Assembly (NCBI GenBank): GCA_011391125.1
Contig: JAABRE010000033.1
Span: forward strand, 1 to 51,843
Length of the DNA: 51,843 nucleotides
Direction: 5' to 3'
Source of the DNA: Synechococcales cyanobacterium S06
GTDB lineage: Bacteria > Cyanobacteriota > Cyanobacteriia > Cyanobacteriales > JAABRE01
A program made the translations under genes and the position numbers. Below the pieces are notes generated by a model. It saw only the letters and a program-made list of their open reading frames with translations, was not told the DNA's origin and searched no databases. Below, piece after piece: positions 1 to 51,843 of the stretch (the stretch's first letter is position 1; each line of letters starts with the position of its first letter).

Positions 1-148
1 AGATTAGCCCTCACCCCCAACCCCTCTCCAGTGGGGAGATTAGCCCTCACCCCCAACCCCTCTCCCACAGGGTGAGGGGAGCTAGAATTGTCTAAAAGTT
101 TTCTCCCCCCTCTCTCTGAGAGAGAGGGGGGTTGGGGGGGTGAGGGTT
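1..148. repeat. Cluster of CTCACCCCCAACCCC repeats at the left edge
   Basis: At least three G/C-rich repeat units occur back to back (about 6-38, 48-82, 103-148), partly direct and partly inverted. They are still in the open frame of the restriction gene, where they encode low-complexity Pro/Gly/Arg peptide (for example VGEGLGVRAN) just after the NITDWGLQQF motif. Confidence 0.8.
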
Positions 149-2669
149 GATAATAATCCCTAAACTGTTGTAATCCCCAATCGGTTATGTTATCAATTTT
201 CTCCCCATTTTCATCGTAAGTATAAAGAGGTATCCCTTGACTTCCTCGTGAACCTACACCCGCATCAGCTAAACAATTGGTAGCTTGAACAACAAAAGGT
301 ACTTGTGTATGTATGGTTAAACAAATTACTATATTTTCAGTTTCATTATTATCGTTAAAAAACGATTTTGACGGTCCTAATCTATCTATAAATAATGGGG
401 ATTTATAAAAGTACAATTTAGAATAAGGACGATATAAATATAAAATTATTTGTTCTTCACGAAAAGACTCACTAATATTGCGACTATAACGAGATTTTAA
501 ATCTCTTGACCATTTAATAATTTCACTAAAATCCTCTTTTTTGTCTCTTAAATCTTGATTATATTTATTTGCAAAAAAGCTCATTTTTTCTTTAAGATTA
601 GTAAGAGAAATATCGGTTACCCATTCATCTCTATTTGTAGAAGCTCCTAAAGAATATAACTTAAATATTGCTTTTTGTTCCGCTTTATTTTTAGCTAGTT
701 TTGTCTCTTTATTTGCTAAGGGTAACAAATTATCAAAGTCATTATCAGTTAAATTAATCCAGTTATTCTTATTATCTGGTTGTATATGTTCAAAATGAAT
801 TTGAGCAAACTTATGACTTGCTAAAAATTGTAATTTTTCTTGACCACTATTTAATTTCATTAAAGAATTATAGAATATTTGACATTTTTCCCTCACCCCC
901 AACCCCTCTCCCAGAGGGTGAGGGGAGTCTGATTTTTTCACGAAAAAACTAATAGCTACACCTACCATAATATTAAATACATTACCTGATTTATCTCCTG
1001 CTCTAATATCTCCTCCTAAATCGAGAATATAAATATAATCAAATTCTTCTTGAACAGCTTTTCTAAAACCATCTGCTTCGGTAGAAGTAATAAAGTTACT
1101 ATTAGTTATAAAGCAAATAATACCATCATCTAAGCGATCAGAAGCCCATCTGAAAAAACGAGAATACATATCATATCTTTTCGTTTTTTGAGCGGTACTT
1201 TCTTTGATATAAGTGTCTTTAATTCGCTTATCTATGGCGGGATATTCACGATTTTTGTTGTTATCATTTTCGTTTTGTTGATTCGCATTGTAGGGAGGAT
1301 TACCAATAATTACTGATATTTTACGCTCATTTTGTCGCTTAATCCGAGTCGTATTTTCCATTGTCATTGAGAACATATCCATTTGTTTATTCTCAAAACT
1401 GGTATTATCTAAGGTATCAACTAAACCAATATTTTCAAATAATTCATATTTACCCATTAACTGTTGATAAGTGTATTCAATATTAAGATTAGCGATGTAA
1501 TATGGTAAGATTGAAACCTCATTACAGTGAATTTCATTGAGATATTTATACTTTAATTGATGACTTGGTAAATAATCTAATAAAGCAGTAATAAAAGTAC
1601 CAGTTCCTGTAGTAGGGTCGAGAATTTCAACTCCCCGATCGCCTAACAATTTACCGAAGTGTTTATGTAACAAATAATCGGTACTTTCGATCATGAAATT
1701 AACGATTTCATTAGGAGTATAAACGATACCGAGGCGATCGGCAGCTAAGGGATTATAACCCTTATAAAACTCTTCATAAACCTTCTTTAAAAACTGCTGT
1801 TTCTCATGGTGATCCGTCAAATTAGCCGCAGTTCTAATAATAACAGAATAGTAATTTTCAATAGTTTTAAAAGTGTTCTTTTTAAGAGTACCTGTAAAAA
1901 AAGTTTCAATAACTTTATGGAGGGATTTAGCAATGTTATTTTCCCTGTGAAATTCACCCTCATTAAATATGTTGATAAATATATCTTCAGTTAAAATATG
2001 CTGAATAATCATCTCCCGAATATCATCACTATTAAGATCGGGATTAATGGACTCTTGACATAGTTTTAAAAAGGCGTTAAATTCCTGTTTAAATGCGGTT
2101 TCGAAATGTAGAGACGTTGCATGCAACGTCTCTACAAACAACGTCTCTACAATTTGTTCATTAAGCAGATTTCTCAGAGTCTCTAAAATCGTGGGTAAAT
2201 CTTGTTTAAAGGATGAAATTGCTTGTCTAAAATCCTTAACTTCTGGACGTTCGTACTCAAAAAATTGGGTAATAATTTTATGTAATTGGTCAGGATTTTT
2301 AACAGAAACTCGACTAACTTCTTGACCACCTTGGATCAAAATAGCAATTTGCGAATTTTCAAATAAAATATTATCATTAGGATAACCATCACGAAACTTA
2401 TTTTCGATGGCCTGATCTAAATTAATCTCAGGACCTTTTGCTTCCCAATAACCCCAATCTAAACCCACATCATCCTTAATAATTCCATCAGGTCTTTTCT
2501 GATTTTTCTTTAAAGTTAACTCAGCAACCACCGTAAAATTACGACTGGCACAATAAGCATTAAGTAACATCAAAAAGGCGACTTTGATCGATTGCTCTTT
2601 GTCACTTCCACCACGTCTAATAATAGTTTCTATTTGTTTGTAATACTGGTTAATTAATAAATGAGACAT
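1..2669 (-). CDS. Type ISP/IIG-like restriction-modification enzyme, 3' end outside window
   Basis: One frame stays open from ATG at 2669 to the left edge (889 codons, no stop), so the C-terminus is missing. The N-terminus has a PD-(D/E)XK-like nuclease signature: D61, then E76-A-K78 in WEAKG. A gamma-class adenine methyltransferase follows, with motif I DPTTGTGTF from D351 and catalytic NPPY at 457-460. The later part (YRPYSKLYFY, then NITDWGLQQF) matches the type ISP C-terminal specificity domain. The family cuts and methylates DNA with one polypeptide. No helicase block is visible between nuclease and methylase, so a IIG-like single-chain enzyme fits better than a translocating ISP enzyme. 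Three interspersed repeats are read in frame: about residues 174-187, 581-594, and from about residue 841 onward. Family call is firm; activity with these insertions is unknown. Confidence 0.88.
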   Translation of the reverse strand, partial: MSHLLINQYYKQIETIIRRGGSDKEQSIKVAFLMLLNAYCASRNFTVVAELTLKKNQKRPDGIIKDDVGLDWGYWEAKGPEINLDQAIENKFRDGYPNDNILFENSQIAILIQGGQEVSRVSVKNPDQLHKIITQFFEYERPEVKDFRQAISSFKQDLPTILETLRNLLNEQIVETLFVETLHATSLHFETAFKQEFNAFLKLCQESINPDLNSDDIREMIIQHILTEDIFINIFNEGEFHRENNIAKSLHKVIETFFTGTLKKNTFKTIENYYSVIIRTAANLTDHHEKQQFLKKVYEEFYKGYNPLAADRLGIVYTPNEIVNFMIESTDYLLHKHFGKLLGDRGVEILDPTTGTGTFITALLDYLPSHQLKYKYLNEIHCNEVSILPYYIANLNIEYTYQQLMGKYELFENIGLVDTLDNTSFENKQMDMFSMTMENTTRIKRQNERKISVIIGNPPYNANQQNENDNNKNREYPAIDKRIKDTYIKESTAQKTKRYDMYSRFFRWASDRLDDGIICFITNSNFITSTEADGFRKAVQEEFDYIYILDLGGDIRAGDKSGNVFNIMVGVAISFFVKKSDSPHPLGEGLGVREKCQIFYNSLMKLNSGQEKLQFLASHKFAQIHFEHIQPDNKNNWINLTDNDFDNLLPLANKETKLAKNKAEQKAIFKLYSLGASTNRDEWVTDISLTNLKEKMSFFANKYNQDLRDKKEDFSEIIKWSRDLKSRYSRNISESFREEQIILYLYRPYSKLYFYKSPLFIDRLGPSKSFFNDNNETENIVICLTIHTQVPFVVQATNCLADAGVGSRGSQGIPLYTYDENGEKIDNITDWGLQQFRDYYQPSPPQPPSLSERGGRKLLDNSSSPHPVGEGLGVRANLPTGEGLGVRAN
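888..928. repeat. CTCACCCCCAACCCCTCTCCC repeat, in-frame copy
   Basis: G/C-rich imperfect palindrome (CCTCACCCCCAACCCC ... GGTGAGGGGAG) read through by the restriction gene as SPHPLGEGLGVRE. It matches copies at 1-145, 42488-42525 and 51478-51606. Confidence 0.8.
2108..2150. repeat. GTAGAGACGTTGC palindromic repeat inside the restriction gene
   Basis: A perfect 28-bp palindrome (2108-2135, centre TTGCATGCAA) is followed by a partial second copy (ACGTCTCTAC, 2141-2150). It lies wholly within the reading frame and adds about 14 residues (VETLFVETLHATSLH) between the nuclease-like and methylase parts. Such GTAGAGACGTTGC palindromes are common dispersed repeats in cyanobacteria. Confidence 0.85.
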
Positions 2670-2776
2670 AAGAATAAGATAATAATTGTATAGATAAGAT
2701 AAAGTTAGCAAAAAAATAACCAAAAACTAAGATAATTATTATTAATATTTGCCCACTCTACTTTTTATTTTAAATT

Positions 2777-3643
2777 ATGTGGACTGAAATTAGTCAAAAA
2801 ATATCTCAAACTATCGGCCAAAATTTTGAAATTACCCAACGTCACACGGTTAGTGGAGGTTGCATTAATCAAAGTTATTCCCTCAGTGATGGTAATTTAA
2901 CCTATTTTGTTAAGCTTAACCAAGCAACGAAAGTGGAAATGTTTGCAGCAGAAGCCCAAGGTTTGCAGGAAATCCTTGCCACTAATACCATTAAAGTACC
3001 ATCACCTCTGTGTTGGGGTACAACCCAGAATAATAGTTATCTGGTTATGGAATGGCTGGAATTTAATGATGGAAATAGCGGTAGTTGGGAAATGATGGGG
3101 CAAAATTTGGCTAAAATGCACAAAGCTAAGGTTTCCCAACAATTTGGTTGGGGAGTTAATAATACCATTGGTTCTACTCCCCAAATTAACACTTTGACCG
3201 CAAATTGGGCTGATTTTTTCGCTGAATTTCGTCTCGGTTATCAGCTAAAATTAGCTCAACGAAGGAGTGGCAATTTTCCTGACTACCAAAAAGTAGTAAC
3301 CATCATTCGGGAATATTTAATTAATCATAATCCCCAACCGTCTTTAGTTCACGGAGATTTGTGGTCAGGAAATGCGGCCATTACTATTGATGGTGAACCG
3401 GTAATTGTTGATCCAGCTGCCTATTATGGCGATCGCGAAGTCGATTTGGCCATGACTGAACTTTTCGGCGGTTTTCCCTCGGCTTTTTACAGGGGTTACA
3501 ATCAAGAGTGGCAATTAGATCAAGGTTATCAGCAACGTAAAACCATTTATAATCTCTACCATATTTTGAATCATTTTAATCTTTTTGGGGGTGGCTACGG
3601 ACATCAAGCTAACAAAATGATCAAACAAATTGTTAATGATTAA
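2777..3643 (+). CDS. Fructosamine kinase family protein
   Basis: 288 aa, normal length for bacterial fructosamine-3-kinase/ketosamine kinase proteins. These phosphorylate sugar adducts on protein amines so that the adduct breaks down (deglycation). The kinase fold is recognisable: a Gly-rich N-terminal loop (SGGCINQSY, about residues 26-34), the lysine strand FVKLN, the catalytic loop HGDLWSGN with H192, and the metal-binding VDPAAYYGDRE about 20 residues later. ATG at 2777 follows an AT-rich leader with no clear Shine-Dalgarno. It is divergent from the restriction gene and stands alone. Family is clear; the physiological substrate is not known from sequence. Confidence 0.92.
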   Translation: MWTEISQKISQTIGQNFEITQRHTVSGGCINQSYSLSDGNLTYFVKLNQATKVEMFAAEAQGLQEILATNTIKVPSPLCWGTTQNNSYLVMEWLEFNDGNSGSWEMMGQNLAKMHKAKVSQQFGWGVNNTIGSTPQINTLTANWADFFAEFRLGYQLKLAQRRSGNFPDYQKVVTIIREYLINHNPQPSLVHGDLWSGNAAITIDGEPVIVDPAAYYGDREVDLAMTELFGGFPSAFYRGYNQEWQLDQGYQQRKTIYNLYHILNHFNLFGGGYGHQANKMIKQIVND

Positions 3644-3649
3644 TTTTTA

Positions 3650-3706
3650 GGTGCGTCACAGTCAAGAAATAATCATTAAATCCCTAAATTTTTGGTGTGA
3701 CGCACC
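3650..3706. repeat. GGTGCGTCAC inverted repeat, copy a
   Basis: 57-bp element with inverted ends GGTGCGTCAC and GTGACGCACC. It lies between the converging fructosamine kinase and rpsU genes, where its stem could act as a bidirectional terminator. Other copies: 19213-19275, 20086-20148, 21735-21795. Confidence 0.8.
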
Positions 3707-3733
3707 CGACAAACCAATTTTTTGTTAAACTAC

Positions 3734-3910
3734 TTAACGAAAACGTTTTTTGCGACGTGCAACAGCTTTGCGTTTTTTCTTTTCAATGGGAGTTTCAAAG
3801 TGACGACGACGTTTAATATCGGCAAAAATGCCGGCCTTTGATACCTGACGTTTAAAGCGACGTAATGCTGATTCTATATTTTCATTCTGTCCCACTACAA
3901 CTTGGGTCAT
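3734..3910 (-). CDS. rpsU: 30S ribosomal protein S21
   Basis: 58-residue protein starting [20 protein letters not shown] and ending in a very basic tail ([15 protein letters not shown]). This is the S21 family, a small-subunit protein near the anti-Shine-Dalgarno end of 16S rRNA. The start is fixed by a strong Shine-Dalgarno (AGGAGGATAACG) just upstream. It lies 193 bp downstream of the RNA-binding protein gene on the same strand, the rbp-rpsU arrangement known in cyanobacteria, where both genes are linked to cold response. A TTATAAT box about 80 bp upstream of the start may give it its own promoter (inference). Confidence 0.96.
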
Positions 3911-4103
3911 TCGTTATCCTCCTGAACGTGATTACAAGTAAAATTTTAAGTTATATCGGTGTGAAGATTGTAAAATCTTTCCAGAATTTCTATTATAACC
4001 CAAAAGACAATTGGGAAACCAGAAATCTCTGAAATGAGTTCTCGCTTACCCAATGTACTTCACTTTGGTAGCTAGTTCTAGTTTCCTAAGAGCTACAATT
4101 ATT

Positions 4104-4379
4104 TTAGCGACGACGACGGGCACCACCACCAGACTCTTGACGGGGTTTGGCCTTATTAACTCTTAATTCTCTTCCCAACCATTCTGCACCATCCAAGGTT
4201 TCAATGGCTTTATCTTCCTCAGCTTCGTCGGTCATTTCCACAAAACCAAAACCGCGCATTCTACCGGTTTCTTGATCTGTAGGAATATGTACTCTAGTTA
4301 CATTACCATAATCGGCAAAAACATCTTTGAGATCTGCTTCTGAAACTTCATAGGGAAGATTTCCAACAAATATTGACAT
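4104..4379 (-). CDS. rbp: RNA-binding protein with one RRM domain (Rbp family)
   Basis: 91 aa. One RRM fills most of the protein: RNP2 IFVGNLPYEV at residues 3-12 and RNP1 RGFGFVEM near residue 42. A short Gly/Arg tail (GGGARRRR) replaces the long Gly-rich tail of cold-induced Rbp proteins. Members bind single-stranded RNA, and in several cyanobacteria they are cold- or light-regulated. Shine-Dalgarno AAGGAG lies 8 bp before ATG. It follows purH by 60 bp and precedes rpsU on the same strand. Confidence 0.95.
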   Translation of the reverse strand: MSIFVGNLPYEVSEADLKDVFADYGNVTRVHIPTDQETGRMRGFGFVEMTDEAEEDKAIETLDGAEWLGRELRVNKAKPRQESGGGARRRR

Positions 4380-4439
4380 TAAATTGACTCCTTATTTTGA
4401 CTACTGTTTTCTGTGGTAAATTTGTAGGGACTATGGCCC

Positions 4440-5978
4440 TTAATGTAAAAAGTGACGAATACCTGTTAAAACCATTACTAGACCCAATTCATTAGCGGCT
4501 GCAATTGAATCTTTATCTCTAATCGATCCACCGGGTTGGATAATAGCACTAATTCCCGCTTTTACTGCTGTTCTCACTGAATCATCAAATGGAAAAAATC
4601 CGTCACTAGCAAGTATAGCACCTTTGGACTCACTCCCTGCTTGATCTAATGCGATTTTTACCGAACCAACTCGGTTCATTTGCCCTGCACCGATGCCTTT
4701 AGTGGTGTTATTTTTAGTAACTACGATGGCATTTGATTTAACGTGTTTGACGATTTTAAAGGCAAACAACATTTCCGCTAATTCTTCCGGAGTTGGTTGT
4801 TTTTCTGTAGCAACTTCCCAAGCTTCGGTATTTTCTTCGCGATCATCACTGGTTTGTACTAAAAATCCTCCGGCGATCGCCCGGACAGTTTCTTGGGGTC
4901 CAAATTTCAAATCTGGTAACACCAAAACCCTTAAATTGGATTTTTTAGCGAGAATTTCCTTAGCTTCAGGGGTACATTCAGGAGTGACAATACATTCGAG
5001 GAAGGTTTTGCTTAACAAATGGGCGGTTTCCGCGTCAATAGCTTGATTTAATGCCACAATGCCCCCAAAAGCGGAGACGGAATCAGCATCAAAGGCTTTT
5101 TGATATGCTTGGGCGAGGTTGTCCCCCAATGCTACACCACAGGGGTTCGTATGTTTTAAAATGGCTGCGGCGGCTTGATCTTGGGGAAATTCGGCAATAA
5201 TTCGCCTTGCAGCTTCTAAATCAATCAAGTTATTATAGCTCAATTCCTTACCCTGCAATTGGGTTGCAGCGGTCCAACCTCTGGGTTTTGTGCCGATTTG
5301 ATACCAACTGGCCGCTTGATGGGGGTTTTCGCCATATCTGAGGTTTTGGAATTTAACTCCGGATAACCCGTAACGTTGGGGTAATTCTTCTATATCGTTG
5401 CTTAAATAGGAGGCGATCGCCTGATCATAGTTATTGGTCATGGCGAAAGCTTCAGCCGCCCGAGCTTTCCTAAACTTAAAGGAAACTTCGCCGTTATTTT
5501 GACGTAATTCGCCTAAATAAGCCTCATACATGGCGGGGTTAGACAAGACGGTTAAATGGGCGAAATTTTTGGCTGCTGCCCGCAACATAGCTGGACCACC
5601 AATGTCGATATTTTCCACCGCATCTTCGAGGGTACAATTTTCTTGGGCGATCGTTGCTTCAAAAGGATAAAGATTAACCACAACTAAATCCAAAGGTTGA
5701 ATCTTGTTAGCTTGTAAATCGGCTAAATCGGAACTTAAATTGCGTCGAGCTAAAATTCCCCCATGAATCCGGGGATGAAGAGTTTTGACCCTACCGCCTA
5801 AAATTTCCGGTGCTCCGGTATAATCACTTACTTTCGTAACAGGTAGGCCTGCATCTTTAATGGTTTTTGCAGTTCCACCACTACTAATAATTGTAAATTC
5901 AAATTCATTAATTAACTGGCGTGCTAATTCAATGATGCCAGTTTTGTCCGATACACTTAGTAGCGCTAATTTTGACAT
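4440..5978 (-). CDS. purH: Bifunctional AICAR formyltransferase/IMP cyclohydrolase
   Basis: 512 aa, standard PurH length. It carries out the last two steps of IMP synthesis: formylation of AICAR with 10-formyl-THF, then ring closure. The N-terminal MGS-like cyclohydrolase domain starts LALLSVSDKTGI and holds SSGGTAKTIKDAGLPVTKV and GGRVKTLHPRIHGGILA. The C-terminal transformylase holds LRYGENPHQAA and the catalytic KHTNPCGVA, and ends in ASDGFFPFDDSV and QPGGSIRDKDSI. It sits 60 bp upstream of rbp on the same strand; co-transcription is possible but unproven. Confidence 0.98.
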   Translation of the reverse strand: MSKLALLSVSDKTGIIELARQLINEFEFTIISSGGTAKTIKDAGLPVTKVSDYTGAPEILGGRVKTLHPRIHGGILARRNLSSDLADLQANKIQPLDLVVVNLYPFEATIAQENCTLEDAVENIDIGGPAMLRAAAKNFAHLTVLSNPAMYEAYLGELRQNNGEVSFKFRKARAAEAFAMTNNYDQAIASYLSNDIEELPQRYGLSGVKFQNLRYGENPHQAASWYQIGTKPRGWTAATQLQGKELSYNNLIDLEAARRIIAEFPQDQAAAAILKHTNPCGVALGDNLAQAYQKAFDADSVSAFGGIVALNQAIDAETAHLLSKTFLECIVTPECTPEAKEILAKKSNLRVLVLPDLKFGPQETVRAIAGGFLVQTSDDREENTEAWEVATEKQPTPEELAEMLFAFKIVKHVKSNAIVVTKNNTTKGIGAGQMNRVGSVKIALDQAGSESKGAILASDGFFPFDDSVRTAVKAGISAIIQPGGSIRDKDSIAAANELGLVMVLTGIRHFLH

Positions 5979-6060
5979 TTATTATTTCTCCTAATACCTT
6001 AATTATTATCCCATGATTTGGATACGAGGGATATCCTCTTTAAGTAATACCAATTTTATT

Positions 6061-6166
6061 TATAGCGTTTTCAGATTAAATGAGATACAACCCCTCACCC
6101 CCCTACCCCCCTCATCCCAAAGGGAGAGGGGGGAAAAGAGTCCTCATAAATTTGGCAAGTGCTATA
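6061..6166. mobile_element. TATAGCATTTTC-type MITE, copy 1
   Basis: 106-bp element with terminal inverted repeats TATAGCGTTTTC and the reverse of AAGTGCTATA around a CCCCTCACCCCCCTACCCCC / GGGAGAGGGG hairpin. The same structure occurs at 27177, 42293, 50086 and 50872. No coding capacity. Confidence 0.8.
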
Positions 6167-6189
6167 ATATTGCAACAGTTACGTTAATC

Positions 6190-6260
6190 AGAAATCCGAT
6201 TTTTAACCAATCTGTCAGTTTTTTAGGGGATTTTTTGCAAAAATCGGATTTCTTTTCTGT
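6190..6260. repeat. AGAAATCCGATTTTT inverted pair
   Basis: AGAAATCCGATTTTT (about 6190) and AAAAATCGGATTTCT (about 6239) can pair into a long hairpin between the two MITEs of this gap. A single half, AAAAATCGGATTTCT, recurs near 17505. With the MITEs it explains most of the 448-bp gap between purH and the SRPBCC gene. Confidence 0.65.
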
Positions 6261-6316
6261 GACAATATTTTATCAAAATGGGTTCACATCTTGCCATAGA
6301 AAACCAAATTAAGGCT

Positions 6317-6444
6317 TATAGTAATTCCAAATAAAAATTAAACAAAAGTTTTTAGTTTGTTGTTGGACTTTAGTCCTAAGAAGCGCTAAAGCGCAACTAC
6401 GAACCTATTTTTTAACTGTTTTAATCTTAATTGGAATCACTATA
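6317..6444. mobile_element. 128-bp TATAGTAATTCC MITE, copy 1
   Basis: 128-bp element with about 27-bp imperfect terminal inverted repeats (TATAGTAATTCC...) and a central AAGCGCTAAAGCGCAAC segment. Copies of the same length occur at 45198 and 49269. Its right end overlaps the 3' end of the SRPBCC gene and supplies that gene's last codons and stop. TATA-type ends suggest an IS630/Tc1-like parent with a TA target (inference). Confidence 0.85.
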
Positions 6445-6873
6445 ATTTCTTTCGGCTACTTTTTTCAGTCTTTTTAGTTGTTGCTGCATATCTTTTTTCG
6501 TAAAATTGGCCGCAAAAATGTTAAATCCCCAACTTACCACTGGGTTAGGAATGGTAAATTCAAACCGATTAATTAATTTTGTACCCTCAGAAATAGCTTG
6601 ACATTCCCAGCGATCGCACCCCTGAAAAAAACCTTCAAATTGCCACACAATTAACCCTTTTTCCCTCTCAATTACCACACTATTTAAACTTGGTTGAATA
6701 AAGGGTATGTTAATAGTAAACTTACTGCGATCGCCTAGATTTGTCCCCCACAGGCCAATTGGTTCACATCGCAACATGGGATTTAACCATTGGTGCATTA
6801 ATGTTAAATCCGTGATACACCGTTCAACGGTACTTAAATCGGCGTTAATTACGATAGATTGTTCAAAAAACAT
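6427..6873 (-). CDS. SRPBCC (START-like) superfamily protein
   Basis: 148 aa with the pattern of polyketide cyclase/SRPBCC proteins: MFFEQSIVINADLSTVERCITDLTL..WLNP at the start, then alternating strands and a C-terminal helix rich in Lys/Gln. The fold binds hydrophobic ligands; no substrate can be named. The last codons (YSDSN, stop) are read from the terminal inverted repeat of the MITE at 6317-6444, so the native C-terminus has probably been replaced. It is divergent from the methyltransferase at 7005. Confidence 0.8.
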   Translation of the reverse strand: MFFEQSIVINADLSTVERCITDLTLMHQWLNPMLRCEPIGLWGTNLGDRSKFTINIPFIQPSLNSVVIEREKGLIVWQFEGFFQGCDRWECQAISEGTKLINRFEFTIPNPVVSWGFNIFAANFTKKDMQQQLKRLKKVAERNYSDSN

Positions 6874-6986
6874 AATTTTTATTTAAGGCTTAAAACCCAT
6901 GGTTGCACAAACCCGCTCTTTTCGCCTATAATAACTAACTGTATTTTTTAATCATTATTCTCTGGAAATCAAAAAGTCAACAGTAA

Positions 6987-8330
<1,344 letters not shown>

Positions 8331-8394
8331 TTGGTGTTGGTTTGTGGCGACAAAATTATTAATTTTAGCGGGCCAGATGCTGGCTCCACAAGGT

Positions 8395-9393
8395 TTATAA
8401 TCTTAAAGTAAATGAATCTAAGCTTAAGGCGATCGTGAAACAATTTCTCCCCGTTTGTTTGGATTTATATAAAGCTTGATCCGCCATCTTGATTAAATTT
8501 TCGGGAACTAAATCTGAACTAGGAATGAGACTAGCGACACCTAAACTAATAGTTATATACTCACTTATTTCTGATTTTAAATGGGGGATTTGGGCTATTT
8601 TTACCGAATTTATCATTTTTTCAGCGATTTCTTTGGCTCCTTTTCGATCAGTATTCCCTAAAATAATTACAAATTCTTCTCCACCATAACGAGCCACAAA
8701 ATCCCTGGGACGTTGGAGACAATTTTTAAGAGTTTGAGCCACGGTTATTAAACATTCATCTCCTTGGGGATGACCATAATAATCATTATAATTTTTAAAG
8801 TAATCTATGTCGCATAAAATTAAAGCTAAAGGTGTTTTTTCTCGTTGAGCTATCAGCCATTCTTTAGTAAGAGTTTCATCAAAAAAATAGCGATTAGCAA
8901 TACCAGTTAAACCATCAGTTCGAGCAATTTGTGCTAATTTTTGATTAGCTTGAATTAGTGAATTTTCAGCTTTTTTTCGTTTTTCAATTTCTTGTTCTAA
9001 TAACAATTGTTGCTGTCTTAATTTGATTTGAGTTTCTATGCGAATTAAAAGTTCTTGTTCTTCAAAAGGCTTCGTAATATAATCAATTCCACCAACTTGA
9101 AAAGCTTTAACCTTATCAAATACTTCGTTTAAAGCACTTAAAAAAATAACGGGAATTTCACGAGTTTTTTCGTTTTCTTTCAAAGCTTCACAGACTTGAT
9201 AACCATTCATGTCCGACATCATAATATCAAGTAAAATTAAATCGGGAGGATTATTAATCGCACTCCTTAAAGCCATGTTACCGTTAGTTACACTACGAAC
9301 TTCATAACCTTGTTTATCTAACATTATGGACAATAAACGTAGATTAAAAGGATTATCATCAACAATTAAAATAGATGTTTGATTAAGATTCAT
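8395..9393 (-). CDS. Response regulator with GGDEF diguanylate cyclase output
   Basis: 332 aa. The N-terminal receiver domain ([10 protein letters not shown] at the start) has phospho-acceptor D56 in LLDIMMSD and the conserved K in ITKPF. A coiled coil (about 125-155) leads to a GGDEF domain with DGLTGIANR and the active-site GGEEF at 237-241. An RPRD sequence five residues before GGEEF is a product-inhibition I-site. Predicted reaction: two GTP to cyclic di-GMP, controlled by phosphorylation. Its start overlaps the end of the upstream kinase by 11 bp, so the two are almost certainly co-transcribed and partners. Confidence 0.95.
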
Positions 9394-11815
9394 GTATTAG
9401 GGATTCAGTTAAAGATAGGATTTTTTCAAATTCAAAATTTTCCACCCAATTAGTTAAAGTTTGAGCTAACTCTTCGGGTATATAAGGAGCATCGGCTATT
9501 ACTTCTCTAATTGCTTTTAAATTAGCATCAAGAGCCGCTTCATGTAATTGTAATACCCAATTTTTACGCATCATTTGGAGTTCCGATTTAAGTCGGTCAT
9601 TAATTACCTCACTATGGTTAATATTTTGATAATTTTCTGTTGTTAATTCTTCATAAATAAAACAGATTCCTAAATATTTTTCAATCAGATTGAAAAGAGT
9701 AGATTCGCGAAACGGTTTTCTGACAAAATCGTCACAACCCACCGCTAAAACCACCGCTTTTTCTTCTTCTAATACACTAGCAGTTATGGCAATAATAGGG
9801 GTTTTTTTCCCTCGGTTAGTTGCTTTTATTTGTTTAATCGCTTCATAACCATCCATTACAGGCATTTTGATATCCATAAAAATTAAATCAGGTTGCCAAG
9901 TTTCCCATATTTTAAGCGCTTCTTCACCGTTATTAGCTTCTTGTAATTGAAAACCGAAAGGTTGCAAAAGCTTAATTAACAATTGACGATTAACAGGTAT
10001 GTCTTCAACAATTAATATTTTATAACAAGATTGACTAGGTTGCAAACCAATGATTTTACGAGGTACTTTTTGGGAATTTTTACTATCTTCATTAACCACC
10101 GTAACTTTAATTTTAAAAGTAAAAATTGTCCCTTGATTTAATTTACTTTTAACCTTAAGATCACTACCCATTAACTGCACAAATTTACGACTAATTGATA
10201 AACCTAAACCTGTACCTTCTTGAGCTTTTTTACCGCTTTCAGATTGGGTAAAACTATCAAAAATTTGCTCTAATTCTGCCGTTGCAATTCCTACACCGGT
10301 ATCTTCAATGGCAAAAATAATTTTACTCTGATGATTAGATAACTCCTTACTATTTACTGTTAATAAAATACTACCTTCTTCGGTGAATTTGACGGCATTG
10401 CCAAGCAAATTAATTAGCACTTGACGCAATTTAGTTTCATCGGTACAGACGTATCTAGGAACGTTCTGATTCCGCTCAAAAATTAACTGTAATCCCTTAG
10501 TTTTAGCTTTTAGGGCAAATAAATCCTCAATTTCATTTAACAGGGCATAAAGGTCAAAATCAGTAGGATTAAAAGTAACTTTACCTGATTCGATTTTTGC
10601 TAAATCTAAAATATCGTTAATTAATGTTAATAAATATTCGCCACTACGATTAATAATTCTGATATTTTCCTGTTCATCTAAGGATAAATTATGGGAGTGA
10701 ATCATCAAGCTCGAAAATCCCAAAATCGCATTTAAAGGAGTGCGTAATTCGTGACTCATATTCGCAATAAAAGCACTTTTAGCCTCATTAGCAGATTCGG
10801 CTTTTTCCTTGGCTTTTTCTAATTCAAAAGTACGTTGTTTGACAGTATTTTCTAAATTTAAGAGAGTTTGTTCTAATTTATTTTTCGCAATAATTTTTTC
10901 ATCAATTGTAGCTGATAAAATTAAAGAACTAAGAGAAAATACCCCCAGAAATGATTGTAATAATAACAAAGATTCATTACCAGATTCTTTAGCAAAAACT
11001 CCTAAACCTAAATTGGTTGCATAAATTGCCAGACAAGATATTATAACTACTAGAATAGTTGAATATCTTTTACCTAAAGTTAAAACCGTCAGGAAAAGTA
11101 GGGGCAAAAACATATATTCAACTGCATAATTTTTGAGAAATGTTAACCAAGAAATCAGTATTGTTCCCACAATTACACCAACTAAAATTAACAGTTTTAA
11201 TTTTGGTGTAAGTAAACTAGTTTTCCTAAAACTTTGGGCTTTCCAGACTATAAAAGCCGGGGTAAAAATTAAATGAGCTAAACCACTCGCAATCCACCAA
11301 GTTAAAAAAGAAATCTGGTAATTTTCCCAAGGAATAAGGTAATAAAGACAGGAAACCGTAACACCAAAAATAGCAGAAATGATCGGTGAAAAAAAACCAA
11401 CGATGACAAAAATAAGGATGTGTTTAACCTTAGTAAATAAATTTTTAATAGTAGTAAGTTTTTTAATTATTAAAGAAGCAATTAAAGGTTGCAAACAATT
11501 TCCTAAAGCACAAGCAATATTTATTAATACAAATCCTGTGAAAGATAAAGGAGGTTCAACTGTTAATAAATCTCCAGAAATGCCGATTACTGAGCCACAG
11601 ATAATGGCGGGAATTATTTTAACACCAAAATAGAAAAAAGCCGCTAAAGTTATTCCTGATGGCAACCATAATGCTGTTACATTACCGGCTAAAGATGCCA
11701 TACTTATACTTAATTTGGCCGCCATAATATACACAATTGCTAACATAATATTAATGAGGATTATGTCTAGCCATTGTTTTCGATTATAAGATGGTAATCT
11801 GATTATCTTATTCAT
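9383..11815 (-). CDS. MASE1-domain hybrid histidine kinase
   Basis: 810 aa. About eight membrane segments in the first 300 residues form a MASE1 sensor ([17 protein letters not shown]), followed by a coiled coil. The kinase core has H355 in [12 protein letters not shown], the N-box [12 protein letters not shown], and G-boxes EDTGVGI and [10 protein letters not shown] receiver domain follows with D648 in FMDIKMP. The last about 100 residues are helical and not recognised; they lack a clear HPt histidine motif. The signal sensed is unknown. The kinase likely feeds the diguanylate cyclase regulator encoded directly downstream with an 11-bp overlap. Confidence 0.95.
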
Positions 11816-11849
11816 TTTAGCTTCTATTTTAGCTCGAGAAATTGCGCTT

Positions 11850-12992
11850 TTAAATTGATAATTGTTGTTGTAAAGATTGCTCGGGAATAATGGTTATTCC
11901 TCGATAAATTGGCGCTAAGTTTTTGGCGATTGTACTATCATAATCATCAGTAAATAATACCCATCTACTACCTCTAGGAAACTTGTTAATCTGACAATTA
12001 TTATTAGTTAACCAGATTAAAGGTAAGGCTGGAATATCACTTTTTGTAACTTGATTAAAATTTGTGGCAGCTAAAGTTTCTAACACCACTCTATTACCAT
12101 TTAATAAACCGGTTTTTGCTGTCCATAATTTAACATTATATTGCTGACGACTGGCATAAAAATATAAAGAAGCCGCTGCAATAACTGCATCTTCAAACTG
12201 TTCATTTTCCCACCTAATTCCCGTATCTAAACAGATAATAACTTCTTGTCCTCCGGTGATAATTTCTAATTCTCTGACCTGTAATTCACCTAATTTTGCA
12301 CTACTTCGCCAATGAATTAAACGAGTGGAATCGCCTTGACGATAAGGTCTTAAAGTCCTCGTAATACCTTGATTGGCCGCTTGATAACGACGGTCGCTTA
12401 TTTGAGAAACACTGTCTTCTTGTCCGATGGTATCGACTAAAGGGCATTTTTTTAAAGGTAACACCATGGGATAAACAATCGCCTTGCCCGCAGCATGACG
12501 TAATCTGCGACACCAAAATAAGCCCAAAGGTGAACCACTCCACAACTCAACTTCATCCCACAGATAAACACCCCGTCGAGTCGTCAGGGGATAAAACGTC
12601 CAATTATAGGTACTTTTCGGGGCAATTAGCTCAATTGCTACAACTGCTGGTTTAGCCATCACCGAGGGTAGTAAATCCCTGATTTGGAGCAGGGTTTGGG
12701 GTTTACTGCTAGTATTTTCGATCGCCAAAGTAATAGTTAAGCGATCGCCCACACTGACGGGATTAAGGGGAAAACGGCTAATTTTCAAGCTTTTGAGCGA
12801 TCGCACGGGCATGATTGCCCCCAAACCCAATAAGGCAAAAATCACGCCACTAAGCACATATAGCCAACCTGCCATGGTGTTGGTAGCAGCACCAAAAAAA
12901 GCCAAGGCTATTGCAGCTAATAAACAACCGCCATAGCTTGGGGAAGCAGCGCGATTTTCGAGCCAAAAACGAAACTTTTTAAGAGTTTTCAT
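11850..12992 (-). CDS. DUF58 domain-containing membrane protein
   Basis: 380 aa. Two hydrophobic segments near the N-terminus (about residues 20-63) are followed by a beta-rich region and the DUF58 signature [27 protein letters not shown], split here around residues 217-243, then a vWA-like LDTG stretch. DUF58 genes usually neighbour MoxR-type AAA ATPases and transglutaminase-like genes. None is in this window, so the gene looks detached from its usual partners. Function unknown; possibly chaperone-like assembly of envelope complexes (inference from family context). Confidence 0.88.
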
Positions 12993-13214
12993 AAAAAAAA
13001 GGCAATTTGTAATTTTAAATAAACCAGAATGGCCTTAATATTAACATAAAGATTAAAAGTAATAAGAACAAGTTTTCAGTAAGTAAATAATTAACAAATT
13101 TTAATAAATTTAAAAAAGCATCTCGTTACTGTAGTATTAGTTAATTAGCCCTCGTAAAAATTAAAGTTAATTGGTATATTTAAAAACAGTTTGTCGGGTC
13201 AGGACAAAAAAATT

Positions 13215-14474
13215 ATGAGAAAGTCAAACAGGTCTGATTTTATGAATATTAACAATTCTAGCAACCTCAATTTAGATCATTTTGAGGAGCTATCTGGTGA
13301 TCTTAATATCAGTCAATTACCGACAACTTTTGGGAAAAATTCTGAATTTAGTTCTCCGGTCAATCTGATTCCTACGATTAAAAATTTAGTGGAAAATGCG
13401 GTTCGCATCAAAGCTTCTGATCTTCATATTAGAGTGGGACAAAAACCCAGATTTAGAATCAAAGGTGATCTAATAATTATTAAAGAATATGAAAAAATAA
13501 CCAGAGAAATATTTAATAATTTTTTAGAAGAGATTTTAACATTATCCCAAAGAAAAATATTAGCTCAAACCAAAGAATTAGATACAGCGATTTTTTATTC
13601 AGGATTAGTTCGTTGTCGAATAAATTGTTTTGATACCTTAAATGGAGGAGGAATTGTTTTACGTTTAATCAGTTTAAAAATCCCCTCAATTGACGAATTA
13701 GAATTGCCACAAATTCTAAAACAAATAGTTAGTAATTCACAAGGATTAATCTTAGTTACTGGAGCAACAGGATCGGGAAAAACCACCACAGTTGCGGCCA
13801 TGATTCGTCACTTAAATGAGAACTTTAACAAACATATTATCACCATTGAAGACCCAATTTCTTTCGTACATCCCTCCCATAAATGTTTAGTAACCCAGAG
13901 AGAAGTAGGGTTACATACCCATCATTTTAATCAGGCTTTAAGGTCAGCATTAAGGGAAGATCCCGACGTAATTGTCATCGAAGAATTGCGAGATCGAATC
14001 ACTGTCGAAACAGTATTACAAGCAGCACAAACTGGACATTTAGTATTATCAACTGTACACACTCGTAGTGCCTTTGATGTTGTTAATAGATTAGTCAATT
14101 TGCATAATCCTGACCAACAATATCCCGTTAAAATACAGTTAATTGAATCATTGGTCGCCGTAATTTCACAATCATTAGTCAAGACAATTGATAACAATTT
14201 AATGGCAGTAAACGATATTTTAATAAATACCCCAACAATGCAAGATTACTTATTAAATAATAACAAAGATGAGGCCTTAAAATTAATGGAAGACGACTTA
14301 AACGGAATGCAAATAATGAATCAGGCTATTTATGAAGCACTTTTAGAAGCTAAAATTAATCTCAACGAAGCATTAAAAGTATCCCCAGATCCAGCCGAAT
14401 TAGAACGTCGAATTAGGACCAGAGGACTAGAAGGTCATTCGTCAGCACGACAATGGATGAAATTTAATGAATAA
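13215..14474 (+). CDS. PilT/PilU-like type IV pilus retraction ATPase
   Basis: About 420 aa with an extra 45-residue N-terminal extension compared with PilT. PilT core: ASDLHIRVGQKPRFRIKGDL, Walker A GATGSGKTTT (G about 183), Asp box TIEDPI, Walker B region DPDVIVIEELRD, His box TGHLVLSTVHT. The family powers pilus retraction in twitching motility, phototaxis and DNA uptake. Walker B reads IEELRD where PilT usually has VGEMRD, and the AIRNLIRE-like C-terminal motif is weak, so a PilT2/PilU-type role is possible. Start choice is uncertain: TTG at 13191, ATG 13215 (used) or ATG 13242, none with a strong Shine-Dalgarno. Confidence 0.88.
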   Translation: MRKSNRSDFMNINNSSNLNLDHFEELSGDLNISQLPTTFGKNSEFSSPVNLIPTIKNLVENAVRIKASDLHIRVGQKPRFRIKGDLIIIKEYEKITREIFNNFLEEILTLSQRKILAQTKELDTAIFYSGLVRCRINCFDTLNGGGIVLRLISLKIPSIDELELPQILKQIVSNSQGLILVTGATGSGKTTTVAAMIRHLNENFNKHIITIEDPISFVHPSHKCLVTQREVGLHTHHFNQALRSALREDPDVIVIEELRDRITVETVLQAAQTGHLVLSTVHTRSAFDVVNRLVNLHNPDQQYPVKIQLIESLVAVISQSLVKTIDNNLMAVNDILINTPTMQDYLLNNNKDEALKLMEDDLNGMQIMNQAIYEALLEAKINLNEALKVSPDPAELERRIRTRGLEGHSSARQWMKFNE

Positions 14475-14481
14475 TGAAAAA

Positions 14482-15201
14482 TTACGAATTAAAACGTTTA
14501 CCAATGGTAGCTTGAAAAGCAGGTCTTTTTGATAAAATATTTAGATAATTAACCAGATGAGGATAATTTTGATAATCTAAATTAAATAACTTTTGTGCAT
14601 AATAGAGATAACCAGCAATCTCAATATCAGCAACAGTTAACTGGTATCCTAAAATAAAAGATTGCTTACTTAAAATATCATTAAGAGGAGTTAATAAAAT
14701 CGGCATTTCTTGCTCTCTTCTATCTGGTAAAAATAACCCAGGAGACAAGGTTGCATTCGCAAAAATAACCCACTGATTAATAAGAGATTGAGGTTGAATC
14801 TGATCAGGAATTTGCTGATATTTATTCGCCAAATAAATTAAAATTGCTCCCGATTCCCAAAGAGTAAAATCACCGTCAACTAGAGCGGGAACTTTTCCCA
14901 TGGGATTAATTTTCAAATATGCGGGTTGTTTATGTTCTTTAGCAACAATATCTAAGGAAATATATTGATAGGGAATCTGCAATTCCTGTAAATACCATTC
15001 TATCATTGGTGTTCTAGTTTTCGGACCACCGTAAAGTTTTAAAGTAGTTTTTTCTGAGGCTATTTTCTCAAAATAACTATCATTATTCTTAACCTTTTGC
15101 GCATTAATTGGAGTACCAACCAAAACCACTAACAACATCATTACACTGAAAGTAACCAACAATTTTTTAACAAGTTTAGACATTAGTTTTAATTTAGACA
15201 A
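14482..15201 (-). CDS. Exported glutathione S-transferase-like protein
   Basis: 239 aa. The first about 34 residues form a Sec-type signal: basic MSKLKLMSKLVKK, a hydrophobic run LLVTFSVMMLLVVLV, then GTPINA before QK. The rest is a GST: thioredoxin-fold N-domain (LKLYGGPKTRTPMIEWYLQE, KINPMGKVPAL, the glutathione-site WESGAILIYLA) and an all-helical C-domain (LTVADIEIAGYLYYAQ). GSTs are normally cytosolic and need reduced glutathione, so targeting across a membrane is odd. The signal could instead be a membrane anchor. A second ATG at residue 7 would keep the signal. It converges on the PilT gene 7 bp away. Confidence 0.88.
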   Translation of the reverse strand: MSKLKLMSKLVKKLLVTFSVMMLLVVLVGTPINAQKVKNNDSYFEKIASEKTTLKLYGGPKTRTPMIEWYLQELQIPYQYISLDIVAKEHKQPAYLKINPMGKVPALVDGDFTLWESGAILIYLANKYQQIPDQIQPQSLINQWVIFANATLSPGLFLPDRREQEMPILLTPLNDILSKQSFILGYQLTVADIEIAGYLYYAQKLFNLDYQNYPHLVNYLNILSKRPAFQATIGKRFNS

Positions 15202-15399
15202 GATTAATATTTATTAATATCATATCTAAGCTGATTTAGAGGAAGCTAGTATATATTTCTTTACCTAAAAAAAGATAAACGGATTTACTTTTCATTGCTA
15301 AAATTTAGTTCACTGAAAAAAAAATTGTTGCACCTTAACACACTTGATAAACTTTATTTTATAATAAATGAAATATCCATTTACGCAGATTGAAATAAT

Positions 15400-17466
15400 A
15401 TGACCAATAACCCATTATTAATCGGAACTGGACTTCCCCCCTTTACAGAAATTACACCGGTTCATGTAGTACCTGCCATTAAACAATTATTAGAAGAATT
15501 AGACCAACAATTAACTGATTTAGAAACAAATGTTACTCCCACTTGGTCAGGTTTAGTTGAACCGCTTACCCAATTAGAAGAAAAACTCGGTTGGAGTTGG
15601 GGAATAGTCGGCCATTTAATGGGTGTGAAAAATAGTGCAGAATTACGTCAAGCTTACGAAACCGTGCAACCTGAAGTCGTAAAATTCATTAGTAAACTGG
15701 GTCAAAGCAAACCAATTTACGAAGCTTTCAAAGCTTTAAAATCTGACGCAGGTCAAAAAAGCCTCGAACCGGTTCAGGAACGCATTATAGACGCAAACAT
15801 AAGGGAATTAGAGCTTTCTGGAGTAGGGCTGGAGGGTACGGCAAAAGAGCGATTTAATGCTATTCAGTTAGAATTGGCGGAATTGACGACTAAATTTTCT
15901 AATCATGTTTTAGACGCAACCAAAGCCTTTAAATTGAAGTTAACTAGCCAAGAAGAAGTTGATGGGTTGCCCGAAAGTGCCTTGAGTTTAGCTGCTCAAA
16001 TGGCTCGTAGCGAAGGTGAAGAAAACGCCACACCGGAAACAGGTCCTTGGGTGATTACCCTCGACTATCCCAGCTACGTTCCTTTTATGAAATATGCAAC
16101 TAACAGCGACTTAAGGGAAAAAGTCTATAAAGCCTTTATTTCACGGGCTTCTGGGGGTGAATTTGACAATAATCCCCTCATTGACCGGATTTTAGAATTG
16201 CGTCAAGAGCAGGCTAAAATACTTGGTTACAACACCTACGCCGAGTTGAGTTTGGCACGCAAAATGGCTCCCGGTGTCGATTCCGTCGAAAAACTCCTCG
16301 AAGAATTGCGAGTCGTTAGTTATGACGCAGCGGTGAGAGAATTGGAGGAATTGAAAGCTTTTGCCCAATCCGATGAGCTTAAACATTGGGATACTACTTT
16401 TTGGGCTGAAAAACAGCGAGAAGCCAAATTTTCCTTTAATGATGAGGAATTGCGCCCCTATTTTTCCCTACCGCAAGTATTAGAAGGCTTATTCGACTTG
16501 GCCAAACGCATTTTTAACGTAACTATAACTCCCGCCGATGGTGAAGCTCCCGTCTGGCATGAAGATGTACGCTATTTTAGGGTTGGTGACGAAAATAACC
16601 TGGCGATCGCCCATTTTTACCTCGATCCCTATTCTCGGCCGGCCGAAAAGCGCGGTGGAGCTTGGATGAACGACTGTATTGGGCGCGCTAAAATTGTGGA
16701 AAATGGTGCATTGACGACCCGTTTACCCGTCGCCTATTTAATCTGTAATCAAACTCCCCCCGTTGACGGAAAACCTAGTTTAATGAATTTCATGGAGGTG
16801 ACAACTTTATTCCATGAATTTGGCCACGGATTGCAACATATGTTAACTAAAGTGGATTATCCCGGAGCTGCGGGAATCAACAATGTTGAATGGGATGCCG
16901 TGGAGTTACCCAGTCAATTTATGGAAAATTGGTGCTATCATCAGCAAACCTTGTTTGGAATGGCGAAACACTATGAAACAGGGGAGACTTTACCAGAGGA
17001 ATATTATCACAAGTTGGTAGCAGCGAAAAACTACATGAGTGGTTCAGCAATGTTGCGCCAACTGCATTTAAGTCTTTTGGATATTGAATTACACCACCGT
17101 TACCAAGTGGGATCAGGGAAAACAGTACAAGATATTAGGAAAAAGTTAGCAGAAACCACGACTGTCCTGAAACCTTTACCCGAAGATGCCTTTTTATGTT
17201 CCTTTGGTCATATTTTTGCCGGAGGTTACGCCGCGGGCTATTATAGTTATAAATGGGCTGAAGTGCTTAGTGCTGATGCTTTTGCCGCCTTTGAGGAAGT
17301 TGGTTTAGAGAATGAACAGGCGATCGCCTCCGTTGGTGAAAGCTTCCGTAATACCGTTTTAGGATTAGGTGGAAGTTTACATCCAATGGAAGTATTTAAA
17401 CAATTCAGAGGTCGAGAACCACAAACTGAAGCATTATTAAAACATAGTGGATTATTAGCTGCTTAA
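15400..17466 (+). CDS. prlC: M3 family oligopeptidase (oligopeptidase A type)
   Basis: 688 aa, normal for the M3 thimet oligopeptidase/PrlC family. It is a cytosolic zinc metallopeptidase that degrades short peptides, including cleaved signal peptides. The zinc motif HEFGHGLQHM places H472, E473 and H476; the third ligand is probably the Glu in NNVEWDAVELPSQFMENW. The C-terminal FGHIFAGGYAAGYYSYKWAEVL is typical. The symbol follows the Escherichia coli homologue. Monocistronic. Confidence 0.96.
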   Translation: MTNNPLLIGTGLPPFTEITPVHVVPAIKQLLEELDQQLTDLETNVTPTWSGLVEPLTQLEEKLGWSWGIVGHLMGVKNSAELRQAYETVQPEVVKFISKLGQSKPIYEAFKALKSDAGQKSLEPVQERIIDANIRELELSGVGLEGTAKERFNAIQLELAELTTKFSNHVLDATKAFKLKLTSQEEVDGLPESALSLAAQMARSEGEENATPETGPWVITLDYPSYVPFMKYATNSDLREKVYKAFISRASGGEFDNNPLIDRILELRQEQAKILGYNTYAELSLARKMAPGVDSVEKLLEELRVVSYDAAVRELEELKAFAQSDELKHWDTTFWAEKQREAKFSFNDEELRPYFSLPQVLEGLFDLAKRIFNVTITPADGEAPVWHEDVRYFRVGDENNLAIAHFYLDPYSRPAEKRGGAWMNDCIGRAKIVENGALTTRLPVAYLICNQTPPVDGKPSLMNFMEVTTLFHEFGHGLQHMLTKVDYPGAAGINNVEWDAVELPSQFMENWCYHQQTLFGMAKHYETGETLPEEYYHKLVAAKNYMSGSAMLRQLHLSLLDIELHHRYQVGSGKTVQDIRKKLAETTTVLKPLPEDAFLCSFGHIFAGGYAAGYYSYKWAEVLSADAFAAFEEVGLENEQAIASVGESFRNTVLGLGGSLHPMEVFKQFRGREPQTEALLKHSGLLAA

Positions 17467-17545
17467 TTTAATCTACCGTGGGACGCGGCATCTTGCTGCG
17501 TCAAAAAATCGGATTTCTGTTCAGTTAACTATTAAAAATAAAGCC

Positions 17546-17588
17546 AAATATTTTGCTTAAATATTAATAATATTTAAGCAAAATATTT
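17546..17588. repeat. Perfect 20-bp inverted repeat with 3-bp loop
   Basis: Arms AAATATTTTGCTTAAATATT and its exact complement are separated by AAT. Outer AGTTAACT sequences (about 17523 and 17601) are also symmetric. It lies 3' of the peptidase and 5' of asnS. AT-rich stem without a clean U-run, so it is not an obvious terminator. Confidence 0.75.
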
Positions 17589-17700
17589 CTCTCAAAAGTT
17601 AGTTAACTTGATCAGATATTAAGATAATTTTTTATTTTTTTTTTGATTAAGATTGATAATTTATCAAATTTTGTGGAAATTACCCCTGTCATGTTAATAT

Positions 17701-17721
17701 TATCAATTATCAATTATCAAT
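17701..17721. repeat. Heptamer TATCAAT x3 upstream of asnS
   Basis: Three tandem TATCAAT units end 10 bp before the asnS ATG, occupying the place where a Shine-Dalgarno would sit. None is present. Confidence 0.85.
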
Positions 17722-17731
17722 TATTAAAAAT

Positions 17732-19120
17732 ATGAGTAATCGAATTATCGACATTTTGCGATCGGGTAACGCCGATGAAACCGTCAAAATTCAAGGTTGG
17801 GTGCGTACAAAACGCGAATCCAAGGGTTTTGCATTCATGGAAGTGAGTGACGGTTCATCTTTGGATAACTTACAAGTAGTCTTAAATGGAGATTTAGAAG
17901 GGTATGCAGACCTGATTAAAAAGCTTAATACAGGGGCTTCTGTGAGCGTTAGCGGGGTTTTAGTATCATCTCATGGGAAAAAACAGAAAATAGAGCTACA
18001 AGCCATAGCTGTGACCATTTTTGGCGAAGCTGATCCCGAAACCTATCCGCTTCAGAAAAAACGCCATTCTTTTGAATATTTACGAACAATTGGTCATTTG
18101 CGCCCTCGAACAAATACCATTGGCGCAGTAATGCGAGTGAGGAATGCTTGTGCAACAGCGATTCATAACTTTTTTCAAGAAAAGGGTTTTATGTGGATTC
18201 ATACCCCGATTATTACAGCGAGTGACTGTGAAGGAGCAGGGGAATTATTCACCGTAACAAACTTAAATTTAGAGCAAATTCCTCGCACTGAAACTAATAA
18301 AATAGATTTTAGTCAAGACTTTTTTGGTCGTCAAGCATACCTAACAGTAAGTGGTCAATTAGAAGCAGAAATAATGGCCATGAGTTTCCAAAATGTTTAC
18401 ACATTTGGACCAACATTTAGAGCCGAAAATTCCAATACATCTCGACATTTAGCTGAGTTTTGGATGGTAGAACCAGAAATGGCATTTTGTGACATTGAAG
18501 GAGATCAAAACTTAGCCGAAGAATTTTTAAAATATATTTTCAGATCTGTGTTAGAAAACTGTCCCGAAGACATGGAATTTTTCAATGAGAGAATTGATAA
18601 AACAGTATTAGAAACCGCTAATAATATTATCAATAATTCCTTTGAAAGAATCACTTACACCGAAGCAATTAACTTACTAGAAAAAGCCGACCAAAAATTT
18701 GAATATCCGGTTAGTTGGGGTTTAGATTTACAATCAGAACATGAGCGATATTTAGCGGAAGAACTGTTTAAAAAACCCATCATTGTTAGGGATTATCCCA
18801 AAGAAATCAAAGCATTTTATATGCGATTAAATGATGATAACAAAACCGTAGCAGCCATGGACGTTTTAGCACCAAAAATAGGGGAAATAATTGGCGGTTC
18901 ACAACGGGAAGAAAGGTTAGATATTTTACAACAAAGAATCATTGAACAGGGGATGAAACCAGAAGATTTATGGTGGTATTTGGACCTGAGAAAATATGGA
19001 ACAGTACCCCATGCAGGTTTTGGTTTAGGGTTTGAAAGATTGGTTCAGTTTATGACAGGAATGACTAATATTCGAGATGTAATTCCCTTTCCTAGAACTC
19101 CATTAAATGCCTCCCTTTGA
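17732..19120 (+). CDS. asnS: Asparaginyl-tRNA synthetase
   Basis: 462 aa, class IIb synthetase that charges tRNA-Asn. N-terminal OB-fold anticodon-binding domain ([26 protein letters not shown], about residues 19-44, read in parts), then the catalytic domain: motif 1 region near [16 protein letters not shown], motif 2 [19 protein letters not shown], motif 3 [12 protein letters not shown] close to the C-terminus. The ATG at 17732 has no Shine-Dalgarno; a heptamer repeat precedes it. Confidence 0.98.
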
Positions 19121-19212
19121 TCAGAATTATTCGGATTTTCAGCATCAATAGGATTAAGAGAGGAAGATAATTTAGGGGATAATTTGATTGTATAATTAAG
19201 ACGATAGTAAGG

Positions 19213-19275
19213 TAGGGTGCGTCACATTATTAAGATAATCATTCAAGCGATAACTTGTCTGTGTGACGCACCCTA
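19213..19275. repeat. TAGGGTGCGTCAC inverted repeat, copy b
   Basis: 63 bp with ends TAGGGTGCGTCAC and GTGACGCACCCTA. Its interior is the reverse complement of copy c (20086-20148) with few changes, so the two stand as inverted copies on either side of the decayed toxin-antitoxin genes at 19329-19875. Confidence 0.88.
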
Positions 19276-19328
19276 CTTGTAAAAAAGTCTATAATTTATT
19301 TTAGGTTAGGAAACAAGGAGGTTTCAAG

Positions 19329-19364
19329 ATGACACAAGTTATTAGACTTCTTGCAGAAGTCAGG
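19329..19364 (+). pseudogene. Start of a broken gene (MTQVI...), probable antitoxin of a VapBC locus
   Basis: A strong Shine-Dalgarno AAGGAGG (19315-19321) lies 7 bp before ATG at 19329. Codons MTQVI are native; a repeat element then begins at 19343 and the frame ends in repeat sequence after 12 codons. MTQVI openings occur in small cyanobacterial antitoxins. A PIN-domain start directly after the repeat (19449) supports a vapBC origin. Assignment is by inference from this context. Confidence 0.5.
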
Positions 19365-19453
19365 TAATAGGTAATAGGTAATAGGTAATAGGTAAAGAAA
19401 TTGACGCTTTCTGTAGGAAAATTGATTTTATTCTTAGTTTCGCAAGAGGTCTA
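19343..19453. mobile_element. TAGACTTCTTGC MITE carrying four TAATAGG heptamers
   Basis: 111-bp element with inverted ends TAGACTTCTTGC and GCAAGAGGTCTA. Inside, four TAATAGG units (19365-19392) are followed by the shared tail AAAGAAATTGACGCTT...GGAAAATTGATTTTATTC. The same element with 25 heptamers is at 29691-29982. It sits inside a toxin-antitoxin remnant. Confidence 0.82.
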
Positions 19454-19490
19454 TTTATTAGATACAAACATTGTTTCAGCATACCTATAA
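19449..19490 (+). pseudogene. Fragment of a PIN-domain (VapC-type) toxin N-terminus
   Basis: In frame, the bases give VYLLDTNIVSAYL then TAA. LLDTNIVS is the hallmark N-terminus of PIN-domain ribonucleases, with the first catalytic Asp. The rest of the about 130-residue domain is missing. The fragment joins directly to the right end of the repeat element, so toxin and antitoxin were cut down around the insertion. Confidence 0.7.
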
Positions 19491-19558
19491 ACTTTTTTTG
19501 ATACAAAATAATATTCTAAGTTAGAATAATAACGAATAAATTGAGAAACAGAAACAAT

Positions 19559-19810
19559 ATGAACAGTATTACTATCAAAGAAAAAAATCCCATACTTTCT
19601 TCTTTAATTGAGCAAGTTAATGAATCTAAACAAGCAACTTTAATTACAATTGATAATAATAAAAAAGCAGTTTTAATCTCCCTAGAAGAATGGAGTTCCC
19701 TTCAAGAAACTCTTTATTTACTGTCAATTCCAGGAGTAAAAGATGATTTAATTGATGGTAAAAATACAGATTGGGAAGAGTGTACACCCTTAGAACAAGT
19801 AGAATGGTAA
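19559..19810 (+). CDS. Phd/YefM-family antitoxin
   Basis: 83 aa from ATG at 19559 (an upstream TTG at 19541 could add six residues). Pattern of YefM/Phd antitoxins: N-terminal DNA-binding part, ATLITIDNNKKAVLISLEEWSSLQETLYLLSIPG, then an acidic toxin-binding tail ending EQVEW. Its stop overlaps the ATG of a truncated toxin (TAATG), the usual coupling. The partner toxin is now only 21 codons, so the antitoxin is orphaned. Confidence 0.85.
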   Translation: MNSITIKEKNPILSSLIEQVNESKQATLITIDNNKKAVLISLEEWSSLQETLYLLSIPGVKDDLIDGKNTDWEECTPLEQVEW

Positions 19811-19875
19811 TGTGGGAAATAGCATTAACAAAAAGAGCTTTAAAAGATGCGAAAAAAATTAATAATTTCGGTTAA
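19810..19875 (+). pseudogene. Truncated YoeB/RelE-type toxin
   Basis: Starts with ATG overlapping the antitoxin stop and reads MWEIALTKRALKDAKKINNFG before TAA. W-x-I-x-x-T-K-x-A-x-K-D is the start of YoeB/RelE mRNA interferases (about 85-90 aa). The catalytic C-terminal half is absent, and no downstream frame restores it. Confidence 0.75.
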
Positions 19876-20085
19876 AATTTTAATGATGTGGTCTCATTAT
19901 GAATAATTTTAATGAAGTTTATTTGTTATTATTTGGGTAATAAAAACAGCGATAATATAATTGTTTTTTAATCAGATTATTAGCTATTTTACCTTTTAAT
20001 TGGTAAGGTGAGAAAACTTTTTAAACTGACTGTAGATCGCAAAATTGAGCGCAGTTTTCCCTCCCTACCATAACTATTAAATAAG

Positions 20086-20148
20086 TAGGGTGCGTCACAT
20101 AGACAAGTTATCCTTTGAATCATTATCTTAATAAGGTGACGCACCCTA
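20086..20148. repeat. TAGGGTGCGTCAC inverted repeat, copy c
   Basis: 63 bp, same ends as copy b but with the interior inverted (ATAGACAAGTTATCC...). It abuts the psbA relic. Confidence 0.88.
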
Positions 20149-20152
20149 CAAA

Positions 20153-20204
20153 CTAGGAGCGGTTAAAGCGACAGGATATTGAACTCCAGTGCGAAGTCTA
20201 AGGG
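20153..20204 (-). pseudogene. Relic of a psbA 3' end
   Basis: Hand alignment to the psbA 3' end at 24908-24960 gives 47 of 53 identical positions with one single-base deletion, which shifts the frame. The first 17 bases are identical. It corresponds to the D1 C-terminal codons from PLDLAAG to TAPS. Nothing of psbA is recognisable to its right, and the psbA terminator is absent to its left. Confidence 0.78.
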
Positions 20205-20318
20205 TTTTCACTTCTAGGTATTTATGCTTAAGATAAGTTTTCTTTATAAAGGGTTGACAATTCACCTAAATTGAAACACAATAAGACTAAAGTTTATTGA
20301 CAAAAAAAACAAATACAA

Positions 20319-21257
20319 ATGTCGAATGTGGAATTATCACCAAATAAGTCGGAAAGTAAGAAATTTAACTGGTTTTTGCTAGTTTTATTGGTTTTACCCC
20401 TGATAGTGACGGCGAAAATACAGTTTTTTTGTTATCCCATGATTACTAATGGGGAGCTAGGGAAAGCTTGTTATAGTGAACCAACCCTGAGTCAAGTTAT
20501 TCAAGATCCGCACACCCACGGTAATACACTATATAAATTAGCATCTGATCCTAAATCTGATGAAAGTTTACTTCGGGATTTGAGTTCTAAATTAGATTTT
20601 CCGAGAGTAGATTATGATCCGATTATTCTTCAAACAAAATTGTTAGACAATAAAAATACTCCGTCTGATGTTTTATTAACCATAGCTGATAATCTGATTT
20701 CACAAAACAGCCTGGAAGAAAATCAACAAGAAAATTTAGCTAAAGGTCAAAATACTCCTGAAATCCTCTTACTAAAGTTAATAGAATTAAACAATGAGTA
20801 TGTTATTTCCCAAATAAGTCAAAGACCCAAACTTTCTCGTCAAACTATTGAGATATTATGGAATAAAAGGAATTCTAACTCAACATCGAACATTTACGTC
20901 TTATCTGGGATAGCATCTCAGGAAAATACACCTAAAGAAATACTCGAAAAATTAGCGGACAGAGGAGATTGTACAATTGATAAAAAACTAGATCTAAATC
21001 CTACAGTTGAGGAAAAATTAGGGAGTAAAAAAGCACAAGATATTACGAATAAAGTTAAAAAATGTGGCGTAACAGTGGGTTGTGATCCTCAACACGGGCA
21101 AAATGTTGGTTGGGGTTTCTTAGGAGGATTAGGAATCATGGGACTTGTCTTAACCATCGGAAGTGGTGGTTTATTAGCACCTTTGGCGATCGGGGCTGGA
21201 GCTTTGGCAGGTGTAGCAACTACAGCGGCGGCCAACTTTTTGAGCAAATGTCCTTAG
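20319..21257 (+). CDS. Membrane protein with variant leucine-rich-like repeats, function unknown
   Basis: 312 aa, not recognised as a known family. A short cytosolic N-terminus is followed by one membrane span (about residues 20-37, LLVLLVLPLIVTAKIQFF) and a helical region with at least three NTP motifs: NKNTPSDVLLTIADN, GQNTPEILLLKLIE, QENTPKEILEKLAD. These resemble LRV/HEAT-like repeats. The C-terminus is a Gly/Ala-rich hydrophobic stretch (about 265-307). Cys pairs flank the spans (CYP..KACY, KKCGVTVGC). First gene of a three-gene same-strand cassette ending in an ABC transporter. It may scaffold or bind a partner at the membrane (inference). Confidence 0.8.
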   Translation: MSNVELSPNKSESKKFNWFLLVLLVLPLIVTAKIQFFCYPMITNGELGKACYSEPTLSQVIQDPHTHGNTLYKLASDPKSDESLLRDLSSKLDFPRVDYDPIILQTKLLDNKNTPSDVLLTIADNLISQNSLEENQQENLAKGQNTPEILLLKLIELNNEYVISQISQRPKLSRQTIEILWNKRNSNSTSNIYVLSGIASQENTPKEILEKLADRGDCTIDKKLDLNPTVEEKLGSKKAQDITNKVKKCGVTVGCDPQHGQNVGWGFLGGLGIMGLVLTIGSGGLLAPLAIGAGALAGVATTAAANFLSKCP

Positions 21258-21316
21258 TTTGTAGTGAGCAAAGAGTTAGGGATTGAAGTTAAGGGCTCAA
21301 GCCCTTACTACGAACA
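21258..21316. repeat. GTTTGTAGTGAG inverted-end repeat
   Basis: About 59 bp with ends GTTTGTAGTGAG and CTTACTACGAAC and a central AAGGGCTCAAGCCCTT palindrome. It fills the space between the first two genes of the membrane cassette, leaving the Shine-Dalgarno of the second gene intact. Confidence 0.7.
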
Positions 21317-21340
21317 TAAAAAACAGGAGGTAATTGAAAG

Positions 21341-21724
21341 ATGTCGAATCAAGATATAAATTTAAAAACGATTCTTGAGCAACCCTTAGCAAAATTAGGA
21401 CTCATTTTAGGGGGAATGGCTTTATTTTTTATACTCTTTTTTTCAGTTGTAGGTACTCAATATGATTTAGATAAAAAGGATGGTAGTCTTTGTATTTTCA
21501 CTGTCAACTGTAAGCAAACAATAGTAGATGGCAATCAAGAATATTTACCAAATGAAAACCATGTTAATCCTCTAAGTGCTTCAATTATTTCGGGAGGAGT
21601 TTCTACGGTTGGTTTAGGTTTATTAATTGGTTTGGGAATTTTGGATTTTCCCATTATTTTAGCTTTAGCTGGAGGAGCTGCAATTTTTTCTGCAACTTAT
21701 TCAGCTTTACAATTTTTGTATTAG
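21341..21724 (+). CDS. Small membrane protein, function unknown
   Basis: 127 aa, no family recognised. One span near the N-terminus (LGLILGGMALFFILFFSVVG, about 18-37), an extracytoplasmic-looking loop with two Cys (LCIFTVNCKQ), then a Gly-rich double span (about 80-125, STVGLGLLIGLGILDF and IILALAGGAAIF). Strong Shine-Dalgarno AGGAGG, 10 bp before ATG. The span / Cys loop / Gly-rich span layout echoes the gene before it. It lies between that gene and the fused ABC transporter on the same strand. Confidence 0.8.
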   Translation: MSNQDINLKTILEQPLAKLGLILGGMALFFILFFSVVGTQYDLDKKDGSLCIFTVNCKQTIVDGNQEYLPNENHVNPLSASIISGGVSTVGLGLLIGLGILDFPIILALAGGAAIFSATYSALQFLY

Positions 21725-21734
21725 TAAATTTTCT

Positions 21735-21795
21735 GGTGCGTCACTTTTACAAAATTAATGATTTAAGTAAAAATTTGTCGCTATGACGCACCCTA
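21735..21795. repeat. GGTGCGTCAC inverted repeat, copy d
   Basis: 61 bp with ends GGTGCGTCAC and GACGCACCCTA, between the second and third genes of the membrane cassette. Confidence 0.8.
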
Positions 21796-21849
21796 CAAAC
21801 TACTACAAACTACTAATTATTTCGGTTTTAATAGGGAGATCAAAGGATT

Positions 21850-23412
21850 ATGAACGTCATTGAATTTAAAAATGTTAGTTATCAAAGAGAGGGGATGAGG
21901 TCTCCTTTAAACAGTGTAGATTTTGCCATTAAACAAGGTGAATTAGTCCAATTAAAGGGCAATAATGGCGAGGGAAAATCCACTTTAATTGACTTTCTGT
22001 TAGGAATCAGAGAACCAGATAGCGGTGAAATTAAGGTTTTTGGTGAGTCACCTAATGATTTAAAACATAAGTTTAATACCGGTACAGTGATTCAAAAATT
22101 AAAATTTCCTAGTAATGTTACCCAGTTGGGAAAATGGATTAATTTAATTGAAAGTCATTATCCAAATGCGAAACAAAAAGTAAATTCTATGATTCAAAAA
22201 CTGGAGGCAAAAGAGACAGAAACTAAGAAAAATTCTGACCAGAATAATAACAATGATGCCACTAATTTGAAAAGTAAATTTTCAGGGGGAGAGGAAAGTA
22301 AGATATTTTTTGCCCTTGCTCAAGCTGGTGATCCTAAACTGTTAATATTAGATGAACCTACCAGTAATTTATCATCGGAAAATAGCCAGAAAATTTGGCA
22401 GCAAATTGAGCAATTTATTGCCGAAGGTAAGACTGTTTTATTTGTTTGTCATGACTCAGAAATAGGAGTTCAACCCGATAAAACTTTAGTATTAGAAAAT
22501 GGTAAAGTAACGGTAATTGAAAATCAAGAAAAAATTGGTTCGCAATTAGAATCAAAACAAGAGAATATTAAGGATAATAAAATCGGTTTAATTCACTGGT
22601 TATCTTTGTTAATTGAACATACCAAATTTAATATTTATCAAACTTTACAACTGGATAAAAAGTATTTAACAATCTTTATTATCTCAACGATTTTATTTGC
22701 GGGTGTTTTCTCTTTTCTACCGAAAATGTTACCGTTAGCTCCTTTAGGAATCAGTCATTCTTTCATCATAGCTAATGCTTATTCTTTTTATCTAGCATTG
22801 ATGGCTATGACAATAACAGGAAATACCATTTCTATTGAACGTCAAAATGAAACTTTGACGAAAATTCTCAAAACTTTACCCCTACCTCCGATTATTTATT
22901 TATCAGCTAAAGTTATCGCTTCTTTGTTAATACTTTCTGTGTCAATCTTCTTAATGATTGGTATGACGGTTTTAATAAGTAGTATTCCCACTTCAGAATT
23001 ATTAACCCTATCTTTTGGTTTTATCATCGGAGTAATACCCTATTTATTTTTCGGAGTAGCATTAGGTTATAAATTCGGACAAAAAGAAATCCAATTAGTT
23101 GCCATTGGTAGTTGTTTTCTGTTTATAATTCCTATTTACCTGAGAAGTATATTAGAACCATTTGAAGGCAAATTAGATGCCTCTAGTAGTTTAATCCCAT
23201 GGTTTAATAGTGGGGAATTATTGGGAGATTATTTAGCAGCTCATTCTCCTCTTTATCATTATTCTCAAATTATTTTATACCTCAGTAATGAAACCAAATA
23301 TGATCAATATATTTCTGTGCATGAATTTTGGTTAATCTGGTATATTATTCTCGCTTTAATGTTCGGATTATGGGCCTATAAAACTACCGTCAAAAAAGAG
23401 GCTAAAGCTTAA
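21850..23412 (+). CDS. ABC transporter with fused ATPase and permease domains
   Basis: 520 aa in NBD-then-TMD order. ATPase, residues about 1-225: Walker A GNNGEGKST, Q-loop VIQKLKF, signature FSGGEES, Walker B LLILDEPTS, H-loop VCHD. A polar Asn/Asp/Lys-rich insert (about residues 118-140) precedes the signature. The C-terminal half has about six spans and resembles ABC-2/CcmB-type permeases (NTISIERQNETLTKILKTLPLPP). A pair of such chains would form an exporter; the cargo is unknown. It is the last gene of the cassette and is the best clue that the two upstream membrane proteins are cargo, partners or targets of transport. Confidence 0.88.
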   Translation: MNVIEFKNVSYQREGMRSPLNSVDFAIKQGELVQLKGNNGEGKSTLIDFLLGIREPDSGEIKVFGESPNDLKHKFNTGTVIQKLKFPSNVTQLGKWINLIESHYPNAKQKVNSMIQKLEAKETETKKNSDQNNNNDATNLKSKFSGGEESKIFFALAQAGDPKLLILDEPTSNLSSENSQKIWQQIEQFIAEGKTVLFVCHDSEIGVQPDKTLVLENGKVTVIENQEKIGSQLESKQENIKDNKIGLIHWLSLLIEHTKFNIYQTLQLDKKYLTIFIISTILFAGVFSFLPKMLPLAPLGISHSFIIANAYSFYLALMAMTITGNTISIERQNETLTKILKTLPLPPIIYLSAKVIASLLILSVSIFLMIGMTVLISSIPTSELLTLSFGFIIGVIPYLFFGVALGYKFGQKEIQLVAIGSCFLFIIPIYLRSILEPFEGKLDASSSLIPWFNSGELLGDYLAAHSPLYHYSQIILYLSNETKYDQYISVHEFWLIWYIILALMFGLWAYKTTVKKEAKA

Positions 23413-23414
23413 AT

Positions 23415-23566
23415 TTGTAAGGTGGGTAATTGCAGCGATAAAATAGGATAATTGCGATTAATTATAATTCGCAATTGCCCACCTTTTTTAAGGATTGGTG
23501 GGCAAAATGGATTAAATATTATCTGTTTTTTGCTAAAGATTTTTCGCCATTTTTCCCACCCTACAA
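23415..23566. repeat. GTAGGGTGGGTAATTGC repeat, copy 1
   Basis: About 152 bp with outer ends TTGTAAGGTGGG and CCCACCCTACAA and an inner pair GGGTAATTGC / GCAATTGCCC. It starts 2 bp after the ABC transporter stop. Copies at 23593, 24216 and 44482. Confidence 0.8.
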
Positions 23567-23592
23567 TTTATTAATTTAACTAAAGCTTAGAT

Positions 23593-23717
23593 TTGTAGGG
23601 TGGGTAATTGCAGCGATTAATTCAGTTTTCAATTTTCAATTATAATTCGCAATTGCCCACCATTTTTAACTGTATTTTCTGGGTAATTGCTAAGATTTTT
23701 CTTTACCCACCCTACAA
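23593..23717. repeat. GTAGGGTGGGTAATTGC repeat, copy 2
   Basis: About 125 bp, same ends. The preceding CTAAAGCTTAGATT repeats the last codons and stop of the ABC transporter gene (CTAAAGCTTAAATT), so copies 1 and 2 arose by a local duplication that took in the gene's end. It stops 5 bp from the RelE-type toxin gene. Confidence 0.8.
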
Positions 23718-23722
23718 TTAGT

Positions 23723-23986
23723 TTAATCATTATAAATACTTTGACGATGACCAATCTTAATTACTTCAATTATTAAAACTTCATCACAAATAGTATAAAT
23801 TACTCGATAATTACCCACTCGAAGGCGATAAGTTGAGTAACTATCAATTATTTTTTTTACCCCCGAAGGCCGAGGATTCTCAACCAAAGAGTCAACTGCT
23901 TTTAAAATTTTAGGAATAACAGTTTTATCTAACTTTTTAAAATCTTTTTTAGCAGAAGTTTTCCATTTAATCTGATAACAACCCAT
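23723..23986 (-). CDS. RelE/ParE-family toxin
   Basis: 87 aa of the RelE/ParE fold: KTSAKKDFKKLDK at the start, the strand YRLRVGNYRVIYTI, and a C-terminal IIEVIKIGHRQSIY with the GHR motif typical of RelE-type mRNA interferases. Expected to cleave mRNA on the ribosome when the antitoxin is degraded. It overlaps the antitoxin gene by 20 bp and is read after it. Confidence 0.9.
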   Translation of the reverse strand: MGCYQIKWKTSAKKDFKKLDKTVIPKILKAVDSLVENPRPSGVKKIIDSYSTYRLRVGNYRVIYTICDEVLIIEVIKIGHRQSIYND

Positions 23987-24179
23987 CCCTTTTTAACTCC
24001 TCAATTAAATCAGCATGATCAATGGTTGCTTCATTTTGCCTTTCTGTAATAGCTGCTAAATCTTCTAAATCTTCTAATTTTTCTAACAGTTCTTCAAATT
24101 CGGCAAGGGGTAAAATTACCGCCGTTTTTTCTCCTGTGCTATTACTAATATATTGAACATTAAGAGTAGTATTTTTCAT
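23967..24179 (-). CDS. Antitoxin of the RelE-type module
   Basis: 70 aa: N-terminal strand region (NVQYISNSTGEKTAVILPLAEFEELL) as in Phd/YefM-like antitoxins, then a long acidic helix (EKLEDLEDLAAITERQ) that would wrap the toxin. First gene of the pair; bound toxin-antitoxin complexes normally repress their own promoter. Repeat copies 2 and 3 enclose the pair closely. Confidence 0.87.
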   Translation of the reverse strand: MKNTTLNVQYISNSTGEKTAVILPLAEFEELLEKLEDLEDLAAITERQNEATIDHADLIEELKRDGLLSD

Positions 24180-24215
24180 AATCTGATTAAATTAATTTTC
24201 ATAGTAAACAAAGAT

Positions 24216-24364
24216 TTGTAGGGTGGGTAATTGCAGGGATTAATTCAGAGAATAATTTTAAAATATAATTCGCAATTGCCCACCTCGACAATTGCGGTGC
24301 AGAATGGATTAAATATTATCTGTTTTTTGCTAAAGATTTTTCGCCATTTTTCCGACCCGACAAA
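24216..24364. repeat. GTAGGGTGGGTAATTGC repeat, copy 3
   Basis: About 149 bp in the same orientation as copies 1 and 2, with a degraded right end (CCGACCCGACAA). The internal block ATGGATTAAATATTATCTG... is shared with copy 1. It lies between the RelE module and the HicAB module. Confidence 0.8.
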
Positions 24365-24371
24365 ATTTTAT

Positions 24372-24599
24372 TTATAATAAATCAATAAAGTGATCAACCT
24401 CTAATCTAGCTTGTTTTAAAATATGGGATAAAGTAGAACGTTTCACTGGACGATGGGCTGGAACAGTTATTTTTAAAATTTCATCATCTAACATTTTTTC
24501 TAAACGAATATGACTCCCTTTTTGACGAATTACATTCCAACCATCTCGTTTTAAAGCGGCAATTATTTGAGCATAAGAAAGACTCGGAACTTTGCTCAT
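24372..24599 (-). CDS. hicA: HicA-family toxin (YcfA-like)
   Basis: 75 aa, HicA mRNA interferase: a dsRBD-like fold with LSYAQIIAALKRDGWNVIRQKGSHIRLEK, in which GSH holds the catalytic His, and VPAHRPVKRSTLSHILKQARL. Its ATG overlaps the HicB stop by 4 bp (ATAATG type coupling). Here the antitoxin gene comes first, the reverse of the module at 44693-45114. Confidence 0.93.
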   Translation of the reverse strand: MSKVPSLSYAQIIAALKRDGWNVIRQKGSHIRLEKMLDDEILKITVPAHRPVKRSTLSHILKQARLEVDHFIDLL

Positions 24600-24793
24600 A
24601 ATACCAATTCCCTAACAATTAGGCCTTCTTGATTTGGAAAAACGTCACATTCGAGATACAGTTCTATGGCTTCTTGTATATTAGACAAAGCCTCATTAAT
24701 ATTATCTCCTTCACTAATACACCCCGGAAGAGATGGTACATAAACAGTGTAACCTCCTTCGTCACTGGGTTCTAAAATAACAGTTAATTTCAT
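24596..24793 (-). CDS. hicB: HicB-family antitoxin
   Basis: 65 aa with the HicB RNase-H-like partial fold: LTVILEPSDEGGYTVYVPSLPGC and ISEGDNINEALSNIQEAIELYLE. It lacks a C-terminal ribbon-helix-helix or HTH domain, as in short HicB forms. Start of a two-gene unit with hicA. Confidence 0.93.
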   Translation of the reverse strand: MKLTVILEPSDEGGYTVYVPSLPGCISEGDNINEALSNIQEAIELYLECDVFPNQEGLIVRELVL

Positions 24794-24850
24794 GTCAATT
24801 CAGGAAAATTAAGGGATTATTTAATAATAGCAAAAAATAAAAAAGCCATA

Positions 24851-24880
24851 AAAAAAGCTCCCCCGAAGGAGAGCTTTTTT
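24851..24880 (-). terminator. psbA rho-independent terminator
   Basis: Read on the minus strand: AAAAAAGCTCTCCTTCGGGG GAGCTTTTTT. An 8-bp stem with a CTTCGG-type loop and a U-run, 15 bp after the psbA stop. The A-run on the other side makes it potentially bidirectional for hicB. Confidence 0.9.
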
Positions 24881-24894
24881 TATTCACCTAAGAA

Positions 24895-25977
24895 TTAACC
24901 ATTGATGCTAGGAGCGGTTAAAGCTACAGGAGCTTGAACGCCAGCTGCTAAGTCTAAGGGGAAGTTGTGAGCATTACGCTCGTGCATTACTTCAAAACCT
25001 AAGTTAGCACGGTTTAAAATATCAGCCCAGGTGTTGATTACACGACCTTGGGAATCCATTACGGATTGGTTGAAGTTAAAACCGTTGAGGTTAAATGCCA
25101 TGGTGGATACACCTAAAGCAGTAAACCAAATACCAACTACAGGCCACGCACCTAAGAAGAAGTGTAAGCTACGGCTATTGTTAAAGGAAGCATATTGGAA
25201 TATTAAGCGACCAAAGTAACCGTGAGCAGCTACGATATTGTAGGTTTCTTCTTCTTGACCGAATTTGTAACCGTAGTTTTGAGATTCGGTTTCGGTGGTT
25301 TCACGCACTAAAGAAGAGGTTACTAAAGAACCGTGCATAGCACTGAATAAAGAACCACCAAATACACCAGCAACACCTAACATGTGGAAGGGGTGCATGA
25401 GAATGTTATGCTCTGCTTGGAACACGATCATGAAGTTGAATGTTCCAGAGATTCCTAAAGGCATACCGTCGGAGAAGGAACCTTGACCGATGGGGTAGAT
25501 TAAGAATACTGCGGTAGCAGCTGCAACAGGTGCAGAGTAAGCAACACAAATCCAAGGACGCATTCCTAAACGGTAGGACAATTCCCACTCACGACCCATG
25601 TAGCAAAAGATGCCAACGAGGAAGTGGAAAATTACGAGCTGGTAAGGACCGCCGTTATACAACCATTCATCTAAGGAAGCAGCTTCCCAGATGGGGTAGA
25701 AGTGAAGACCGATAGCGTTGGAGCTAGGTACAACAGCACCAGAAATAATGTTGTTGCCGTATAACAAAGAACCAGCGACAGGTTCACGAATACCGTCGAT
25801 GTCAACGGGGGGTGCAGCTACGAAAGCGATGATGTAACAAATAGTTGCGGTTAAGAGAGTAGGGATCATTAATACACCGAACCAACCTACATAAAGGCGG
25901 TTTTCAGTGCTGGTGATCCACTGACAAAACTGCTCCCATAAGGAGGCGCTTTCGCGCTGTTGTAAAGTGGTAGTCAT
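24895..25977 (-). CDS. psbA: Photosystem II D1 protein (high-light type, Glu130)
   Basis: 360 aa, full length. D1 is a reaction-centre core subunit in the thylakoid membrane; it binds pheophytin, QB and the Mn4Ca cluster and is replaced constantly during photodamage repair. Five membrane spans; [15 protein letters not shown] puts Glu at position 130, the residue typical of high-light D1 forms rather than Gln130. Mn ligands are present near D170, E189, H332, E333 and D342. The precursor tail after Ala344 is [16 protein letters not shown], 16 residues removed by CtpA. The gene has its own promoter and terminator. Confidence 0.99.
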
Positions 25978-26021
25978 AATTATTGCTATGTATTTATCAA
26001 GGTACGTTATGTATGTCTAAT

Positions 26022-26050
26022 ATATTAGATGATATTTTTAGTTTTGTAAA
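26022..26050 (-). promoter_or_regulatory. psbA promoter
   Basis: On the minus strand, TTTACA (26045-26050) and TAATAT (26022-26027) are 17 bp apart, a good sigma-70-type pair, giving a leader of about 35-40 nt before ATG 25977. AT-rich sequence upstream may carry further light-response elements; none is identified by eye. Confidence 0.7.
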
Positions 26051-26181
26051 GTTTTTTAAGGTAATATTTCGTTATGTTACATATAAGTAAAAATTATCTT
26101 TTTTGTGCTGATTTTTCTCTTTTCCAGTGATATAGTCACATAGCTATATTAAAAGGGGCAAGTATTGATAAAATCAAATAA

Positions 26182-27123
26182 TTAACAATTATTAATGGTC
26201 AATTGTTTAAGGCGATCGCCCAGCCAACCATAATATTGGGGATATACAGGTAGTCGTTGAACAAGGCTGTAGCCTGCGTTTTTTAGTAGATTAGAGAGGT
26301 TTTCGAGGGTAAGGTGTTTAAAATCTGGGTTTACCTCGTCTAATGGTCCTATTCCGCCTAAATCTGTGGCTCCAGCGGCTAAACAATCAAGGAGAAACGA
26401 GGTTTCGGGGATTAAATTAGGGGGAATTTGGATGGTGATAGTATCAGGGAGAATTTGACGAGCTTTTGCAATGATACTGGGGAGTTCTTTAAGATTAAAG
26501 GAGGGGGTCTGTGAATCTTGTTGTTTACCGAGACTATGAGGTTGCAGGATCACCTCTTGGATATGACCATATTTAAGGTGGAGGGAGGCGATCGCATTTA
26601 GACTGTCCCACCAATCCTGTTCGATTTCACCAATACCGAATAAGATTCCGGTGGTAAAGGGAATTTTAAGTTGGCCTGCTTGTTCTATTTGTTGTAAACG
26701 CAAGGGGGGATTTTTGCTAGGGGCGTGACGGTGTACAGTATTAAGTAAAGTGGGGGTCAATTGTTCTAACATTAAACCCATGGAAACGTTAACCTGTTTA
26801 AGTTGTGACATTTCTTGGTAACTTAAAGGTCCGACATTGGTATGGGGGAGAAAACCCATTTCTAAGGCCAATTCACAGAGATTATATATTAATTGAAACC
26901 AAGGTTTTCTTAGTTTTGAATTAGGGTGAACTTCTCCACTTAAAATGAGAATTTCACAGATATTTTGCTCCTGTAATTCTGTTAATTTAATTTTGGCTTC
27001 GGGTAAAGTTAACCAAGAATCTTGGCCAGGATCAACCCTGAAATTACAATAACTACAACGATTGAAACACTCATAAGTAGGGACTAAAGTATAAGCTTTA
27101 CTATAGGTGATAATTTTAGTCAT
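26182..27123 (-). CDS. cofG: 7,8-didemethyl-8-hydroxy-5-deazariboflavin synthase subunit CofG
   Basis: 313 aa radical SAM protein. The Fe-S motif C19-FNR-C23-SY-C26 is close to the N-terminus, followed by LILSGEVHP and GILFGIGE. With CofH it makes the deazaflavin FO, the light-harvesting chromophore of cyanobacterial photolyases and precursor of F420. The C-terminal AAGATDLGGIGPLDEVNPDF is a CofG hallmark that separates it from CofH. No cofH is in the window. Placement 1 kb upstream of psbA seems unrelated. Confidence 0.95.
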   Translation of the reverse strand: MTKIITYSKAYTLVPTYECFNRCSYCNFRVDPGQDSWLTLPEAKIKLTELQEQNICEILILSGEVHPNSKLRKPWFQLIYNLCELALEMGFLPHTNVGPLSYQEMSQLKQVNVSMGLMLEQLTPTLLNTVHRHAPSKNPPLRLQQIEQAGQLKIPFTTGILFGIGEIEQDWWDSLNAIASLHLKYGHIQEVILQPHSLGKQQDSQTPSFNLKELPSIIAKARQILPDTITIQIPPNLIPETSFLLDCLAAGATDLGGIGPLDEVNPDFKHLTLENLSNLLKNAGYSLVQRLPVYPQYYGWLGDRLKQLTINNC

Positions 27124-27176
27124 TCTGGTTTATTGATTGTTTGAAAATTGTTTGACAATTAAAATTATAAGGGTTT

Positions 27177-27280
27177 TATAGCATTTTCTGATTAAGTGTT
27201 ATATACCCTCACCCCCTAACCCCCTCATCCCAAAGGGAGAGGGAGAAAAAAGAAGCAAAATATTAACTAAAAATGCTTTA
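27177..27280. mobile_element. TATAGCATTTTC-type MITE, copy 2
   Basis: About 104 bp: TATAGCATTTTCTGATTAAG at the left, CACCCCCTAACCCCC hairpin, and TATTAACTAAAAATGCTTTA at the right with a mutated end. Confidence 0.78.
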
Positions 27281-27647
27281 TTTTAATAAAAAAAGACCCT
27301 AAAAACCGATCGCCTTTTTTAGCGAATTTGCTAAGAATGATCGAAGATTGTTGTCTATTTAGCCCAAATAAGTTGCCATGAACAATTAATAAAAAATGAT
27401 GTTTAACTGAATATAATGATGTACCCCCCTACCCCCCCCTCGCGAGGGGGGGTAGTTACCCGTATTTTTTTCGATTGTAATTTAGGGCAAGGGGAGTAGA
27501 TAGCAGTAATAAATCAGCTAAAAGTTCTGAAAGTCTATTCTTAAAAGGGGTTTTGATTAATAGGCGATGGAATCAGATCAAAAGCGATCGCCTGGTTATG
27601 CTAGATAATGATCCTAGTATTACGAATGCAGATATTGTCTTGTTTTA

Positions 27648-27695
27648 AAAGGCTCGTTGTTGCGCTTTAGCGCTAAAGCGCAACAACGAGCCTTT
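27648..27695. repeat. Perfect 48-bp palindrome (AAAGGCTCGTTGTTGCGC...)
   Basis: Each 24-bp arm is exactly complementary to the other, centred on TTTAGCGCTAAA. The half AGCGCTAAAGCGCAACAACGARCCT recurs near 30127-30150 and, slightly changed, inside the 128-bp MITEs. Confidence 0.88.
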
Positions 27696-27819
27696 AAAGA
27701 GGGTTTAACTGGCTTAAAAGTTAATTTACCTCTTAAAAGTCATTTTAAAAATATGCTCTCTATTGCGGTTATTTGGGGATTTTAGGGTAAATGGTATAAT
27801 TGGATACAAAAGCTATTTA

Positions 27820-28026
27820 GGGTTTGCTGAATAAATGGCTGGTGAGGGCGAGTTGATAGTTGATAGTTGATAGTTTGACCGGGTCTTTTGACGAGCAAAA
27901 ATCTTGATTAATCCCCGTAAATGTAAGGTTTTTTACTATTATTTGTTGAAATCCTTGCACTTAATTCAAGTCTAACCAACTTGAAAGTCTTGATCTACAT
28001 AGCTGTCAGCTTTTTTCCGTAAACCC
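27820..28026. mobile_element. GGGTTTGCTGAATAAA MITE, copy 1 (207 bp)
   Basis: 207-bp element with imperfect ends GGGTTTGCTGAATAAA / GGGTTTACGGAAAAAA (inverted), flanked by the direct repeat TATTTA (27814-27819 and 28027-28032). It differs from the copy at 39445-39637 mainly by two extra GTTGATA heptamers (27852-27872). No coding capacity. Confidence 0.9.
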
Positions 28027-28227
28027 TATTTAGGCGGTGCTTAAATGATTAGCGAGCATCTCACCTAAAAAAGTTGTGGCTAACCTCGGCGCTGGGAATT
28101 TTGCGCAGTTTTTTTTACCCCTGATTTTATTTAATCTAATAATAATTGTAGGGTATTTTTGGGAAGAAGTCAAGCATTTATAACAAGAAATCAGGGAAAT
28201 ATAGGAATAAGAAAGGAGGGGAAAAAT

Positions 28228-28998
28228 TTAGAAGAGGAATTGCAGGAGGAGAGAACCAACACTACCTAAAACTCTTTCTACTCCTGATTCTTTTTCGGGT
28301 TTATTCTGGATATTTTTAATCATTTCCATACCTTCAAGAAATTGTTGGGAAGTTTGAAAACCGAGGGTATTATCCTGAGATTCAAAGATTTTAGCGGCCA
28401 TTTCCGTATCTTCGACTGCTCCGTTTTCATCTCCAAGACGATAACGGGCAATTCCTCGATTTAGGAAAGCAAAGGAAAACTGGGGATTAATCGTCAAAGC
28501 TTTGTTGTAATGTTCGACAGCTCGAGTATAATTACCTTTAGTTGCTTCTATCATACCCCAGCGGACAAATTGTTCGGGAGTACCAACATAGTTAGGAATC
28601 CCCGTTGCTCCTTGTAAATAAGCAGTATCAAAACTAACACCGACGAATATAGCATTATGTAAGTAGGCACCGCGCAAATCTGAGCCATTTATTTTAGCAC
28701 CGATTAAATTAGCACCGGTGAGGTTAGCGCCATACAATGATGCTCCACTCAAGTCTGCGCCGCTTAAGTCAGCTCCACTAAGGTTAGCACGGCTTAAATT
28801 AGCTTGTGTTAAATTTGCACCACCTAATTTAGCTCCGGATAAATTAGCCATGACTAAACCACTACCACTTAAATCACAGTTGAAACATTCTTTTGTGGAA
28901 AGTAATTTTCTTAAATCTGACAAATTTTCTGCAACTACAGGGGTAGTTATCGTTGCTATTAATAAGGCTAAAAAACTGACGCTTATTTTATTTTTCAT
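28228..28998 (-). CDS. Exported pentapeptide-repeat and TPR protein
   Basis: 256 aa. Sec signal peptide ([23 protein letters not shown], cut after about residue 23), a short [18 protein letters not shown] linker with a CFNC pair common in cyanobacterial pentapeptide proteins, then about 16 A(N/D)LSG-type pentapeptides (residues 45-125) forming a right-handed beta helix. Next come two TPR-like helices pairs ([27 protein letters not shown], read in parts) and a hydrophobic C-terminus. Likely periplasmic or lumenal scaffold; no enzymatic site is seen. Confidence 0.88.
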
Positions 28999-29126
28999 AG
29001 TAAGAAATAAGTTTGATTATTGATATTTAAAGTGAGCTAAAACGCTGCTAAGAAGTTATTTTGATTGTAATAAGTTGTCTCAGACTTGCGATATTTTCTA
29101 GATTTTGCAAGTCTAAGCAGTAATGT

Positions 29127-29477
29127 TTAAAAAGTGCTGCTATTCCATCCCCAGAGGTGTCTTTCGACAGGGGAAAATTCCAAATAGGTACGTTTGGCTG
29201 GTACTCCTAATTCATCTTGTATAATTTGACAAAAGTCTTGACTCATGGATTTAGTTTGACTGGGTGTAATTTGGCCGATATTTTTAATGTAAATATAACA
29301 AACTGGGTCAGTTGTACCGCCAAAAGTCATGGGAATTTCTGCTTCAAATGCTGTCATGACGTAGGATTCAGGTTTTCCTAAATGTCCGGCTAATTTAGCC
29401 GAAAGGGTTTTCAACAAGGTTTCTACTTGTTTTTTTTCGGGTGTGGGCACAGAAGTTTGTACTTTAATCAGGGGCAT
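29127..29477 (-). CDS. Phenylpyruvate tautomerase MIF-related protein
   Basis: 116 aa of the tautomerase/MIF family. Pro2 directly after the initiator Met (MPLIKVQTS) is the catalytic base. SYVMTAFEAEIPMTFGGTTDPVCYIYIKNIG matches the family core in pieces, and KRTYLEFSPVERHLWGWNSSTF the C-terminus. It catalyses keto-enol tautomerisation in vitro; the physiological role in cyanobacteria is unknown. Single gene. Confidence 0.93.
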   Translation of the reverse strand: MPLIKVQTSVPTPEKKQVETLLKTLSAKLAGHLGKPESYVMTAFEAEIPMTFGGTTDPVCYIYIKNIGQITPSQTKSMSQDFCQIIQDELGVPAKRTYLEFSPVERHLWGWNSSTF

Positions 29478-30306
29478 TTTGCTATTATTTCAAGGATTAA
29501 GGGATAATTTGAATATAATTTTCATATTAGCGTAAATTTAATGATTTCTCAATTTTTGATTAAAATAGTTTAATAATTGATGAATAAGTTTTCCCAAAAA
29601 TAAAGGGAAAAAATTTTGCTTATTTCAAGGTGTTTATATTCTTAATGTTAAACGAAGAATAGGAATGCAGTGGGAAATTGAGGATAATAATAGACGAATT
29701 GCACCAAGTCAGGTAATAGGTAATAGGTAATAGGTAATAGGTTTTTAGGTAATAGGTTTTTAGGTAATAGGTAATAGGTAATAGGTAATAGGTAATAGGT
29801 AATAGGTAATAGGTTTTTAGGTAATAGGTAATAGGTAATAGGTAATAGGTAATAGGTAATAGGTTTTTAGGTAATAGGTAATAGGTAATAGGTAATAGGT
29901 AATAGGTAATAGGTAATAGGTAAAGAAATTGACGCTTATGAGAGGAAAATTGATTTTATTCTTAGTAACGCTGCGAGGTCTAATATATTTTCCGATTAAG
30001 AGTTATCACCTGAAGGCTGTGTAGAAGTTAACGGCAGTTAAGCTTGACTGATAATTGATAACTAAAATGACTAGCTTTTTTTTAAGAAGTTTTAATTAAA
30101 AAAGTAAGTTTTCTCGAACTGGTAGCGCTAAAGCGCAACAACGAACCTTTTTTATTTTTCACAATTAATTTTGCTTAGGTATTTAATTAAAGAATTGATA
30201 ATTCCAAGGGAATTCTTGTCGATATCTTAGGGAAAAAACCAAGGGAATTTACCATAATTAGAAACCCACGCTTTTGCTAGAAAAACATGGGAATATTGGT
30301 CAGAAA
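29478..30306. other. 829-bp gap with a long heptamer array
   Basis: Dominated by the repeat element at 29691-29982. The flanks hold AT-rich sequence, a short GCGCTAAAGCGCAACAACGA repeat fragment at about 30128-30147, and a weak AAGGGAATT direct repeat (about 30207, 30240, 30251). No gene recognised. Confidence 0.7.
29691..29982. mobile_element. TAGAC...GAGGTCTA element with expanded TAATAGG array
   Basis: Same tail as the 19343 element (AAAGAAATTGACGCTT...GAGGTCTA) with a degenerate left end (TAGACGAATTGC). The core 29714-29920 is 25 TAATAGG heptamers interrupted by four TTTTTAGG octamers, 207 bp in all. Blocks of six or seven heptamers plus one octamer form a higher-order repeat of about 50 bp. 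Confidence 0.9.
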
Positions 30307-32862
30307 TTAAGGTTTGTAATCTTCGAGAGTAATTTTCACCGGTTTAGCATTCCAGATTTCTTTAACATACTCATTAATGGTACGATCGCTAGAAAACTTA
30401 CCCATTCTGGCCGCATTAATAATCGACATTCTGGTCCATTTATCCTGATCTAAATATGCTTTACTAACCTGTTTTTGACACTCAATATAAGCAGCAAAAT
30501 CAGCTAATAACATATACTCATCATGGTAAAGTAAAGAATCCACAATCGGTTTAAATAACTCCTGATTTCCAAAGGAGAAACAACCTTGAGCAATACTATC
30601 AATTACCTCCTTTAATTCAGGGTTATGATGATAGTAATCCATGGGATTGTAGCCATGATTCTTAACATCAGCAACTTCTTGAGCGGTTAAGCCAAACAAG
30701 AAGAAATTTTCAGCGCCCACTTCTTCACGAATTTCGATATTTGCGCCATCTAATGTACCAATGGTCAAAGCACCATTCATGGAGAATTTCATATTACCAG
30801 TACCGGAGGCTTCTTTTCCGGCGGTGGAAATTTGCTCTGATAAATCAGCAGCAGGGTAGATTTTTTCGCCCAAAGAGACATTAAAATTAGCTAAAAATGC
30901 CACTTTTAAACGGCCTCGAACAATGGGGTCTTTATTCACCACATCAGCCACGGAATTGACTAGCTTAATCACCAATTTAGCCATAAAATAGCCAGGTGCA
31001 GCCTTACCACCGAAGATCACGGTCCTGGGTACAATATCCACGGTGGGATTGTGTTTAATGCGATTATAGAGGGCAATCACGTGGAGAACACTTAATAATT
31101 GGCGTTTATATTCGTGAATCCGTTTTACTTGGACATCAAAAATGGAAGTAGGGTCCACCTCAATACCGTTATGAATTGCGATATATTGGGCCAGTTTCTG
31201 TTTATTTTCTAGCTTAATTTGATGCCAACGATCGCGAAAAGTTTTATCCTCAATAAATTTCTCTAACTTAGTTAATTCGTCAAGGTTTTTCACCCAATTG
31301 TCACCAATTTTTGACGTGATTAACTTAGCCAAAGGTTGATTACAGAGGTACAACCAACGACGGGGAGTCACACCATTGGTCTTGTTATAGAATTTTTCGG
31401 GCCAAAGTTGAGCAAAACCGTTTAACGTATCTTGTTTAAGCAACTGCGTATGTAAAGCAGCCACCCCATTAATTGCATGACTTCCGACACAAGCTAAATT
31501 AGCCATTCTGACGGATTTATGGGGATAATCCTCAATAATGGACAATTCGCCCATAATTTGCGGTAATCTAGGATCATTGTGATACCAAACCTTTAAATCT
31601 TCCATGAAACGGTGATTAATTTCATAGATAATCTCTAAATGTCGGGGTAAGAGAGTCTCAAATAATTCCACTGACCAACGTTCCAAAGCTTCGGGCATTA
31701 AAGTATGATTAGTGTATGCCAAGGCTTTTTGAGTGATACCCCAAGCTTTATCCCAGAACATACCATGTTCATCCACCAACAATCGCATTAATTCAGCAAC
31801 AGCGATGGTGGGGTGAGTGTCGTTTAATTGAAGAGTAAACCGATCATGGAAATTATCTAAATTTTCATGGTTTCTGAGATGTTTGCGAATCATATCCTGC
31901 AAAGATGCAGAAACAAAGAAAAATTGTTGTTCTAAACGCAGTTGACGACCTTGGGGGGTATTATCATTCGGATATAAAACCTTGGAAATCGTCTCCGAAC
32001 CCATTTGATTAGCTACTGCACCATCATAATCTCCAGCATTAAACGCTTGGAAGTCGAAGATATCATCTTCGGAGGCCACGGATTTCCATAAACGTAAAAA
32101 GTTAACCGTGTTAGTCTTATATCCTGGGACTGGTGTATCAAAGGGTAAAGCCGTTACTTTACGCGCGGGAACCCAAACAACTTTTTTGTAACCTTTATCA
32201 TCGTGATAACTTTCCGTGTGACCACCAAACATGACATCTACTGTAGCTTCTGGCCGACGGATTTCCCACGGATTACCGAAACGCAACCAATTGTCTGGTA
32301 CTTCAGCCTGCCAACCATCTTTAATAAATTGATAGAAAATACCGAACTCATATCTAATACCATAACCGATGGCCGGAATTTCTAAACTGGCTAATGAATC
32401 AAGAAAACAGGCAGCTAAACGACCTAAACCACCGTTTCCCAAACCGGGATCGTGTTCTTCCTCAATTAATTCCTCTAAATTTAAACCTAATTCCTCGACA
32501 ACATCCTTAACTAAATCATAGATACCTAAATTAATTAAATTATTAGCCAAATAACGACCCATCAAAAACTCGGCCGATAAATAGCAGACTATTTTGACTT
32601 CTTGTTCCATGTAAGTCTTAAAAGTCTTATTCCACCGTTGTAAAAGGCGATCGCGTACAGTATGAGATAAAGCCATATAGTAATCTTTTTTGGTGGCTAA
32701 AGACTCATATTTGCCACGAGTATAAAATAAATGGTCAAGGAAAGCGCGTTTTAGCGTTTCCTTGCTCATACCGGTGCGATCATCTTCTACTTTAATCTTA
32801 ATTGTTTGCGTTTCTTTATTTGTCTGTTTATTTGTCGTTTGCACTGTGTAACGTTCTCCCAA
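30307..32862 (-). CDS. glgP: Glycogen phosphorylase
   Basis: 851 aa, full length. It releases glucose 1-phosphate from the ends of glycogen using pyridoxal phosphate. Recognisable family blocks: YLSAEFLMGRYLANNLINLG near the N-terminus, EEHDPGLGNGGLGRLAACFLDS, and the PLP-lysine region EASGTGNMKFSMNGALTIGT followed by LDGANIEI. It supplies carbon in the dark in cyanobacteria. The leader is divergent from the GTPase gene at 33165. Confidence 0.98.
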   Translation of the reverse strand: MGERYTVQTTNKQTNKETQTIKIKVEDDRTGMSKETLKRAFLDHLFYTRGKYESLATKKDYYMALSHTVRDRLLQRWNKTFKTYMEQEVKIVCYLSAEFLMGRYLANNLINLGIYDLVKDVVEELGLNLEELIEEEHDPGLGNGGLGRLAACFLDSLASLEIPAIGYGIRYEFGIFYQFIKDGWQAEVPDNWLRFGNPWEIRRPEATVDVMFGGHTESYHDDKGYKKVVWVPARKVTALPFDTPVPGYKTNTVNFLRLWKSVASEDDIFDFQAFNAGDYDGAVANQMGSETISKVLYPNDNTPQGRQLRLEQQFFFVSASLQDMIRKHLRNHENLDNFHDRFTLQLNDTHPTIAVAELMRLLVDEHGMFWDKAWGITQKALAYTNHTLMPEALERWSVELFETLLPRHLEIIYEINHRFMEDLKVWYHNDPRLPQIMGELSIIEDYPHKSVRMANLACVGSHAINGVAALHTQLLKQDTLNGFAQLWPEKFYNKTNGVTPRRWLYLCNQPLAKLITSKIGDNWVKNLDELTKLEKFIEDKTFRDRWHQIKLENKQKLAQYIAIHNGIEVDPTSIFDVQVKRIHEYKRQLLSVLHVIALYNRIKHNPTVDIVPRTVIFGGKAAPGYFMAKLVIKLVNSVADVVNKDPIVRGRLKVAFLANFNVSLGEKIYPAADLSEQISTAGKEASGTGNMKFSMNGALTIGTLDGANIEIREEVGAENFFLFGLTAQEVADVKNHGYNPMDYYHHNPELKEVIDSIAQGCFSFGNQELFKPIVDSLLYHDEYMLLADFAAYIECQKQVSKAYLDQDKWTRMSIINAARMGKFSSDRTINEYVKEIWNAKPVKITLEDYKP

Positions 32863-33164
32863 TTATATAATGTTGTCCATCGGTACTTTATTTGGTTAGT
32901 TTTTTGATCCCATGAAACAACTTGCTTACAGTAAGGTTAATTTTAGCACCGATTACTTTTTCTGTCCTTAATTTTAAGGATTTTTTTATTTTAATAAATG
33001 TAACTTTTTTTTAAGATAAATTAATTTTTTGTTAAGAAACTTCACTTGGTAACTTTTGAGACAATTAATAATTGAAAATTAATAATTAACAAAAATAAGT
33101 TAAACAACTGTATCCTCACAGATGTAAGATAATAAATCATATATATATAGTTAGGTTAAGCACA
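32863..33164. promoter_or_regulatory. Divergent AT-rich leader between glgP and the GTPase gene
   Basis: 302 bp without a gene. It must hold promoters in both directions. A weak CCTTAATTTTAAGG hairpin followed by a T-run lies at about 32967-32990. No specific regulator site can be assigned by eye. Confidence 0.4.
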
Positions 33165-34547
33165 ATGGCCATTATTAAATTTCGTAAACCAATTTTAATT
33201 TTAGGAATGGGATTATCTTTAGGTCTCGGTTTCTGGGATATCCTTCAACATTCCCCTCTCGGTAACTATACCGTGTTAGGAGCGATGGCCGTTGGTAGTA
33301 TTTTCTGGTCATTGCGCCAAAATAGTCAAGCTAAATTGGTTTCACGGATGACTTCAATCATAGATCAAAAAGCCGTTATTGAGGCGATCGCCAAAACGGA
33401 AAAAACCATTAATTACGTAGAAAAAGAAGCACCCGAACAAGAAATTGGCAACTTAAAAGAAGAGATTAATATAATTAAGAAATCCTTAGAAAGGGAAAAT
33501 TTAGCCATAGCAATTATCGGGAATAAAAGAGTAGGAAAAAGCAGCTTAACGGAAATTTTAGCTAAACAAAATCAAGATAAAAACATCTCCTATTTTGACA
33601 GGCAAGAAGCCTATTCCACCGATGATTTGGTTATTTTCCTTGTTAATGGTGATTTAACAGCCTCTGAGGCGCAAATAATCGGCAAATCCAGAGACTTTCA
33701 ACAGAGGGTGGTAGTCACCTTAAATAAACAGGAGCAATATAACAGAGAAGAAAGAAGCGAAATCTTACAAAAAATTAGGACATCTTTAAAGGAAATTATC
33801 GGTCAAGAAGACATAATGTCTATTTCGGCTGCACCGAAGGCTATTAAAGTAAAAAAACATCTTCTTGATGGGACAATTGTAGAGAAAATAGAAGAGCAAA
33901 AACCCGATCTAACACAGTTAAATAATCGTTTAACTGACATTATTAAAAATGAAAAACAACAACTTATTTTAGCAACCACTTGGCGCCAAGCAAAACTATT
34001 AGAAAAACAAGCTAAAAATAGCTTAAACAAAATTAGAAATAATCGTAGTCAACCGATTATAGAACAGTATCAATGGATTGCCGCTACTGCTGCTTTTGCT
34101 AACCCAGTTTCTGCGCTAGACTTATTAGCCACAGCGGCCATAAATGGACAGATGTTAGTAGATTTAGGGGAAATATATCAGCAAAAAATGACAATGGATC
34201 AAGCACAAAATGCAGCCGTAACTATTGGTAAAGTGATGGTAAAATTGGGGCTGGTTGAAATATCTAGTCATGCTATTTCAGGTATCCTAAAAAGTAACGC
34301 TATAACATATATAGCCGGGGGAATCGTACAGGGAATAAGTGCAGCTTACTTAACCAGAATAGCGGGATTAAGTGTAATAGCATATTATGAAGAACAAGAA
34401 ATAAGTAATAACACAGGAGCAAAATTAAACCTAGACAAATTAACAGACAAAATAAAAGCCATCTTTACCGAAAATCAAAAAGCCAACTTATTACAAAACT
34501 TCGTAATTCAAACCTTAAATAACAAACAACTAAAACTAACAAATTAA
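33165..34547 (+). CDS. DUF697 (YcjF-like) membrane GTPase-related protein
   Basis: 460 aa. Two N-terminal hydrophobic segments (about 8-48), a coiled coil, a P-loop GNKRVGKSS near residue 120, a degenerate G-domain (STDDLVIFLVNGDLTASEAQII, then TLNKQEQ as an NKxD-like motif) and a C-terminal DUF697 block with long hydrophobic helices (FANPVSALDLLATAAINGQMLVDLGEIY). DxxG is not evident, so nucleotide hydrolysis is uncertain. The family is widespread in cyanobacteria, usually uncharacterised, with a presumed role at the membrane. Confidence 0.82.
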   Translation: MAIIKFRKPILILGMGLSLGLGFWDILQHSPLGNYTVLGAMAVGSIFWSLRQNSQAKLVSRMTSIIDQKAVIEAIAKTEKTINYVEKEAPEQEIGNLKEEINIIKKSLERENLAIAIIGNKRVGKSSLTEILAKQNQDKNISYFDRQEAYSTDDLVIFLVNGDLTASEAQIIGKSRDFQQRVVVTLNKQEQYNREERSEILQKIRTSLKEIIGQEDIMSISAAPKAIKVKKHLLDGTIVEKIEEQKPDLTQLNNRLTDIIKNEKQQLILATTWRQAKLLEKQAKNSLNKIRNNRSQPIIEQYQWIAATAAFANPVSALDLLATAAINGQMLVDLGEIYQQKMTMDQAQNAAVTIGKVMVKLGLVEISSHAISGILKSNAITYIAGGIVQGISAAYLTRIAGLSVIAYYEEQEISNNTGAKLNLDKLTDKIKAIFTENQKANLLQNFVIQTLNNKQLKLTN

Positions 34548-34732
34548 CCGAATTTTAAGGAGCAAAAATATATTAAATAGCTCCCAAAATGGGAAGTCGA
34601 GACGTAATATAGCAGTCTTCAATGAGTTGTGTAGAGAGCTAACATACTAGGTCTCTACAGTAAGGGTTTGGTGAAAACAATTTTTTACAACCTATTTAGG
34701 TGAGCTATAAAATAGAATAAAATTTAAAAATT

Positions 34733-35080
34733 ATGAGTTGGCAAATATTATTTCATGATGACTTTGAACCGGAATTCGATGAGTTTCCCAGAAGTGTACA
34801 AAAGCAATTAATTGCTAATATTGCACTTTTGGCACAATTCGGACCTCAACTTGGTCGTCCTTATGTTGATACCTTAAAAGGTTCTAATTATACTAATATG
34901 AAAGAACTGAGATTTAATACAGATAACGGTGTTTGGAGAGTAGCATTTGCCTTTGATCCCACAAGAAAAGCTATATTATTAGTAGGAGGAGATAAATCTG
35001 GAGTTAACCAACAAAAGTTTTATAAACAGTTAATTCAAAAAGCGGATCTTAGATATCAAGAACATTTAAACCAATTATAA
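34733..35080 (+). CDS. HigB/Gp49-like RelE-superfamily toxin
   Basis: 115 aa. The Gp49/HigB pattern is clear: VQKQLIANIALLAQFGPQLGRPYVDTLKGSNYTNMKELRF and VWRVAFAFDPTRKAILLVGGDKSG, ending in a helical YKQLIQKADLRYQEHL. Such toxins cleave mRNA on the ribosome. Toxin precedes antitoxin by 18 bp, the HigBA order. Confidence 0.9.
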   Translation: MSWQILFHDDFEPEFDEFPRSVQKQLIANIALLAQFGPQLGRPYVDTLKGSNYTNMKELRFNTDNGVWRVAFAFDPTRKAILLVGGDKSGVNQQKFYKQLIQKADLRYQEHLNQL

Positions 35081-35098
35081 AGATAAAAAGTAATCAAA

Positions 35099-35422
35099 AT
35101 GGTTAAAACATTAGCAGAAATAATGGATAAATTTTCTTTAGAAGAACAAGCAGAAATTCAAGAGAGAAGTCAACAATTAATAGCAGAAGAAATGGCGAGA
35201 AAAGAAGTAAAAAAAGCCTACGAATTAACTCAAGATAAAATCTCTCAAGAATTAGGAATAACGGCCAAAAAATTTGATAAATTAGAGGAAAAAACAGATT
35301 TATTACTGTCAATTTTGCGGCAAAATCTAGCCGAAATGGGTGGAAATCTAAAATTAGTGGTCGAATTCACTGATCATAAATCTGTGATAATTAATGATTT
35401 AAAGGAATTAAAAAATAATTAA
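35099..35422 (+). CDS. HigA-type antitoxin with XRE-like HTH
   Basis: 107 aa. The N-terminus is helical (FSLEEQAEIQERSQQLIAEE); then an HTH of the XRE type (LTQDKISQELGITAKKFDKLEE) and the C-terminal strand GGNLKLVVEF seen in HigA2-like antitoxins. It should neutralise the preceding toxin and repress the operon. Confidence 0.88.
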   Translation: MVKTLAEIMDKFSLEEQAEIQERSQQLIAEEMARKEVKKAYELTQDKISQELGITAKKFDKLEEKTDLLLSILRQNLAEMGGNLKLVVEFTDHKSVIINDLKELKNN

Positions 35423-35486
35423 ATCGGGATAATTTCCGTGAATAATTGTTAATTTTAAAGCCGTCTAACCCTTAGAAATCTCTTTC

Positions 35487-35996
35487 TTATCTCAATCTAA
35501 TTTCTGGGTTATCAAAGCCCGAGAAACCGTTCAACCTGGAACTTGCAGAAAACCCCTTTGCTTCGAGTGCGCCTTTGCGTGAGATTAAAAAGCCATTAAG
35601 CGGCGAAAAATCGTAAGGAAAAGGTTTAGGAAGGGGTTGATAATCCTTGTGATGGGGTTTACCGTGGCGCAAAACCGCATTAACCAACAAACAATCTTCA
35701 GCAAAAGGATTAATTGCTCCATGAACCACCCCAGGTGGAATCGTCACCACTTGAGGAAAATCATCACTTAAAGGAATATAGCCATACTTTTTATTCAACA
35801 AAACCACCAAAATAAAACTACCCTTAACCACGAATAATTGGTCAGTTTGAAATTTATGCACAAACAAATCATCATTAGTCCCCGCAGGAACTTTCACCAA
35901 CATGGTTTCATCACTAATTTGAGGAGTATAAAATTCCGCCATCCCACCCTGGATTGAGTCTAAAGAACGCACCGAAACTTGTTTTTTTAAAGACAT
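35487..35996 (-). CDS. Cupin, dTDP-4-dehydrorhamnose 3,5-epimerase-like protein
   Basis: 169 aa. A RmlC-like cupin core fills residues 1-135 (LFVHKFQTDQLFVVKGSFILVVL, VVTIPPGVVHGAINP). Family members epimerise nucleotide sugars, but many cyanobacterial homologues are unassigned. The last about 33 residues (SRKGALEAKGFSASSRLNG...) are read from a dispersed repeat (35519-35585) that also occurs at 36119-36186, so the natural C-terminus was replaced or extended. Stands alone. Confidence 0.8.
   Translation of the reverse strand: MSLKKQVSVRSLDSIQGGMAEFYTPQISDETMLVKVPAGTNDDLFVHKFQTDQLFVVKGSFILVVLLNKKYGYIPLSDDFPQVVTIPPGVVHGAINPFAEDCLLVNAVLRHGKPHHKDYQPLPKPFPYDFSPLNGFLISRKGALEAKGFSASSRLNGFSGFDNPEIRLR
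35519..35585. repeat. GAGAAACC...GCCTTTGCGTGAGA repeat, copy 1
   Basis: About 67 bp, shared with 36119-36186. Core features: CGAGAAACC, then CTTGCMGAAAACCCC, then GCGCCTTTGCGTGAGA. This copy is read as the C-terminal tail of the cupin gene. Confidence 0.8.
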
Positions 35997-36118
35997 ATAA
36001 AAAACTTATTTAACTACTTTGGTTCATAGTAGAAATAATTTTGGTAAAAAAATGTTAACTTTTTTACCAAAAAAGCCCCGATTATGATAGATGAGCAAAC
36101 TCTAACTTAATCTCTTGG

Positions 36119-36186
36119 CCCGAGAAACCTTAAACCAGTTACTTGCCGAAAACCCCCTTTGCGCCTTAGCGCCTTTGCGTGAGAAA
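36119..36186. repeat. GAGAAACC...GCCTTTGCGTGAGA repeat, copy 2
   Basis: About 68 bp, intergenic, ending 65 bp upstream of mnmG. Contains the GCGCCTTAGCGCCTTTGCGTGAG motif in pieces. Confidence 0.8.
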
Positions 36187-36250
36187 AACAATCCTAGAGA
36201 GGGGAAAAATTTGCTAAAATCAGAAAAAATGAGATCTTTGCGAACTAAAA

Positions 36251-38161
36251 ATGAGCGAAAAAAAGCCAGTAGAATTTCAAGATAGCTTTGATGTAGTAGT
36301 CGTTGGTGGCGGACATTCAGGTTGTGAAGCGGCATTAGCGGCAGCCCGTCTAGGTTGTCGCACCCTGATGCTAACATTAAACCTAGATAAAATCGCCTGG
36401 CAACCTTGTAATCCCGCCGTTGGTGGACCAGCCAAATCCCAATTAACCCACGAAGTTGACGCTTTGGGCGGAGAAATTGGCAAAATGAGCGATCGCACCT
36501 ACCTACAAAAGCGCATCCTCAACTCCTCGAGAGGTCCTGCGGTTTGGGCGTTGCGGGCTCAAACCGACAAGCGCGAATATGCCGCAGTCATGAAAACCAT
36601 TGTCGAAAATCAAGAAAATTTAAGCATTCGCGAAGGAATGGCTACGGATTTAATTTTAGGCAAAAATGACGAAATAATTGGGGTAGAAACCTATTTCGGC
36701 ACTTGTTTTGAAGCAAAAGCCGTGATTTTGACGACGGGAACATTTTTAGGCGGCCGCATTTGGATTGGCGATAAGTCCATGGAAGCGGGTAGAGCGGGGG
36801 AATTTGCGGCGGTAGGATTAACCGAAACCCTTAACAGATATGGCTTTGAGACAGGTAGATTAAAAACAGGAACTCCGGCTCGGGTTGATCGACGCAGCGT
36901 TGACTACAGCAAAATGGAAGTGCAACCATTTGACGAAGAAGTCCGTTGGTTTAGTTTTGATCCCGAAGTCTGGGTGGAAAGGGAGCAGATGAACTGTTAT
37001 TTAACCCGGACAACCAAGGAAACTCACCAATTAATTCGGGATAATTTGCACCTTTCGCCGATTTATGGCGGTTGGGTTGACTCAAAAGGTCCTCGTTACT
37101 GTCCGAGTATTGAGGATAAAATCGTGCGTTTTGCTGACAAGGAAAGCCATCAATTATTTATTGAACCCGAAGGCCGAGATATTCCCGAATTGTATATTCA
37201 GGGGTTTTCGACGGGATTACCTGAGAAGTTGCAATTGGCCATGTTGCACACATTGCCTGGTTTAGAAAATTGTACCATGTTGCGCCCAGCTTATGCGGTG
37301 GAATATGACTATTTACCTGCGACTCAGTGTTTCCCTACTTTGATGACTAAGAAAATTGAGGGGTTATTTGCGGCAGGTCAGATTAATGGGACAACGGGTT
37401 ATGAGGAAGCTGCGGCACAGGGGGTTGTGGCAGGAGTCAATGCAAGTCGATATGTGAAAAATCAGGAGATGATTGTCTTTTCTCGCCAGCAAAGTTATTT
37501 GGGTACTTTAATAGACGATTTGTGTACCAAAGATTTGCGCGAACCCTATCGAATGTTAACCAGTAGATCGGAATATCGCTTAATTTTACGCTCCGATAAT
37601 GCGGATCAAAGACTAACACCTTTAGGTCGAGAAATTGGGTTAATTGACGATCGCCGCTGGGCTATTTTTCAGAGCAAACAAGAGAATATTGCGGCGGAAA
37701 AAGAGCGGTTATATGAAACTAGAATTAAGGAACATGAGGCGATCGGAAAAGAAATTGCTGGTGATACTCAACAAAAAATCAAAGGCTCAATTACCTTAGC
37801 TGATTTGTTAAGAAGACCGGGTTTTCATTATGTTAATTTAGAGCAGTATAACTTAGGTAATTCTAATATTAATCAAGGGGAAAAAGAAGGCGCAGAAATT
37901 GATATTAAATACTCCGGTTATATTCAAAGACAACAAAATCAGATCGAACAAGTTAGTCGTCATACTAACAAGAAATTACCGGAGAATATCAACTATATGA
38001 ACATAGAAACCTTGTCCATGGAAGCGCGGGAAAAATTAACCCAAATTAAACCTTTAACCATTGGTCAAGCTTCCCGTACCGGAGGCGTAAATCCGGCGGA
38101 TATTAACGCTTTATTGGTTCATTTAGAGTTACATTCTCGCTCCTTAAAATTAACAGTTTAA
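36251..38161 (+). CDS. mnmG: tRNA uridine-5-carboxymethylaminomethyl modification enzyme MnmG
   Basis: 636 aa, standard for MnmG/GidA. With MnmE it adds the carboxymethylaminomethyl group to U34 of certain tRNAs, using FAD, folate and GTP. FAD-binding [19 protein letters not shown] at about residues 17-35; the family motif [39 protein letters not shown]; and the C-terminal helical EARIKLTQIKP-like region for MnmE binding. Start [15 protein letters not shown] at 36251. Monocistronic. Confidence 0.98.
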
Positions 38162-38165
38162 TACT

Positions 38166-38235
38166 AAGGTGGGCAGTTTTTAGAGCTATTTATATTCTTG
38201 TTTTCAAGTAGTTTTAAAAACTGCCTACCCTACAA
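38166..38235. repeat. AAGGTGGGCAG...CTACCCTACAA inverted repeat
   Basis: 70 bp with AAGGTGGGCAGTTTTTA and TAAAAACTGCCTACCC as inverted arms. Related in its ends to the GTAGGGTGGGTAATTGC family. Lies between mnmG and the next gene. Confidence 0.7.
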
Positions 38236-38263
38236 TAATAACTAATAAAAAATAAGTAAAATT

Positions 38264-39361
38264 ATGCTTAATAACAAACAGGAAATAAATGACTTTGAAA
38301 CTGAGGAAAATTATCTATTTTCCGCCGAGAAAGAAGCAGAACAAATAGTTGATGATATTTTTTCAGAGTTAGATGATATTTTAGATCCTAGGGATTATGA
38401 AAATGTTAAGGTTGAGAATGAAATAGTAGAAGAAGATAATACACCCATTCCCCTTGAAGCGGAATTATTATCAGAAATTACGCCGAAAAAAGAGGAGATT
38501 ATTCAGCAGAAATATTTTGATTCTACGGCTTTTGCTGAACAAGAAGTCTTACAAGAAAACCCCGGTTTAATTAAACATTTAGATAAGTTATTATTTGTTG
38601 GTTCATTTAGTTTTTTAGTCGCTGTTATTGGATGGTTAATTAGTATAGACAAAATTAAAGTTCCTATTTTTGGATATGAAAGTCAAGAACTAGTTCCCGT
38701 GGCCAATATTACCCCTTCTCAAGATACGGAATTTGCTAATTATTTGTTACAATCTTTGAAAATAATTGACAAAGAAACTCCCTTAATTTCGGCAACACAA
38801 CCCCAGATAGATAATTCTAAATCAGAGGAAAAAATACCTCCTAATAATGATTCTGTTAAACAAAATTCTCCCACTAGAATTATTGAAAGAATTTATATAC
38901 CTTTTGCTCAACCAATTCCCAATCCTCCTCCAACTCCCACACCAACTCCCCCACCGATACAAGTGAGAAATACACCAACTCCCCCACCGATACAAGTGAG
39001 AAATACACCAACACCTCCACCGATACAGGTGAGAAATACACCAATTGCTCCCCCCATTCAAGTGAAAACTCCCCCACCACCCGTAATTCAACCAACTCCT
39101 CCACCGGTTGCTGAAAATAAAGTGGAAACTCAAGTTAGTGAGGTGGCCAATGTTGTAACAGATAGCCATACGTTGATCGGATTGTTGGAATTAGGCGATC
39201 GCAGTGCTGCTTTATTTGAGGTTGGCGGCATTACTCGACGGATTTACGTTGGCGAAAATATCGGTTCTAGTGGCTGGGCTGTGGAATCCGTAGCCAATGA
39301 CAAGGTGGTCATTAATCGTAAAGGTCAAGTGCGATCTCTCTCCGTGGGACAAGAGTTTTAA
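38264..39361 (+). CDS. Single-span Pro-rich protein with PilP/GspC-like C-terminal domain
   Basis: 365 aa. An acidic cytosolic part (about 1-105), one membrane span (LLFVGSFSFLVAVIGWLI, about 109-126), and a proline-rich extracytoplasmic arm with TPPPIQVRN repeated about three times and degenerate flanking copies (about 220-275). The C-terminal about 75 residues (TLIGLLELGDRSAALFEVGG...GWAVESVANDKVVINRKGQVR) resemble the PilP/GspC HR domain that links inner-membrane and outer-membrane parts of pilus or secretion machines. No pilus gene is adjacent. Function is an inference from architecture. Confidence 0.75.
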   Translation: MLNNKQEINDFETEENYLFSAEKEAEQIVDDIFSELDDILDPRDYENVKVENEIVEEDNTPIPLEAELLSEITPKKEEIIQQKYFDSTAFAEQEVLQENPGLIKHLDKLLFVGSFSFLVAVIGWLISIDKIKVPIFGYESQELVPVANITPSQDTEFANYLLQSLKIIDKETPLISATQPQIDNSKSEEKIPPNNDSVKQNSPTRIIERIYIPFAQPIPNPPPTPTPTPPPIQVRNTPTPPPIQVRNTPTPPPIQVRNTPIAPPIQVKTPPPPVIQPTPPPVAENKVETQVSEVANVVTDSHTLIGLLELGDRSAALFEVGGITRRIYVGENIGSSGWAVESVANDKVVINRKGQVRSLSVGQEF

Positions 39362-39444
39362 CAATTTACGATCAGTGAAACTAAGCGACTCTTTTTGCCG
39401 AAACTTGTTTTTTTATACAAAAATATTTTGCCAGTTAATAAGTA

Positions 39445-39637
39445 GGGTTTACGGAAAAAAGCTGACAGCTATGTAGATCAAGACTTGCAAGTTGGTTGGA
39501 CTTGAATTAAGGGCAAGGATTTCAACAAATAATAGTAAAAAACCTTACATTTACGGGGATTAATCAAGATTTTTGCTCGTCAAAAGACGCAGTCAAACTA
39601 TCAACTCGCCCTCACCAGCCATTTATTCAGCAAACCC
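39445..39637. mobile_element. GGGTTTGCTGAATAAA MITE, copy 2 (193 bp, inverted)
   Basis: 193 bp, reverse orientation relative to 27820-28026, flanked by TAAGTA direct repeats (39439-39444, 39638-39643). It holds one GTTGATA unit instead of three, which accounts for the 14-bp length difference. It occupies most of the 306-bp gap between the Pro-rich gene and lysS. Confidence 0.9.
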
Positions 39638-39667
39638 TAAGTAGGCTGTTGCACAGCCCACCTATAA

Positions 39668-41206
39668 TTATTCCTCTACATGGGCCGAAGTCTGAGTTTT
39701 CAACAGAGGAAACGCAATTACATCCCTGATACTCAGGGAATTTGTCAATAACATGACCAGGCGATCGATGCCGATTCCTAAGCCAACAGTGGGAGGCATT
39801 CCGTATTCGAGGGCGGTTACGAAGTCTTCGTCAATGTCGTGTGCTTCTTCATCACCCGCCGCTTTTTTCTCGGCTTGATCTTCTAACCTTTGGCGTTGAT
39901 CAATGGGGTCGGTTAACTCGGAAAAACCGTTGGCTAATTCCCTTCCAACCACAAATAACTCAAACCTTTCTACTAATCCTTGTTTTTCCCTGTGGGGTTT
40001 AGCTAAAGGTGAAATTTCGATGGGATAATCCATCACAAAAGTTGGTTGAATTAAAGTGGATTCTACTCGCTGCTCGAAAACTTCATTTAACAATTTTCCC
40101 ACGGTTTGATAACCTTCGGGAATCTCAATTTTAGCCGCTTCACAGGCAATTTTAGCCGCTTCAAAATCACTAAACTGAGTGAAATCTAACCCCGTCGCTT
40201 CCTTAACCAAATTGTGCATTGTTTCCCTACGCCAAGGAGACTCTAAATCGATCGTTCTTTGGTCGTATTCAACTTGAGCAGAACCCAACACTTCTTGGGA
40301 GATATTTCTAATCATATCTTCGGTTAAATCCATCATATCATAATAGTCACCGTAGGCTTGATAGACTTCAATGGACGTAAATTCAGGGTTATGTTTTGTG
40401 GAAATTCCCTCATTTCTGAAAATGCGCCCTAGTTCAAAAACCTTCTCAAATCCACCGACAACCAATCGTTTTAGATGCAATTCCGTAGCGATACGGAGAT
40501 ATAAATTCATCTCTAAAGTATTATGATAGGTAACAAAAGGACGTGCTTCTGCTCCTCCTGCTTCAGTTTGTAAAACCGGAGTTTCTATTTCTAAGAAATC
40601 CCGCTCATCTAAATAGCGTCTAATACCTGCTGTAATCCGCGCTCTTAAACGAAAAGTTTTCCTAACTTCTGGGTTAATAATTAAGTCTATATATCGCTGA
40701 CGATAGCGCTTTTCAGTATCAGTTAAACCATGCCATTTATCTGGTAATGGTAAAATCGACTTAGTTAATATATTGTATTCATTTACAAAAATAGATAATT
40801 CCCCTTTTTCTGTCCTTTTAATAGTACCTTTAACCCCAATAATATCGCCAACATCGGTTAATTTTTTGAGGTTATTAAACGCATTTTCTTTGTCAGACAT
40901 AGACTCATCAATGCATTTTTTGTCTAAATATAGTTGGATAGTTCCTGTCTCATCTTGCAGGTTAAAAAAGGCTAATTTACCGAATACTCGTCTCGCAATA
41001 ATTCGTCCAGCAATTGAAACTAAATCTCCTTTTTCTTCCCCATTTTCTAATTCGATATATTTTTCCTGCAATTCTTCGGCATGATGGGTTATTTCCCATC
41101 TATAAGCATAAGGGTTAAAACCTAATTTAGTCAATTCTCCTGCTTTTTCTATACGGTTTTGGCGAATTTCAGCTAGGGTTGAATGTTGGTTGTTTTCGTT
41201 TGACAT
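39668..41206 (-). CDS. lysS: Lysyl-tRNA synthetase (class II)
   Basis: 512 aa, class IIb synthetase for tRNA-Lys. OB-fold anticodon domain ([22 protein letters not shown]), catalytic motif 1 near [21 protein letters not shown], motif 2 [20 protein letters not shown], motif 3 [13 protein letters not shown]. The ATG at 41206 follows AGAAAAAATAGT with only a weak ribosome site. Confidence 0.98.
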
Positions 41207-41265
41207 ACTATTTTTTCTGTAATTTTTGTTTATTTGTCGCTGGTTTCTCTGGTTTGTTTATCTCA

Positions 41266-41312
41266 CGCAACCCCCCCTTCCCCCCCTTAAAAGGGGGGGC
41301 TTCGCGAAGGCG
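41266..41312. repeat. G/C hairpin repeat upstream of lysS
   Basis: CAACCCCCCCTTCCCCCCCT and AAAAGGGGGGGCTTCG pair into a hairpin, with TTCGCGAA next to it. The 294-bp gap also contains a TTTTGTCAAGTAA direct repeat (about 41447, 41461) just before the SIMPL gene. Confidence 0.6.
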
Positions 41313-41500
41313 CAAAGAAAGACGCTAAGAGCTAATTTAAGGCGATTTTTGAGATAAAACCAACCTTTTATTATACCATAATTATGTTGGTCTGTTCTTG
41401 GTTTTAAGCTTTTTTAGCTGTTTAAGGCTATGTGGTTTGGGGGAACTTTTGTCAAGTAACTTTTGTCAAGTAATTTTTATCCCACCATAAATTTACTTAT

Positions 41501-42250
41501 ATGAAAAATAATTTTTCGCTGGAAAGGTTTCCTCAACTTTTTGCGGGTTTAACTTTTCTTTCTCTCTCTTTGGTCATTAGTTCTTTGATTGGCGCTAGTG
41601 CCATTCGTGATTTTCAGCAATCGAGGGATGTTCTTGTGGTTACGGGTTCGGCTAAAAGGGCAATTCGGGCTGATTACATTGTCTGGCGTTTATCGGTTTC
41701 TAGTCAACAAGCCACTGCCCAAGCTGCTTATCAGGACCTGAAAAGTCAAACTGAACGGGTACAATCTTATTTGACAGAAAAACAAGTTCCGGCTCAATCC
41801 GTTACGCTGAGTGCGATTGAGAGTTATCCGATTCGGGAAATTACTAGCAATGGACAAGAAACGGGACAAACTTTAGCCTACCGTTTAAGTCAACGTTTGG
41901 AGATTCGCTCGGAGGATGTTGACAAATATACTAAATTAAGTCAGGAGTCTTCTGAATTAATTAATGAAGGAATTAGCATTGTTTCTGAACCACCCCAATA
42001 TCTTTATAGTCAAATCAATCAATTACGCATTGAGATGGTAGCTGAAGCCGCCAAGGATGCAAAAGCCCGAGCAGAGGCGATCGCCCGCAGCACAGGAAAT
42101 CAAATAGGTGCGGTCCGAAGTGCGGAAACGGGGGTTTTTCAAATTACGTCTCGTAATTCCACGGAGGTGAGTGATTACGGAATCTATGATACATCTTCGG
42201 TGGAAAAGGATATTACGGCGGTTCTTTCGGTTAAATTTAGTTTAAAATAA
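41501..42250 (+). CDS. SIMPL domain-containing exported protein
   Basis: 249 aa. Signal/anchor at the N-terminus (FAGLTFLSLSLVISSLIGASAI, about 15-36), then a SIMPL (DUF541) domain: VVTGSAKRAIRADYIVWRLSVS, GQTLAYRLSQRLEIRSEDVDK, and the helix AKARAEAIARSTGNQIGAVRS. Family proteins form periplasmic oligomeric rings; the name comes from a mammalian signalling protein and gives no bacterial function. ATG 41501 lies after an AT-rich leader. Confidence 0.88.
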   Translation: MKNNFSLERFPQLFAGLTFLSLSLVISSLIGASAIRDFQQSRDVLVVTGSAKRAIRADYIVWRLSVSSQQATAQAAYQDLKSQTERVQSYLTEKQVPAQSVTLSAIESYPIREITSNGQETGQTLAYRLSQRLEIRSEDVDKYTKLSQESSELINEGISIVSEPPQYLYSQINQLRIEMVAEAAKDAKARAEAIARSTGNQIGAVRSAETGVFQITSRNSTEVSDYGIYDTSSVEKDITAVLSVKFSLK

Positions 42251-42292
42251 TTTTCTCAATCTGGCCAAAAAGAGGTCATTTCAGTTATCAGT

Positions 42293-42396
42293 TATAGCCT
42301 TTTTAGTTGACATTTTACCTCTCTTTCCCCCTCTCCCTTTGGGATGAGGGGGGTAGGGGGGTGAGGGGTAGATAACATTTAATCAGAAAATGCTAT
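42293..42396. mobile_element. TATAGCATTTTC-type MITE, copy 3 (inverted)
   Basis: About 104 bp in reverse orientation: TATAGCCTTTTTAGTTGACA at the left, CCCCTCTCCCTTTGGGATGA core, and TTTAATCAGAAAATGCTAT at the right. Confidence 0.8.
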
Positions 42397-42399
42397 CTC

Positions 42400-42452
42400 A
42401 GTGAACAGTGAACAGTTATTAATTATCTGTTCACTGTTCACTGTTCACTGAG
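42400..42452. repeat. Inverted heptamer arrays GTGAACA / TGTTCAC
   Basis: Two GTGAACA units face three TGTTCAC units (42428-42448) across an AT-rich loop, so the region can form a long hairpin. Confidence 0.8.
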
Positions 42453-42637
42453 CAGGGCTGTTTCAAAGTCAAGAGCAAAATTTGAAGACCCTCACCCCCA
42501 ACCCCTCATCCCAAAGGGAGAGGGGAGCATATTTCCTAATATTTAAAACCTGTTTTTTAATTAGTAGAAAAAAGGTATTTAAACTCATATTAGGCAAGGG
42601 TTTCAAAAATAGCAATTTTTACTTTAAAACAGCCCTG
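42453..42637. mobile_element. 185-bp CAGGGCTGTTT MITE
   Basis: Ends CAGGGCTGTTTCAAAG and the reverse of CAGGGCTGTTTTAAAG (one mismatch in 16). Flanked on both sides by GTTCACTGAG, a possible 10-bp target duplication. It carries inside it a CTCACCCCCAACCCCTC repeat with the same AATTTGAAGACCCTC edge as the 48-bp units in the gene at the right end of the window. Confidence 0.75.
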
Positions 42638-42739
42638 GTTCACTGAGGGGGGGGGAGGAAACCTGAAACCTTTTTTTTGGTTAAGTTGTAATATATAACA
42701 ATTATCAATCGTGATATATTGACTAGACAACTAATTTGA

Positions 42740-44479
42740 ATGTTCCCCATTATGTTTAAAACTTCTCATTTACCGGCGGTTATTTTTGGTGCTGTAACGA
42801 CGATGATTGTGCAATCACAGCCTGTATTCGCTAGTTTATCTGCGGATCAAATTGGTGATATTGCCGAGAACATAACGGTTCGTATTTTAACCCCCGCAAG
42901 TCCGGGTTCGGGGATTATTATTGGGAGAAATGGTAACACTTACACGGTTTTAACGGCACGTCATGTAATTGCAGGTATTGTAGCCGGTGAGGAGTCAGAC
43001 GTGGAAACAAGTGACGGGGAATTGCACGCCATTAATACCAGAAATATCAAGACTTTTGGCGAAAAGTGGGATTTAGCGGTGGTGGAATTTACCAGCGATA
43101 AATCCTATCAGGTGGGTCAAATGGGTGATTCTTCCACCTTGAAACGGGGTCAAATGGTTTACGTTGCCGGCTTCCCCATTGCCACTGCGGCGATGAATAT
43201 TTCCCTTCTCAATTTTACCAAGGGAAATTTAACTGCTGTAACTTCCCGTGCTTTTGAGAATGGTTACGGGTTGGTGTATGATAACACTACTCTCCCCGGA
43301 ATGAGTGGGGGTGTGGTTTTGGATGAAAATGGCAAAATTGTTGGGGTACATGGCCGAGCAGATGCGGAGAACAGCAAAGCTACCGATGATCCCAATATTA
43401 GAATGAAAACGGGTTTTAATTTGGCAATTCCCATTAATTCCTATCTCGGTTTAACTAATCAACTTGCCTTTAATCCTAATATTAATCAAAACTCGGCTTT
43501 GAAGGCTGATGATTACTATACTCAAGCTAATCAAAAATATGACCAGAAAGATTATCAAGGGGCAATTTCTTTATTTAATCAGGCCATTGCTTTAAATTCT
43601 AACTATGATAAGGCATACAACGATCGGGGTAATACCTACTTTTACTTACAAAAATACCAAGAGGCGATCGCCGATTATACCCAAGCTATTGCCATTAATC
43701 CCCAATATGCAGAAGCCTACTATAATCGGGGTACTACCTACTATTACTTACAAAAATACCCAGAGGCGATCGCTAATTTTAACCGAGCTATTGCCATTAA
43801 TCCCCAATCTGCAGAAGCCTACTATAATCGGGGTACAGCCTACTATGACTTACAAAAATACCCAGAGGCGATCGCTGATTTTAACCGAGCTATTGCCATT
43901 AATCCCCAATATGCTGATGCCTACTATAATCGGGGTACTACCTACTATTACTTACAAAAATACCCAGAGGCGATCGCTGATTTTAACCGAGCTATTGCCA
44001 TTAATCCCCAATATGCTGATGCCTACTATAATCGAGGTGTTACCTACGCTGATTTACAAAAATACCAAGAGGCGATCGCCGATTATACCCAAGCTATTGC
44101 TATTAATCCCCAATATGCTGATGCCTACTATAATCGGGGTACAGCCTACTATGACTTACAAAAATACCCAGAGGCGATCGCCGATTATACCCAAGCTATT
44201 GCTATTAATCCCCAACTTGACTTAGCTTACAATAATCGGGGTTGGGCCTACAATAACTTACAAAAATACCCAGAGGCGATCGCCGATTATAACCGAGCTA
44301 TTGCCATTAATCCCCAATATGCTGATGCCTACAATAATCGGGGTATAACCTACTATAACTTACAAAAATACCCGGAGGCAAGAAGGGATTTTAACCAAGC
44401 TGCGAACCTTTTTTTACAACAGGGAAATAATACCGGGTATCAACAAACCATGAATAATTTGAATCAGTTACCGAGGTGA
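42740..44479 (+). CDS. Exported trypsin-like serine protease with TPR array
   Basis: 579 aa (an inner Met at residue 5 is an alternative start). Signal peptide to about residue 31 (VQSQPVFA). Protease domain about 35-240: His in LTARHVIAG, Asp in KWDLAVVEF, Ser in LPGMSGGVV. Then nine 34-residue TPRs, residues about 254-565, seven of them nearly identical (AYYNRGTTYYYLQKYPEAIA). At DNA level the 102-bp units are almost the same, and most carry GCGATCGC (HIP1). Likely a periplasmic protease with a protein-docking arm; the substrate is unknown. Confidence 0.92.
   Translation: MFPIMFKTSHLPAVIFGAVTTMIVQSQPVFASLSADQIGDIAENITVRILTPASPGSGIIIGRNGNTYTVLTARHVIAGIVAGEESDVETSDGELHAINTRNIKTFGEKWDLAVVEFTSDKSYQVGQMGDSSTLKRGQMVYVAGFPIATAAMNISLLNFTKGNLTAVTSRAFENGYGLVYDNTTLPGMSGGVVLDENGKIVGVHGRADAENSKATDDPNIRMKTGFNLAIPINSYLGLTNQLAFNPNINQNSALKADDYYTQANQKYDQKDYQGAISLFNQAIALNSNYDKAYNDRGNTYFYLQKYQEAIADYTQAIAINPQYAEAYYNRGTTYYYLQKYPEAIANFNRAIAINPQSAEAYYNRGTAYYDLQKYPEAIADFNRAIAINPQYADAYYNRGTTYYYLQKYPEAIADFNRAIAINPQYADAYYNRGVTYADLQKYQEAIADYTQAIAINPQYADAYYNRGTAYYDLQKYPEAIADYTQAIAINPQLDLAYNNRGWAYNNLQKYPEAIADYNRAIAINPQYADAYNNRGITYYNLQKYPEARRDFNQAANLFLQQGNNTGYQQTMNNLNQLPR
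43597..44350. repeat. 102-bp tandem repeat encoding the TPRs
   Basis: Seven to eight near-identical 102-bp units. Marker block CAAAAATACCCAGAGGCGAT followed by CGC recurs at 102-bp spacing, placing a HIP1 octamer at the same point in nearly every unit. Confidence 0.88.
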
Positions 44480-44481
44480 GT

Positions 44482-44692
44482 TTGTAGGGTGGGTAAGGTT
44501 GCGAATAATCTAGTCGATTTAACGATGAATGTGAAATCGCCATTGCCCACCACCGACAATATTAAGCTTTGTAACAATTACTTGACAAAAATACATTTTA
44601 ATGTATATATTTTTTTGGCTTGGTGGGCAAAACAAATAATTAATCAAGGGTTTTCTGAGCAGATTAATTGCCGTTTTACCCACCCTACCAAT
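44482..44692. repeat. GTAGGGTGGGTAA repeat, copy 4
   Basis: About 211 bp with ends TTGTAGGGTGGGTAA and TTACCCACCCTACCAA. It fills the space between the protease gene and the HicB stop codon, ending directly at it. Confidence 0.78.
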
Positions 44693-44911
44693 TTAAGCTA
44701 CTTGTGATAATTGAATTAATGGTAAGGGTTTATGATCTTGTTGATAAATCTCAATCAGTGATTCCATTAAATCTTGTGCATTTTGCAATGCTTCTTCATA
44801 GGTTTGACCATGAGTGCAAGGTTGCATGACATCAGTAAATTCTGGTAATGTCACTAGAAAAAGTTGATCCTCTTCTGACCATTGAATAATTATGCTGTAG
44901 TGATAGTTCAT
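44693..44911 (-). CDS. hicB: HicB-family antitoxin
   Basis: 72 aa: HYSIIIQWSEEDQLFLVTLPEF then THGQTYEEALQNAQDLMESLIE, the short HicB fold without a DNA-binding tail. It follows hicA directly: its ATG shares a base with the hicA stop. The gene order (toxin first) is the classic HicAB arrangement, unlike the module at 24372-24793. Confidence 0.92.
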   Translation of the reverse strand: MNYHYSIIIQWSEEDQLFLVTLPEFTDVMQPCTHGQTYEEALQNAQDLMESLIEIYQQDHKPLPLIQLSQVA

Positions 44912-45114
44912 TATTTACTCTCCCTGAGTTTTTTTAAATCTTGATTAACTCGTTTTTCCAAATATTTAGGTGCATCATCTCCATCTTGACCACACAGTGT
45001 TATTTTAGTTGGTAAGTTGGGATGTTCCCAAATTGTATGACTACCTTTGGCTGGACGATAAATAAATCCTGCTTTTAGTAACATACTTTTTAACTCTCTA
45101 ATTTTTTTTGGCAT
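44911..45114 (-). CDS. hicA: HicA-family toxin
   Basis: 67 aa: KIRELKSMLLKAGFIYRPAKGSHTIWEHP with the catalytic His in KGSH, and a C-terminal helix (KRVNQDLKKLRE). Predicted mRNA interferase. Upstream lies AT-rich DNA and a MITE. Confidence 0.92.
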   Translation of the reverse strand: MPKKIRELKSMLLKAGFIYRPAKGSHTIWEHPNLPTKITLCGQDGDDAPKYLEKRVNQDLKKLRESK

Positions 45115-45582
45115 TAATAATAATATTTATTTAATTTTATGACTTTTAGTTAATTATAAGTTAGTACCGCGCACCGATAATTTATCTTTTTAACAGTTAT
45201 AGTAATTCCCAATAAAAATCAAACAAAAGTTTTTAGTTTGTTGTTGGACTTTAGTCCTAAGAAGCGCTAAAGCGCAACTACGAACCTATTTTTCAATTGT
45301 TCTAATCTTAATGGGAATTACTATATTTTACAAATCTGACGCACTCTACCGCAATATTAAGTTTAGTAACAATTGCTTGACAATATGGCTGTTTTATGGG
45401 GAAGGGCGATCGCTATGAACGACTCAACTCGCAAGATGTTTATTATATAGTCGTTCTCAATAAAAATGAAACACATAATTGAGTTGGATCAAAAACCTGG
45501 TTTCTCACTCTGAATAAAGAATTTACCCCCTTAAGTAAATTAAGAAACCAGGTTTTTACTGTTTCAATCTTAATCAGAATTA
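45115..45582. other. 468-bp gap with two MITE-like elements
   Basis: Contains a 128-bp MITE (45198-45325), a fragment related to GTAGGGTGGG copy 4 (CAATATTAAG...GTAACAATTGCTTGACAA, about 45351-45382), one HIP1 site, and a 142-bp relative of the MITE (45446-45587). No gene seen. Confidence 0.7.
45198..45325. mobile_element. 128-bp TATAGTAATTCC MITE, copy 2
   Basis: Same length and near-identical sequence to 6317-6444 and 49269-49396. Confidence 0.88.
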
Positions 45583-45587
45583 CTATA
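45446..45587. mobile_element. 142-bp relative of the TATAGTAATTCC MITE
   Basis: Ends TATAGTCGTTCTCAATAAAA and, inverted, TATAGTAATTCTGATTAAGA. The middle is different: a hairpin AACCTGGTTTCT / AGAAACCAGGTT. The right end provides the stop codon of the coiled-coil gene. Confidence 0.78.
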
Positions 45588-45987
45588 GTTTACCATTTCT
45601 AAAAAACCAAAATAAGGTAGTGATAACTCCTGAAACAACTACTAAAGCTATGGAGCGCCAATTTTTCAACTCGCCGACCTTTTCAGCTAAGTCGGGTATT
45701 TTGTCAAAAGAAGGTTTCCAGTCTTCTAAACGGGTTTTAATTTGCAATTGACTTCTGTCAATTTCATCTACTTTGTTCTCAATTCTCTCAATTTTTTGGT
45801 CTAATTTATCAATTTTCTGCTCTACTTTTTGCTCTAGTTGCTCAATTTTTTGGTCTAATTTATCAATTTTCTGCTCTACTTTTTGCTCTAGTTGCTCAAT
45901 TTTTTGGTCTAATTTATCAATTTTTTGATTTTGCTCTTTGATTAAATCTTTTATTTCTTGCAAATCGCTTTTTGTTGCTGTGGCCAT
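45583..45987 (-). CDS. Coiled-coil protein with C-terminal membrane anchor
   Basis: 134 aa, not a recognised enzyme. Residues about 8-85 are an uninterrupted coiled coil, including an 18-residue unit KIDKLDQKIEQLEQKVEQ repeated exactly twice and a third diverged copy (54-bp DNA repeat). One span (IALVVVSGVITTLFWFF) ends the protein. Shine-Dalgarno AGGAG sits 9 bp before ATG. The stop TAG and the preceding Leu codon come from the terminal repeat of the MITE at 45446-45587. A truncated duplicate lies at 46722-46883. Similar small proteins are common in cyanobacteria; function unknown. Confidence 0.82.
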   Translation of the reverse strand: MATATKSDLQEIKDLIKEQNQKIDKLDQKIEQLEQKVEQKIDKLDQKIEQLEQKVEQKIDKLDQKIERIENKVDEIDRSQLQIKTRLEDWKPSFDKIPDLAEKVGELKNWRSIALVVVSGVITTLFWFFRNGKL

Positions 45988-46018
45988 GTTATTATTCTCC
46001 TAGAATTATGTTTTTTTG

Positions 46019-46039
46019 GGTAGTGCTACGAACACTACC
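46019..46039. promoter_or_regulatory. GGTAGTG...CACTACC hairpin in the coiled-coil gene leader
   Basis: 21-bp inverted repeat (arms GGTAGTG / CACTACC) in the leader of the coiled-coil gene, about 32 bp before its ATG and followed on that strand by an A-run. The same hairpin, identical, stands before the truncated duplicate (46916-46936). Could be an operator or attenuator. Confidence 0.5.
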
Positions 46040-46148
46040 TTTAAGTTTATCTATAGTTGCTATTCGTTACAAGTCTGGTTTTGAAAAAAAGTTTGTAGGG
46101 AGATGAGGCGATCGCTTTTACCCACTGAAACCCCAACAAAATTATTTT

Positions 46149-46400
46149 TTAAACTAAAAATTTAGTAGGAATGGAAATATATTGATCTGGTTTTTCTTGT
46201 TCTTGATAAATAGCAAAAAAATGTTTTTCAATTTGTTTTAATACCTTAGCATCGTAATAAATCATGCCACAATGAAGGCAGATTTCAACTGGTGTATTAG
46301 GAACAAGTAAATACTGGCCTTTATGACTATATAAATAATCTATGTGTCGTTGTTCATAATCTTGACTTCCACAAATATTACAAGATTTAATTTCAGTCAT
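46149..46400 (-). CDS. YgiT-type (MqsA-like) zinc finger antitoxin
   Basis: 83 aa with two CxxC pairs (CNICG near residue 7, CLHCG near residue 37), the YgiT/MqsA N-terminal zinc-binding domain; no full HTH follows. The ATG overlaps the end of the DUF4258 gene by 8 bp (stop at 46393). Such pairs, DUF4258 toxin plus YgiT-type partner, are frequent in cyanobacteria. Confidence 0.88.
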   Translation of the reverse strand: MTEIKSCNICGSQDYEQRHIDYLYSHKGQYLLVPNTPVEICLHCGMIYYDAKVLKQIEKHFFAIYQEQEKPDQYISIPTKFLV

Positions 46401-46704
46401 TTTTTTTACCTCTAATTTTAGGAGTAATAAATTTTGGTGGTTTAGGAATATATACGGTAATAATAGCTATTTTTTCGCCTCGCCATCCACAAACAATGTG
46501 AATAGGTATATCATCAGCATAACCTAAAATTAAACAACTTTCACCTCTTTGATCATCTAAATAATTTTCGATAATTTCACCATTTAATAAAGCAGTTTCT
46601 ACCTGTATTAAAGTTAAATCATCTGCTTTACGTTCTCAATCAGCATGATAAGTATAAACATATAATTCATCCCGTATTTTTGATTTTATTTCTCTTATTT
46701 TCAT
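46393..46704 (-). pseudogene. DUF4258 protein (probable toxin) with an in-frame stop
   Basis: The frame from ATG 46704 reads MKIREIKSKIRDELYVYTYH, AD, then TGA at codon 23 (46636-46638), then continues ERKADDLTLIQVETALLNGE and GESCLILGYADDIPIHIVCG to the normal end at 46393. The match to DUF4258 (YHAD..RKADDLT..Q) is continuous on both sides of the stop, and only one base need differ (for example TGG to TGA). This points to a recent nonsense change or a sequencing error. Translation may restart downstream, but no good start is seen. Confidence 0.82.
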
Positions 46705-46721
46705 AAGTCAAGTGGCTATCT

Positions 46722-46883
46722 TTATTGTATAATTATCACATTTAATGGAGTTTTAAGTCTAATTACCTGATCAAATTTATCAATTTTCTGCTCTACTTTT
46801 TGGTCTAGTTGAGTAATTTTTTGATTTTGCTCTTTGATTAAATCTTTTATCTCTTGCAAATCGCTTTTTGTTGCTGTGGCCAT
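46722..46883 (-). pseudogene. Truncated duplicate of the coiled-coil gene
   Basis: 53 codons. The first 23 residues (MATATKSDLQEIKDLIKEQN, then QKI) equal those of the 134-aa gene at 45583-45987. Then a shortened coiled coil (TQLDQKVEQKIDKFDQ) runs into unrelated DNA and stops. The leader is duplicated too (about 46884-46987 matches 45988-46088). It may still be translated, since ribosome site and start are intact. Confidence 0.8.
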
Positions 46884-46915
46884 GTTATTATTCTCCTAGA
46901 ATTATGTTTTTTTTG

Positions 46916-46936
46916 GGTAGTGCTACGAACACTACC
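46916..46936. promoter_or_regulatory. GGTAGTG...CACTACC hairpin, duplicate
   Basis: Identical 21-bp inverted repeat before the truncated coiled-coil gene; see 46019-46039. Confidence 0.5.
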
Positions 46937-47132
46937 TTTAAGTTTATCTATCTTTTGCTATTCGTTACAAGGCTGGTTTTGAAAAATTTAACGAGTTTTT
47001 TTACCCTGAAATATTCTCTCATGTCAGTAATTCAAGACATTTAGGCGGGCTAAAATTAAGCTGGCATTATACAATTAAATGTTGCTCTGTTAATGTTTTC
47101 AAGTGTAATTTTAAGTAAAAAAAAGAGTTATT

Positions 47133-49247
47133 ATGACAGATTCCATTAGAATTATGATGTGTCCTCCTGATCACTACGAAGTGGATTATGTGATTAATCC
47201 TTGGATGGAGGGAAATATCCACAAGTCCTCTTTCGATCGCGCCAAGGAACAGTGGTATAAATTATATAACGTGATTAAGGAACACGCCCAAGTTGACCTC
47301 GTCAATCCCGCTAAAGGTTGGCCAGATATGGTGTTTACGGCGAATGCGGGCTTGGTTTTAGGTGATAAGGCGATCGTGTCCCGATTTTACCACAAGGAGA
47401 GACAAGGAGAAGAACCCTATTTTAAGGAATGGTTTGAAAATAATGGGTTTCAGGTGTTTGAATTACCGAAAGATCTTCCTTTTGAGGGAGCAGGAGATGC
47501 TTTATTTGATCGGGAAGGCCGTTGGTTATGGGCTGGATATGGCTTTAGATCTGAGTTGGACTCCCATTCCTATATTGCCGATTGGCTCGATACTGAGGTT
47601 TTATCTTTACGTCTGATTGATGAGCGTTTCTATCACCTTGACACTTGCTTCTGTCCTCTCGCTAATGGCTATTTACTCTATTATCCTCCCGCTTTTGATT
47701 CCTACTCCAATCGGTTGATTGAAATGCGCGTTCCTGCTGAAAAACGCATCGCCATTGATGAAGCTGACGCTGTGACTTTCTCCTGCAACGCTGTTAATGT
47801 CAATAATATTGTCATTATGAATCATCCTAGTGAGTCCCTGAAAAATCGTCTCACTCAGGTTGGTTTTACGGTGGTGGAAACTCCTTTGACAGAATTCCTC
47901 AAAGCTGGTGGAGCGGCCAAATGTCTCACTTTACGGGTGACTGAGCCAATTTTACCGGATGTTCATGCTAATAAACCCGTCGAAAGTCGCGTCATTCGTC
48001 TCGAAGGCCACCTCCTTGACTCTGGTATTATGAATCAAGCTCTTGATTTAATTAGCGAGTTAGGCGGTAGTTTCAAGGTGATGAATTTTAATCTCGGTGT
48101 GGAAAGACAAAGCGTTTCCAATGCTGAGGTGAGAATCTCTACTCCGAGTCACGAATTAATGGAAGATTTGATGACTCAATTAATCGACTTGGGAGCGATT
48201 GCACCTCCCCAAGAAACCTGCGATACTAACATTGAGGTTGTCACCAAAGACGGCGTTTCCCCCGATGATTTCTATGTTACCACCATTTATCCTACCCAAG
48301 TTCGCGTTAAATGTGAGTGGGTTAATGTGAGCAATCAACGCATGGATGGGGCGATCGTGGTTGATGATAGCGGTGAGGTTGCCACTGCTCGTTGTTGTTT
48401 ACTTCGCGACTTAAAGGTCGGTGATAAGGTCATTGTCGGTGTGGACGGTATCCGCACCATCCGTCAAACGGAATCCCGTGAACAACGCAACAAGCAAGAA
48501 TTTAGCTTCATGGGTGCAGGAGTTTCCAGTGAACGTCGTGTGGAATTAATCGTCGAACAGATTGCTTGGGAATTGCGCCAAATCCGCGATCAAGGTGGTA
48601 AAGTGGTTGTTACTGCTGGTCCTGTGGTTATTCATACCGGTGGAGGTCAACACCTGTCGAAGTTGATCCGTGATGGCTATGTCCAAGCGCTCCTCGGTGG
48701 AAATGCGATCGCCGTTCATGACATTGAGCAGTCAACCATGGGAACTTCCCTTGGCGTTGATATGCAACGGGGTACTCCAGTTAGTGGCGGCCACCGTCAT
48801 CACTTGAAAGTTATTAACAGCATTCGGCGTTATGGAAGTATAGCCCAAGCAGTACAAGAAGGAGCAATTGTCAAGGGGGTAATGTATGAATGTGTGAAAA
48901 ATAATGTTCCCTTCTGTTTAGCTGGTTCAATTCGGGATGATGGTCCTTTACCTGACACGGAAATGGACTTAATTAAGGCTCAAACCGAGTATGCTAGGTT
49001 ATTGGAAGGAGCAGACATGATTTTGATGCTGTCATCTATGTTGCATTCCATTGGGGTTGGTAACATGACTCCTGCTGGTGTGAAAATGGTCTGTGTGGAT
49101 ATCAATCCAGCCGTAGTCACCAAATTGAGCGATCGGGGTTCAGTTGAATCTGTCGGCGTTGTCACCGATGTGGGTTTATTCCTCAGTTTATTGTTGCAGC
49201 AACTTGATAAATTAACCAGTCCTTATCTGTTAACAGTTAACAGTTAA
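47133..49247 (+). CDS. argZ: Arginine dihydrolase with C-terminal ornithine cyclodeaminase-like domain (ArgZ/AgrE)
   Basis: 704 aa, matching cyanobacterial ArgZ/AgrE. The N-terminal guanidine-modifying domain (about 1-275; FTANAGLV, catalytic C264 in GGAAKCLTLRV) hydrolyses arginine to ornithine, CO2 and two ammonia. The C-terminal part (TIGR00300/LOR-SDH type; GVSSERRVELIVEQIAWELR, VTAGPVVIHTGGG, GNAIAVHDIEQSTMGTSLG) converts ornithine to proline in the Anabaena homologue. It drives the cyanobacterial ornithine-ammonia cycle and cyanophycin use. The last codons and stop lie in a GTTAACA heptamer array (49229-49249). Confidence 0.96.
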   Translation: MTDSIRIMMCPPDHYEVDYVINPWMEGNIHKSSFDRAKEQWYKLYNVIKEHAQVDLVNPAKGWPDMVFTANAGLVLGDKAIVSRFYHKERQGEEPYFKEWFENNGFQVFELPKDLPFEGAGDALFDREGRWLWAGYGFRSELDSHSYIADWLDTEVLSLRLIDERFYHLDTCFCPLANGYLLYYPPAFDSYSNRLIEMRVPAEKRIAIDEADAVTFSCNAVNVNNIVIMNHPSESLKNRLTQVGFTVVETPLTEFLKAGGAAKCLTLRVTEPILPDVHANKPVESRVIRLEGHLLDSGIMNQALDLISELGGSFKVMNFNLGVERQSVSNAEVRISTPSHELMEDLMTQLIDLGAIAPPQETCDTNIEVVTKDGVSPDDFYVTTIYPTQVRVKCEWVNVSNQRMDGAIVVDDSGEVATARCCLLRDLKVGDKVIVGVDGIRTIRQTESREQRNKQEFSFMGAGVSSERRVELIVEQIAWELRQIRDQGGKVVVTAGPVVIHTGGGQHLSKLIRDGYVQALLGGNAIAVHDIEQSTMGTSLGVDMQRGTPVSGGHRHHLKVINSIRRYGSIAQAVQEGAIVKGVMYECVKNNVPFCLAGSIRDDGPLPDTEMDLIKAQTEYARLLEGADMILMLSSMLHSIGVGNMTPAGVKMVCVDINPAVVTKLSDRGSVESVGVVTDVGLFLSLLLQQLDKLTSPYLLTVNS

Positions 49248-49249
49248 CA
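49229..49249. repeat. Heptamer GTTAACA x3 spanning the argZ stop
   Basis: Three GTTAACA units plus GTTACCA follow. The argZ C-terminus LLTVNS and its TAA stop are read from it. Confidence 0.85.
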
Positions 49250-49268
49250 GTTACCAATTACTTCTATT

Positions 49269-49396
49269 TATAGTAATTCCAAATAAAAATTAAACAAAAG
49301 TTTTTAGTTTGTTGTTGGACTTTAGTCCTAAGAAGCGCTAAAGCGCAACTACGAACCTATTTTTCAACTGTTTTAATCTTAATTGGAATTACTATA
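49269..49396. mobile_element. 128-bp TATAGTAATTCC MITE, copy 3
   Basis: Third full-length copy, 22 bp after the argZ stop. Differs from copy 1 at only a few positions by eye. Confidence 0.88.
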
Positions 49397-49468
49397 AGTG
49401 GAAGTACAACCTTACTTTCATCTAAATAATTAATTCCTTTTAATCAATTCTCTCCTTTTCAAGGAGAG

Positions 49469-50041
49469 TTAATTGTTAATTGCTGAAAAAGTGACATCTT
49501 CATAAATTTGATTAACAGACAATTTTAAATTAATACTAATTAACTCTAATTCTTGATCTTTTTGATAGGAAGAAAGTGACCAATTATTATCAGTATTACG
49601 ACGATAATAGTCGATTCTAATGTGATTTTGACTCACTAAAATATATTCTTGTAAAGAGGGTAAACTTCGATAATCAGCAAATTTGTCGCCTCGATCAAAA
49701 GCTTCGGTACTAGGTGATAAAATTTCGACAATTAAACAAGGATAACGCACAAAATTAGGAAAGTTTCTATCCCTAACATCGCAACTGACAATCACATCTG
49801 GATAATAATAGGTATTAATTGATTCTATATTTACTTTGGTATCAGAAGCATAAACTAAACAACCACTTCCACGAGTATGTACTCTAAATATAGTAGATAA
49901 GTTAATCCCAATTAACACATGATTATTACTTGCTCCGGCCATAGTATATATTACTCCATTTCTGTATTCATTTTTATTAGGACTATTTTCTTCTCTGATT
50001 AAGTATTCTTCTGATGTCAAATAAAGTTCTTTTGCTAACAT
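49469..50041 (-). CDS. Uma2 family endonuclease-like protein
   Basis: 190 aa, Uma2/DUF820 family, restriction-endonuclease-like fold. LYLTSEEYLIREENSPNKNEYRNGVIYTMAGAS at the N-terminus, then the PD-(D/E)XK core YYPDVIVSC (Asp about 94) and CLIVEILSPSTEAFDRGDKF (Glu, then K). Cyanobacterial genomes hold many paralogues; nuclease activity is predicted from fold and a biological role is unproven. Lies 214 bp from a second paralogue on the same strand, with a MITE between. Confidence 0.93.
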   Translation of the reverse strand: MLAKELYLTSEEYLIREENSPNKNEYRNGVIYTMAGASNNHVLIGINLSTIFRVHTRGSGCLVYASDTKVNIESINTYYYPDVIVSCDVRDRNFPNFVRYPCLIVEILSPSTEAFDRGDKFADYRSLPSLQEYILVSQNHIRIDYYRRNTDNNWSLSSYQKDQELELISINLKLSVNQIYEDVTFSAINN

Positions 50042-50085
50042 TTTAAATTAACTCCTTAGATAATTTAATTAATTTTTGAAGAAGA

Positions 50086-50226
50086 TATAGCACTTTCCGA
50101 TTAAATGTTATCCATCCCTCACCCCCTACCCCCTCATCCCAAGTTATCTATCCCTCACCCCCCTTCCCCCCTCATCCCAAAGGGAGAGGGGGAAAAAGAG
50201 ACACAATATCAACTAAAAATGCTATA
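50086..50226. mobile_element. TATAGCACTTTC-type MITE, copy 4, with internal duplication
   Basis: 141 bp. The left inner arm GTTATCCATCCCTCACCCCC and CCTCATCCCAA is duplicated (GTTATCTATCCCTCACCCCC), which explains the extra length compared with the about 105-bp copies. Confidence 0.8.
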
Positions 50227-50255
50227 ATTTGTCTCTGTGACAAAACCCTAATTTA

Positions 50256-50813
50256 TTAAATATTAAGCCAATTAAAAATATCATTAACGGTTAATTTTAA
50301 CTCAATTTGATCTAAGACAGGTAAGAGATTATCTCCTCTTAAAAGTTTAATATTTTGGTCAGGAAAAACAGCAAAAATAACCTCTTCTTCAGGGTTAATT
50401 AACCATCCTAAATGAGTACCATTTTTTATACAAAATAATAAATTATCTAGGACTTTGGTTAAATTTTGATCTGGGGATAAAATTTCGATACTCCAGTCAG
50501 GATAGGTGTTAAAACGATTAGCAATTCGGCCTTTTTCGGTGCGAGGAATGCGATTCCACTCAAATATTACCACATCAGGAACGATCGATCGCCCGTCAAA
50601 AGTACAACGCAATTCGGGGAAAGCATAGGCTATTTTGCTAGGTTTAGCAATATTATTAATAGCGGTAATTAATTCTGATTGAATGGTACTATGTTCTCCT
50701 TGGGGCATAATTTTTGGCTCAACTTTTCCATTAATAAATTGTGATGCAGGTTTGGTTTCTGGTTGTTGCAAAAACTCGTCTAAAGTTAGGGTTTTTTCAA
50801 GGGTAGTAATCAT
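50256..50813 (-). CDS. Uma2 family endonuclease-like protein
   Basis: 185 aa of the Uma2/DUF820 family: LTLDEFLQQPETKPASQFINGKVEPKIMPQGEHS at the start, then SIVPDVVIFEW (Asp) and PDWSIEILSPDQNLTKVLDN (Glu, K). Only moderately similar to the neighbour at 49469-50041, so this is not a recent tandem copy. Function as for that gene. Confidence 0.93.
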   Translation of the reverse strand: MITTLEKTLTLDEFLQQPETKPASQFINGKVEPKIMPQGEHSTIQSELITAINNIAKPSKIAYAFPELRCTFDGRSIVPDVVIFEWNRIPRTEKGRIANRFNTYPDWSIEILSPDQNLTKVLDNLLFCIKNGTHLGWLINPEEEVIFAVFPDQNIKLLRGDNLLPVLDQIELKLTVNDIFNWLNI

Positions 50814-50871
50814 ATTTTTAGGCTAATTTTTGTTAATTTTAACTTAAATTAATCAAAACAAAAGGTTAAAT

Positions 50872-50976
50872 TATAGCACTTTCTGATTAAGTGTTATATA
50901 TCCCTCACCCCCCTTCCCCCCTCATCCCAAAGGGAGAGGGGGAAAAAGAGGCAAAATATCAACTAAAAATGCTATA
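50872..50976. mobile_element. TATAGCACTTTC-type MITE, copy 5
   Basis: 105 bp with intact ends TATAGCACTTTCTGATTAAG and ATCAACTAAAAATGCTATA, core CCCCCCTTCCCCCCTCATCC. The cleanest copy of this family here. Confidence 0.85.
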
Positions 50977-51040
50977 GTTAGTTTTGATTTCCCTATTTTA
51001 ACAAAGAAATAGGTTAGATGTTTTTTTCTTGCTTGTTATG

Positions 51041-51843
51041 TCAAATTAAGGAATATTCCCTCAATTGTGTTACTAATTTCACGGTTTCTACACTCACTGT
51101 GACAATTTTTTGGATTAATTTAACGATATACATTTCGTCTTCTAAACGATTAGGATCATTAATTATGCCACTACGTTTTTCGGTTTTAATTTGATACTGA
51201 TCGATTATCCAATCTAAGGCACTTTTATTGCCTAATTTATATTCCCACACTTCGGGAGGAATTCCTTTTAAAGTTAGGTAATCGTTATAAATTATTGCGG
51301 TTTTATCCTTGCTTAATTTCATTTTTTCTACTCGCAAAAACCCCCCAACCCCCCTTACTAAGGAGGGCGAAAAATCGGGGTTTTCAATTAATTTTAATTT
51401 ATACTCTTTTTGCAGCTCATAATTGACATGAAGTTGCGCTAATTTTTGCCCAATTTTACTAATTTCTTTAAACAAAATCTCCCCTCCCCCTGTGGGAGAG
51501 GGGTTGGGGGTGAGGGTCTTCAAATTTTGACCTCCCCCTGTGGGAGAGGGGTTGGGGGTGAGGGTCTTCAAATTTTGACCTCCCCCTGTGGGAGAGGGGT
51601 TGGGGGTTAAAAAGGGAATTCTTGGTAATTCTCGTTTTAAATTGGCGGCATATTTACGACGATATTCGGGGTGATGTAATATACCGTAAACATAGTAAAA
51701 TATGTCCCATTTACTAATAGTTTGATCTTGATAAAATTGGCGAAATTCCTGTAAAGAATAATCGGTTATATTTTCCCTTTTATTACTACCATCTTCATTA
51801 TAAATATAAAAAGGAAAACATTGAGATTTCTCTACCATATCAT
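51041..51843 (-). CDS. Type ISP-like restriction-modification enzyme, C-terminal part, 5' end outside window
   Basis: The frame is open to the right edge, so the ATG at 51838 is probably internal. CFPFYIYNEDGSNKRENITD, then LQEFRQFYQD, then DIFYYVYGILHHPEYRRKYA and NLKRELPRIPFL are the hallmark end of type ISP/IIG enzymes. It is a paralogue of the gene at 1-2669. After PRIPFL, three 16-residue units (TLTPNPSPTGGGQNLK type) are read from a 48-bp G/C-rich DNA repeat, and a further repeat gives SPSLVRGVGG. The final about 75 residues (GIPPEVWEYKLGNKSALDWI, DQYQIKTEKRSGIINDPNR) are normal family sequence. Confidence 0.87.
   Translation of the reverse strand, partial: DMVEKSQCFPFYIYNEDGSNKRENITDYSLQEFRQFYQDQTISKWDIFYYVYGILHHPEYRRKYAANLKRELPRIPFLTPNPSPTGGGQNLKTLTPNPSPTGGGQNLKTLTPNPSPTGGGEILFKEISKIGQKLAQLHVNYELQKEYKLKLIENPDFSPSLVRGVGGFLRVEKMKLSKDKTAIIYNDYLTLKGIPPEVWEYKLGNKSALDWIIDQYQIKTEKRSGIINDPNRLEDEMYIVKLIQKIVTVSVETVKLVTQLREYSLI
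51338..51372. repeat. CCCCCCAACCCCCCTTACTAAGG-type repeat, in frame
   Basis: Short G/C hairpin (AACCCCCCTTACTAAG and GAGGG) read as SPSLVRGVGGF within the restriction gene. Confidence 0.7.
51478..51606. repeat. 48-bp tandem repeat, three units, inside a restriction gene
   Basis: Units of CCTCCCCCTGTGGGAGAGG, GGTTGGGGGTGAGGGTCTTC and AAATTTTGA in order. Read in frame as PNPSPTGGG peptides. The same edge sequence occurs in the intergenic MITE at 42453-42637. Confidence 0.9.

Follow-up and report, generated by a model that had tools for sequence, protein, structure and literature searches.

A recurring three-gene cassette of cyanobacteria suggests an ABCG-like pump with an interchangeable outer part

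The window, a stretch of 51,843 nucleotides from Synechococcales cyanobacterium S06, carries a cassette of three genes which points to a so far uncharacterised pump whose outer part can be exchanged. On balance, we lean towards a complex in which an ABC exporter is joined by two accessory hairpin subunits that are paralogues of each other, one of them bearing a lineage-specific extracytoplasmic module. This reading is based on the recurrence of the three genes as a unit, on the predicted fold of gene 3, on the matching C-terminal hairpins of genes 1 and 2, and on the exchange of the part between the membrane anchors of gene 1. The features are listed in Table 1.

Table 1 Predicted features of the cassette (positions in the window)
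Feature	Position	Strand	Basis or remark
Gene 1, 312 aa: N-terminal span, KIQFFCYPMI motif, LRV-like loop, C-terminal Gly/Ala hairpin	20319..21257	+	
Gene 1 N-terminal membrane span, model residues 18–43	20370..20447	+	pLDDT 80–88 over residues 21–40; model poor overall
Gene 1 cysteine pair C38 and C51	20430..20471	+	
Gene 1 variable loop, diverged LRV-like repeats	20487..21068	+	boundaries approximate
Gene 1 C-terminal hydrophobic hairpin, about residues 262–309	21102..21245	+	model of low confidence; profile match to gene 2 hairpin
Gene 2, 127 aa: N-terminal span, Cys pair, C-terminal hairpin	21341..21724	+	
Gene 2 cysteine pair C51 and C57 (CIFTVNC)	21491..21511	+	
Gene 2 C-terminal hairpin, homologous to that of gene 1	21572..21721	+	profile match
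Gene 3, 520 aa ABC protein, NBD then membrane domain	21850..23412	+	
Nucleotide-binding domain (NBD): Walker A GNNGEGKS, signature FSGGEE, Walker B LLILDEPT, switch His present	21850..22524	+	
Region before the signature motif with the polar N-rich insert of the LRV sub-clade	22162..22281	+	
Six-helix type V (ABC-2) membrane domain	22588..23406	+	structure model and structural matches
Predicted extracytoplasmic loop ECL3 between helices 5 and 6, longest in the LRV sub-clade	23164..23310	+	

Layout and recurrence of the cassette

The three genes are intact ORFs and lie, as originally predicted, on the same strand. The gaps are 83 bp between genes 1 and 2 and 125 bp between genes 2 and 3. The ORFs are not chance because genes 1, 2, and 3 recur in this order in another genome (G220), with identities of 45% for gene 1, 43% for gene 2, and 64% for gene 3. 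Scanning of positions 19900–23700 found no terminator and 22 promoter-like sites, which is near the number in shuffled sequence (16.2).

The original prediction saw no recognisable relatives except for the last gene. This did not hold once genomes were searched, as genes 1 and 2 have relatives, too. A contig search of genomes with gene 2 alone gave no match; a second genome scan used a membrane-domain profile as the query instead. In the order, a profile of the ABC membrane domain matched 40 of 378 genomes. The set of 51 loci was compiled without the fragment matches L046, L053/L121, and L125. All 48 usable ABC loci have a gene-2-like ORF ahead of the ABC gene, and 43 of them have a gene-1-like ORF there as well (two of the five misses are contig edges); as both were assigned by position and layout beside ABC matches, these counts hardly probe their occurrence without the ABC gene. 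The three genes recur as a unit, and the opposite case, that they are never conserved together, did not occur. The median intergenic gaps are 47 and 31 bp (39 loci). Gene 1 was not seen in Planktothrix (L050, L090) or in CG_2015-22 (L048), and six homologues are without the C-terminal hairpin (C80, L097, L102, L103, L106, and L107). Hence, gene 1 is not strictly needed.

A paralogue of the cassette lies in the window's own genome, and two TerD genes stand immediately upstream of it. On two plasmid records, genes 1 and 2 carry no annotation beyond that of hypothetical proteins, and our narrow searches of the open-access literature found no description of the cassette by title or abstract.

Gene 3 and its two membrane partners

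Gene 3 models as an ABCG/ABCH-like (type V) half-transporter. Its NBD has intact Walker A, signature, and Walker B motifs and is followed by the membrane domain, in agreement with the predicted ATPase-first, single-chain, exporter-type ABC protein. The polar insert predicted before the signature motif is also present and turned out to be specific to the LRV sub-clade: this region has 31–43 residues in the four proteins of that sub-clade and 29 in each of the other 42. The structure model (pLDDT 75.7, pTM 0.75) shows an ABC-2 type six-helix membrane fold; this type of domain belongs to the definition of the type V class (ABCG/ABCA/Wzm; PMC8386196). The structural matches in the PDB include ABCG25, ABCG2, and ABCH-9C. 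The ABCG/ABCH match spans nearly the whole model (Foldseek E 2.1e-14), and VIA against ABCH-9C gave Z 26.1 and an rmsd of 4.8 with 452 aligned. The Foldseek superpositions of the full-length ABCG rows have a high rmsd (8.6–14), and MacB, which is of another ABC class, also matches the model (Z ~21, 368 aligned). A PDB profile search with the membrane domain gave no match at E 1. In the loop between helices 5 and 6, where re-entrant helices would be expected of a type V transporter, the model places short helices within 451–478, and residues 438–455 have a pLDDT below 50.

Genes 1 and 2 had been said to share a layout, and the likeness proved stronger than claimed. Their C-terminal hairpins match with an hhalign probability of 95.7, compared with at most 0.8 for 20 column-shuffled controls and at most 0.6 for eight ABC membrane segments. 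The gene-1 hairpin profile omits eight proteins in which the hairpin is not clear or is interrupted (the six named above, L057, and L111). The profile comparison indicates that the C-terminal parts of both proteins are homologous. The N-terminal parts gave no match comparable to that of the hairpins.

The predicted cysteine pair is also widely kept. In gene 2, the close pair is found in 40 of 48 proteins and lost in 8. Among 43 gene-1 proteins, both cysteines are present in 34, only the first in none, only the later one in 1, and neither in 8, so that the first cysteine is lost in 9. The gene-1 cysteines are retained or lost jointly. They belong to a fixed frame of the gene 1 family, which consists of the N-terminal span, a Q-x-x-C-x-P motif with the second cysteine, and usually the C-terminal hydrophobic hairpin. 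A simple count of positive-inside charges around the first span of gene 1 was indecisive for its topology. The structure model of gene 1 is poor (pLDDT 51) and therefore unfit for a fold search; a PDB profile search with gene 1 gave three matches at E 0.8–4, which are not meaningful.

The interchangeable part of gene 1

The gene-1 product is anchored in the membrane and carries an interchangeable part (83–493 aa). Between the anchors lie diverged LRV repeats in the window, Big_2 Ig-like domains in other loci, and short linkers in most. The LRV-like repeats noted in the original prediction are real but diverged. With 15.5 bits, the window's gene 1 stays below the Pfam gathering score for LRV (21.6), and of its relatives, L122 reaches 13.3 bits and G220 has no match. 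Yet gene 1 retrieves the proteins L003, L004, and L009 in other genomes (per-genome E 4.9e-6 to 9.3e-4), and all three, tested afterwards, are clear LRV proteins by Pfam (1.4e-20 to 1.3e-44).

The three module classes (LRV, Ig, and linker) fall on three clades of the ABC tree, which holds 46 of the 51 loci, 42 of them labelled (L048, L111, L120, L123, and L124 were left out). On the tree, module class changes 4 times (42 rows), and none of 200 shuffles gave fewer than 9 changes. This match is confounded by shared ancestry and includes some deep joins on long branches. The label LRV (window, G220, L122) stands for similarity and NTP motifs with no Pfam pass. The label Ig was Pfam-tested in L052, L056, L093, L104, and L119 and given by length and similarity in L113–L118. 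For the label linker, C80, L041, L049, L055, L096, L105, and L109 were Pfam-scanned, and the rest were judged by eye and length. ECL3 of gene 3, measured with a few flanking residues, has 51–55 residues in the LRV clade (n = 4), 38–52 in the Ig clade (n = 14), and 35–38 in the linker clade (n = 28).

In nature, the outer module has been swapped at a single locus within a genus and also among the paralogues of a single genome. The genome G517, for example, has paralogous cassettes carrying different gene-1 modules.

Proposed complex, alternative readings, and known systems

In the exporter complex that we infer, the three gene products would form one membrane complex. The gene-3 protein would form a dimer that works as an ATP-driven exporter of the ABCG/ABCH-like type (type V). 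Genes 1 and 2 would be paralogous small membrane subunits with their hairpins beside the pump in the membrane, and their outer parts, probably stapled by a disulfide, would face its extracytoplasmic side. Gene 1 would add the lineage-specific module, here an LRV solenoid and elsewhere Ig-like domains or a short linker, which would reach from the pump into the periplasm and may act as an adaptor, gate, or receptor. From the modelled fold, a lipid-like or amphipathic substrate is a guess, and the cassette may have a membrane-sensing role. We give only limited credence to the further idea that these are bacterial ABCG-type pumps in which recognition or docking has shifted to a separate hairpin-anchored subunit, with the outer domain exchanged wholesale and the anchors, disulfide, and pump kept fixed, i.e., a plug-in receptor for an ABC exporter. 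Should the complex prove real, cyanobacteria would possess a recurring ABCG-like exporter that as yet has no name, along with two accessory protein families that are uncharacterised, and the natural swaps would be ready-made constructs for asking how ABCG-type pumps couple to the envelope.

The neighbourhood raises the unlikely alternative that the cassette is a stress or conflict module, either a membrane effector or sensor under Ter or STAND control or a part of defence islands. The TerD genes beside the own-genome paralogue are consistent with it, but tblastn of 157 sequences, including the 51 cassette loci, found TerD nowhere else, and we rejected the Ter link as a general feature. At 8 of the 51 loci, which come from 4 genera, a divergent NB-ARC/HTH gene lies upstream; the other 43, of which 12 have less than 4.5 kb upstream, showed no such STAND gene. 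A NACHT NTPase adjoins the cassette on pNPM4, DrmD-like and GmrSD genes adjoin it on an Aulosira plasmid, and DrmMI-like genes lie near L095 and L100. However, PADLOC families are no commoner near the cassettes (72 families in 134 neighbour proteins) than in the controls (78 in 143 proteins from 20 regions of the same contigs), in a weak test which counted matching families rather than matching proteins and listed only the best 25 families. The defence-island link was rejected on this result. The neighbour set held 134 of 142 proteins (left out were L030:14376, L030:14959, L056:12003, two of L093, L100:5504, L104:954, and L115:9527); L100:5504 was scanned against PADLOC separately later. Genes 1 and 2 of the window matched 0 PADLOC families up to E 1, and gene 3 gave four matches to ATPase components (best mad3, 1.3e-18). 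At E 1e-40, the Aulosira ABC protein had no counterpart among phage records.

The original prediction also considered a peptide system, in which the membrane-active product, either genes 1 and 2 or an unseen peptide, would be one that the ABC protein exports or gives immunity to. The Gly/Ala-rich hydrophobic hairpins, the adjoining exporter-type ABC protein, and, in L049, a Gly/Ala-rich ORF of 69 aa that lies upstream of gene 1 fit this idea, but it found no positive support and is quite improbable. Gene 1 is a module carrier whose homologues with Ig-like domains reach 459–493 aa, no biosynthetic partner recurs among the ORFs of at least 60 aa near the 51 loci, and genes 1 and 2 of the window match no bacteriocin family in Pfam, NCBIfam, or PHROGs.

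Least probable is a mechanotransmitter like FtsEX, in which the ATPase would move the outer part of gene 1 to cause a periplasmic event (wall remodelling or surface attachment) with no transport: outer modules of unrelated folds on constant anchors, an NBD switch His that is Asn in 6 of the 10 members compared, FtsE among the many profile matches to the NBD, and MacB among the structural matches speak for it, but the membrane domain models with the full type V helix set, the best full-length matches are ABCH and ABCG, and most gene-1 loops, as short linkers, would scarcely be able to work as effectors.

The exporter complex can be compared with several known systems. ABCG2, ABCG25, and ABCH-9C share with the gene-3 model the single-chain NBD-then-TMD order, the six-helix membrane domain, and the long loop between helices 5 and 6, and ABCG/ABCH rows align with 409–459 of its residues. 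They differ in that their identity to gene 3 is 12–18% and that gene 3 is bacterial and encoded with two small membrane proteins, partners which are not known for ABCG. The gene-1 loop aligns with true LRV repeat proteins (PF01816) at ~26–33% identity but, beyond its sub-threshold score, sits between two membrane anchors. Big_2 Ig-like surface proteins (PF02368) resemble the gene-1 homologues of the Ig clade, which carry 1–4 Big_2 stretches, whereas the Pfam scan found none in the window's gene 1. Accessory envelope proteins also accompany the bacterial pump NosDFY(L) and other ABC-2 complexes that have extra subunits. The ATPase chain of NosDFY(L) matches the gene-3 NBD (Z ~22–23), but its NBD and TMD are separate chains and its accessory proteins are not known to be related. 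The peptide-resistance pumps BceAB and LanFEG, likened here by description only, have a variable outer domain or an accessory membrane protein but differ from the cassette in ABC class and gene content.

The cassette and its distribution

Across the loci compared here, one unit is conserved: a type V-like ABC protein accompanied by two small membrane proteins that are related to each other, with a middle module that is exchangeable. In the window, the three same-strand ORFs claimed by the original prediction are all present. Gene 3 gave a match to Pfam ABC_tran (2.2e-22) and one to ABC2_membrane_3 that stayed under the gathering score. For genes 1 and 2, neither Pfam (above threshold) nor NCBIfam yielded a family, and none of the PADLOC models matched.

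With gene 2 as the sole query, one further genome (G220) was found among 386 of the phylum. It was also reached by gene 3 (65% identity) and carries all three genes in order. Diverged copies of gene 3 (35–37% identity) occur in another genome (G118) and, as a paralogue, on contig C80 of the window's own genome, each with two small membrane proteins ahead of it. Searching with a profile built on the ABC membrane domain detected 8 of the 386 phylum-sample genomes and 14 loci among named cyanobacterial records; with 14 rows and an E cut-off of 1e-12, the profile reached 40 of the 378 genomes searched in the order, a few of them as fragments. Two named plasmids carry the cassette, the mobilizable Nostoc pNPM4 and the conjugative Aulosira laxa NIES-50 plasmid1. 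Weaker ABC matches (30–31%) were obtained on three Deinococcus plasmids; in the one of these three regions inspected, NBD and permease are separate genes.

For the neighbourhood comparison, 51 loci were tabulated and three (L120, L123, L124), with ABC remnants or a contig-edge piece only, were set aside. Genes 1 and 2 were called from position and layout beside the ABC match (gene 2 of L055 and L058 by eye in translation). The predicted grouping recurred, with a gene-2-like ORF at 48/48 loci and a gene-1-like ORF at 43/48; because every locus was reached via the ABC membrane domain, these counts describe genes 1 and 2 beside the ABC gene and do not measure how often they occur alone. Gene 1 is missing at a contig edge in L047 and L108, and although sequence is present in L048, L050 and L090. 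At L057, a transposase-like ORF lies behind gene 1, which looks interrupted, and at L111 the ABC gene is split. In the 39 loci measured, the median distance from gene 1 to gene 2 is 47 bp and that from gene 2 to the ABC gene is 31 bp, an operon-like spacing.

Coordinates of the cassette genes and of further features in the sequences compared
Sequence	Position	Strand	Feature
Window	20319-21257	+	Gene 1
Window	21341-21724	+	Gene 2
Window	21850-23412	+	Gene 3
Window	19214-19275; 20087-20148		62-bp palindromic element, AGGGTGCGTCA...TGACGCACCCTA
Window	19541-19810; 23723-24793		Small putative toxin-antitoxin-like ORFs flanking the cassette (by eye)
L028 (C80, own genome)	10328-11625		Two TerD genes directly upstream of the paralogous cassette, same strand
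L048 (CG_2015-22 genome)	5290-6735		NBD and membrane domain as two consecutive in-frame ORFs
L049	1058-1267		69-aa Gly/Ala-rich ORF directly ahead of gene 1; no Pfam match
L095; L100	32-2815; 5504-9505		Genes resembling DrmMI / type IIG restriction genes, close to the cassette or immediately upstream
L135 (Aulosira laxa NIES-50 plasmid1, conjugative)	199-9405		Ig-type cassette flanked by DrmD-like SNF2 helicase and GmrSD-type restriction gene

Genes 1 and 2

An N-terminal span is predicted in 43/43 gene-1 proteins. In most of them, the span is followed by T-x-x-x-Q-x-[SF]-C-x-P-[MIL]-[IV], exactly or with slight variation, and another Cys comes no more than about 35 residues later. Both cysteines are kept in 34 proteins, the first only in 0, the later only in 1 and neither in 8 (Fisher 6e-8, a test that ignores relatedness). 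This co-retention fits a disulfide and hence a loop that would lie outside.

Between the anchors, the middles are mutually unrelated, and gene 1 ranges from 83 to 493 aa. Diverged LRV repeats occupy this place in the window, G220 and L122. Big_2 (Ig) domains do so in L052, L056, L093, L104, L119 and the Aulosira plasmid; L113–L118 were assigned to this type from length and similarity. The remaining middles are short linkers, Pro-, Gln- or Lys-rich or other. Within one genus (g9), at a locus where the flanking genes are the same, gene 1 differs in length: 131 aa in L058, 140 aa in L055, 202 aa in L119 (one Big_2 stretch) and 459 aa in L056 (four stretches). A single genome (G517) holds three cassettes: LRV-like (L122), 459-aa Ig type by similarity (L116) and linker (L112).

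In profile comparison, the C-terminal parts of genes 1 and 2 matched with a probability of 95.7, and all controls (20 shuffled-column, eight ABC membrane segments) gave values below 1. The N-terminal part of gene 1 did not match gene 2 in the same kind of comparison (probability 2.1). The two genes are paralogues in their C-terminal part. As gene 2 is found beside every usable ABC gene, it is likely the core subunit; gene 1 is the variable partner, at times missing.

Flanking genes and alternative roles

A divergent NB-ARC/HTH (STAND-like) gene, mostly of 455–470 aa, lies upstream at 8/51 loci in four genera (L050, L090, L097, L099, L106, L107, L109, L110), and on pNPM4 (L134) a NACHT NTPase takes its place. 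TerD was found in none of the other sequences compared beyond the C80 paralogue. A stress or conflict role, in which the cassette is tied to Ter, STAND or defence genes, is unlikely, as the links to Ter, STAND and restriction genes each occur at individual loci or in particular lineages rather than generally. It is also unlikely that the products of genes 1 and 2 or an unseen peptide are membrane-active, with the ABC protein exporting them or conferring immunity, since no recurring peptide-making or -modifying gene was seen round the cassette among ORFs of at least 60 aa.

The 62-bp palindromic element has 17 forward sites in the genome vs 0 for the reversed control. By eye, a related imperfect copy apparently lies in the gap between genes 2 and 3.

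The ABC protein and the proposed exporter

We prefer a single exporter complex, which the products of genes 1–3 would form together and in which the gene-1 module may serve as adaptor, gate or receptor on the outer side. The ABC motifs are intact. The switch (H-loop) His is kept in the window, L047, L049 and L052 and is Asn in the other six of ten members inspected.

The ABC tree (46 proteins; some deep joins involve long branches) has three clades in agreement with the gene-1 classes: there are 4 class changes over 42 labelled rows, and 200 shuffles gave 12.6 on average and never fewer than 9. In the Ig clade, L055 and L058 are without Ig domains, which would most simply be a loss; the interrupted L057 is not scorable. 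ECL3, the predicted loop between helices 5 and 6, and the polar insert ahead of the signature both track the clades. The agreement of class, loop and insert fits joint evolution, inseparable here from common descent.

A narrow search of open-access literature found no description of the two accessory families or of the exchange of outer modules, and an earlier account elsewhere is possible. The superfamily of the pump is known already. In a structure search, the gene 3 model (pLDDT 75.7, pTM 0.75) resembled ABCG25, ABCG2 and ABCH-9C over almost its entire length; the Foldseek rmsd is high, and MacB matches too, over 368 residues. In the classification of PMC8386196, a fold of the ABCG25/ABCG2/ABCH-9C kind is type V, and the ABC protein, as modelled, is predicted to be type V-like.
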